From assembly GCA_021850485.1 (NCBI GenBank), contig JAJZLY010000019.1:13545-48612 (forward strand): DNA of 35,068 nt, read 5' to 3'. The notes beneath the pieces were generated by a model that searched no databases, was not told where the DNA came from, and saw only the letters and a program-made list of their open reading frames with translations. The stretch is from Bacillota bacterium (GTDB lineage Bacteria; Bacillota; Sulfobacillia; JAJZYS01; JAJZLH01). Numbering within the stretch: position 1 is the first letter of the stretch; each line of letters begins with the position of its first letter. Positions 1 to 35,068 of this stretch are shown here, piece after piece. The position numbers were made by a program, and so were the translations under genes.

Positions 1-217
1 CGATCTCTGGTGCGGGGCAGCCGTGTTCTTGGGGGCCGCCATTTTCCCCCCACTGGCCGGGTTCGTCAGCGATCACACGGGCAGTTTTGTGCTGATGTGG
101 GTCGGATTGGCCGGCCTCCTGGCCGTGGCGGCCGCCGCTACCTGGTGGGTCGGTAGCACAGATGGCCGCAGCCTGCGCCCGTCGAGTGCTTCGCCGCTGG
201 CTGGCGATCCTACGTAG
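1..217 (+). CDS. MFS transporter, C-terminal fragment (cut by window edge)
   Basis: The reading frame is open from base 2 and ends at TAG 215-217, so the gene begins outside the window. The visible 71 residues contain two hydrophobic stretches separated by a short polar GFVSDHTGS segment, followed by a polar, proline-rich tail. This matches the last two transmembrane helices and cytoplasmic tail of a major facilitator superfamily permease, where a G-x-x-x-D loop before a helix is common. The substrate cannot be told from this piece. The downstream VOC gene starts 56 bp later on the same strand and may share its transcript. Confidence 0.6.
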   Translation, partial: DLWCGAAVFLGAAIFPPLAGFVSDHTGSFVLMWVGLAGLLAVAAAATWWVGSTDGRSLRPSSASPLAGDPT

Positions 218-273
218 GCGCTGCTGCCCGATCTGCTACGATGACCACACCATGGTCTCAGGGAGGCAGATGG

Positions 274-660
274 ATGGGCGTACGAGCGGTAGATTTCGTG
301 GGCATCCCGGTGCGCGACATGGAGGCGGCCAAGACCTTTTATGGGGAAGTGCTTGGTCTTCCCGCCGCAGGCGCATTTGGCGATCGATGGGCCGAGTACG
401 ACGCCGGCAACGTCACGCTGGCCGTGATCCAGGTGGATGCGAGTGAGTGGACAGGACAGTCCTCCGGCAGCTGGCAAACTAGGGTAGCGGTTGCCCTGGC
501 CGTCACCGACGTGAAAGCGACGGTCGCCGAGCTTGAGAAAAAGGGCGTCAAGGTGACATCGGAGGTCCAGGACTTTCCGCCTTGCTATATGGCGATGGTG
601 GAAGACCCAGACGGTAACAGCGTGTTCTTGCACCAGCGCAAGGACGGTACGGCCGGCTAA
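274..660 (+). CDS. VOC (glyoxalase/bleomycin-resistance fold) family protein
   Basis: A 128-residue protein with the single vicinal-oxygen-chelate module: beta strand FVGIPVRDMEAAKTFYGEVLGL at the start, a second half beginning VALAVTDVKATVAELEKKGV, and the closing EDPDGNSVFLHQ strand typical of the family. Members are metal-dependent lyases, dioxygenases or antibiotic-binding proteins, and no specific substrate can be assigned. The frame is open from ATG 241, but GGGAGG at 261-266 sits 7 bases before the in-frame ATG at 274, so I place the start there. The C-terminal third is overlapped on the other strand by the suspicious extension of the PIN-domain ORF. Confidence 0.8.
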   Translation: MGVRAVDFVGIPVRDMEAAKTFYGEVLGLPAAGAFGDRWAEYDAGNVTLAVIQVDASEWTGQSSGSWQTRVAVALAVTDVKATVAELEKKGVKVTSEVQDFPPCYMAMVEDPDGNSVFLHQRKDGTAG

Positions 661-1105
661 GTGCCCCTGGCGGGATCAGTCTGTGCCGAGGCGTTGGCTC
701 AGACCTCCACCCCGAGGACATTCCCCCTCGGATCAACTGGCGGTCTTCCGTCGCCAGCGGCACTCCAAGTCGCTCGGCCAGTTCGAGATAGGTCGCATCG
801 TACGAGGAAAGGGCGAACGTGCGTCCACGATCGAGCACTCTGGCTGCGGTCCAAGACCATGAATCGGACACGATCTGGATCGGTAGTTTCTCCACCAGAT
901 CGAGGAACCGAGCGCTCTGCAGCGGCGCGATGCGCGCTCGCCGCTCGGCAGTGAGCGACACATTCAGCATCTCCACCGGCCACAAGGCAGGTACCCCTGC
1001 CTCGCTGTGACTCAGGGCATCCAGGGCACAACGGGCATAGCTGCTCGCCTCGTCCTCAAGGCACCGCGCCATGACAACCGAGTTGTCCAGGACGAATCCC
1101 TTCAC
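548..1105 (-). CDS. PIN-domain toxin (VapC-like), C-terminus probably frameshifted
   Basis: A predicted single-strand RNase toxin of the VapC type. The N-terminus reads KGFVLDNSVVMARCLEDE with the first acidic residue of the PIN site. A later YDATYLELAERLGVPLATEDRQL segment carries the two conserved Asp residues near the end of the fold. It starts at GTG 1105, overlapping the antitoxin stop as GTGA. The family normally ends about 10-15 residues after the ATEDRQL motif, but this frame continues about 60 residues as low-complexity Pro/Arg sequence antisense to the VOC gene. A one-base shift near 730-736 would give a short ending (RGNVLGVEV) and stop at 699. The true protein is thus probably about 135 residues, through a frameshift mutation or sequence error. 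Confidence 0.75.
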   Translation of the reverse strand: MKGFVLDNSVVMARCLEDEASSYARCALDALSHSEAGVPALWPVEMLNVSLTAERRARIAPLQSARFLDLVEKLPIQIVSDSWSWTAARVLDRGRTFALSSYDATYLELAERLGVPLATEDRQLIRGGMSSGWRSEPTPRHRLIPPGALSRPYRPCAGARTRCYRLGLPPSPYSKAESPGPPMSP

Positions 1106-1341
1106 TTGCGACCTTCCTCGATCAGAGACTTCAGGGAAGGCCCGTCCAAACGGACTTCCTGTCTGAACTGGTGCAGCTCACGGATGACCTCTTCGGTGGA
1201 TGCCCGTTCGCGTCCGGGGGGTTGGGTCAGCATGGCCACCACTTGCCCGTGGCGCGTCAGCAAGAAACTCTGTCCGCGAGCCACCTTGTCCAGCAGCTCC
1301 GCCAGATGCGTTTTCGCCTGATAGGCACCGATCTTCTTCAC
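1102..1341 (-). CDS. Phd/YefM-family antitoxin
   Basis: A 79-residue protein with the classic antitoxin N-terminus, KIGAYQAKTHLAELLDKVARGQ, followed by FLLTRHGQVVAMLTQ, the dimer strand region of the Phd/YefM fold, and an acidic/basic C-terminal tail that would bind the toxin. The start is GTG 1341. The stop overlaps the PIN gene start by four bases, so the two are translationally coupled and form a type II toxin-antitoxin module. By family precedent the antitoxin should repress its own promoter, but no clear operator was found in the roughly 100 bp upstream. Confidence 0.85.
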   Translation of the reverse strand: MKKIGAYQAKTHLAELLDKVARGQSFLLTRHGQVVAMLTQPPGRERASTEEVIRELHQFRQEVRLDGPSLKSLIEEGRK

Positions 1342-1442
1342 GCGGCACCTCTATCACGGTGTCAATGCCCGAGCGACCGGTGCGCCGCCGACAGCGCGCT
1401 GACAACGGCCACGAGCCAACGCCTTTAAGGACTGTGCATGGC

Positions 1443-2312
1443 TCAGGCTGTCTTGGTGACCTCTGTCAGTGCGGCCAGGGTCGAGGCGATTCCGGTCAGT
1501 TCGGTCGGCAGCAGAAGCTTGGTGGCCTGGCCGTTCGCCACTTTCTCCAATGCTTCCAGGCTTCTCACCGTCAGCACGGCCTTCAGTTGTTCGGGGTTCG
1601 CTCCGGCCTTCAGGTACGCCTCGTAGACCACCTTGATCGCCTTGGCCTGAGCGTCTGCCACCGTGATGATGGCCTGGCCCTGGCCTTCTGCCTCCGTGAT
1701 CGCCGCCTGGCGCTGACCTTCTGCGTTCAAGATGGCTGACTGCTTTTGGCCCTCGGCGGTGTTGATGGCGGCGTGGCGCTGGGCGTCGGCGATCTTTTGC
1801 TGCTCCATCGCCGTCTTCATCTCAGGCGGCAGTTGGAAGTCTCGAATCGCCACCTGCTCGACCTTGAACCCCCAGGTCGATGTCTTGGCGTCCAGTTCTT
1901 TGCGCAACTCCTCGTCGATCTTGTCGCGAGCGGCCATCGCCTCGGACAGGTGCATTTCCGCCACCACCCGCCGGATGGTCGAAAACATGATGGCCTGAAC
2001 GGTTTCAACCGGATTTTGGATCTCGTACAAGAAGTCCCGCACATTGTGCACGCGGAAGACGAAGTAGGCGTCGATGATCGGCGACACGTTGTCAGCGGTC
2101 AGCACCGGTGACGGCGACATCTGGACCGTCCTCGACCGCACCGAGACCCGGTTCAAGCGCTCCACAAACGGGATGATCAGCGCAATGCCTGGACCGGCGA
2201 TGCGCCTGAACTTGCCGAACCGTTCGACGGCACCTTGGAATCCCTGCTGCACCACCCGGATCGACATCAGCAACAAGATCACGACGATGACGATCCAAAC
2301 TAGGCTACTCAC
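1443..2312 (-). CDS. SPFH/stomatin-prohibitin family membrane protein
   Basis: A 289-residue protein with one N-terminal transmembrane helix (about residues 3-20), then the SPFH domain (VVQQGFQGAVERFGKFRRIAGPG onward, with VRSRTVQMSPSPVLTADNV) and a long Ala/Glu/Gln-rich coiled coil, roughly residues 170-225, with repeated AEGQ(K/R)QAAI units. Stomatin-like proteins form ring or scaffold oligomers in the membrane and influence protease or transporter activity. The usual NfeD partner is absent from the window. The Shine-Dalgarno GGGGAGG (2322-2328) abuts the first possible GTG (2321), so I place the start at the second in-frame GTG (2312). The gene is divergent from the deoC operon. Confidence 0.85.
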   Translation of the reverse strand: MSSLVWIVIVVILLLMSIRVVQQGFQGAVERFGKFRRIAGPGIALIIPFVERLNRVSVRSRTVQMSPSPVLTADNVSPIIDAYFVFRVHNVRDFLYEIQNPVETVQAIMFSTIRRVVAEMHLSEAMAARDKIDEELRKELDAKTSTWGFKVEQVAIRDFQLPPEMKTAMEQQKIADAQRHAAINTAEGQKQSAILNAEGQRQAAITEAEGQGQAIITVADAQAKAIKVVYEAYLKAGANPEQLKAVLTVRSLEALEKVANGQATKLLLPTELTGIASTLAALTEVTKTA

Positions 2313-2436
2313 CTCGGGCACCTCCCCAGAAACTCTCCAGGGTGATGCTTCTCCGATCGTCAGAACCTACCTGCCGCCCTCAGCAGGAACCGCCGCCTGC
2401 GAGTGGGAAGGCACCGACCTTAAGGATGGTGAGGAC

Positions 2437-3237
2437 GTGTCTGACGAACTCAATCAACTTTGGACCCAGGCCCGCCTGCGCATCCACGAGCAGGGCCTCG
2501 CTGAGCTACCGGCACACCGGCCCGACGTTCATCCCCTGGCGCCGCCGCGCACCGTGGGAGAACTCGCCCAACTGATTGATGAGACGCTGCTCCGGCCAGA
2601 CGCCACCTTCTCGGAGGTGGATGCCTTTTTGGCACAGGCCCGCTCCTTCCCCTTTCGCAGTGTCTGTGTGCAAGGCTGCCACGTGTCCCGGGCCGTCGCG
2701 GCCATGGCTGACACCAACGTGCTTACAGCCGCCGTCATCGGCTTTCCGCACGGCGGCGCCCCCACCTCGGCCAAGGCGATCGAGGCCGAGATGGCGGTCG
2801 ATGCCGGAGCTAGGGAACTGGACATGGTGATCGCCGTGGGGACCCTGAAGTCGCAGGATCTGGTCAGCCTGCTGGCCGACATCAGGGCAGTTCGCCAGGT
2901 CGCCCCGGGCGTGACCTTGAAGGTGATCTTGGAGACCTCATTGCTCTCACCGCTAGAGATGGCGATGGGTGCCATGGTGGCGGAATTGGCCGGAGCGAAT
3001 CTGGTCAAGACCTCTACCGGCTTCGCCCAGGGCGGCGCCACTGGGGAGAGCGTGCGCATCCTCAGGGCCATGGTTGGGCCGCAACTCGGGGTTAAGGCAT
3101 CTGGCGGTATCCGCTCTTTGGCCGAACTGTTTGCCATGGTGGCGGCGGGCGCCAGCCGCATCGGCACCAGCCGGGGCCACGCCCTGTGCGCCGAGTTCGC
3201 CGCCACCCATGGAGGAATCGGCTCTGCGCGCCCTTGA
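2437..3237 (+). CDS. deoC: Deoxyribose-phosphate aldolase
   Basis: A 266-residue class I aldolase that splits 2-deoxyribose 5-phosphate into glyceraldehyde 3-phosphate and acetaldehyde, in deoxynucleoside catabolism. Visible signatures: LAQLIDETLLRPDAT near the N-terminus, VIGFPHGG, ARELDMVI with the catalytic Asp, ANLVKTSTGF with the Schiff-base lysine, and LGVKASGGIR with the second active-site lysine. The frame is open much further upstream, into the SPFH gene's promoter and 5' end, but the GTG at 2437, preceded by AAGGATGGTGAGG, is the plausible start. There is a roughly 45-residue N-terminal extension before the conserved core. The stop lies 29 bp inside the next gene, so the two are coupled. 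Confidence 0.92.
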   Translation: MSDELNQLWTQARLRIHEQGLAELPAHRPDVHPLAPPRTVGELAQLIDETLLRPDATFSEVDAFLAQARSFPFRSVCVQGCHVSRAVAAMADTNVLTAAVIGFPHGGAPTSAKAIEAEMAVDAGARELDMVIAVGTLKSQDLVSLLADIRAVRQVAPGVTLKVILETSLLSPLEMAMGAMVAELAGANLVKTSTGFAQGGATGESVRILRAMVGPQLGVKASGGIRSLAELFAMVAAGASRIGTSRGHALCAEFAATHGGIGSARP

Positions 3238-4594
3238 TCTGATCGCCAAGAAGCGAGATGGCGGCGCTCTGACCACCGCCCAGTGGAACTGGCTGGTCAG
3301 CGCCTACGGCCGCGGCGATGTGGCCGAAGAGCAGATGAGCGCCTTGTTGATGGCCACCTGGTTTCGCGGCATGTCTGCGGCAGAGACTCTGGCCCTCACC
3401 CTCGCCATGCGCGATAGCGGAGACATCCTCCGCCTGCCGGGCTTGGGTCGCCCGCTGGTCGACAAACACTCCACCGGCGGCGTCGGCGACAAGGTGACCT
3501 TGGTGTTGGCGCCAATGGTGGCAGCCCTGGGCTTGGCCATGGCCAAGCTCTCCGGCCGTGGCCTGGGCCACACCGGCGGCACCTTGGACAAACTGGAGGC
3601 GATTTCTGGCTACCGGGTCGATCTCAGCCCTGACCAACTGGTCGCCCAGGTGCGGGCTGTGGGGGTAGCGGTGGCTGCCGCCAGCCAGCAGCTGGCCCCG
3701 GCAGACCGGCGGCTGTATGCCCTGCGCGATGCCACGGGCACCGTCAACCAGGCCGGGCTGATTGCGGCCTCGATCATGAGCAAGAAGCTGGCGGTCGAGA
3801 CAGACGCGTTGGTCCTTGACGTCAAGGTCGGCGAGGGCGCCTTCTTCGCCACCCAGCTAGACGGAGAGGCGTTCGCCGAGGCGGCCCTGGCCATTGGCGC
3901 GGGGGCCGGCAGGCAGGTGCGGGCGGTGCTGACCAAGATGGCCAGTCCGCTTGGCCGCGAGGTCGGCAACGGCCGGGAGGTGGCGGAGGCCATCGACGTC
4001 TTGTCTGGCCATGGCCCCAAGGAGGTAGCGACGATCGCAGCCGTCCTGGCGGCCAATTTGCTCGAAATGGTGATGCCGGATGCGAGCGCCGAGACAGCGG
4101 CTGCGAAGGCCTGGCAGACCCTCGCCAACGGCAGCGCCATGGAGCATTTTGAGCGATGGATCAGCGCCCAAGGCGGTGCGATCTCTGGCCTGCCAGCTCG
4201 CCTGCGCCAGGCGGCGGCCGCCGAGGGGGTGATCCGAGCGGATCGCACCGGCACCTTAGCCGCCATCTCGGCCTTGGCCATCGGCCAGGCTGCGGCCTTA
4301 GCCGGGGCCGGGCGTAGCCGAAAGGAGGACCAGGTGGATCCGCGGGCGGGCATCACCTTAGTCGCCGAGGTGGGCCAGGCAATGGTGCCAGGCGACGTCC
4401 TGGCTCTCATCCACGCCTCCGACCAGACCCGGCTCGGACAGGCTCAGCGCCTCGGCGCTCGCGCCTTTCGCCTCGCCGACGGTACCGGTGCCGAGACGCC
4501 GCTGATGCTCGCGGTGATGCGTCACGCGGACGCCCACCGCAAGCGCAGACGCAGCCGGGGCAGCGACGGGGGCGATGGAGGTACTGATCTGTAA
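3209..4594 (+). CDS. pdp: Pyrimidine-nucleoside phosphorylase
   Basis: A 461-residue enzyme that phosphorolyses uridine, deoxyuridine or thymidine, supplying deoxyribose 1-phosphate (after mutation to the 5-phosphate) to the aldolase encoded just upstream. The family signature is clear: DKHSTGGVGDKVTLVLAPM followed by SGRGLGHTGGTLDKLEAI, the phosphate and nucleoside site. The C-terminal domain has DPRAGITLVAEVGQAMVPGD. Length is slightly above the usual 430-440 because of an Arg-rich tail. The start ATG 3209 lies inside deoC in another frame; the same frame is open further upstream but that part is antisense-like noise. The protein could equally be called thymidine phosphorylase (deoA), since sequence alone does not separate specificities. 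Confidence 0.92.
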   Translation: MEESALRALDLIAKKRDGGALTTAQWNWLVSAYGRGDVAEEQMSALLMATWFRGMSAAETLALTLAMRDSGDILRLPGLGRPLVDKHSTGGVGDKVTLVLAPMVAALGLAMAKLSGRGLGHTGGTLDKLEAISGYRVDLSPDQLVAQVRAVGVAVAAASQQLAPADRRLYALRDATGTVNQAGLIAASIMSKKLAVETDALVLDVKVGEGAFFATQLDGEAFAEAALAIGAGAGRQVRAVLTKMASPLGREVGNGREVAEAIDVLSGHGPKEVATIAAVLAANLLEMVMPDASAETAAAKAWQTLANGSAMEHFERWISAQGGAISGLPARLRQAAAAEGVIRADRTGTLAAISALAIGQAAALAGAGRSRKEDQVDPRAGITLVAEVGQAMVPGDVLALIHASDQTRLGQAQRLGARAFRLADGTGAETPLMLAVMRHADAHRKRRRSRGSDGGDGGTDL

Positions 4595-4612
4595 CCAAGG
4601 AGGGATTGATCG

Positions 4613-5023
4613 ATGAGCGTGCCGGCGGATCTGTTCGAGGCTGCCCTGGAGGCTAGGCGGCGGGCCTACGCGCCATACTCTCACTTCCAGGTTGGAGCGG
4701 CCGTGCGCGACCGCGGCGGAGCCATCACCATCGGCTGCAATGTGGAAAACGCCTCTTATGGGCTTTGCTGCTGTGCGGAACGGGTGGCCCTGTTCGACAT
4801 GGTGGCAGCAGCGCGCAAAGAGCCGGTCGAGATCTGCGTGGTGGCTGACGTCTCCGGGGTGGTCAGCCCCTGTGGAGCCTGTCGACAGGTCATCTACGAA
4901 CTGGCCAGAGATGCGGTGATCTGGCTGTGCAACACGCACGGCGAGAGCCGACAGGTGCTAGCGGCAGATCTCTTGCCATTCCCGTTCACCCTGAACGACC
5001 CCCCTGCTCCGGATCGCCCCTGA
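4613..5023 (+). CDS. cdd: Cytidine deaminase
   Basis: A 136-residue homotetrameric-type zinc deaminase converting (deoxy)cytidine to (deoxy)uridine, the substrate of the phosphorylase upstream. It has YAPYSHFQVGAAV, the substrate motif NVENASYG, the catalytic CAE at Cys54-Glu56 and the second zinc pair in SPCGACRQV (Cys87, Cys90). A strong AAGGAGGG site (4597-4604) precedes ATG 4613 by 8 bases. The gene follows pdp by 18 bp, completing a deoC-pdp-cdd salvage operon that routes pyrimidine deoxynucleosides to free base plus central carbon. It converges with otsA. Confidence 0.95.
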   Translation: MSVPADLFEAALEARRRAYAPYSHFQVGAAVRDRGGAITIGCNVENASYGLCCCAERVALFDMVAAARKEPVEICVVADVSGVVSPCGACRQVIYELARDAVIWLCNTHGESRQVLAADLLPFPFTLNDPPAPDRP

Positions 5024-5058
5024 TTGCGAGCCCCGAGCGGCCTGCGGGTCCCTCGCTC

Positions 5059-5082
5059 CCAGACCGCCGACGGCCGGTCTGG
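5059..5082. terminator. GC hairpin between cdd and otsA
   Basis: A perfect 8-bp inverted repeat, CCAGACCG (5059-5066) and CGGTCTGG (5075-5082), with an 8-base loop, lies between the convergent cdd and otsA genes. No U-tract follows on either side. By position it could serve both transcripts, but function is inferred. Confidence 0.4.
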
Positions 5083-5147
5083 CGCTTGCGGCGCCCACGC
5101 CGTCGACAGGCCGCTGGGCGGCTGGGCCCGGTCCCGCAAGCTGGCCG

Positions 5148-6572
5148 CTAAGCCCCGGTCAGGTCGGCCAGAAAGGCTGCCGCCCAGGCCTCGACGGTGG
5201 CCGTGGCCAGGTGCCGCTGCATTTTTTCGTTTCGGCGCCGGCGCTCTGCCAAGGGCATGCTCAGGGCCGTGGCCAGCGTCGCCGCTACCTGATCCAGGTC
5301 GAACGGGTTGACGATCAGCGCTTCGTCCAATTCGGCCGCTGCCCCCGCCGTCTCACTCAAGATCAACACGCCCTGGCCATCTTCCTGGCTCGCCACGTAC
5401 TCCTTGGCTACCAGGTTCATCCCATCTCGCAGCGGTGTCACTAAGGCTACCTCCGCCATCCGGTACAGTGCGCACAGCAACTCGAACGGCACCGAACGGT
5501 GCAGGTACCAGATCGGCACCCAGCCCAGCGTACCGAACTGGCCGTTGATCTCCCCCACCCGCTCGGCCACATTTCGGCGCAGACTCTCGTATTCGCTCAC
5601 TTCCTGCCGCGACGGCACGGTGACGGCCACCAGCGTCACCTTGCCGTGCCACTCACGATGGCTTTTCAAAAAGCGGCCGTAGGCCTCCAGCCGCCGGGGG
5701 ATGCCCTTGGAGTAGTCCAGGCGATCCAAGGACAACACCAGATGCCGCTCGCCCAGCTGGCGGCGCAGATGCGCCACTTGGCGGCGCACCGCCGGCAGGT
5801 CTCCAGCGGTGGCGAATCTGGCGCTGTCGATACTCATTGGATAGACACCCAAGGTCACCGTGCGGCCGTCCACCACCACCTGACGACCGTTGCCGCCGAC
5901 ACCGAGCAGCCGGTCCAGGCAGTCGGCGAAGTGGCGGCGATCCCCGTCGGTGTGAAACCCGATCACGTCTGCTCCAAGCAGGCCGGCCAGCACCTCTTTG
6001 CGCCAGGGCAGCTGGCGAAACACCTCAAACTCCGGGAAGGGGATGTGCAGGAAAAAGCCGATCCGTTGCTTCGGCCGCTCCCGGCGCAACATCTCCGGTG
6101 CCAGCAGGAGGTGGTAGTCATGGACCCAGATCAGGTCCCCCGCCTTGGCCTGGTGCAGCGTCTGCTCGGTGAACAGTTCGTTACCCTGCTGATAGGCCTG
6201 CCACTGACGCTGGCTGTATACCGGGTACTGTGTGAAATAGTGCGCCAAGGGCCACAGGGCGCGATTGGCAAAGCCCAAGTAGAAGTCGGTCACCAGCCGG
6301 CGGGTCAAGAACACGGGATGAAAGTCCCGCTCGGCCAACTCGTCGATCACCTGCTGGCGTTGATTGGCGCTGAGCAGCTCTGAGGCCAAGCCAGGCCAGC
6401 CCACCCAAGCCCCCGGGTGCTTGACCAGGTAGCTGTGCAAGCCGCTGGCCAAACCGCCGGAACTCTCGATCAGGCCGACACCGGAGCGCTGGTGGCGCAC
6501 CGTAACCGGCAACCGGTTAGAGACCACGATCAATCGGCTCGCCGGTGCCACCTCCCGCTGGGAAAAATGCAC
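5148..6572 (-). CDS. otsA: Trehalose-6-phosphate synthase (GT20 family)
   Basis: A 474-residue glycosyltransferase that joins glucose from a nucleotide sugar to glucose 6-phosphate. The start RLIVVSNRLPVTV with ESSGGLASGL, the central WVHDYHLLLAPEMLR and GFFLHIPFPEFEVFRQLPWR, and the C-terminal MNLVAKEYVASQ and IVNPFDLDQVAATL segments all match family GT20 over the usual length. The start is GTG 6572, with AGGAG 8 bases upstream. No trehalose-6-phosphate phosphatase domain or otsB gene is present nearby, so dephosphorylation must be encoded elsewhere. A glucosylglycerol-phosphate synthase is a less likely alternative in the same family. Confidence 0.9.
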   Translation of the reverse strand: MHFSQREVAPASRLIVVSNRLPVTVRHQRSGVGLIESSGGLASGLHSYLVKHPGAWVGWPGLASELLSANQRQQVIDELAERDFHPVFLTRRLVTDFYLGFANRALWPLAHYFTQYPVYSQRQWQAYQQGNELFTEQTLHQAKAGDLIWVHDYHLLLAPEMLRRERPKQRIGFFLHIPFPEFEVFRQLPWRKEVLAGLLGADVIGFHTDGDRRHFADCLDRLLGVGGNGRQVVVDGRTVTLGVYPMSIDSARFATAGDLPAVRRQVAHLRRQLGERHLVLSLDRLDYSKGIPRRLEAYGRFLKSHREWHGKVTLVAVTVPSRQEVSEYESLRRNVAERVGEINGQFGTLGWVPIWYLHRSVPFELLCALYRMAEVALVTPLRDGMNLVAKEYVASQEDGQGVLILSETAGAAAELDEALIVNPFDLDQVAATLATALSMPLAERRRRNEKMQRHLATATVEAWAAAFLADLTGA

Positions 6573-6831
6573 TTCTAAGACTCCTGGCTACGCCCGCCAG
6601 GTCGGCCCGCCGACGACGCCAAGAGCTCTCCGCCTGAGAAGCTGGGCGCACGCTTGCGGCGAATTCCCTGTCGCACCCACCGCAGGCCGTTGGTCCGCAT
6701 GGGTGCCTTTCGTATTGCGCAAGACGCCGCTTCCACTGTTTGCACAATTCGCCATCCAGCAGGCAGTGCCTTGTGCTGGCGTCTTGGTTCAGTGGGTGCG
6801 AGCCGACGGCCAAGGGCGCGCAGCGTTTGGC
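6573..6831. other. Intergenic region between otsA and the PadR operon
   Basis: This stretch separates divergent otsA and the PadR operon. It holds the otsA ribosome binding site (AGGAG on the minus strand at 6581-6585). Open frames exist on both strands, but none has a convincing start signal or a recognisable product. I see no clear otsA promoter. Confidence 0.4.
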
Positions 6832-6879
6832 TTGACAGGCCAATTTCGCCAGTGCGACTATATCGCCAGTCGATATAGT
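6832..6879 (+). promoter_or_regulatory. PadR operon promoter with palindromic operator
   Basis: A consensus -35 TTGACA (6832-6837) is followed 18 bases later by a GACTAT -10-like hexamer (6856-6861). Overlapping the -10 is a perfect inverted repeat, ACTATATCG (6857-6865) and CGATATAGT (6871-6879), with a 5-base spacer. A dyad at this place, 18 bases before the PadR start codon, is the expected arrangement for autorepression: the bound dimer would cover the -10. The binding itself is inferred. Confidence 0.65.
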
Positions 6880-6897
6880 TCACGAAGGGGTGGGACC

Positions 6898-7203
6898 ATG
6901 CGTCCAGCCACAGCCACCAGTGCTGCCGTGATGATCATGGCCAGCCTCGCCGCTGGCCCCAAGCACGGCTGGGCGATCATGACCGATGTGCAGGCGATGT
7001 GCTCAATCCGCCTCGGCCCAGGCACGTTGTACGCCGCCATCAGCCAGTTGGAGGCCGCAGGATTTGTCCAGGCCCTGGCAGCTGACGGCCGCCGTCGGCC
7101 CTACCGACTGACGGACCAGGGCGAAGCGGCGCTACGCGCTCAGCTGCGTGTGCTGAGTGGCGTGCTGACAGCGTCCGCCCATCGCTTGGCCAACGCGCCG
7201 TGA
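6898..7203 (+). CDS. PadR-family transcriptional regulator
   Basis: A 101-residue regulator made of the PadR winged-helix core: ILASLAAGPKHGWAI-like helix pair (here MIMASLAAGPKHGWAIMTDVQ), the LGPGTLYAAISQLEAAGFVQ recognition helix with its wing entry, and PYRLTDQGEAALRAQL in the wing. It has only a short C-terminal helix, as in the compact PadR subfamily 2. The start ATG 6898 follows GAAGGGGTGGG. Such regulators commonly repress their own promoter and respond to small molecules; the dyad just upstream supports this. The stop overlaps the following membrane-protein gene by 4 bases (GTGA). Confidence 0.88.
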   Translation: MRPATATSAAVMIMASLAAGPKHGWAIMTDVQAMCSIRLGPGTLYAAISQLEAAGFVQALAADGRRRPYRLTDQGEAALRAQLRVLSGVLTASAHRLANAP

Positions 7204-7769
7204 GCGGCCGCTGGTGGCTGTGGCTGTTCCCCAGAGCTTGGCGAGAGCGCTATGGCGTCGAACTGGCGGATCTGCTCCACGCACGCCCGCCAAACGGGCG
7301 AGACGTTTTCGATCTACTGCGCTCGGCCGTCTGGTTGAGATTCCAAGCGGCACCGGTGCAAGTTCGCACTGCGGGGGGTCTTTCAATGTCGCTGGTGCGC
7401 CGGCCGCTGGCTTGGATCAGCTTGCTTCTCGTCTTGCCGTCTGTCGTCTTTTTGCTGGCGGCGGCTGCCCGCTTGATGCAGCCTGCCACCCACCAGCCTG
7501 CCCATAGCGCCACACTGCTGGTCGGCTGGGTGTTCACCTGGCCCCATTGGGCCACCGGGTTGATGTTCTGGCTGCTCCCCTTGGTCTCGCTAGCAGGCGG
7601 TCTCCTCTGTGCGCGCACGGAAGTGCGCAGCCATCTTGAGCTGCGCTCGGATCTCCACTCTCTAGCAGGCATCGCCCGCCGCCACGGCGCCTTGCTCACC
7701 GCCACGGTCGCCGTCGTGCTCAGTCTCCTGATCATCGTGTTCTTCGCTGCCCATGCCATCGCCGGGTGA
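7200..7769 (+). CDS. PadR-associated integral membrane protein, unknown function
   Basis: A 189-residue protein. The N-terminus WWLWLFPRAWRERYGVELADLL is a short amphipathic module often seen in membrane proteins encoded directly after PadR regulators (consensus around P-x-x-W-R-x-R-Y-G-x-E). It is followed by three or four predicted transmembrane helices, at about residues 69-90, 102-138 (probably two helices) and 163-186. Function is unknown. The start GTG 7200 overlaps the PadR stop, and the end overlaps the next gene by 17 bp, so the three genes are one transcript. It may be the effector or target of the PadR regulator; this is inference. Confidence 0.7.
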   Translation: MSGRWWLWLFPRAWRERYGVELADLLHARPPNGRDVFDLLRSAVWLRFQAAPVQVRTAGGLSMSLVRRPLAWISLLLVLPSVVFLLAAAARLMQPATHQPAHSATLLVGWVFTWPHWATGLMFWLLPLVSLAGGLLCARTEVRSHLELRSDLHSLAGIARRHGALLTATVAVVLSLLIIVFFAAHAIAG

Positions 7770-8607
7770 TCCTCTCGCCCACCTCCCCGCCGACATCCGC
7801 CACCAGCTGGCGCGGCTGACCACGGCGTGCCAGGCGCACTTCGCTGGCCGTCTGGTCGGCCTGTACCTGCACGGATCCGCTGCCAGCGGCGGCTGGCAGG
7901 TATCGGCGAGTGATCTCGATCTATTGCTCATCGTCTCGTTCTGGCGCAGTGCCGACCGTCCGGTGATGACGGCGCTGTGTTTGGATCTGTCGGCGCACCC
8001 AGGTCACTTCGAACTGCACGTGTTGACCCAGCGCGATCTGAGGCCCTGGGGGCACCCAGCCGCCTATCGCTTTCACTACAGTGAGACGTGGCGGGGCCGC
8101 ATTTCCGCCGGTGCCCCGGCTCCGGGCACTGATGTCGGGGTGGGCGCCAGAGACCGCGAGATCGCCGCCCATCTGACCACGGCCCGAGCTCACGGCCTGA
8201 TCCTCTGCGGTCGGCCGGTCACCCGAGCGATTCCGGTTGTGCCACGTCTGCATTTTATTGACAGCCTGTTCTGCGACCTCCAAGACAGCGCTATGACCTC
8301 GCCGGGTGAGGGGTACGAGGTCTTGAATCTGTGCCGCAGTTGGGCGTTTTTGACTCATGGCCAGCTTCTCTCCAAAGAGGAAGGCGGACGCTGGGCCCTC
8401 TCCCGACTGCCAGCCGACCAGGCGGCCACCGTCTACCAGGCGCTGGTGGCACACCGGGATGGAGGGCCGGAAGATCCGAGTCGGCTGATCGCCTTTCGCT
8501 GTCTGCTGTGGCCGACCCTGTGGGCCAGTGCGCACCCCGCCGAACGTGCGGTGATCCGCCGCTGGTGGCCGGCCACGGTCCCCGACCTCTCCCGTTCGGG
8601 GCACTGA
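7753..8607 (+). CDS. AadA-like aminoglycoside nucleotidyltransferase family protein
   Basis: A 284-residue protein with the nucleotidyltransferase signature GLYLHGSAASGGW followed by ASDLDLLLIV, giving the GS motif and the paired D-x-D metal ligands. The C-terminal half (residues about 140-270) is helical and matches in position the DUF4111-type domain of ANT(3'')/ANT(9) adenylyltransferases. Family members add AMP to streptomycin or spectinomycin. Whether this divergent protein confers resistance cannot be told. It shares a transcript with PadR and the membrane protein, which suggests regulated, possibly drug- or stress-inducible expression. Start ATG 7753 lies within the preceding gene. Confidence 0.75.
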   Translation: MPSPGDPLAHLPADIRHQLARLTTACQAHFAGRLVGLYLHGSAASGGWQVSASDLDLLLIVSFWRSADRPVMTALCLDLSAHPGHFELHVLTQRDLRPWGHPAAYRFHYSETWRGRISAGAPAPGTDVGVGARDREIAAHLTTARAHGLILCGRPVTRAIPVVPRLHFIDSLFCDLQDSAMTSPGEGYEVLNLCRSWAFLTHGQLLSKEEGGRWALSRLPADQAATVYQALVAHRDGGPEDPSRLIAFRCLLWPTLWASAHPAERAVIRRWWPATVPDLSRSGH

Positions 8608-8644
8608 CTGCAGCGGTCTGCCGTGGCGTTTATCAGCCCCCTTC

Positions 8645-8673
8645 CCCGGTTGCAGCGGGCCGACTGCACCGGG
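8645..8673 (+). terminator. GC hairpin after the PadR operon
   Basis: CCCGGT-T-GCAG (8645-8655) pairs with CTGCACCGGG (8664-8673), giving a 10-bp stem with one bulged T and an 8-base loop, 37 bp after the AadA-like stop. No U-tract follows. It separates the PadR operon from the next operon, so it may terminate or insulate. Confidence 0.35.
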
Positions 8674-8706
8674 CCATCTGACTCCCGCCCGAGCCGCTGG
8701 TATGCG

Positions 8707-8712
8707 TACAAT
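8707..8712 (+). promoter_or_regulatory. Candidate -10 element of the polyphosphate operon
   Basis: TACAAT (8707-8712) is a 5/6 match to the -10 consensus, about 60 bp before the probable start of the first TMPK-like gene. No good -35 hexamer is visible at 16-18 bp. If real, it excludes the upstream ATG at 8702 as a start. Confidence 0.35.
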
Positions 8713-8770
8713 GGATTTGGCAAGCGCTCCCATTTGCCCCCAGCGCGATGCCATGAGGGGGAGTCCCAGG

Positions 8771-9463
8771 GTGCCAACCCATCTCCAAGCACGCTCTGGC
8801 GGCGGGCGGCTGATCGCGGTCGAGGGCTGCGACGGCTCCGGCAAGAGCACTCAGTTGCGATTGCTGTATCGGTACCTGCTGCGCAGCGGGTTACCGGTTC
8901 ACCTCAGCTCCTGGAACTCCAGTCCGGCCGTGCATCCGATCAGCCAGAGCGGCAAGCGCACCAAACGACTGTTTGGTCTCTCTTATGCCCTGTTCAACGC
9001 CGCCGACTTCGCCGACCGCTATGAACGCGAAATCTTGCCCAGATTAGGCCTCGGCCAGATCGTTCTGTGCGATCGCTACGTCGGAACCGCACTGGCCAGG
9101 GATGGTGCGCGCGGTCTAGACCCAGCCTGGACCAGGGCGCTGTACGACTATGCCCGCCCTGCAGACCTCACCTTCTTGTTTCGCCTGCCTCCCTCGGTGG
9201 CGGCCTACCGGGTGCTGGCCGGGCGCAAGCGATTTGGCTATTACGAAGCAGGCATGGATCTGGGTCTCAGTTCCGACCCCCTGGCCAGCTTCTTGCAGTT
9301 CCAGGGCGAGGTGCTCAAGCGCTACCTGCAATTGGCCCCGGGACTGGACTACCGGCTGATCGATGCCACTGCCGGTCTGAGGGCACAACAGTCCGAGATC
9401 CGCCGCCAGACCCTGGAACTGCTCGCAGTCAGCCAGCCGGCGACTGCGGCAGCACTGGTCTGA
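8771..9463 (+). CDS. Thymidylate-kinase-like P-loop kinase, intact Walker A
   Basis: A 230-residue P-loop phosphotransferase. It has RLIAVEGCDGSGKST (Walker A lysine at residue 25), the TMPK-type DRY motif in VLCDRYVGTALARDGARGLD, and a C-terminal FLQFQGEVLKRYLQL helix as in thymidylate kinases. The lid region (RKRFGYYEAGMDLGLSSDP) is unusual. I choose GTG 8771, behind GAGGGGGA (8755-8762); in-frame ATGs at 8702 and 8753 are possible but lack a good ribosome binding site. Context with a Ppx phosphatase, HD protein and PPK2, rather than DNA-replication genes, argues that it is not the housekeeping tmk and may act on another nucleotide or on polyphosphate. The stop overlaps the next start by one base. 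Confidence 0.8.
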   Translation: MPTHLQARSGGGRLIAVEGCDGSGKSTQLRLLYRYLLRSGLPVHLSSWNSSPAVHPISQSGKRTKRLFGLSYALFNAADFADRYEREILPRLGLGQIVLCDRYVGTALARDGARGLDPAWTRALYDYARPADLTFLFRLPPSVAAYRVLAGRKRFGYYEAGMDLGLSSDPLASFLQFQGEVLKRYLQLAPGLDYRLIDATAGLRAQQSEIRRQTLELLAVSQPATAAALV

Positions 9464-10125
9464 TGAAGGGTGTGCTGATCGCTCTGGAGGGCGCAGACGG
9501 GGCTGGCTGCACAGATCAGGCCCGCCGCCTCGGCGACTGGCTGGTCTCTGCCGGCCACCAGGTGGTACCTTGCCGGATCAAAGGGTCAGAGTTGATGCGC
9601 CGGCCGCTGCAGACCCTGCAACGACGGGCGGACTTGTCCGACCGGGCTCTGTTCTTGCTGTACGCAGCCGATCTGGCCGACCTCTATCGCCACCAGATTG
9701 CGCCCGCCTTGGATCTGGGTCAGGTCGTGCTGTGCGACCGCTACCTGCTGACGCCGCTGGTCCGGGCTGAACTGCGCGGCATCGACCACGCCTGGGCCCA
9801 AGGCGCGCTTTCGTTTTTGCCCGCACCGACCCTGACCGTATTGCTGTGCGCTCCAGCCAGCCACCGCCTGACCCGCCTTCTCAACCACCGCCGCTTCTTG
9901 CAGCCGCGTGAGACTGGCTGGCCAATGCGCCCGGGCAGCCCCCTACTCGCCCAGGCGTTGCGCTATCAGCGTCAGTTGGCCCGCCAGTACGCCTTGCGCA
10001 CGGATCCCGAGCAGGTGCCAAGGGTCAATACCGGCCAGCACGCAGATCGGGCGCAAGGTGAGTTGCAGCGTCTTGTTTCGGCGGTTTTGCCCGCGCCGTC
10101 GGCAGCCGCCGAGTCTGCCCTGTGA
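9463..10125 (+). CDS. Thymidylate-kinase-like paralogue with degenerate P-loop
   Basis: A 220-residue protein similar in layout to its upstream neighbour: VLIALEGADGAGCTDQ at the start, VVLCDRYLLTPLVRAELRGID in the middle and a closing helix with YQRQLARQYAL. The Walker A position normally held by Lys is Cys16 (TGC at 9508-9510), followed by Thr, so canonical phosphate binding is lost or changed, while the DRY motif is kept. The start ATG 9463 overlaps the preceding stop (TGATG); the same frame is open from 9067 but that part is a shadow of the first kinase. A regulatory or scaffolding partner of the intact kinase is the simplest reading. The stop overlaps the HD gene as GTGA. Confidence 0.75.
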   Translation: MKGVLIALEGADGAGCTDQARRLGDWLVSAGHQVVPCRIKGSELMRRPLQTLQRRADLSDRALFLLYAADLADLYRHQIAPALDLGQVVLCDRYLLTPLVRAELRGIDHAWAQGALSFLPAPTLTVLLCAPASHRLTRLLNHRRFLQPRETGWPMRPGSPLLAQALRYQRQLARQYALRTDPEQVPRVNTGQHADRAQGELQRLVSAVLPAPSAAAESAL

Positions 10126-10715
10126 GCATCCAGCTCGGATTGGCACCGACCATCGAACGGGCGGTGGCCGATCTTGCTGCCAAGTACCCCACCGACCCGC
10201 CGCACGCGGCGCATGTGGCGGACCAGGCAGTCTTGCTGTTCGACCTGTTGGCGCCTTGGCACCAGTTGATGGCACCGGACCGGGCCCTGCTCCACCACGG
10301 CGGGTTGCTCCACGACAGCGGCATCTGGATCAATGCCAAAGGCCATCACCGGCACAGCGCCTACATCGTGCGCTCGGACCGCCTTTTGGCGGGCTATCCG
10401 CCGGCCGAGCGCGAGATGCTGGCCAGGCTGGTGCAAAACCACCGCAAGCATCCCCGCCCTGCTCCCCAGGACTGGCCACTGCAACGCCGCCTGGCCCTGG
10501 TCTGGCTCAGCGCCCTGTTGCGGACAGCGGACGGACTGGACGTCTGCCACGACCAGCAGGCTCACGTTGCGGCCGCCTATCCGGATGCCCACGGCTACGT
10601 TGTGGCGGTGCGTGGCGTCGACGCCGGCCGCTTTGACCAGAGACTGGCGAGAAAGTCTAAGCTGCTGGCCACCTTGCTGGGCGGAGACCTGCGCTTTTCG
10701 GCCGATCCTTCGTGA
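10122..10715 (+). CDS. Stand-alone HD-domain phosphohydrolase, Ppx C-terminal-type
   Basis: A 197-residue HD protein that resembles the C-terminal domain of Ppx/GppA phosphatases. The first ligand region is PPHAAHVADQAVLLFDLL (His28/His31), then LLHHGGLLHDSGI with the His64-Asp65 pair, GHHRHSAYIV (His75-His78), and a late LLRTADGLD. All metal-binding positions expected of an active HD site appear present. The start GTG 10122 overlaps the previous stop and its own stop overlaps the ppx start, each by four bases, so it should be made together with Ppx. The substrate is unknown; a (p)ppGpp- or nucleotide-directed hydrolase is a guess. Confidence 0.8.
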   Translation: MSIQLGLAPTIERAVADLAAKYPTDPPHAAHVADQAVLLFDLLAPWHQLMAPDRALLHHGGLLHDSGIWINAKGHHRHSAYIVRSDRLLAGYPPAEREMLARLVQNHRKHPRPAPQDWPLQRRLALVWLSALLRTADGLDVCHDQQAHVAAAYPDAHGYVVAVRGVDAGRFDQRLARKSKLLATLLGGDLRFSADPS

Positions 10716-12223
10716 GCCGGCTCAATCGTCTCGCCGTGCTCGACCTGGGCTCGAACTCGGTGCGCATGCTGGTGGTAGAGGCCAACGCCGACGGGCAGTG
10801 GCGGGTGATCGACGAAGCTCGAGCCCTGTTGCGCCTGGGCGACTGCCTGATGCAGCGGGGCGTTCTGGCCCCGCTGTTGCCCACGGCCATCTGGGTGGTT
10901 TGCTCGTGGGTGCAACGAGCCCGGCAGGCGGGGGTCGATCAGATCGTGGCCGTCGCCACCGCCGCCCTGCGGGCGGCCCCGGACGGCGCCGCCTTCACCC
11001 GGAGCGTGGAGCAGGCCAGTGGCATTCGGATCAGGATCGTGGACGGACAAGAAGAGGCCAGCCTGGGCTTTTTGGGGGCGATGCAGACCCTGGACATCGC
11101 CGATGGCAATCTGGTCGACCTGGGTGGAGCGAGCACCGAACTCACATCGTTTGCCAGCCGCCAGCGGCTGCGGTCGGTGAGCATGGCGCTGGGCTCGGTC
11201 ACGTTGGGTCGGCGCTTTTTCACTTCGGACCCGCCCACCGCGACTCAGGTGGCATCTGCGGAGAAGACGATCCGTAAGGAGCTCTCAGCAGTCTTGCCCG
11301 ATCCGGCGGCGGGTCTGCCGCTGGTAGCGGTGGGGGGGAGTTTTCGCTCAATCGCCAAGATGCAGCTGCGGGCCTCGGGCTACCCGCTGACCACGCTGCA
11401 CAACTACCAGCTTTCGCCGAGCGTCATCGACGACTTCTGCCTCAAGCTTGGGCGAATGACAGCCAGCCAGCGCCGTCAGGTGCCCGGACTGGCGGCCCAC
11501 CGAGCAGAGACGGTGCTCGGTGCCCTGGCCCTGGCCCAGGGCGTTTGCAAGTGGCTGAAGCCGTCTGTGATCGTGATCAGCGGCACTGGGTTGCGCGAGG
11601 GCGTGATGTTCGAACAGCTGCACCAGCGTCCACCTTCGGCTGGCTCTGACCTGCTTGAGATCAGTGTGGACAATTTGCTCTTTCAGCTGGCAGCTGAGCC
11701 AGACCCTGCCCTCTTGCACCTGGCCGGGTGCCTGGCCCATGCGCTCTCTCCCCTGCTACCCAAAGACTTCATGCCGCTGATCGTGGCTTGTGCCAAACTG
11801 CGGGCGCTGGGCCAGCGGGTCAACTTTTACGATCGCCATACGCACACGTTTTACCTGATCATTCACAGCCGGCTGTTCGGACTGAGCCACGGCCAACAGG
11901 TGGTGTTGGCCGCTGCGGCCGGGTACGAGGGGCCGCATCGGCTCACGCAGGTACTGCGGCCATACGCCCAGCTGATCGGGCCCGAAGGCAGCTTACTGGC
12001 AGCCCGGCTCGGGCTGGTGGTGGCCTTTGCGGAAGCGCTGCTTCGCCAGCATCCCGCCCATCATCTGGAGGTCGGCGCTCAGATTTCGGCCAAGGAGATC
12101 TCCTTGACGATCCAGGGCTCCAGCCCTGCTCCAACGATCCCCTACGACGAGTTGAGCCGGCTGAGCGGGCACTTCGCCAAGGTGTTCGGCCGCAAGCTGC
12201 GCACCCACTTCAGCGCCGTCTGA
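10712..12223 (+). CDS. ppx: Ppx/GppA-family exopolyphosphatase or pppGpp phosphohydrolase
   Basis: A 503-residue ASKHA-fold phosphatase. N-terminal motifs are intact: LAVLDLGSNSVRMLVVE (phosphate 1 loop), VATAALRAAPDG, IRIVDGQEEASLGFLGA with the catalytic Glu region, LVDLGGASTEL (phosphate 2) and AVGGSFRSIAKM. The family removes terminal phosphate from polyphosphate or pppGpp. The C-terminal 200 residues align in layout with the HD-like domain, but the segment that normally reads ALLHDIG is here ACAKLRALG, so the HD pair is missing; the downstream YDRHTHTFYLIIHSRLFGLSH part is still recognisable. The start GTG 10712 overlaps the HD gene. It converges on a PPK2 gene. Confidence 0.88.
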   Translation: MSRLNRLAVLDLGSNSVRMLVVEANADGQWRVIDEARALLRLGDCLMQRGVLAPLLPTAIWVVCSWVQRARQAGVDQIVAVATAALRAAPDGAAFTRSVEQASGIRIRIVDGQEEASLGFLGAMQTLDIADGNLVDLGGASTELTSFASRQRLRSVSMALGSVTLGRRFFTSDPPTATQVASAEKTIRKELSAVLPDPAAGLPLVAVGGSFRSIAKMQLRASGYPLTTLHNYQLSPSVIDDFCLKLGRMTASQRRQVPGLAAHRAETVLGALALAQGVCKWLKPSVIVISGTGLREGVMFEQLHQRPPSAGSDLLEISVDNLLFQLAAEPDPALLHLAGCLAHALSPLLPKDFMPLIVACAKLRALGQRVNFYDRHTHTFYLIIHSRLFGLSHGQQVVLAAAAGYEGPHRLTQVLRPYAQLIGPEGSLLAARLGLVVAFAEALLRQHPAHHLEVGAQISAKEISLTIQGSSPAPTIPYDELSRLSGHFAKVFGRKLRTHFSAV

Positions 12224-12264
12224 GTCAGGGCCCAGGCCGGCTCCGCTCGACCGCCCAGAGCCCC

Positions 12265-12341
12265 CCAGCGGCCATCGCCGGGACCGGTCTCGCCAGGCCG
12301 CTGGCCGCCAAGGCACAGCCTATTGCCATCTGCCAGCGGCC
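12265..12341. repeat. Three copies of a 9-mer forming alternative hairpins
   Basis: CCAGCGGCC occurs at 12265-12273 and 12333-12341, and its exact complement GGCCGCTGG at 12296-12304. The middle copy can pair with either outer copy, giving two mutually exclusive 9-bp stems (loops of 22 and 28 bases). The element fills the gap between convergent ppx and ppk2, so it may be a bidirectional terminator. Confidence 0.5.
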
Positions 12342-12387
12342 GGGCGACGCCCGTTGATGGAGCTGGATCAAGAGGGGCCCTTGCCAC

Positions 12388-13218
12388 CTATCCGCCTTGG
12401 CCTGCCCCTGGGCTTGCCTTAGCCGCCAGCACCGCGTCTTCAGCTGGCAGCGGCCAGTCCATTTTCAGCTCTTTCAGGGTGTGAACCAGCACCTTGGCCA
12501 CCAGCAGGTTGCGGTACCAGCGGTGGTCGGAGGGCACCACGTACCATGGGCAATCCTTGGTGCTGGTCGCCTCGATCGCCTCCTCGTAGGCCCGCTGGTA
12601 GTGGTCCCACAGCTTGGTTTCCTGAAAGTCCGCAGCCGACATCTTCCAGTTCTTGCGCCGGTCTTGCCTGCGCTCCTCGAAGCGCTTGGCCTGCTCCTCC
12701 CGGGACAGGTGCAAAAAGAATTTGCGCACGATCACGCCTGCCTCGTCCAACTCCCGCTCGAAGTGGCGGATGGCCCGCAGACGCTCTTTCGCCACCTGGT
12801 CTGAGATCAGGTGGTGAACCCGCACCACCAGCACATCCTCGTAGTGCGAACGGTTGAAGATGCCGATGGCGCCTTTGGCTGGCACTCGTTGATGCACCCG
12901 CCACAGAAAGTCATGGGCCAGCTCCTGCTCAGTCGGTTGCTTGAACGGGCTGACCACCGTTCCCTGGGGCGAGAGGCCCTGCATGACGTGGCGGATGGTG
13001 CCGTCCTTGCCCGCCGAATCCATGCCCTGCAACACGATCAGCAGCGCTCTCTTGCCGTTGGCGTAGAGCAGGTCATGCAACTCGGAAAGGGCCTGCACGT
13101 CTCGGATCAGTGCCGTCTTGGCCCTGGCCTCACTGAGACCGTGCGTCTCCTTCGGGTCGATCTTATCAAGATGCACCTTGCCGTCGACCGGGACGAGCAG
13201 GTGCGCGTCTTTAGCCAC
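12388..13218 (-). CDS. ppk2: Polyphosphate kinase 2 (polyphosphate:nucleotide phosphotransferase)
   Basis: A 276-residue PPK2 that moves phosphate between polyphosphate and nucleoside mono- or diphosphates. Walker A is LIVLQGMDSAGKDGTIRHVM (Lys71), followed by GLSPQGTVVSPFKQPT, FNRSHYEDVLVVRVH with the Walker B region, the lid motif DRRKNWKM, and VPSDHRWYRNLLVA near the end. The one-domain length and these motifs fit the class that phosphorylates AMP and/or ADP; the class cannot be fixed by eye. The start GTG 13218 follows GGGGTGA. It faces the ppx operon tail to tail, placing polyphosphate-using and -degrading enzymes together. Confidence 0.92.
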   Translation of the reverse strand: MAKDAHLLVPVDGKVHLDKIDPKETHGLSEARAKTALIRDVQALSELHDLLYANGKRALLIVLQGMDSAGKDGTIRHVMQGLSPQGTVVSPFKQPTEQELAHDFLWRVHQRVPAKGAIGIFNRSHYEDVLVVRVHHLISDQVAKERLRAIRHFERELDEAGVIVRKFFLHLSREEQAKRFEERRQDRRKNWKMSAADFQETKLWDHYQRAYEEAIEATSTKDCPWYVVPSDHRWYRNLLVAKVLVHTLKELKMDWPLPAEDAVLAAKASPGAGQGG

Positions 13219-13606
13219 CGCAAGTCACCCCATCTCTGACCAAGCATTGGCCCGCCAGTCCGAGGGCCATGGCGTGAAACGCCTATTTACCCTTATTCCA
13301 CCAGCTCCCGGCCGATCCTCTTCTCCTCAGGCGGCGGGCCGGGTTCGTCAGCCTGGTTCCGATCTCGCCGGCCCCGTGCTGGATGGCTAAGTTATTGCCG
13401 ATTGTGACGAACTTGTTGCAGGAATCCTCGCCCCGAACACGCATTCTCAAAGACACTCACCTGGGTCTGCGGGCGGCCTATTGGTGTACGCGTTTCACCC
13501 GCTGGCGTTGGCTCAATCAGTACTGCATCGCAGCGAAAGGGGGAGTCCGACACCTGAGCCTTGGGCCCGGATCCTGGCCCGATGATTGCGGGAGGTGGCT
13601 TCTCGG
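13219..13606. other. Intergenic region upstream of the substrate-binding protein gene
   Basis: This 388-bp gap lies between divergent ppk2 and the solute-binding protein gene. It has a short inverted repeat, GGCGT-gaa-ACGCC (13271-13283), and GGGAGG (13590-13595), the ribosome binding site of the downstream gene. I see no coding sequence and no convincing -35/-10 pair. Confidence 0.4.
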
Positions 13607-15436
13607 ATGCGGATGAGACGATGGATCCTCGGTACCATGGTGGCATCTTCTTTGGCCTTCGTGGTGGCTGGCTGTGGCTCTTCAACGCCCACGGCAACGC
13701 CAACCAATCCGCTGGCGACGTCCAGCACGGCTGTGGTGGCGGAGCCCCCAGGACTGGTGTTGAACGGCTTCGCCCCCATTCTGTCGGTGAGCGTGTACAG
13801 CACCAACAACTCGCAAAACAACTTCCTGATGTACAAGCCGCTGATCTTCATCACCAAGCAGGACACCATTGACTTCTCCCGCTCACTGGCCTCGTCGATC
13901 GCCGTTTCCAACAACGACCAGACCTATACCATTCAGCTGAACCCGAAGTGGAAGTGGTCCAACGGCCAGCCGGTGACCTCGGCCGACGTGGTATTTTCCG
14001 CCGAGACCATGGCCGCTTCTTGTGCCACCACCACGCCGCCGCCGCCGATGACCTACGGCGGTTGCGGAATCGGCGGACTGGGCCCGATCGGCCAGCCCGG
14101 TGACAGTGCTGGCATCGGCTGGCAGTCGGTCACCGCCAGCGGCCCCGACACCGTGGTGATCACCACCACCAAGCCGGTGAACCCGGTCTGGTTCGAGCAC
14201 AATGCGCTGGGCCAGTTGATGCCGTTCCCGGCCGCGACGTGGGAGGCGGCAGCGGGCGTGCCGGCGGGAGCCTCCTTGGCCACCGCCACCACCGACGTTT
14301 TGACCTTGATGAACAACGTGATGAATCAGCCCACCAACGCCGCCTTCCAGGTGGTGGACGGCCCCTACAAGTTCTACAAGATGGTGCCCCAGGACTACTG
14401 GGAATACGTCCCCAACACGGCCTATGACGGCCACATGGCCACCATCAAGCACCTCACCTACCAGTACTTCGCCACGGCGGCGTCCGAGTTCTCCGCCCTC
14501 AAGAAGGGCACCGTCGGCGCTGGCTTGATCACGGCCTACAACCTGCCGCAAAAGAACATCCCCGGCTACAACTTCGTGTTGCCGCCGCCGCCGTTCGCCA
14601 TCAACTACATCGCCATCAACCTGAGCCCGCTGGCGCCGGGCGGCATCGGTCTGGCCTTCCAGGACCTGAAGGTCCGCCAGGCCCTGCAATACGGCATCAA
14701 TGAGAACGCCTTCATCAAGATCCTGGGCGGCGGCTACGGCACGCCGCAGTACACCCCGATGCCGGTCGCCGGTACCACCAGCGTCTTCAACGCCAAGGCG
14801 ATGCCGACCCCGTACGCATTCAACCCGGCCAAGGGCAAGGCCCTGTTGCTGGCGGACGGCTGGTCCTTGCAAAACGGGGTCATGACCAAGACGATTAACG
14901 GCAAGTCCGTGGCGCTTCAGTTCAACTTCGACTACAGCACCGGCAGCCCGGAGGCTGAGAACTACGCTGTCTATCAGCAGTCGCAGTGGGCTCTGGAAGG
15001 GATCAAGATGACGCCGGTGCCGATGCCGTTCGCCACACAGCTCACGCTCAACGACGGAGCCGGTGCCACCGTGGCCGCCAGCTGGGCCATGAACTGGTGG
15101 AGCGGCTGGTACTACGAGCCTGACTACTACCCGACCGGCGGTGCGCTGTTCGCCCCCGGCGCTTACTTCAACCTGGGTGACTTCTCCGACCCAACCCTGA
15201 CCCAGGACATCAACGCCACCTACGCCCCGGCCACACCTGCCCAGGCCTACGCCGCAATGACCGCCTACGCCGCCCGGGCGCAGGTGGTGCTGCCGGACCT
15301 GTTCACGGGCAGCTTCGACCAGCTGCCGAACCTCGGCGGCTTCTTCGAAAACGCCACCTACCTGCACGGCGTTGCCTCCAACTACAACACGGTGCAGGCT
15401 CTGAACTTCCCCAACTACTGGACCATCACGCCGTAG
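13607..15436 (+). CDS. ABC transporter substrate-binding lipoprotein, family 5 (peptide/nickel type)
   Basis: A 609-residue secreted lipoprotein. The signal peptide (RMRRWILGTMVASSLAFVVAGC) ends in a VAGC lipobox, followed by a Ser/Thr/Pro linker. The mature domain has the SBP_bac_5 hallmarks: YTIQLNPKWKWSNGQPVTSADVVFS, DGPYKFYKM, VRQALQYGINENAFIKIL, and a late DYYPTGGALF segment. It would bind oligopeptides or another solute outside the cell and deliver it to an ABC permease, but no permease or ATPase gene is in the window. GGGAGG (13590-13595) precedes ATG 13607. Lysine is encoded only by AAG in the parts I read, a bias typical of high expression. A hairpin terminator follows directly. Confidence 0.9.
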   Translation: MRMRRWILGTMVASSLAFVVAGCGSSTPTATPTNPLATSSTAVVAEPPGLVLNGFAPILSVSVYSTNNSQNNFLMYKPLIFITKQDTIDFSRSLASSIAVSNNDQTYTIQLNPKWKWSNGQPVTSADVVFSAETMAASCATTTPPPPMTYGGCGIGGLGPIGQPGDSAGIGWQSVTASGPDTVVITTTKPVNPVWFEHNALGQLMPFPAATWEAAAGVPAGASLATATTDVLTLMNNVMNQPTNAAFQVVDGPYKFYKMVPQDYWEYVPNTAYDGHMATIKHLTYQYFATAASEFSALKKGTVGAGLITAYNLPQKNIPGYNFVLPPPPFAINYIAINLSPLAPGGIGLAFQDLKVRQALQYGINENAFIKILGGGYGTPQYTPMPVAGTTSVFNAKAMPTPYAFNPAKGKALLLADGWSLQNGVMTKTINGKSVALQFNFDYSTGSPEAENYAVYQQSQWALEGIKMTPVPMPFATQLTLNDGAGATVAASWAMNWWSGWYYEPDYYPTGGALFAPGAYFNLGDFSDPTLTQDINATYAPATPAQAYAAMTAYAARAQVVLPDLFTGSFDQLPNLGGFFENATYLHGVASNYNTVQALNFPNYWTITP

Positions 15437-15468
15437 CAACGTCCCGTCCGACGAGACGGTGCACCCAC

Positions 15469-15496
15469 CTGGGGCCGGGATTACTCCCGGCCCCAG
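15469..15496 (+). terminator. Strong GC hairpin after the substrate-binding protein gene
   Basis: CTGGGGCCGGGA (15469-15480) and TCCCGGCCCCAG (15485-15496) form a perfect 12-bp stem with a TTAC tetraloop, 33 bp after the stop codon. There is no U-run behind it. It is probably a terminator or an mRNA 3'-end stabiliser for this monocistronic, probably well expressed gene. Confidence 0.65.
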
Positions 15497-15695
15497 CCGC
15501 GTGCTAGGAGACGCATCAGCGCTTCCGACCGCTGGTCGAGCCGGCCGGTCACTCACCGCCAGGGCGTAGCAGGCCGGTTCTCTTGCCCAGGCGGATTTGG
15601 CCCAGAGATGCCCGTTCATGGCCGTGCATTTTGCATACCATCTGACCGGCTGGCGGCCAGCCAGGAGATCGAGGTTCTGCCCGGTATTGGACCCG

Positions 15696-15718
15696 GCCGA
15701 TCCCACCTCGGGATCGGC
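15696..15718. terminator. GC hairpin after the acylase gene
   Basis: GCCGATCCC (15696-15704) and GGGATCGGC (15710-15718) form a perfect 9-bp stem with a 5-base loop. It begins 6 bp past the stop codon of the minus-strand acylase gene. It lacks a U-tract but is well placed as its terminator. Confidence 0.55.
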
Positions 15719-15724
15719 GCTCCC

Positions 15725-18004
15725 TTAGCTCTGGCTGTGCTCGCCACCTGGTATCAGCACCACCTGGCGAGCAGCCGCCATACCAGGACCCAGCGCAAAC
15801 CTCTGACCCGCCAGATAGGGACTGAGCAGATCGTCATAGTGAGGGGACAGGCAGTGGCCGGACTGGCCCGTCAGGTGGATGGCGGTGGAGCTGGCTCGGT
15901 CGCCCAGGTCGAGCACCTGCCGATAGCTGGGCATGACCAGTACCCGTCTTGGCCAGGGCAAAGTGGGATCCAAGGAGATGGCAGCCTGCAACACCGTGGT
16001 GCTGTCGCCGGGCATGGGCAGGGGACGCCGTCCGAACAGCGGCCGGGTCAGCGCCACCTCGGCCAGCGGGTGAAAGGGATGGGCCTGATGGCTCCGGCCC
16101 CATTGCCAGCGGGCCAGGTCTGACCCAAAGGTCTCCCGCCCCAGGCGGTCGGCACGGGCCACGGCGCCGGTCAGGTCCAACTCGGCCCAGTGCTCGACCA
16201 GCCATGGCACCATCCGCTCTCCGGCCAGCGACCACCAGCGCTCCGGGAAGGGATGAGCATCCGGCAGACCAGGTGGGACATCGCTGAAAAAGGGTTGCAA
16301 TAGGGTCCGCCGCAGCCCATCTGGAACCGCCTCCGCCGCTACCAGGTAACAGATCGTCGGCGCCACCGACTCTACCCTGAGATGTCCATCAAAATTCATC
16401 AGACTCTCCTGCCACCCGCTTGGGAGCTGCGGGTGGTCTGCGAGCCGGGTCGCGAACTGGTGCAGCGACGTACTGTAGACGTCCATCTGGATCGCCCCGA
16501 AGCTCTCTTGGTCATGTTGCTCCGACTGGGTCAGCAGCGAACGGATCCGACTGGCCCGGGCACCGGCCGCAAAGCTGCCAGGGACTTGGACCGGATGGTC
16601 TTTGCCCACCACCGGATTGTTGGCGGTGACGATTACGCCGCTGGGCGGGTCGAACAGGCGCGGCGTATCCGCCATCGGCACCGTCCCCGTCCAACTGGCG
16701 GCCCGCCGATTTCCATCTTGCACCCCGGCTGCCCATGCCGCCGGGCGGGTCACCAACTGTCCGGCCATCAGATAGCCGATGTGCCCCGCTCGATCTGCGT
16801 AGACCACGTTCTGGGCCGGCACCAGCCAATCAGCCATGGCGGCCTGAAAGCTTGCCCAGTCGTCGGCCAGGTTCAGACGGAGCACGCTGGAGAGCACCGG
16901 CAGGGGCTGAAACGCCGTCCAGGCCAGCGCCACCTTGCTGTCACCGTCCTGATGGATCACCGGCCCCCAGATGGAGTCCCAGCAGGTCAACACCTGATCG
17001 GCCCGACCCCGGATCCGGATCAGCTCGTCACGGCGAGAAAGCGTCGTTGGCTGGCCATCGAGCAGATAGGTCTGGCCGTCTTCTTCCATCTTGATCCGGT
17101 ACAGATCCTGGACGTCTGGATTGACATTGGTCAGGCCCCAGGCGATGGACTGATTTTGGCCGATAATCACCCCTGGCGCACCGGGCAACGTGACGCCGGC
17201 CACCGAGAAGGCGCCGCCTTCGAGCCACATCTCGTACCAGATCGACGGCAGTTGGGGTGCCAGGTGTGGATCATTGGCCAGCAGCGGGCTGTTGCTCTTG
17301 GTGTGTGCCCCGGACACCACCCAGTTGTTGGAGCCGACACTAGTCGCCCCCAGGCTTCCTGCGGGTCCGGTGTGCGGAATGATGGTCTCGTGCAGCTCGC
17401 CCAGGCCAAACAGCAGCTCCAAGGCAGCTGGCTCGTCTTTCAGGTGCTCGACCGCCCACTTGGTCTGCCACACCGTGTTCAGTGTCCAGGCTAGCTGGTA
17501 GCTCACCCCCAGCGTGTCGATCTCGGTCCAGGGTCGGGGACGGCTCTTGAGCAGCCGATATTCCGGGGATAAGGGCTGCCCCTGCCAGGCCTGGTTCACG
17601 CCCTGCACGTAAGCCTGAAGCCACTGCCGATGCTCGTCCGAAAGCACAGCCAATGACGAGCTGGCGTGGCGACGAAAGTCCAATTGGCGTAAGAACAGAT
17701 CGTAGGCAAGGGCACCCTCACCCAGAAGTTCGGCCAGACTCCCTTCGGCGAAGCGGCGGGCCAAATCCATCTGGAAGCCACGGTCCCGCCCGTGCAAGAA
17801 GCCCTGCGCCAAAAACGCATCCTGCGCTGACTGAGCCTGGACGTGAACCACGCCATGGGCGTCAAAGCCGAGCTGCACCGGGGCCTCCAGGCCGCTCACG
17901 AGCGCCTCGGGATCCAGCGGCGCCGTCTCCCTGGCCCCGCCAGTGAGCTTGGCCAACATGCCGGCCAGGCTATGGCCCGGTAGCCTCCAGGTGCGCTCAC
18001 GCAT
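15725..18004 (-). CDS. Penicillin acylase family (Ntn-hydrolase, S45) protein
   Basis: A 759-residue amidase precursor. In this family the chain cuts itself to expose an N-terminal nucleophile; here it is Ser225, in SVGSNNWVVSG. Other hallmarks are QGFLHGRDRGFQMDLARR in the alpha part, LLANDPHLAPQLPSIWYEMWL, GAPGVIIGQNQSIAWGLTNVNPDVQDLY, and a late PVVG/HPF-rich segment. Relatives hydrolyse penicillins, acyl-homoserine lactones or other N-acyl amides. I choose ATG 18004 because GGAGGAGG (18012-18019) precedes it by 7 bases; the upstream ATG 18025 would lie before that site. No signal peptide is visible, unlike most characterised periplasmic members. Confidence 0.88.
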   Translation of the reverse strand: MRERTWRLPGHSLAGMLAKLTGGARETAPLDPEALVSGLEAPVQLGFDAHGVVHVQAQSAQDAFLAQGFLHGRDRGFQMDLARRFAEGSLAELLGEGALAYDLFLRQLDFRRHASSSLAVLSDEHRQWLQAYVQGVNQAWQGQPLSPEYRLLKSRPRPWTEIDTLGVSYQLAWTLNTVWQTKWAVEHLKDEPAALELLFGLGELHETIIPHTGPAGSLGATSVGSNNWVVSGAHTKSNSPLLANDPHLAPQLPSIWYEMWLEGGAFSVAGVTLPGAPGVIIGQNQSIAWGLTNVNPDVQDLYRIKMEEDGQTYLLDGQPTTLSRRDELIRIRGRADQVLTCWDSIWGPVIHQDGDSKVALAWTAFQPLPVLSSVLRLNLADDWASFQAAMADWLVPAQNVVYADRAGHIGYLMAGQLVTRPAAWAAGVQDGNRRAASWTGTVPMADTPRLFDPPSGVIVTANNPVVGKDHPVQVPGSFAAGARASRIRSLLTQSEQHDQESFGAIQMDVYSTSLHQFATRLADHPQLPSGWQESLMNFDGHLRVESVAPTICYLVAAEAVPDGLRRTLLQPFFSDVPPGLPDAHPFPERWWSLAGERMVPWLVEHWAELDLTGAVARADRLGRETFGSDLARWQWGRSHQAHPFHPLAEVALTRPLFGRRPLPMPGDSTTVLQAAISLDPTLPWPRRVLVMPSYRQVLDLGDRASSTAIHLTGQSGHCLSPHYDDLLSPYLAGQRFALGPGMAAARQVVLIPGGEHSQS

Positions 18005-18290
18005 CGACCGTCCTCCTCCATGCATAGACGACTGACGGCTCGGAGATGGCGATGGCGCGGCGCTCAGCCCCCGACTCCTTATGGGTCGCGAAAGCCTGGC
18101 CCGTGCGGGGCACTAAGCGGCCACCCGTCGGTGCGGCTTGCCCACCGTGCTTGAGTCTTCCCCAACGCTCCGCAGATCGCCTGTCAGCCAAGGTGGATCA
18201 ACGCTTGGTCGCGAGCCCGCGGCGCCTACTTTGTCTGCTCGGGCTGCTGGCGGCTCGGGGTGCGAGCGGCCCGTCAGTCGCTGGCGCCGG

Positions 18291-19505
18291 TCAGAGCTTT
18301 GGCACCGCGGGCGCCCCCCCGCCCGGCTCGGCCCTGCCTTGGCGTCTGGCCATCCACCACCAACTGGCCACGGCCAGGGCCACCATCAAGATCCCAACTG
18401 TGTCCATCAGCCGGGCGGGGTTGAGCAGGTCGGCCACCGGTGCCAGAGCGAGCAGGCCGATGGTCTGGACGCCGTTTACCACCAGCCGTTGCATGCCATA
18501 GAGATCGCTGCGCCAGTGACGCGGCACCCGCTCGGCGATATGGCTGTTGACGGCAATGTGCAACAAGGGGCTGCCCGCCGCAGTCAGGCCGACGGCCAGC
18601 AGTCCCCAGATCAAACTGGGTGCGCTGCCGATTAAGACGAAGCCGATCCCGGTGCCGATCCAGCACCACACGTAGCCGCGCTGCCGTTGGGTGGGGCCGA
18701 GCCGAAGCCACACGAACAGCGACGTGGCGACGACCGTGCCCACGCCCCACACCGAACGGCTGATGCCATAGCCTAGGGCACCGCCGTGCCAGACAGTTGC
18801 GGCCAACAGCGGAAGCGCCAGCGTGAAGGCCGGCCACAGCAGGTTGCCGCCAGCGCGCAGGCTGAGAGCAGGCAGCAGCCAGCTGTCCTGTCGGACCAGG
18901 GCTACGCCTCGGCTCAAGGCGTAGGGCTGGTCGCGATCCGGGCTGGCAATTAGGTCCCCGGCAAAGCTCCGCCACAGCGCAGCCCCCACCGTGTAACTGA
19001 GCGCCACCGCCACAAAGGCAACCTGGGGGCCCCACAGGGCGAGCAGCCCGCCGGCCACGGCCGGACCAACCACCACACCCGCTCGCGACGCCACCTCGTA
19101 AAGCGCCGCTCGGTGGGCGATCTCGTCGCCCTCTGCTTGCTCCATCAGCTGTGCTTGGCCCAACGGCAAGCGTAGCGACTGCATCAGCCCTGCGACCAGG
19201 GCCAGGGCCAAGAGTCCCCAGATGGCGCTTCGTCCAAATCCCACCACCAAGGCGATGGCGAGCGCCGAGATGGCTCCCGCCCATGCGAAATGCGACAGGC
19301 GGCGGACCATCCGGCCGGCCGCTCCCGTACCTCCGACCCCCGCCACGATCACCGGCAGCGTGTAGGTGACGGCACCCAGGGAGATCCAGATGGCCGAGCC
19401 GCCCAGGCGGTAAGCGGTCCAGATCACGGCCGCCAGGAGCATGGCGTCGGCGGCGAACAAGACGCCCAGTCCCAGATAAAAGGCCCGCCAGCCAGCTGTG
19501 GGCAC
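18291..19505 (-). CDS. MFS transporter
   Basis: A protein of about 404 residues with twelve predicted hydrophobic segments and the drug-efflux-like layout of the MFS_3 group: an N-terminal FYLGLGVLFAADAMLLAAVIW helix, GRMVRRLSHF in the helix 2-3 loop, and EVASRAGVVVGPAVAGGLLALWG near helix 5, the antiporter motif C region. The substrate is unknown. The ribosome binding site GGAGGT (19516-19521) overlaps the first possible GTG at 19517, so I place the start at GTG 19505. The penicillin-acylase gene lies 286 bp downstream on the same strand and could be co-transcribed, though the gap is large. Confidence 0.82.
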   Translation of the reverse strand: MPTAGWRAFYLGLGVLFAADAMLLAAVIWTAYRLGGSAIWISLGAVTYTLPVIVAGVGGTGAAGRMVRRLSHFAWAGAISALAIALVVGFGRSAIWGLLALALVAGLMQSLRLPLGQAQLMEQAEGDEIAHRAALYEVASRAGVVVGPAVAGGLLALWGPQVAFVAVALSYTVGAALWRSFAGDLIASPDRDQPYALSRGVALVRQDSWLLPALSLRAGGNLLWPAFTLALPLLAATVWHGGALGYGISRSVWGVGTVVATSLFVWLRLGPTQRQRGYVWCWIGTGIGFVLIGSAPSLIWGLLAVGLTAAGSPLLHIAVNSHIAERVPRHWRSDLYGMQRLVVNGVQTIGLLALAPVADLLNPARLMDTVGILMVALAVASWWWMARRQGRAEPGGGAPAVPKL

Positions 19506-19532
19506 TTGCCACGCCACCTCCGATTTCGGCCG

Positions 19533-19541
19533 ATTGTATCA
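19533..19541 (-). promoter_or_regulatory. Extended -10 promoter of the MFS gene
   Basis: On the minus strand this reads TGATACAAT: a TGn extension plus TACAAT, 5/6 to consensus. It would start transcription near 19526, just before the ribosome binding site at 19521-19516. No -35 was evident. Confidence 0.45.
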
Positions 19542-19626
19542 CCCGGACAGACCCGGCCGACAGTCCTGGCGCTGGCTGGGTACGGCGATCCGTCTCTGGG
19601 CCACTCGCCATCTGTGCTGCAACCCG

Positions 19627-19632
19627 TATAAT
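19627..19632 (+). promoter_or_regulatory. -10 element of moaA
   Basis: A perfect TATAAT (19627-19632), 40 bp before moaA and back to back with the MFS gene promoter. The -35 position at 17 bp (CTCGCC) is poor, so an activator or alternative recognition may be needed. Confidence 0.5.
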
Positions 19633-19665
19633 CACAGGCAGGTTCCGCAAGGTTGCTGAAAGGAT

Positions 19666-20706
19666 GTGCGGCAGTTGGCAGTCGACGAAGCGGGCACCAG
19701 CACCACCGACCTGCTTGGCCGCAGCCTGCGCGACCTGCGGATCTCCGTGACCGACCGTTGCAACTTTCGCTGCCGCTACTGCATGCCCAAAGAGGTGTTC
19801 GGAGCCGCATATCAGTTCTTACCGCGCGCCGAGATCCTCACCTTTGAGGAGATCACCAAGGTGGCCCAGGTGTTCGCTGCCCTCGGCACCCGCAAACTGC
19901 GCCTAACCGGCGGAGAGCCGTTGGTCCGCAGGGACTTGGAACAACTGGTCTCGGCCTTGGCCGCCATCCCCGGCATTGAAGACATCGCCATGACCACCAA
20001 TGGTTCGCTGCTGACTGCCGCCAAGGCCCAGGCCCTGAAGACGGCCGGCTTGGGCCGGGTCACGGTCAGCCTCGACTCTTTGGACGACCAAGTCTTCAAG
20101 TCGATGAATGATGTGGGCTTCCCGGTGGCCCGTGTGTTGGCCGCCATCACCGCCGCCCAACAGACCGGCCTGACGCCGGTCAAGGTGAACATGGTGGTGA
20201 AGCGGGGGATCAACCAAGCCTCCATCGTGCCGATGGCCGCCCACTTCCGGGAGGCCGGCGCCACCTTGCGCTTCATCGAGTACATGGATGTCGGCAACTC
20301 CAACGGCTGGCAGCTGACCGACGTGGTGAGCGCCAAAGAGATCTTGGAGCTGGTCGGTGCTCAGTGGCCTCTGGAGCCAGCCGCCCCCACCCGGCCAGGC
20401 GAGGTCGCCCGCCGCTACCGCTACTTGGACGGCAAGGGCGAGATCGGCATCATCGCGTCGGTCACCCAGCCTTTTTGCGGCGGATGCACCAGAGCTCGCC
20501 TCTCGGCGGAGGGTCGGCTCTACACCTGCCTGTTTGGCCGCCACGGCCACGATCTCAGAAGGGTCCTGCGCGATGGCAGCTCCGACAGCGATCTGGCCGC
20601 CTTCGTGCGCTCCATCTGGGAGCAGCGCTCCGACCGCTATTCGGAGCTGCGCACGGCCCAGACCACAATGTCGCCGAAAGTCGAGATGTCGCACATCGGC
20701 GGCTGA
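19666..20706 (+). CDS. moaA: GTP 3',8-cyclase (molybdenum cofactor biosynthesis)
   Basis: A 346-residue radical-SAM enzyme catalysing the first step from GTP towards cyclic pyranopterin. The N-terminal cluster motif is CNFRCRYC, with the preceding DLRISVTDR signature; LRLTGGEPLVRRDLEQL is the SAM-binding GGEP motif. The C-terminal second cluster is FCGGCTRARLSAEGRLYTCLF, and it ends with a ...HIGG-like tail (MSHIGG), the GG motif of MoaA. GTG 19666 is used here, but AAAGGA (19659-19664) is better spaced for TTG 19675. No other moa genes are nearby. Confidence 0.95.
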   Translation: MRQLAVDEAGTSTTDLLGRSLRDLRISVTDRCNFRCRYCMPKEVFGAAYQFLPRAEILTFEEITKVAQVFAALGTRKLRLTGGEPLVRRDLEQLVSALAAIPGIEDIAMTTNGSLLTAAKAQALKTAGLGRVTVSLDSLDDQVFKSMNDVGFPVARVLAAITAAQQTGLTPVKVNMVVKRGINQASIVPMAAHFREAGATLRFIEYMDVGNSNGWQLTDVVSAKEILELVGAQWPLEPAAPTRPGEVARRYRYLDGKGEIGIIASVTQPFCGGCTRARLSAEGRLYTCLFGRHGHDLRRVLRDGSSDSDLAAFVRSIWEQRSDRYSELRTAQTTMSPKVEMSHIGG

Positions 20707-20736
20707 GCGTTGCGATAGCCTCCAGAGCCGCTTTTT
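20699..20736 (+). terminator. Hairpin with U-run after moaA
   Basis: GCGGCT (20699-20704, overlapping the stop codon) can pair with AGCCGC (20726-20731), followed directly by TTTTT (20732-20736). The loop is long (21 bases) and an inner GGCT/AGCC pair competes. This is the only classical U-tract terminator candidate I found. Confidence 0.4.
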
Positions 20737-20802
20737 AGCTGTGCCGCCATGTTGACTAACCAGACTTAGTCCTTCATTCTTAGACGGAAGGGGCTGATTG
20801 CA

Positions 20803-21039
20803 GTGCCCAAAATGGTCAATGTCCACGAGGCCAAGACGCACCTCTCTCAGTTGCTGGCCGAAGTCGAGCAAGGCGCCGAGATCATCCTGGCCAGGGGCGG
20901 CAAGCCTTGCGCCAAACTGATCGCCTTCGACCCTCGTCAGCCGCGCCCACTCGGCTTTGCCCGCGGCCGCTTCACCGTGCCCGCAGACTTCCTCGCACCA
21001 CTGCCTGAGGCGGAACTGCAGAGCTGGGAGCCGAAGTGA
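20803..21039 (+). CDS. Phd/YefM-family antitoxin (second module)
   Basis: A 78-residue protein: PKMVNVHEAKTHLSQLLAEVEQGAEIILARGGKPCAKLIAF is the full Phd/YefM DNA-binding and dimer region. The C-terminal RGRFTVPADFLAPLPEAEL is the usual toxin-wrapping tail (compare G-x-F-x-V-P-x-D-F). The start GTG 20803 follows GGAAGGGG by 9 bases. The stop overlaps the PIN toxin start by four bases. It belongs to a different Phd subgroup from the module at 1.1 kb, so the two pairs are probably independent acquisitions. Confidence 0.88.
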   Translation: MPKMVNVHEAKTHLSQLLAEVEQGAEIILARGGKPCAKLIAFDPRQPRPLGFARGRFTVPADFLAPLPEAELQSWEPK

Positions 21040-21422
21040 AACTGCTGCTCGATACCCATGTCTTGCTGTGGGCGGTGGTCGAACCGGAGGCACTTTCCGA
21101 GTCTGTGCGCAGCGCCTTGGCGGACCCGGAGAATACTCTGTTGGTCTCATCGGCAACCGCCTGGGAGATTGCCACCAAACACCGCATCGGCCGCCTGCCC
21201 CAGGCGGCCGATTTGATTGCAAATCTGGGCAGCTATGTAGAGGCTCTGGGTGCGGTGGAGCTTCCCATCACGATTCGCCATGCCCAGACCGCCGGGTTAT
21301 TTCGCACTGAACACCGCGATCCGTTTGATCGAATGCTGGCAGCGCAGGCAGTGCTGGAGGGACTGACACTGCTCACAAGCGATCCAGCGTTTTCTGCCTT
21401 CCCTGCCGCTACCATGTGGTGA
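21036..21422 (+). CDS. PIN-domain toxin (VapC-like, second module)
   Basis: A 128-residue PIN RNase of full normal length. LLLDTHVLLWAVVEPEAL carries the first Asp, SSATAWEIATKHRIGRLP the conserved Glu, and HRDPFDRMLAAQAVLEGLTLLTSD the two closing Asp residues. This is the common DTHVLLW group found with Phd-type antitoxins. The start GTG 21036 overlaps the antitoxin stop as GTGA. The gene converges with the acyl-CoA synthetase gene 50 bp away. Unlike the module near position 1000, no frameshift is evident. Confidence 0.9.
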   Translation: MKLLLDTHVLLWAVVEPEALSESVRSALADPENTLLVSSATAWEIATKHRIGRLPQAADLIANLGSYVEALGAVELPITIRHAQTAGLFRTEHRDPFDRMLAAQAVLEGLTLLTSDPAFSAFPAATMW

Positions 21423-21472
21423 CTCTTTGATCCGCTCGACTACCGGCCGATCTGGCCCTGGGGCCCGGAGGG

Positions 21473-22972
21473 TCAGGGCAGGAGCTGGTTCCGAAGCACG
21501 TGCTTTAGCACCTTGCCAGTGGGGTTTCTGGGCAGGGCCGAAACAGCCTCCAGCCGTCTCGGCTGCTTTTGGCTGGCGACGCGGCCCGTCAGAAACGCGC
21601 GCAGTTCCGCCAAGGTGAGCGTGGTGTCAGGCCGCAGCACGATCACCGCCGTGACTGTCTCGCCCCACTCAGGGTGCGGCGTGCCGACCACCGCCACCTC
21701 CGCTACGGCCGGATGGGCCGAAATCGCTTCTTCCACCTCGCCGGGAAAGACATTGTAGCCGCCGGACAAGATCAGGTCCTTCTTGCGGTCGCGCATCCAG
21801 TAGTAGCCTTCCTGGTCGCGCACGGCCATGTCGCCGGTATACACCCAGCCGTCTTTCAGCGTCCGGCTGGTGGCCTCGTCATTCTTCAGATAGCCGGACA
21901 TGGCGCTGGGTGTGCGCATGATGATCTCTCCGGGCTCACCTGGCGGGACGTCTTGGCCGTCTTCGCCGATTAGCCGAATTGCCGTATTCACAGTCGGATG
22001 CCAGCCCAACGAGCCCTCATGGCCGTCATGCTCGCTGGGAGATAGCGCCATGCCGTTTGGCCCGCTCTCGGTCAAGCCATAGACACTCATCCACTCGCCG
22101 CCATACGCCTGGCGCACGGTCCGCACCTGGTCTGGGCTCATCGGTGCGCCACCATAGATCCACCGCTTCATCGAACTCAGGTTGTAGCGGGACAAGTCGG
22201 CCCGCAGTCCGAGCAGGTAGGCGACGGGAGCACAAAACAGGTAGTGCGCGCCTTCCGCCTGCACGACTTCCAACAGCGCCTCCGGCTGACGCGGATTGAA
22301 GCTGGCCAGCACCACCTGGCCGCCGGTGTAGACCGCTCCCAGCAAAAACAAATTGAGCGGTGCGGAGTGGCTGAGCGGCATCAGAATCAGCACCCGCTCC
22401 GTCGCCTGGAAACCGAACTGGTAGGCGGCCATGGCTGCCGTTTCAACGCAGGCCCCGTGGCTCATCACCACACCCTTGGCATCGCCAGTGGTCCCAGAGG
22501 TGTACAAGATCTCGGCGACTTGATCGGCCACCACGGCCGGCGGCCGCCACCCTTCCGTCACCGCCTTGGCTGTGACCAGGTCTGCTGCCGTCAGCACCGT
22601 CACAGGCAGGCCTTGTGCCGCCTCGCTAGCCGCCTCCCGCACCGCTGTTGCCGTCACCACCGCGGCGGCTTCGCTGTGCTGCAAGATGAACCGTATCTCA
22701 GCTGCGCCAAGGCGCACACTGACCGGTACCGCAACCGCACCGGCGATCAACACGGACCAAAAGGCGAGCGGAAATTCGATCTCGTTGCCGATCACAAGCG
22801 CCACCCGGTCTCCAGGTCGGATGCCGGCTGCGGCCAGCCGAAGGGCGCCGGCTTGGCTACGCTCCCACAGCTGGCTGTAGGTCAGGCGAGGTCCGCCGCC
22901 GGCGGCTTGGATCGCCACGCGGTCTGCGAAATTGAGTGCACTGCGTTCCAGTATCTCGACCACGGTCGCCAT
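21473..22972 (-). CDS. Acyl-CoA synthetase (AMP-forming, class I adenylate-forming)
   Basis: A 499-residue enzyme that activates a carboxylic acid through an acyl-AMP to acyl-CoA. Motifs: LYTSGTTGDAKGVVMSH (P-loop A3), VYGLTESGPNG (A5), YTGDMAVRDQEGYYWMRDRKKD (A7-A8), GGYNVFPGEVEEAI, and the C-terminal catalytic lysine in NPTGKVLKHVLR. The start ATG 22972 overlaps the preceding stop by one base; the same frame is open further upstream, but that part is within the dehydrogenase gene. It is the last gene of the merR operon. The context suggests a medium- or branched-chain acyl substrate. Confidence 0.9.
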   Translation of the reverse strand: MATVVEILERSALNFADRVAIQAAGGGPRLTYSQLWERSQAGALRLAAAGIRPGDRVALVIGNEIEFPLAFWSVLIAGAVAVPVSVRLGAAEIRFILQHSEAAAVVTATAVREAASEAAQGLPVTVLTAADLVTAKAVTEGWRPPAVVADQVAEILYTSGTTGDAKGVVMSHGACVETAAMAAYQFGFQATERVLILMPLSHSAPLNLFLLGAVYTGGQVVLASFNPRQPEALLEVVQAEGAHYLFCAPVAYLLGLRADLSRYNLSSMKRWIYGGAPMSPDQVRTVRQAYGGEWMSVYGLTESGPNGMALSPSEHDGHEGSLGWHPTVNTAIRLIGEDGQDVPPGEPGEIIMRTPSAMSGYLKNDEATSRTLKDGWVYTGDMAVRDQEGYYWMRDRKKDLILSGGYNVFPGEVEEAISAHPAVAEVAVVGTPHPEWGETVTAVIVLRPDTTLTLAELRAFLTGRVASQKQPRRLEAVSALPRNPTGKVLKHVLRNQLLP

Positions 22973-24726
22973 CAGACCTGCACCTCCTGAGCGAACTCTG
23001 GAAGCGGGACAGCCGGCACCACAGCACCGTCGATCAGCAGCCGGTAGACGGGTGAGAGCCAGCTTAGATCGGCTCCCACGCCCCGTCTGCTCAATCCGGA
23101 CCCGCCCTTGGCCACTAGCCACCAGGCCAGGACCAGACTGCGGTGATCGCCCTGCCGCAGTTCTCCGGCGGCCCGCTCCAGCAGCAGCCCCACCTCGATC
23201 AGATCCGCCATCCAGTCCATCAGGCGCCGACCGTGACGGAAACCCTGTTCCGGGTTGTGACCAAGCCACTGCAGGGCTCGCTCCAGCGCCACCAACTCTG
23301 CGCCCAGGCGACGGCCCAGATCCCGACTGGATGAATGCGCCTCAGCCACCTCGGCTGCCCGGCGCAGTCGGCTGACTAACACCACATCGGCCTGATGGCG
23401 TCCGCCCACTAGGCGCAACACCTCCAGGGCCTGGATGTTGGCCGGTCCTTCCCACACCGGCAACACCTGTGCCTCCCGGTACAGCCGGGCGGTCACGTAG
23501 TCCTCGACGTAGCCGTTTCCGCCCAAGACCTCAATGGCCCGGCTGGTGTTTCGGACCGCGTCTTCGCCGGTGCGGTACTTGGCCAGAGCGGTGAGCAGGC
23601 GCTGCCAGCCGATTTGCTCAACCTTGCCGTGGCAGGCGACCTGATCCAGTGCCGCCGCCGCCTCGAACGCCAACAGCAACGACGCTTCCAGTTCGGCCAG
23701 CATGCTGAGCAGCGTTTCTTGCATCATCGGGTAGCGGTCCAACGCAGCGCCAAAAGCCGAACGCTGGGCCGCGTAGAGGGACGCCTCCAGAAAGGCCCTG
23801 CGGTGGATGCCGGCCGAGGCCACGGCATTGGCGATGCGTGAGTACTCCAGCGCCTCCAGCATGTGGGCGAAGCCCTCTGGCGGGGCACTCACCTCTTCAG
23901 CTAAGGCGCCGTCCAACTCGATCTCGCCAGTGGCCAGCCCGGTGGTGCCGAGTTTATCCTTCAGCCGCCGGATCCGGTAGCGGTTGAGCTGGCCGTCGGC
24001 CAGCTGGCGCTGAACCAGATACAGGCCCAGACCGCGCGTTCCTGCTACGGCGCCGGTGGGCCGGGCCGTGACCAGCGCGAGGTCGGCGTCAGCGTTGCTG
24101 GCAAACCACTTCTCGCCGCTCAGGCGAAACAGGGTAGGACCTTCTTCCGGCGCCGGCTGTGCCGATGTATCGGCCGCCCCGGCATCGGAGCCGGCGGCCT
24201 TCTCCGTGACCCAGGTGGCCCCATCCAAGAACGTGCCCGGGCTGCGCACAGTCAGGCCGGGCAGATACTTCTCCCTCTGCTGGGCCGACCCGTGGCGGTT
24301 CAAGACGAAGGCGGTGGCGGCGGTCAGGGTGACCGGGCAGGCCAATCCAGGGTCGGCTTGGCTGAGCAGATAGAGCAGTGCAAAGTGCACGCTGTGCGGC
24401 AGGGGGTCTGGTCCGTAGGTGCAGCCGACCGTACCCAAGCCATACACCTGGCGTACTGACTGCTCGTAGAGCGGGTTGTAGGTAACAGCGTTTACCACTT
24501 GACCCTGGCGGTCGTAGGTGGCCAAGGTCGGTCGGCCGTAGCGATCGGTGTACTCGGCCTGGCGGTCGATGTCACCACCGGCCAACTCCCCCATCCGCTC
24601 CAGCAGCACCTGCGCCCGCAGCCACTGCTGCGGCAGGAGCCGACCTACCAGTAGGCGGCGCAAAGAGTCATCAAGCTGGAAAAAGTTCTGACCTCGCCCC
24701 TCCGCCGCTTGATCGTGCACGCTCAT
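22972..24726 (-). CDS. Acyl-CoA dehydrogenase, AidB-like
   Basis: A 584-residue FAD enzyme. It has the long N-terminal extension of the AidB group, then LACPVTLTAATAFVLNRHGS, the flavin-site FLDGATWVTEKAAGSDAG, FRLSGEKWFASNADADLALVTARP, and the C-terminal IEVLGGNGYVEDY and LPVWEGPANIQALEVLR. Escherichia coli AidB is an alkylation-response isovaleryl-CoA dehydrogenase homologue; here the pairing with a synthetase and a LiuR-like regulator favours acyl-CoA oxidation. The insert after TEKAAGSDAG (AADTSAQPAPEEGP) is proline-rich and unusual. The start ATG 24726 overlaps the merR stop as ATGA. Confidence 0.9.
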   Translation of the reverse strand: MSVHDQAAEGRGQNFFQLDDSLRRLLVGRLLPQQWLRAQVLLERMGELAGGDIDRQAEYTDRYGRPTLATYDRQGQVVNAVTYNPLYEQSVRQVYGLGTVGCTYGPDPLPHSVHFALLYLLSQADPGLACPVTLTAATAFVLNRHGSAQQREKYLPGLTVRSPGTFLDGATWVTEKAAGSDAGAADTSAQPAPEEGPTLFRLSGEKWFASNADADLALVTARPTGAVAGTRGLGLYLVQRQLADGQLNRYRIRRLKDKLGTTGLATGEIELDGALAEEVSAPPEGFAHMLEALEYSRIANAVASAGIHRRAFLEASLYAAQRSAFGAALDRYPMMQETLLSMLAELEASLLLAFEAAAALDQVACHGKVEQIGWQRLLTALAKYRTGEDAVRNTSRAIEVLGGNGYVEDYVTARLYREAQVLPVWEGPANIQALEVLRLVGGRHQADVVLVSRLRRAAEVAEAHSSSRDLGRRLGAELVALERALQWLGHNPEQGFRHGRRLMDWMADLIEVGLLLERAAGELRQGDHRSLVLAWWLVAKGGSGLSRRGVGADLSWLSPVYRLLIDGAVVPAVPLPEFAQEVQV

Positions 24727-25145
24727 CTGGAGCTCACCTCCGGCGATGGTTCTTCGCGCCCCACGAGCAGGGCTTGGAGCAGTCCGGACAGGCGTTGTTC
24801 ATAGGCCTTCAGCTCGCCCAGGGTGTCTTCGATCTCTTGCTTTTGGCGTTCCAGAAGGGCGATCTTCTGCCGGCCGTACTGCAAGGTCCGCACCAGCTGT
24901 TCGCGCTGGCTGGGATCTATGTCGTAGAGATCGAGCATCTCCTTGATCGCCGCCAGTCCGAATCCCAGCCGGCGCCCACGCATGATCAGGGCCAGCCGAA
25001 CGCGCTCACGTTCTAGGTAGATGCGGCTCTTGCCAGCCCGTTCAGGTGAGAGCAGGCCACATTGCTCGTAGTAGCGGATGGTCCGGGTGGTGGTTCGAAA
25101 CTCCTGACTCAACTCGCCGATGGTGTAGGTGCGCCGAGTGACCAT
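24723..25145 (-). CDS. MerR-family regulator, LiuR-like
   Basis: A 140-residue regulator. The winged helix starts TYTIGELSQEFRTTTRTIRYYEQCGLLSPER, followed by RERVRLALIMRGRRLGFGLAAIKEMLDLYD and a long coiled coil (about residues 85-125) for dimerisation. It lacks the C-terminal cysteines of metal-sensing MerR proteins, and the FRTTTRTIRYYE helix is typical of the LiuR-like group that controls branched-chain and fatty acid catabolism. It heads an operon with acyl-CoA dehydrogenase and synthetase genes, and a matching palindrome lies 60 bp upstream. The ligand is probably an acyl-CoA, by analogy. Confidence 0.85.
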   Translation of the reverse strand: MVTRRTYTIGELSQEFRTTTRTIRYYEQCGLLSPERAGKSRIYLERERVRLALIMRGRRLGFGLAAIKEMLDLYDIDPSQREQLVRTLQYGRQKIALLERQKQEIEDTLGELKAYEQRLSGLLQALLVGREEPSPEVSSR

Positions 25146-25205
25146 GGACGTGACCGCGCCCCCTCTTGCTACCGGTATGACCGTCGCTCAGATCGTAGGT
25201 CTCAC

Positions 25206-25227
25206 TTGACGTTTACGCAAGCGTCAA
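25206..25227. promoter_or_regulatory. LiuR-like operator palindrome
   Basis: A 22-bp near-perfect palindrome with TTGACG at the left end and CGTCAA at the right end; 9 of 11 base pairs are symmetric. From memory, LiuR-type MerR regulators bind motifs of this kind, built on TTGACG/CGTCAA and an inner TTTACG. It lies between the divergent merR operon and the chrB-like gene, so it could serve both. Confidence 0.65.
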
Positions 25228-25377
25228 TTGGACGCGTCTTGCCGAACGGCTGGCTATGGCTGGTCGTAGCCGACACACAGAGATTCCTCGGCTGCAGCTT
25301 CGCGCCGCGGCAGGGCGGCGCCGCCGGATCTGGAAACGTACCTTTGGACTTAGTAGGACATTGATAGGAGGATCCGC

Positions 25378-25806
25378 ATGCAGTGGGTGACCCGCAAGAA
25401 CGCTAACGTGGACCGCATCGCCTGCCCCTGGCTGATCAAGCGCTTCGTGGACAAGGACGCCACATTTTTGTTCGTGGCGGCGGATGAGGTGGCGGCCGTA
25501 GCAGCCCAAACCGGGGCCATCCCATTCGACGTGAAAGGCGTGGAGCTGGGACACGTCGACGGCCGATGCAGTTTCGAGTCGATCATGCTCAAATACCACC
25601 TGACTGACCCGGCCTTGCTCAGACTGGCCAAGATCGTGCACGGAGCGGATGTGTCGGCGGATATCAACATCGTCCCCGAAGCCGCTGGCCTGGGCGCCGT
25701 CGCCCACGGCTTCGCCCTCGTCCACGGCGAAGACGACCATGCCAAGATCCGCCTGGAGACGCCGGTCTACGATGCCCTCTACGCTTGGTGCGCGGACCAG
25801 TCCTAA
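25378..25806 (+). CDS. ChrB C-terminal-domain protein (chromate resistance type)
   Basis: A 142-residue protein equivalent to the C-terminal domain of ChrB. NVDRIACPWLIKRFVDKDATFLFV, HVDGRCSFESIMLKYHL and DPALLRLAKIVHGADVS are the family's conserved blocks, with Asp, His, Cys and Glu residues that could bind metal. Full-length ChrB is about twice as long and works as a chromate sensor or regulator; the N-terminal half is absent here, so this is the stand-alone form. AGGAGG (25366-25371) precedes ATG 25378 by 6 bases. It is the first gene of a set with a beta-propeller protein and an MFS permease. Actual chromate specificity is not proven. Confidence 0.85.
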   Translation: MQWVTRKNANVDRIACPWLIKRFVDKDATFLFVAADEVAAVAAQTGAIPFDVKGVELGHVDGRCSFESIMLKYHLTDPALLRLAKIVHGADVSADINIVPEAAGLGAVAHGFALVHGEDDHAKIRLETPVYDALYAWCADQS

Positions 25807-25851
25807 CCCCGACAGTGGTTCACTTCGTCTGCCTCAAGGGATGTGAGAGTT

Positions 25852-26763
25852 GTGCCCCTGACGCTGCGTTCGACCATTTTGCTGCCAACCGGTGCCGACT
25901 TTGACCACGCCGACGTCCATCTGCCAAGCGGCCTGCTGGTGATCGCGCACACCGAACCTGGCACAGTTGAGGTGGTGGATACGCTGTCCGGGCACCACCT
26001 GACCACGCTGGCTGGCTGCCCAGACGCCAGCGGTGTGGTGGTGGCTGCGCCAAAAACGTTTGCCTTCGCCGCCGCCCGAGCCAGCGGCGACATCTTGAAG
26101 ATCGACCTCACGGACCGATCCGAGGTCGGCCGTCTGACCGTCGGCGAAGCGCCAAACGGCCTGGCCTACGACAGTTCCCGGGATCAACTGCTGGTGGCCG
26201 ACGTCCGACTCAACACCGCGACCTTGATTGACAGCGCCACCATGACCGCCGTCGCCTCCTGCCTCCTGCCGGGGCGGCCGCGCTGGTGCCTCTACGAAGC
26301 TGGCCGCGACCGCTTTTTGGTGAATGTCCGGGAGCCGGCCCTGATCGCCGTGCTGGCTGCTGGTCCCGACGCCTTCGCGATCAGCTCGCTGTGGCCGGTG
26401 GCAGCAGACGGCCCGCATGGCCTCGCCATCGACCCTGATCAAGACCTCGCCTTTGTTGCCGCCGACGATGGCAACGTGGTCTCGATCTCGCTGGATGGCG
26501 GCCGTGAGCGGGGCCGCTGTCAGATCCCCGGTGCCCCGGACGTGGTGTTCTTCAACCCGCTCTTGTCAGAACTCTACGTGGCGATCGGCGACCCCGGCCT
26601 GCTGGTCACGATCGACACTCAGCAGATGCGGGTGAGCGACACCACGGTCACCGCTTTGGGTGCGCACACCTTCGCCTTCGATCCGGCTCGCCAGTGTCTG
26701 TACAGCCTGTGGCCTGATCTGCACCAGGTGGCGGTCTTTGCCAGCCAAGAGGTGCCTGCTTGA
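25852..26763 (+). CDS. YncE/SMP-30-like beta-propeller protein
   Basis: A protein of about 303 residues built of repeated four-strand blades, each with a pattern like GTVEVVDTLSGHHLTTL, PNGLAYDSSRDQLLVADV, PHGLAIDPDQDLAFVAADDGNVVSISL and AHTFAFDPARQCLYSLW. This matches the YVTN-type beta-propeller (YncE) repeat, usually six or seven blades. No signal peptide is visible, so it seems cytoplasmic, unusual for YncE. I prefer GTG 25852 (AAGGGA 10 bases upstream) over GTG 25843. It lies between the ChrB-domain and MFS genes, and may be a binding or redox-ligand protein for the same substrate. Function unknown. Confidence 0.75.
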   Translation: MPLTLRSTILLPTGADFDHADVHLPSGLLVIAHTEPGTVEVVDTLSGHHLTTLAGCPDASGVVVAAPKTFAFAAARASGDILKIDLTDRSEVGRLTVGEAPNGLAYDSSRDQLLVADVRLNTATLIDSATMTAVASCLLPGRPRWCLYEAGRDRFLVNVREPALIAVLAAGPDAFAISSLWPVAADGPHGLAIDPDQDLAFVAADDGNVVSISLDGGRERGRCQIPGAPDVVFFNPLLSELYVAIGDPGLLVTIDTQQMRVSDTTVTALGAHTFAFDPARQCLYSLWPDLHQVAVFASQEVPA

Positions 26764-26770
26764 ATCGATC

Positions 26771-27997
26771 GTGAAGGATCTGGCGCCTGACGTCTGGCTG
26801 ATCATGACGGCCACTTTCCTGCGCAACTTGGGCTTTGGGTTGATCTCGGTCACGCTGGGACTGACCCTGGTGGCCCGTGGCTTTTCGGCAGCCGCCATCG
26901 GTGGCCTGTTCGCCCTCGCTCTGCTCTCTGGCGGCGCCCAAAGCGCTCTCTTCGGCCTGGGCGCCAACCGCTTCGGTCGCCGGCGGCTGCTGCTGCTTCA
27001 GGCCGTGGCGATCATGGTCGGTGGCGCTCTGCTTGCCTGGTCCCTGTCCCCTTGGGTGATTGGTCTGGCCGCTCTCTTGGCCAGCTTCAGCCCGACCGGT
27101 AAGGACATCGGCGGCATGTTGCCCTTGGAACAGGCGGGACTGGCCCGCGTGGTCCCAGCCGACCGACGGACCTTCATCTATGCCAACTACAACCTGATCG
27201 CCGCCGTCGGCACGGCATTGGGGGCCCTTGCCGCTGGCGTCTTTGCCGGCCACGGTGCGGGCGGGAGCTTCTCACCGTTCGCCTGGAGGTTCGCCCTGAT
27301 CCTTTATGGGCTGCTCGGGCTGGCACTCGCCGTCTTGTACAACCGGCTCACAGCGGCGGTGGAGGGCGGTGGGAAGGCGGCCAAAGCACCGCCGCTAGGC
27401 CCCAGTCGCACCATCGTCACCCGTCTGACCGCGCTCTTCGGTGTCGACGCCTTGGCTGGCGGCTTGGTGGTGCAGGGCATCGTGGTGGTGTTGCTGCATA
27501 ACCGTTTCGGTGTCGGTCTCGGCGTGCTGGGGCCGCTCTTCTTCTTGTCCAACCTGGCGGCGGCCGGCTCCTATTTGGCGGCCGCACCCTTAGCCAAGCG
27601 CTTTGGCCTGTTGCCCACCATGGTGTTTACCCATCTGCCGTCCAACGTGCTGCTGCTACTGGTCGCCTTCGCTCCCACCTTCCCGGTGGCGGCTGCGTTG
27701 TGGGTCGCCCGCAGCCTGCTCTCCCAGTTGGACGTGCCGACCCGCCAAGCCTACACCATGGCCATGGTGCAGCCAGATGAGCAGGCCGCCGCCGCCGGAC
27801 TGACTGCCTCCGTGAGAGGCGTGTCCTCGGCCGTCTCCCCGTCGCTCAGCGGCCTGGCCATGGCCCAAGGCCTGTTCGGTTTACCCTTCATCGCCGCCGG
27901 CACCTTAAAAGCCCTCTACGACCTCGCACTATACGCCATCTTCCGAGGGGTGCCGCTGCCGAGTGAGCGCGCACAAGCGTCAAGCCGGGTCACCTGA
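26771..27997 (+). CDS. MFS transporter, chrB-linked
   Basis: A 408-residue permease with twelve hydrophobic segments. Recognisable parts are the helix 2-3 loop GLGANRFGRRRLLLL (motif A), SFSPTGKDIGGMLPLEQAGLARVV after helix 4, and SQLDVPTRQAYTMAMVQPDEQAAAAG near helix 10. The frame is open from 26660 but that part overlaps the propeller gene; GTG 26771, 8 bp after its stop, is the plausible start. ChrB-like genes are often followed by either chrA or an MFS permease, so this is a candidate oxyanion exporter in place of ChrA. Substrate assignment is inference. It converges with the stress-protein gene. Confidence 0.85.
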   Translation: MKDLAPDVWLIMTATFLRNLGFGLISVTLGLTLVARGFSAAAIGGLFALALLSGGAQSALFGLGANRFGRRRLLLLQAVAIMVGGALLAWSLSPWVIGLAALLASFSPTGKDIGGMLPLEQAGLARVVPADRRTFIYANYNLIAAVGTALGALAAGVFAGHGAGGSFSPFAWRFALILYGLLGLALAVLYNRLTAAVEGGGKAAKAPPLGPSRTIVTRLTALFGVDALAGGLVVQGIVVVLLHNRFGVGLGVLGPLFFLSNLAAAGSYLAAAPLAKRFGLLPTMVFTHLPSNVLLLLVAFAPTFPVAAALWVARSLLSQLDVPTRQAYTMAMVQPDEQAAAAGLTASVRGVSSAVSPSLSGLAMAQGLFGLPFIAAGTLKALYDLALYAIFRGVPLPSERAQASSRVT

Positions 27998-28225
27998 CAC
28001 TCCTTGGTGTGGACGTTTTCTCCTTACGCCATGACGACAGAGCAGGTAAGCGAAGGCTCTTCCTAAGGTGGACCCCAGACGGACCGCAGCACGGGCCGCA
28101 CGGGTGCGCCATGGGCTCGGTCTCATCGGCGCGGCCACAGATCCGCCACCACGGTGCCATACGGCGACAGGGCGCCGCCGCGCTCAGGCCGGTTGGTGCG
28201 CCGCCGGGTATCCGCTCGGGCCGGC

Positions 28226-28705
28226 CTATCCGTCCTGACCATCTTCCGCTGGCATGATCACCAGCGGGCAAGAGGCTCGTTGCATGATGTCATTGAACCG
28301 GCGCCGCTGCAGCAGGGTATCGGCGATATGGGGGTGCGGCGGCCCAAGGACCAGCATCTGGGCTTGACCCGATACCCGCAGCAACACCTCAGTCATGCCG
28401 CCACGGATAGCCGTACACGTCACGGCGCCGACATTCCCAATCGCCTGTGCTACAGCCTGGGCCAAGGCTGCTTCGGTGCGGGCTTGAATCTCGGCTGGCA
28501 GCAGGGGTGGAAACGCCGAGGGCCGAGGGACCGGTCCAGGTGGTGCGATCGGCGGCTGCCAAGCCGTCACCGCCTGCAGCGGAACATGGCGCGCAGTGGC
28601 CTCCCGAAAGGCCCAGCGCAGCGCCGTGGGCGAGCCGCTGGTCAAGCTGACGCCGACCACGATGGCACGTCCGGCGGCCGCGGCCTGTTGGCCAGCGGCG
28701 CTCAC
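28226..28705 (-). CDS. Universal stress protein (UspA) family protein
   Basis: A protein of about 159 residues. AIVVGVSLTSGSPTALRWAFREATARHVPLQAVTAW is the first beta-alpha-beta unit of the Usp fold, and the closing RRRFNDIMQRASCPLVIMPAED is its last. The ATP-binding motif G-2x-G-9x-G(S/T) seems altered: GPPHPHIADTLLQRRR lacks the final G-S, so it may not bind ATP. The frame is open from TTG 28717, but GTG 28705 overlaps the stop of an upstream leader ORF as GTGA and is the likelier start. Function is general stress-related. The MFS gene 28815-30317 lies upstream on the same strand. Confidence 0.8.
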   Translation of the reverse strand: MSAAGQQAAAAGRAIVVGVSLTSGSPTALRWAFREATARHVPLQAVTAWQPPIAPPGPVPRPSAFPPLLPAEIQARTEAALAQAVAQAIGNVGAVTCTAIRGGMTEVLLRVSGQAQMLVLGPPHPHIADTLLQRRRFNDIMQRASCPLVIMPAEDGQDG

Positions 28706-28758
28706 AGCCCGCTCCAATCGGCGCTGTGTCCGCTGGGAGTGGTCATCGCTCTCGCCAT
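28702..28758 (-). CDS. Possible 18-residue leader peptide before the Usp gene
   Basis: A small ORF with ATG 28758 and stop at 28704-28702. A perfect ribosome binding site, AGGAGGAG (28769-28776, minus strand), lies 10 bases before it. Its stop overlaps the GTG start of the Usp gene by four bases. This suggests translational coupling through a leader peptide. Alternatively the leader and Usp were one ORF split by a frameshift. Confidence 0.35.
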   Translation of the reverse strand: MARAMTTPSGHSADWSGL

Positions 28759-28814
28759 CTCTCGCTCACTCCTCCTGCCGGGCTCGGCACAACAGCTAAG
28801 ACATGCTCGCCTGG

Positions 28815-30317
28815 TCATGCGGGTGCCTCGCCCGGACCCGCCTTGGCCGGCTGCTTTTTGGCGACCACTGACAGCGGCTGGGCAATCTCCTCGAGCGATG
28901 TTCGCTCTGCGTTGACAGCGAAAAACCAGGCGATCACCCCGCCCGCCACCATCACGCCAGCACCGACGTAGTAGCCGAGGGTCAAGGGACCGGGGTTCGT
29001 GCCCTTACCCACCAGCGAGGCAAAGAGTAGCGGAGCGCCCACCCCGCCGACCAGTTGGGCGATGGCGAAGAAGAAGGAAATCGCCTGCCCGCGCAACTCC
29101 AGCGGGAAGATCTCGCTGACCGTGAGATAGGCCGAAGATGCCCCGGCCGAGGCGAAGAAGAAGATGACACACCAGAAGATGGTCTGGGTGAGTGCGCTCA
29201 ACATCCCCGCGTCAAAGAGGGCGCCGGAGATGGCCAGCAGGAGGCCCGAGATGCAGTAGGTGAAGGTGATCATCTTGCGCCTGCCGACAGTGTCAAACAG
29301 GCCGCCGAGTAACAGAGGTCCCAGCAGGTTGCCGATCGCGAAAGGGACGAAGAAGTAGCCGATGCGGTCGGACGCGATGTGGTAGAAGTTTGCGAGCACC
29401 AGGGCGTACGAGAAGAAGATAGCGTTATACAAAAACGACTGCGTCACCATCATGGAAAACCCCAGCAGCGACCGTCTGGGGTAGGTTTTGAGCATGGTCA
29501 TCGTGATCTCGTAGTAGGACACAGCGGGCCGGCCGGTCACCTCGATAGCACTGGCGTCGGCAACAGGCGTCAGCTTGCCACCGCCGCGGACCACCTCTTT
29601 TTCAATGCCATCGACGATCTTCTCCGCCTCGGCGTTTTTGCCGTGGACCATCAGCCAACGTGGGCTTTCCGGGATGTAGCGGCGGATGTAGATGATGATC
29701 AGGCCGATCACCGGTCCTAGGAAGAAGCCGATCCGCCAGCCCAGGTCGACCGGCAACAGGTGCGGATTGAGCAGGAACAAGGTGCCGACCGATCCGATCA
29801 GGGCACCGGCCCAATAGGTGCCGTTGACCGCAATATCGACCCGGCCCCGGTAGTAGGAGGGGATCAGCTCGTCGATGGCCGAGTTGATGGCGGTGTATTC
29901 GCCGCCAATGCCCGCCCCTGCGATGAACCGAAAGAGCAGCAAAAACCACAGAGTCGGAGAAAGCCCGGAGATACCGCTTGCCACCAGGTAGATGGCGAGC
30001 GTCCAGATGAATAGCCGCTTGCGGCCCAGATAGTCGGTGAGCCGTCCAAAGCCGAGGGCGCCAACCACCTCGCCGCCCAGGTAGGCCGTGCCGAGCAGCC
30101 CAACCTGGGCGGCTGTCAAACCAAGGGTTGCATGCAACTGCAGGACCGGGCTGACGCTGGAGGCAATCTGGATCTCCAAGCCGTCCAAGATCCACGACAC
30201 ACCCAGCCCGATCACGACCAGCCAGTGGAACCGACTCCACGGTAACCGATCCATCCGGGCAGGGACCAGACTACGCACTGTGCCGGGCGGCGGCTTCTTC
30301 CCTGGCACGGCAACCAC
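28815..30317 (-). CDS. MFS transporter, sugar-porter-like
   Basis: A 500-residue permease. Signatures of the sugar-porter/metabolite-proton-symporter group are visible: GFGRLTDYLGRKRLFIW (motif A, helix 2-3 loop), FRFIAGAGIGGEYTAINSAIDELIP in helix 4 to 5, YIPESPRWLMVHGKNAEAEKIV at the start of the central loop (PESPRWL), and GGLFDTVGRRKMITFTYC in the second half. The substrate is probably a small carboxylate or sugar, but cannot be fixed. The start GTG 30317 lies behind TAAGGCGG; a downstream ATG (30254) is less supported. The final residues are Lys/Pro-rich and cytoplasmic. The Usp gene lies 57 bp past its stop on the same strand (28758). Confidence 0.85.
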   Translation of the reverse strand: MVAVPGKKPPPGTVRSLVPARMDRLPWSRFHWLVVIGLGVSWILDGLEIQIASSVSPVLQLHATLGLTAAQVGLLGTAYLGGEVVGALGFGRLTDYLGRKRLFIWTLAIYLVASGISGLSPTLWFLLLFRFIAGAGIGGEYTAINSAIDELIPSYYRGRVDIAVNGTYWAGALIGSVGTLFLLNPHLLPVDLGWRIGFFLGPVIGLIIIYIRRYIPESPRWLMVHGKNAEAEKIVDGIEKEVVRGGGKLTPVADASAIEVTGRPAVSYYEITMTMLKTYPRRSLLGFSMMVTQSFLYNAIFFSYALVLANFYHIASDRIGYFFVPFAIGNLLGPLLLGGLFDTVGRRKMITFTYCISGLLLAISGALFDAGMLSALTQTIFWCVIFFFASAGASSAYLTVSEIFPLELRGQAISFFFAIAQLVGGVGAPLLFASLVGKGTNPGPLTLGYYVGAGVMVAGGVIAWFFAVNAERTSLEEIAQPLSVVAKKQPAKAGPGEAPA

Positions 30318-30578
30318 CGCCTTATGTGGTAGTCATCGCACGAACTTCCTAAATCCTACCTGTTTGCTGCCCCCAGGGAAAGATGGCCTTCCATCGATGT
30401 CTTTATCCTGTTGCCTGTCAGCAGGGGGCCGGCTCTATCCCCTTCTCCGGGGGAACCACGCCGCGGACGAATGCGTTTTGCGCCGACTTCGACCGCGGCT
30501 TCGGTGCGCGACCGATCGTGCATCACCACCTGCTGCGGGTGACGCTGTTCTCTCCCTTAGGACCCTTATCCTGAGCCC

Positions 30579-31790
30579 TTGCAGGGTGCGACAGTCGGGG
30601 TGTTAAATCGCTCTTCCTGCAGAGGGAGGAGAGAGATCCCACGATGGAAGCTCACAGACGAAGATGCGCAGGCTCTGGTGCTGGCCGGGTTGAAGGGGGA
30701 GCTGTGCCGCCGATACGCGGTCGGCGAGGTGACCTACTACAAGTTGCGCGATCGGTTCATCGCAGCCGGCATGGAAGGGCTGTACAGCAGCGGCCACACC
30801 AAGTACGTGAAGGCGATGGAGGACCGAATCCGGGACCTGGAGAGGGCGCTGGGCCGCAAGTCGCTTGAGGTGGAGTTTATAAAAAACGTCCGAGGTCCTC
30901 AAACGATAGCAGCGGACGAGCTTCGAGAGCTGGTCTCTGGCTTCGCGGCCCAGGGCTTAGCCCGAACCCAGGCGGCGGAACTGCTGGGCATCCCCCGGCA
31001 ACGCCTCTATCCCAGGGATGCTCGTGTGCACGCTCCTCCCCCGGACAGCGGCCGCGATGCCGAGGTGGTGGCCGTCCTGCGGGAACTCTTAGCCGAGGAG
31101 CCCAGACGCCGACACTTCGGATATCGGCGGTGGCAGGCCGTCCTTGGCCGTCGGAAGGGCATCGTGGTCAACCACAAGCGGATGAGACGCCTGCTGCATG
31201 TGCTGGGCTGGACTCAGCAGCGCGTACCTAAGGGGCACCGAGTTGGCGTCGCACGGCCCGGCAATCCCTCCGGCCCCAACCAGGTCTGGCAGATCGACAT
31301 GACCAAGGTCCCGGTCGAAGGCACAGGCTGGCTCCACCACATCGCCGTCGTCGACATGTTCACCCGGGAGGTGGTCGGCCACTTCGAGGGCATGCGGGCG
31401 AGAGCCGTGGAGTGGCGGCAGGCGTTAGACCAAGCGGTGCTGGATCGGTTTCCCGACGGCAGCCGGGGCCAGGGCCTGACCATCCAGGCCGACAACGGCT
31501 GCCATCCAACCGCCAGAGCGTTTCGCAACGCACTGCACACCTTGGGTATCCAGCTTGCCTTCATCGACGTCTGCGAGCCCAAGCAGAATGCCATCGTCGA
31601 GCGCTACTTCCGCACACTGAAGGAAGAGGAGATCTGGCCGACCATCTACGAGACCGTCGGCCAGGCCAGGGACGGCATCGCCGACTTCGTCCGCTTCTAC
31701 AACCAGGTCCGTGAGCACAGCTCTCTGGGCTACATCCCGCCGACCGACTTCTTCACGGCTGCTCGGGCACGAAACCAAGACGCGGCCTGA
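30579..31790 (+). CDS. IS3-family transposase (OrfA and OrfB fused), probably defective at the N-terminus
   Basis: A single frame of up to 403 codons joins the usual OrfA (HTH plus coiled coil EDRIRDLERALGRKSLEVEFIK) and OrfB (rve integrase domain). The DDE residues are in VWQIDMTKV, IQADNGC and NAIVERYFRTLKEEE, with SLGYIPPTDFF at the end. The frame has no good start: TTG 30579 lies in the inverted repeat, and the best ribosome binding site (GGGAGGAGAG, about 30622-30631) leads to ATG 30644, which is out of frame by one base. The helix before LCRRYAV also appears about four residues short compared with related transposases. An A6C run (30881-30887), where IS3 elements shift frame, lies at the fusion point. 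Confidence 0.75.
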   Translation: MQGATVGVLNRSSCRGRREIPRWKLTDEDAQALVLAGLKGELCRRYAVGEVTYYKLRDRFIAAGMEGLYSSGHTKYVKAMEDRIRDLERALGRKSLEVEFIKNVRGPQTIAADELRELVSGFAAQGLARTQAAELLGIPRQRLYPRDARVHAPPPDSGRDAEVVAVLRELLAEEPRRRHFGYRRWQAVLGRRKGIVVNHKRMRRLLHVLGWTQQRVPKGHRVGVARPGNPSGPNQVWQIDMTKVPVEGTGWLHHIAVVDMFTREVVGHFEGMRARAVEWRQALDQAVLDRFPDGSRGQGLTIQADNGCHPTARAFRNALHTLGIQLAFIDVCEPKQNAIVERYFRTLKEEEIWPTIYETVGQARDGIADFVRFYNQVREHSSLGYIPPTDFFTAARARNQDAA

Positions 31791-31812
31791 TCTGTTGACA
31801 ATCGGGGGCTCA
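31789..31812 (+). repeat. IS right-end repeat, copy 1 (24 bp)
   Basis: A 24-bp sequence starting GATCTGTTGACA and ending GGGGGCTCA forms the right end of the IS. An identical copy, in the same orientation, lies at 32611-32634. Confidence 0.85.
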
Positions 31813-31825
31813 TCACAAAGATACT
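31795..31825 (+). promoter_or_regulatory. Outward hybrid promoter at the IS right end
   Basis: A consensus -35 TTGACA (31795-31800) lies inside the IS right end and points outward. Nineteen bases on, outside the element, GATACT (31820-31825) is a 4/6 -10 match. Together they would drive the small gene starting at 31855. Confidence 0.45.
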
Positions 31826-31854
31826 AATGAGCGTGAACTGGAGGCGAGTTCTGA

Positions 31855-32388
31855 ATGCATCAGCTCCAGGGGCGAGGGATTCGGATAGTGTCCGTATGGG
31901 TATTGTCAGCAGCCCTGGCTATCTCCCTTGGCGCGAACCTGGTGCAGGGCACAACTCCGTCGGCCTCGACGGGGAGCCTGAGGGTCATGGAAAGCAGCTA
32001 CCCGGTAATCTGGGGATTCTCCAACATGGCGCGCAGTGCCCTGCGAGGTGCCCCGGTCGGTGTGCCTTCGACCCAGAGTGACTCGGCCGCCGTGGCGTGG
32101 TCACAAGCGACTGGGGCGCTGGAAGCAGCCGCTCCGGCCCTTGCACAGTTAGGGGTCGCAGATGTGGGTGTCGTTGTGCAGGAGTACCAACTCGCCTATG
32201 ACTCCATGCCTACATCGGGAGACCAAGTCCACCAGCAATTGTTCGCGGACGCTCGGCAATTTATCTCACTTGCCGCCAGCATATTGCCTGAACTGAGGAA
32301 CATAGGGGCAGGCCAGAGCGTCCAGACACTGAGCCATGCCTTTCAGACCCTAGCTCGACGAGGCGCCTTCATGTTGCCCAAGCCCTAA
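31855..32388 (+). CDS. Secreted or membrane-anchored protein of unknown function
   Basis: A 177-residue protein with an N-terminal hydrophobic segment (IVSVWVLSAALAISLGANLV, about residues 11-30) behind basic residues, so a signal peptide or membrane anchor. There is no lipobox cysteine. The rest is Ala/Gln/Ser-rich and mostly helical, with no motif I recognise. GGAGGCGAG (31840-31848) precedes ATG 31855. It starts 42 bp after the IS right end and lies between that end and the second copy of the same end, so it may be carried by, or expressed from, the element. Confidence 0.6.
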   Translation: MHQLQGRGIRIVSVWVLSAALAISLGANLVQGTTPSASTGSLRVMESSYPVIWGFSNMARSALRGAPVGVPSTQSDSAAVAWSQATGALEAAAPALAQLGVADVGVVVQEYQLAYDSMPTSGDQVHQQLFADARQFISLAASILPELRNIGAGQSVQTLSHAFQTLARRGAFMLPKP

Positions 32389-32729
32389 CTGGTTTGCGAC
32401 CGCTTGTCGTTTCCGTCATGAACCCTACTGGTGGTGACAGTTCCTTGGTTGCAATCACGGGGCAAAGGGGTCCCTTGGTCGACAATCCCTGCTAGCGTCA
32501 CTATATCGTCCGAGCTTCGCAGCCGCTGGCTGTCCCTCCCCGTCAGTCGGGGTCATCTCCCGTCGGCCGACTTCTTCGCCGCCGCTCAGGGCTAAATCAA
32601 AACGTCGCCAGATCTGTTGACAATCGGGGGCTCAGTACACCTTTCCTGTCTTGTGATTGCTGCTCGATCGGGCGGCCCAGAAGTGGGTCCTAGCCGCGAC
32701 CGGCCAGCCAGAGTGCGCCTTGGCGAATG
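32389..32729. other. Gap with IS relic between two small genes
   Basis: This 341-bp gap carries the IS relic (32551-32634) and no gene that I can support. The part 32389-32550 has no recognised similarity to the IS; it contains a CCCCGTCAGTCGGGG-like dyad near 32538-32552, and nothing else of note. Confidence 0.5.
32551..32634 (+). pseudogene. Relic of a related IS3-family element, 3' end
   Basis: This 84-bp segment matches the last part of the neighbouring IS, with several substitutions and at least two indels. Its coding end reads LPSADFFAAAQG then stop, against IPPTDFFTAARARNQDAA in the intact copy. The last 24 bp (32611-32634) are identical to the IS right end. No 5' part is visible, so only a fragment remains. 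Confidence 0.65.
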
Positions 32730-32924
32730 TTAACGCTTGGGCAGAGCTGGCCGCGGCTGGCGTTGCGCCCGCTCGACAACCTGAGCCAGATGAGCCGCCT
32801 CAATTTGCGCGCTGCGAGCCGCTGCCTTGCGGGCACGGAGCGCCGTTGCCCCCTCCTCGGCTGCCAAGGCCCAGGCAGCCTGCATCTCGGAAAATGTCTC
32901 GTGGTGGTCGCGTTGAGTTGTCAT
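32730..32924 (-). CDS. Small protein of unknown function (64 residues)
   Basis: A short ORF starting at ATG 32924, preceded by the purine-rich GAGGGGGAACGGGA and, further up, a CATAAT -10-like hexamer on the minus strand. The product is highly helical (EMQAAWALAAEEGATALRARKAAARSAQIEAAHLAQ) and basic at its C-terminus. I recognise no family. Alternating Ala, Glu and Arg could reflect GC-rich noise, but the start signals make it more likely real than other short frames here. Confidence 0.4.
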   Translation of the reverse strand: MTTQRDHHETFSEMQAAWALAAEEGATALRARKAAARSAQIEAAHLAQVVERAQRQPRPALPKR

Positions 32925-33041
32925 GGTTCCCGTTCCCCCTCATGCCTCTATTATGAGGCCATTTCGGGGTCTCCACCGGCTCGCGCCCCCCGATCGGTGC
33001 CCAGCCACGCTCATCGTCGATCCTGTTTGGCTTGGTCTTCG

Positions 33042-34019
33042 CTACTCGTACTCTTCGCGGCGCAAGATCCCCCGCACCGTCTCCCCGGTGAGGAAACCTC
33101 TGATATTGGCGGCTGCAAGTTCGGTCGCACGACCGATCACACCAGCCACCATCGGCGAGTTATGTGGTGAGCCGAGCAAGTTGGGAAGGGTGGCATAGGG
33201 AAAGTTCATCTGGAAGGCGCCACTTACAAACGGTTCCACCCACCAGGCGTCGATGCCGGCGCTGAAGTGGGGGTGGCTCTTGAGGTGTTCGTAGAAGGCT
33301 CGTTCGTCGATCAGGGCGGCCCGCGCGACATTGATCAAGATTGCATCGTCTTTCATCCAGGCCAACTCACGCTCGCCCAGCAGGCCGCGGGTCACTTTGG
33401 TCAGAGCCAGAGCCAGGACCACGATGTCCGACGCGCTGAGCACGTGTTGCAGTTGATCCAATGTCCCGATGAACTCGATCGCCTGATCGGTCTTGCCGCT
33501 GCGGTTGATCGCCATCACCCGGCCGCCGAGCTGGCGCATCAGGCGGGCCGTGGCCTGGCCGATGCCGCCAAATCCGACGATGCCCACTGTGGCGCCGGCG
33601 ATTGAGCGATTCTGGGCCGCCTGATTGAACTGGCCGTCCATCAGGCGGCGGTGGTTGGGCAACAGATTCTTGCACAGCGCCAGCGTCATCGCCAGGGCAT
33701 GCTCGGCGATGGGCTCGGAATAGGCTCCCACATTGCTCGCCACGGTCACCTTTGGTGCGATCTTGGCGAAGGGCAGGTGGTCGGCACCAGCTGAGATCAG
33801 TTGGATCAGCCGCAAGCGGTCGAGGTGCGCATATTCGACGTCCGAGAGCTCGCGCTCAGGGTTCCAGCTCCACAGGATCTCCGTGTCTGCCAGAGCGCCG
33901 ACTCTTCCCTGTGGCGTCAGCTGCGCCAAGTCGACCACCGTGGCCAGTCCCTCAAAGTAGCGAGTCCAGCGCTCAGTCTGCTCCTTGCCGGCCTGCCAGC
34001 TGATGGCGATGCGTGGCAT
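33042..34019 (-). CDS. D-2-hydroxyacid dehydrogenase family protein
   Basis: A 325-residue NAD(P)-dependent oxidoreductase of the D-isomer-specific family. It has the Rossmann motif ATVGIVGFGGIGQATARLMRQLG, the conserved LINVARAALID with the catalytic Arg, and SPHNSPMVAG with the catalytic His. The N-terminal catalytic-domain signal LIQLISAGADHLPFA and SNVGAYSEPIAEHALAMTLAL are also typical. GGGAGG lies 8 bases before ATG 34019; the same frame is open to 34196 but without a start signal. The substrate could be a phosphoglycerate-like or a small 2-keto acid. Expression is independent of its neighbours. Confidence 0.88.
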   Translation of the reverse strand: MPRIAISWQAGKEQTERWTRYFEGLATVVDLAQLTPQGRVGALADTEILWSWNPERELSDVEYAHLDRLRLIQLISAGADHLPFAKIAPKVTVASNVGAYSEPIAEHALAMTLALCKNLLPNHRRLMDGQFNQAAQNRSIAGATVGIVGFGGIGQATARLMRQLGGRVMAINRSGKTDQAIEFIGTLDQLQHVLSASDIVVLALALTKVTRGLLGERELAWMKDDAILINVARAALIDERAFYEHLKSHPHFSAGIDAWWVEPFVSGAFQMNFPYATLPNLLGSPHNSPMVAGVIGRATELAAANIRGFLTGETVRGILRREEYE

Positions 34020-34176
34020 CTCCAGATCCCTCCCAGTCATGGCGTGATCGCCAGGGGCGGCTCGTCCTTTGATCGTACCGCTGCCAGACGCTTCGGTGCC
34101 ACCACCTGCGCACCTGATCTGGGCCGAGGCCGCCCATCTGGCCACGGCTCGCCCCTTGTGCCAGCGCGAATTGTGC

Positions 34177-34182
34177 GACAAT
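34177..34182 (+). promoter_or_regulatory. Candidate extended -10 before the methyltransferase gene
   Basis: TGC followed by GACAAT (34177-34182) gives an extended -10-like element 43 bp before the start codon at 34226. The -35-like TTGTGC (34156-34161) is only 15 bp away. Moderate support only. Confidence 0.3.
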
Positions 34183-34225
34183 GCCCTGGACACCACCCCA
34201 GACGCCTCGAGGAGACAGGTAGATC

Positions 34226-34906
34226 ATGAGCCGCCGTCTGCTCACGCTTCAGGTCGCCGGCATGTTCGCCGTGATCGCGCTTTGCCTGTTTGCGGCCGCC
34301 GGCACGTGGCAGTGGCCCGCCGCCTGGGCATTTTTGATCTTGTTCTTCATCTTCGTGCTGGCCCTGGTCCGCTGGTTGCTCCGCCACAATCCCAGTTTGC
34401 TCCTAGAGCGCATGACAGGCACCGGAAAGAGCGATCAGAAGACCTGGGACCTGGTGTTCACCATCTTGCTGAACATCTACTTCTTGGCCTGGCTGGTGGC
34501 CATGCCACTTGACGCTGTCCGCTTTGGCTGGTCGCACATGTCGCCTGTCCTCCAGGCGATGGGCGGGGTCGGGTTGCTGAGCGCCTTTTATTTGTTCTTC
34601 TTGACCTTCCGGGAAAACGCCTACCTGTCGCCCGCCGTCCGCATCCAACACGACCGCGGCCAGCGGGTGGTGTCGACCGGCCCCTACCGCTTGGTGCGCC
34701 ACCCGATGTACGCGGCCGGCGCCCTCTACCTGCTCGGCACAGCCCTGCTGCTGGGGTCTTGGGTCGGCGTGGCGGGTGGAGTGGTGATCGACTTGGGCCT
34801 GGCCTGGCGAGCGGTCCAAGAAGAGCGCACCTTGGGCCACGAACTACCCGGCTATGCCGCCTACCTGAGCCAAGTCAGGTGGCGCCTCGTGCCGTACCTC
34901 TGGTAG
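34226..34906 (+). CDS. Isoprenylcysteine carboxyl methyltransferase-like membrane protein
   Basis: A 226-residue protein with about five transmembrane helices. The C-terminal STGPYRLVRHPMYAAGALYLLGTALLLGSW is the cofactor-binding signature of the ICMT/PEMT group (G-P-Y-x-x-x-R-H-P-x-Y), and RAVQEERTLGHELPGYAAYLSQVRWRLVPYLW is the typical closing E-E-x-x-L-x-x-x-x-x-x-Y-x-x-Y segment. Members methylate isoprenoid or lipid substrates with S-adenosylmethionine; the bacterial substrate is generally unknown. AGGAG (34210-34214) lies 11 bases before ATG 34226. It is divergent from the dehydrogenase gene. Confidence 0.85.
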   Translation: MSRRLLTLQVAGMFAVIALCLFAAAGTWQWPAAWAFLILFFIFVLALVRWLLRHNPSLLLERMTGTGKSDQKTWDLVFTILLNIYFLAWLVAMPLDAVRFGWSHMSPVLQAMGGVGLLSAFYLFFLTFRENAYLSPAVRIQHDRGQRVVSTGPYRLVRHPMYAAGALYLLGTALLLGSWVGVAGGVVIDLGLAWRAVQEERTLGHELPGYAAYLSQVRWRLVPYLW

Positions 34907-35068
34907 CGACCCCAGATCACAGCCTCTCTCTGAGCGGAGAATTGCGAGGCCGTGGCAGCGGACTACTACCGCACATTGTATTGCTCGAAGCAGCCTAAAC
35001 ACGGCTGTGGCTGGTATTTTCAGTGACCTACTGCCACCCGATGTCTTAAGTTCCTCCGCGGGTCACAT
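34907..35068. other. Downstream tail without genes
   Basis: The last 162 bp contain no ORF with a start signal and no clear hairpin. A gene could begin beyond the window edge. Confidence 0.4.

Follow-up and report, generated by a model that had tools for sequence, protein, structure and literature searches.

A free HD protein matching the C-terminal half of Ppx/GppA is encoded beside a Ppx lacking the HD metal set in a conserved TMK1-TMK2-HD-Ppx operon

The locus described herein raises the question of why a bacterium would encode a small, free-standing HD protein directly beside a Ppx/GppA phosphatase whose own HD-like domain lacks the metal-binding residues. The window, by which we mean the whole stretch of DNA analyzed, spans 35,068 nucleotides of a Bacillota genome of 1.6 Mb (G000), whose named relatives are MAGs of uncultured Bacillota, and includes the following genes.

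8702..9463, + strand: TMK1, a thymidylate-kinase-like P-loop kinase with an intact Walker A motif (GCDGSGKST); PF02223, 63 bits
9463..10125, + strand: TMK2, a paralogue of TMK1 whose Walker A lysine is replaced (GADGAGCTD); PF02223, 58 bits
10122..10715, + strand: the free HD gene (GTG start, 197 aa), corresponding to Ppx/GppA domains III-IV with a complete metal set
10712..12223, + strand: Ppx/GppA phosphatase (GTG start, 503 aa) with an intact ASKHA core and a domain III-IV region without the HD metal set
12388..13218, − strand: a PPK2-type polyphosphate kinase (PF03976, 249 bits), convergent to the operon

The four genes from TMK1 to Ppx overlap by 1-4 bases each. TMK2 overlaps TMK1 at TGATG, and a GTGA overlap occurs at both ends of the free HD gene. 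The initial annotation had placed this gene directly upstream of Ppx with an overlap, which is borne out by the 4 bases (GTGA) shared between 10122-10715 and 10712-12223.

As judged from its sequence and predicted structure, the free HD protein corresponds to the whole C-terminal half (domains III-IV) of a Ppx/GppA protein. The Pfam model PF21447 (Ppx-GppA_III) matches it at 79.3 bits (cut-off 27.3), and PF01966 reaches 16.9 bits, below its cut-off of 22. When the predicted structure (mean pLDDT 94) is compared with the PDB, the top 17 entries are all PPX/GppA proteins with Z scores of 16-20, compared to at most 10.9 for any other HD protein, and these matches cover domain III together with the C-terminal strands that form domain IV. 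Because the matches are restricted to PPX/GppA and both domains are covered, the protein is best viewed as an entire Ppx C-terminal half rather than as a generic HD protein. Membership in an unrelated HD family is ruled out by the PF21447 score and the exclusively PPX/GppA top structures, and the earlier proposal that the protein derives from a Ppx C terminus stands.

The same full-length fold is formed by domains III-IV of the Escherichia coli Ppx/GppA (1u6z, 6pbz) and Deinococcus radiodurans PPX (8jgo) proteins (Z 19-20), and residues 321-508 of the latter match residues 9-194 of the free HD protein. The likeness extends to the GHHRHSAYIV and HR motifs. However, the domains are fused in E. 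coli and D. radiodurans, whereas the free HD protein is the product of its own gene. Moreover, it carries a full H-HD-H-H-H-D set, whereas D. radiodurans PPX has LHEAG in the aligned region.

The metal set of the free HD protein consists of H28, H64-D65, H75, H78, H107, and D137. Ten residues are invariant in 27 free HD relatives (H28, H64, D65, H75, H78, H107, R108, R134, D137, and D140), and these include the H64-D65, H75, and H78 residues that had been named previously as well as the H...HD...D pattern of the HD superfamily (H28, H64-D65, D137). The previous choice of H31 as the first metal histidine was mistaken, as H31 is kept in 15 of the 27 relatives, whereas H28 is kept in all 27 and is the first ligand. 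Every ligand is also retained in the 26 free HD proteins included in our site table.

In contrast, the HD-like domain of the neighboring Ppx lacks the HD pair, as had been noted. At the positions aligned to H28, H64, D65, H107, and D137 it has P, R, A, E, and E, respectively, so domain III of this protein does not present the H...HD...D pattern. Indeed, the set is absent from 10 of 10 full-length Ppx proteins of the closer group to which the window protein belongs, the latter included. The 503-aa protein nevertheless has the ASKHA core, catalytic Glu, and GG.STE phosphate loop of Ppx/GppA. Among partner Ppx proteins, core residues E115, G138, G139, and S141 are invariant, and E143 is present in 27/28. 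PF02541 matches at 161 bits, compared to only 19.2 bits (below cut-off) for PF21447.

Structure prediction, carried out for both proteins, yields a Ppx-type fold for the HD protein and a Ppx C terminus that keeps its fold around an empty site. The Ppx model (pLDDT 94.5) superimposes end to end on its closest structural match, the PPX/GppA protein of Helicobacter pylori (6pc0; 469 residues, rmsd 2.3, Z 39), whose domain III aligns there with AGELASMG and likewise has no HD pair. We considered whether the metal site had been relocated within the Ppx C terminus, and rejected this because no conserved His/Asp set was found there. Mean identity among partner Ppx proteins of the window's group is 60% in the C-terminal half and 60% in the core. 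Given that the two regions are equally conserved, the C-terminal half is constrained for something other than metal binding. Domain III of the partner Ppx is probably now only structural.

The initial annotation interpreted this complementarity as a division of labor. The idea is plausible. By raw count, the HD pair is lost in 25 of 28 partner Ppx proteins and in 9 of 47 others. Stated conversely, an H-D/E at positions 64-65 is kept in 3/28 partner proteins versus 38/47 of those without a free partner, and with stricter site sets the values are 1/28 versus 24/47 and 0/28 versus 8/47. However, the tree holds about five independent changes of the Ppx site, and a phylogenetic pair test with two site definitions yields just 5 independent pairs, with which a sign test cannot reach significance. 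Because independent events are few, the raw counts overstate the link, and we do not claim them as proof. Furthermore, three partner Ppx proteins (L097, L098, and L099) still carry H-D, and domain III metals have also been lost at loci with no free HD neighbor (L152, L155-L158, L167, L174, and L180). Loss of the site and presence of the free gene are thus not tightly coupled. With these restrictions, the comparison suggests that two normally fused activities may be divided between neighboring genes.

The association of the two genes is near-obligate. Among 61 relatives, the 13 genomes with a free HD gene are also the 13 that carry Ppx. Of 151 genomes sampled from the class, 29 encode Ppx; the free HD gene accompanies it in 28 and occurs in none of the 122 genomes that lack Ppx (Fisher 1e-29, a value not corrected for kinship). 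TMK1 is present in 28 of the Ppx-carrying genomes. The sole Ppx genome in which no free HD gene was seen is G104, where the contig ends inside Ppx. In its locus (L081, 2667-5348), Ppx follows TMK1-TMK2 without an intervening HD gene, and given where the contig ends, an HD gene downstream is possible. Different families of the class share the pairing of HD and Ppx, so it is not a product of chance. The usual gene order is TMK1-TMK2-HD-Ppx, and family f10 instead has Ppx-TMK1-TMK2-HD.

Beyond the class, a free HD gene lies beside Ppx in three sampled Bacillota, with the TMK pair present in one (G347) and absent at the other two (G209 and G293). Nearly all PF21447 matches in 199 Acidobacteriota genomes are fused within long Ppx frames, with domain III largely intact, and several of these Ppx proteins adjoin the same TMK1-TMK2 pair. 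The Acidobacteriota arrangement is the fused counterpart of the split HD and Ppx genes. The conserved operon TMK1-TMK2-HD-Ppx is a larger finding than the HD/Ppx pair, and we found no description of it in open-licence papers on Ppx with HD or thymidylate kinase. Of the 13 relatives' neighborhoods, several of them truncated at the end of a contig, 6 have a PPK2 gene past Ppx and on the other strand. Overall, TMK1-TMK2-HD-Ppx looks like a polyphosphate/nucleotide-phosphate module.

Our preferred explanation, to which we assign a probability of roughly 0.55, is that the free HD protein is an old split-off Ppx C-terminal half, a putative metal-dependent phosphohydrolase, that works with the metal-less Ppx in such a module. 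The ASKHA core of Ppx would cut polyphosphate, and the HD protein would provide in trans a further hydrolytic activity, one that may be built into domain III itself in other Ppx proteins. The HD protein would act together with Ppx, perhaps while bound to it, and both would operate alongside the TMK1-TMK2 pair and PPK2. Homology, the contrast between the metal sites, the overlap of the genes, and their co-occurrence are established by the data above, and activity, substrate, and complex formation are inferred. The locus also offers a practical advantage. The role of the HD-like half of Ppx/GppA is hard to tell apart from that of the phosphatase core because the two are fused, but here the half with intact metal ligands has its own gene, so that it can be assayed or deleted without the other.

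Nucleotidase activity is common among HD proteins, and in this class the HD gene is found together with TMK genes. One possibility, which we regard as unlikely but deserving of serious attention, is therefore that the free HD protein hydrolyzes nucleotides in the service of TMK1-TMK2, for example by removing surplus or wrong nucleotides, and that it is mechanistically unrelated to Ppx. The shared operon would then reflect phosphate metabolism alone. The f10 arrangement agrees with this possibility, because there the HD gene comes after TMK2, with Ppx on the far side of the kinases. However, Ppx at L097 and L098 has the free HD gene as its direct neighbor, with no TMK in the stretch examined, class genomes that lack Ppx also lack the free HD gene, and the HD fold is specific to Ppx/GppA, domain IV included.

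It is also conceivable, albeit rather improbable, that the free HD protein serves as a subunit with a structural or regulatory role, one that pairs with Ppx via the domain III-IV surface and controls the access of polyphosphate, with a metal that is structural or senses phosphate. Retention of the entire domain III-IV module and the overlap of the HD and Ppx genes would be expected of such a subunit. The ten invariant catalytic-type residues weigh against it, since their conservation across divergent families points to catalysis more than to structure.

The preferred explanation also holds that the split is old. In domain III trees, built from short alignments of 136-148 columns, the 26 free proteins cluster together, on the side of intact domain III sequences from other Ppx proteins and apart from their operon partners. 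Support for this group is 55, and rises to 85 when the metal columns are removed and the rows are thinned. Four free HD proteins (L083, L090, L093, and L099) were removed from the domain tree by a filter, but are in alignment A3. Forcing the free proteins and partner Ppx proteins into one clade is rejected by the AU test, for which three rows that were long or odd and another 15 that were near-duplicates had been dropped, with P values of 0.006 and, for a narrower set, 0.02. Because the free proteins cluster apart from domain III of the neighboring Ppx, the split is old, and the free HD protein would have become a separate gene long ago. The duplication proposed by the initial annotation thus survives in part, in that the protein comes from a Ppx C terminus, but it is not a copy of the C terminus of the adjacent Ppx. 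A lineage-local duplication of the Ppx C terminus is likewise rejected by these trees. A recent duplication of the same Ppx's C terminus followed by metal loss in the parent would account for the shared domain family, the adjacent genes, and the complementary metal sites, but is very improbable given the 20% identity between the two window domains and their separation in trees with and without the metal columns (AU P values as above).

It is reasonable to ask what the two kinases contribute. The Walker A lysine is present in 34 of 34 TMK1 proteins and lost in all 35 readable TMK2 proteins, in which it is replaced by R (29), C (3, the residue of the window protein being Cys), G (2), or T (1). 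TMK1 carries Walker A and DRY motifs. Both proteins fall below the equivalog cut-off (83.25 bits) of TIGR00041 for dTMP kinase, with TMK1 at 51.9 bits and TMK2 at 55.4 bits. By far their nearest solved relative is a "probable thymidylate kinase" of Sulfolobus tokodaii (2plr), which matches TMK1 at 1.6e-41 (versus 4e-15 for ordinary dTMP kinases) and TMK2 at 1.2e-21. Unlike that protein, the kinases here are a paralogue pair, one member of which lacks the Walker A lysine, and their genes overlap with HD and Ppx. A housekeeping dTMP kinase role is unlikely for either protein, as the canonical Tmk of the genome is encoded at another locus (C19, 137 bits). Tandem TMK-like genes such as those at 8702-10125 are linked to Ppx in both Bacillota and Acidobacteriota.

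Several published systems bear on parts of this arrangement. Class II PPK2 proteins such as Pseudomonas aeruginosa PPK2C pair active and inactive P-loop polyphosphate kinase domains (PMC8776046), although in one chain and within the PPK2 family, whereas TMK1 and TMK2 are separate proteins of the thymidylate kinase family. For Sulfolobales, a figure legend in PMC10892726 places PPX and dTMP kinase in one CHAD neighborhood. PMC13318637 cites Hofmann et al. 2026 for a distinct family of polyphosphate kinases from Crenarchaeota.

PPK1 was not detected in any of the 151 class genomes by a search with one of its domains (PF02503), which did recover the positive controls. The crenarchaeal polyphosphate kinase of Hofmann et al. 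is said to be a thymidylate-kinase-like protein, which we take as a lead only. The operon points to the thymidylate-kinase-like pair as candidates for polyphosphate synthesis or use where no PPK1 is detected. We speculate that the operon might encode a self-contained, PPK1-less polyphosphate cycle, in which TMK1/TMK2 would be a heteromeric polyphosphate kinase with TMK2 as the noncatalytic half, Ppx would be the exopolyphosphatase, and the HD protein, split off from a Ppx, would be a second metal-dependent hydrolase. We consider this cycle doubtful. If it were true, active and dead paralogues would be paired twice in one operon.

Other genes were observed in the window and in related loci. Upstream of the operon, at 7753-8607, lies a nucleotidyltransferase-like gene whose product ends in an AadA C-terminal domain (PF13427, 57 bits); the gene is also found in the same-genus loci L030 and L031. 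A second Ppx at L100 (G427, 4745-6325) appears to be divided between two reading frames (192 and 333 aa), perhaps reflecting a frameshift or a pseudogene. Elsewhere in the window, a family 5 solute-binding protein gene (13586-15436) adjoins a gene for a penicillin amidase family protein (15725-18025, − strand; PF01804, 594 bits), and a transposase-like gene with an integrase core (rve) is present at 30579-31790.

Follow-up and report, generated by a model that had tools for sequence, protein, structure and literature searches.

Two related IS3-family right ends in direct orientation flank an accessory gene in a genome of the class Sulfobacillia

Insertion sequences (IS) of the IS3 family commonly, though not universally, encode their transposase as orfA and orfB with a programmed frameshift. 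Circle formation by IS3-family elements is described in PMC9330008 and PMC3299598; the former also describes outward-facing -35 boxes and uses the term transporter IS (tIS) for an IS carrying passenger genes. We analyzed a locus within a 35,068-nucleotide stretch of DNA, hereafter the window, from a Bacillota bacterium of the class Sulfobacillia. The locus resembles a composite transposon with directly oriented ISs in that two related IS ends of the same orientation enclose a gene that is not part of an IS. It differs in that the first IS is whole while the second is just a stump of approximately 93 bp from a diverged sibling, and in that it occupies one place in the genome, with its right end found in 0 of the 153 other genomes of the class. 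The definition of a tIS would fit the stretch from the left end to the second right end (R2) if it had moved as one; the internal right end sets the locus apart from this type, and it is represented by one example only.

The upstream IS carries a transposase gene at 30579–31790 (+ strand), which encodes 403 amino acids. The product scores 211.7 bits against the NCBIfam model NF033516 (cut-off 160) and contains the Pfam integrase-core domains rve and rve_3 as well as HTH_21. The motifs QIDMT, ADNG and VERYF are recognizable in the translation, and 35 residues separate the second D from the E, which corresponds to the D-(35)-E catalytic spacing. Judged by its transposase type, its DDE integrase core and its terminal inverted repeats, the element belongs to the IS3 family. 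In contrast to the orfA/orfB arrangement with its frameshift, the transposase is encoded in one open frame of 403 codons. One of its ends starts with TGTACTG, the sole feature by which the element might be placed in the IS150 group. Both from this group and from the family in general it differs in a left tip that begins with TA, and its closest relative within the class shares just 51% identity over 165 residues.

This relative is located in genome G024. Matches to the C-terminal part of the transposase at an E-value of 1e-20 or better were obtained in 11 of 154 class genomes, and matches to the whole transposase at 1e-30 or better in 7 of 398 phylum genomes; both counts include the own genome, and in the phylum set the others do not exceed 40% identity. 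A peptide-pattern search of GTDB contigs recovered four transposase copies with 34–40% identity, all from one Deltaproteobacteria MAG. These copies were considered as a guide to the IS tips and proved of no help, as their ends differ. No occurrence of the transposase in viral contigs was confirmed. The upstream IS is present in a single copy in its genome (1.61 Mb in 33 contigs), and on these comparisons it is a new, diverged member of the IS3 family.

The 24-bp sequence GATCTGTTGACAATCGGGGGCTCA is identical at 31789–31812 and 32611–32634, on one strand and in direct orientation, as a previous reading of the sequence alone (the sequence-only reading) had stated. It is the sole exact direct repeat of at least 24 bases in the window and hence the longest; in 50 mononucleotide shuffles used as a control, the longest exact direct repeat did not exceed 18 bases (mean 15.1). 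The repeat is the subterminal portion of an IS3-family right end. The sequence-only reading had equated the end with these 24 bp. The repeat is indeed exact, but the end probably comprises 29 bp, modelled on the two related copies in G024, which share GATCTGGTTGACAAACCGGGGTGCAGTACA and diverge beyond it, with GTACA continuing past the 24 bp. Extended by five bases in this way, the right end of the upstream IS (R1, 31789–31817, + strand) reads CTCATCACA, and that of the sibling IS (R2, 32611–32639, + strand) reads CTCAGTACA; the inward tips are TGTGATGAGCCC and TGTACTGAGCCC, respectively. The R2 tip matches the GTACA of both G024 copies, whereas the R1 tip does not and is, by this comparison, degenerate. 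Allowing up to three mismatches, no right end besides R1 and R2 was found in the 154 class genomes; a right-end-like match at L017:13601 has 6 mismatches in 24 positions (best in shuffled sequence 7–9).

R1 contains TTGACA (31795–31800, + strand), oriented outward to the enclosed gene, as a possible -35 box; a comparable outward -35 is described for IS911 in PMC9330008. A promoter scan of 31700–32750 yielded zero sites meeting its criteria. The idea of a hybrid promoter leading from the IS end into the enclosed gene was dropped in view of this empty scan, the TTGACA of R1 being followed 19 bases downstream by just a loose GATACT.

The left end of the upstream IS, TATCCTGAGCCCTTGCAGGGTGCGACAGTCGGGGTG, is located at 30567–30602 (+ strand) and was recognized by an exact copy in the same genome (G000:C25) and a copy with four mismatches in the related genome G001 (G001:C6). 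The block TATCC, starting at 30567, is the first that all three left ends have in common. Placement of the left tip at this position is uncertain, and the window and G001 also have CCC slightly further out. With the tips so placed, the two termini can be aligned without any gap, and the terminal inverted repeat TATCCTGAGCCC is identical to R2 at 10 of 12 positions and to R1 at 9 of 12. The copy in the same genome is a 57-bp left-end relic of the same IS lineage (G000:C25:177993-178049), the one in G001 a shorter relic (G001:C6:32816-32847); neither has a clear right end or a transposase in its vicinity. Weak left-end matches in G064 (E 0.002) and G070 (E 0.004) were treated as chance. The search for the IS elsewhere, with or without the enclosed gene, which the sequence-only reading had proposed, thus returned no second copy and only these left-end relics.

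Upstream of R2, an 84-bp degraded 3' end of a related transposase had been described. The relatedness is borne out, yet the alignable similarity (31724–31817 versus 32547–32639) gives a stump of approximately 93 bp (32547–32639, + strand) that comprises a transposase tail and the right end. Read in frame, the tail gives ...LPSADFFAAAQG-stop, or in a longer reading SRGHLPSADFFAAAQG-stop, and the stop codon is its own. Comparing the two copies, none of the 24 positions in the tip differs, as opposed to 19 of 65 aligned positions upstream (Fisher p = 0.0013). An unchanged tip next to a diverged upstream part with its own in-frame stop suggests that the stump is left over from a diverged sibling IS using the same recognition site, rather than from random decay of the upstream IS. 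The alignment of both tails over approximately 93 bp in the same order would also be expected if the tail of one IS had been copied around the enclosed gene and had diverged later. We regard such an internal duplication as very improbable, since a sibling IS accounts better both for the confinement of all 19 differences (among 65 positions) to the part outside the tip and for the different in-frame stop.

The gene between the two ends, referred to here as the passenger, was correctly noted before; it spans 177 codons (31855–32388, + strand), encodes an uncharacterised protein, and is preceded by GGAGG (31840–31844, + strand) as its likely ribosome-binding site. The protein has a probable N-terminal membrane segment or signal. 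It matched no NCBIfam family; a Pfam match to CheC is sub-threshold and a PHROGs match is weak (E 0.016). An AlphaFold2 model built from three sequences reached a mean pLDDT of 43.4 and a pTM of 0.35. Homologs are present in 4 of 154 class genomes, namely the own genome, G002 (43%), G010 (42%) and G126 (33%), and in 2 of a spread of 398 phylum genomes, the own and G002. A further match at G000:C2 (E 2e-4, two stops) is weak and was treated as chance. Plasmids gave no match to the passenger, and none was confirmed in viral contigs. Based on this distribution, the passenger is a patchily distributed accessory gene.

The homolog in G010 is located on a 3,585-bp contig (G010:C202, L016) that matches part of G002:C55 (L014:9833-13417) at 99.9% identity, even though G010 belongs to another family. 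The two are probably one sequence binned twice, with one bin contaminated; the G010 homolog was left out as non-independent, which leaves G002 and G126. Such a stray contig shared between relative bins, along with the division of the genome into 33 contigs, might raise the suspicion that the locus itself is an artefact in which a metagenome bin joins two IS-bearing places. This is most improbable, however: a single-copy IS offers no repeat that would force a false join, and the locus lies inside a 48.6-kb contig.

In G002, the passenger homolog is flanked by an aminoglycoside N-acetyltransferase-like gene and an AbiEi/AbiEii pair. In G126, where the contig measures 4.3 kb, its neighbours are a Mutator-type transposase and, on the opposite side, a broken frame (L066:3585-4055, minus strand); this frame appears IS3 OrfA-like by eye, is empty in Pfam, and has as its sole plasmid match a hypothetical protein of Sulfobacillus thermotolerans (30%). 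No ends of the upstream IS above the level of shuffled sequence were detected at the G002 locus or on the G126 contig. That the passenger is never linked to this IS elsewhere, which the sequence-only reading had named as the outcome that would speak against mobilisation, is therefore largely the case, albeit for just two independent homologs.

The sequence directly outside the ends bears on how the locus was formed. CCT adjoins the left end (30564–30566) and also R2 (32640–32642), making these two triplets a candidate target-site duplication of 3 bp only. For the left end and R1, a target-site duplication is absent, as CCT faces AAG after R1. A match of this kind would arise by chance with a probability of about 1/64 for one pair and of about 1/32 over the two right ends tested. 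The CCT was first spotted by eye before the tips had been fixed. Looser choices of the tips gave further matches for R2, namely ACC, a second CCT (with the left tip at 30573) and CCTT, and zero for R1. As such a scan should produce about one 3-bp match by chance for each right end, only the CCT fixed by the alignment was used as evidence, and cautiously. On inspection, joining the flanks in either pairing restored no recognizable interrupted gene.

These observations raise the alternative that the left end and R2 worked together as the ends of a unit of approximately 2.07 kb (30567–32639), enclosing transposase and passenger. Such a unit could be a composite transposon whose second IS shrank later or a passenger-carrying IS, with R1 skipped and its tip mutated. 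In line with this, CCT flanks both outer ends at the tips 30567 and 32639 while AAG follows R1, the R2 tip agrees with the GTACA of the G024 copies where the R1 tip does not, and the passenger is patchy, one of its 4 occurrences in 154 class genomes being owed to the 3,585-bp contig near-identical to part of G002. On the other hand, there is no second copy in the genome, the right end is absent from the other class genomes, and the 3-bp match is weak, given that nearby tips gave several matches for R2 where chance alone predicts about one for each right end. In addition, the left tip starts with TA rather than TG and could lie further out. Taken together, we consider movement as one unit the less likely reading. 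Its specific form, in which R1 was bypassed, R2 took over as the functional right end, and a 2.07-kb circle with the passenger was formed and inserted with duplication of CCT, is more doubtful still. Of the two options offered by the sequence-only reading, mobilisation by circular intermediates thus has the outer CCT and the degenerate R1 tip as its only signs, whereas insertion followed by decay fits best.

In our assessment, the locus probably consists of the remnants of two separate IS3-family insertions, related to each other and equally oriented, around an accessory chromosomal gene. Insertion and decay represent the best fit because the IS is single-copy, the second end derives from a diverged, truncated relative, and the passenger homologs occur without this IS. 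The term "tandem" used previously is not entirely apt, as the ends start 822 bp apart with a non-IS gene between them. According to the favoured explanation, the upstream IS is the one with the complete transposase frame. A downstream sibling IS with the same end sequence would have lost all except its last approximately 93 bp, of which 24 bp would have been kept identical as a transposase recognition site conserved among siblings while the remaining tail diverged. An IS-linked deletion or rearrangement would have taken the remainder of the second IS along with any target duplication at R1. The ends, their divergence, the single copy, the IS-free homologs and the break in synteny described below are direct observations, whereas the order of events and the deletion are inferred. 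According to PMC11708052, which deals with the LTEE, a duplication accompanied each of the 69 IS moves that were unconnected to a large deletion and none of the 14 IS150 moves that were tied to adjacent deletions. A deletion next to the IS would thus be an ordinary reason for the missing target duplication between left end and R1. Two points count against the favoured explanation: independent insertions would not be expected to leave the CCT repeat at the outer ends, and the same orientation of both ISs is expected just half the time.

A comparison of the surroundings was likewise suggested by the sequence-only reading. G001 is collinear with window positions 19111–30404, save for a dehydrogenase block and short gaps, and collinearity stops approximately 160 bp upstream of the IS. 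Beyond the break, G001 has a HEPN-domain gene and an HNH-nuclease gene, and the passenger is absent from this genome. Downstream of the stump, the window contains a 63-codon frame (32736–32924, minus strand) with a sub-threshold HTH_32 match, followed by a 2-hydroxyacid dehydrogenase gene (33042–34196). In G001, this dehydrogenase sits elsewhere on the same contig, between the counterparts of window positions 19111–20704 and 21473–25147; judging from the gene order, the gene has changed place in either G001 or the present genome. The locus is a variable spot, where an IS-linked rearrangement is plausible. An empty site, which would disclose the sequence of events, was found in none of the relatives.

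Overall, our results describe ordinary IS biology: an accessory gene with a diverged IS on one side and a sibling's stump on the other. The passenger may travel with the IS today, although nothing found demonstrates it. The locus provides a record of a diverged IS3 lineage in a group of bacteria that has been sparsely sampled, and of an uncharacterised protein family. Had the outer ends indeed moved as a pair, it would illustrate how a neighbouring gene can become cargo through the remnant of a related IS.
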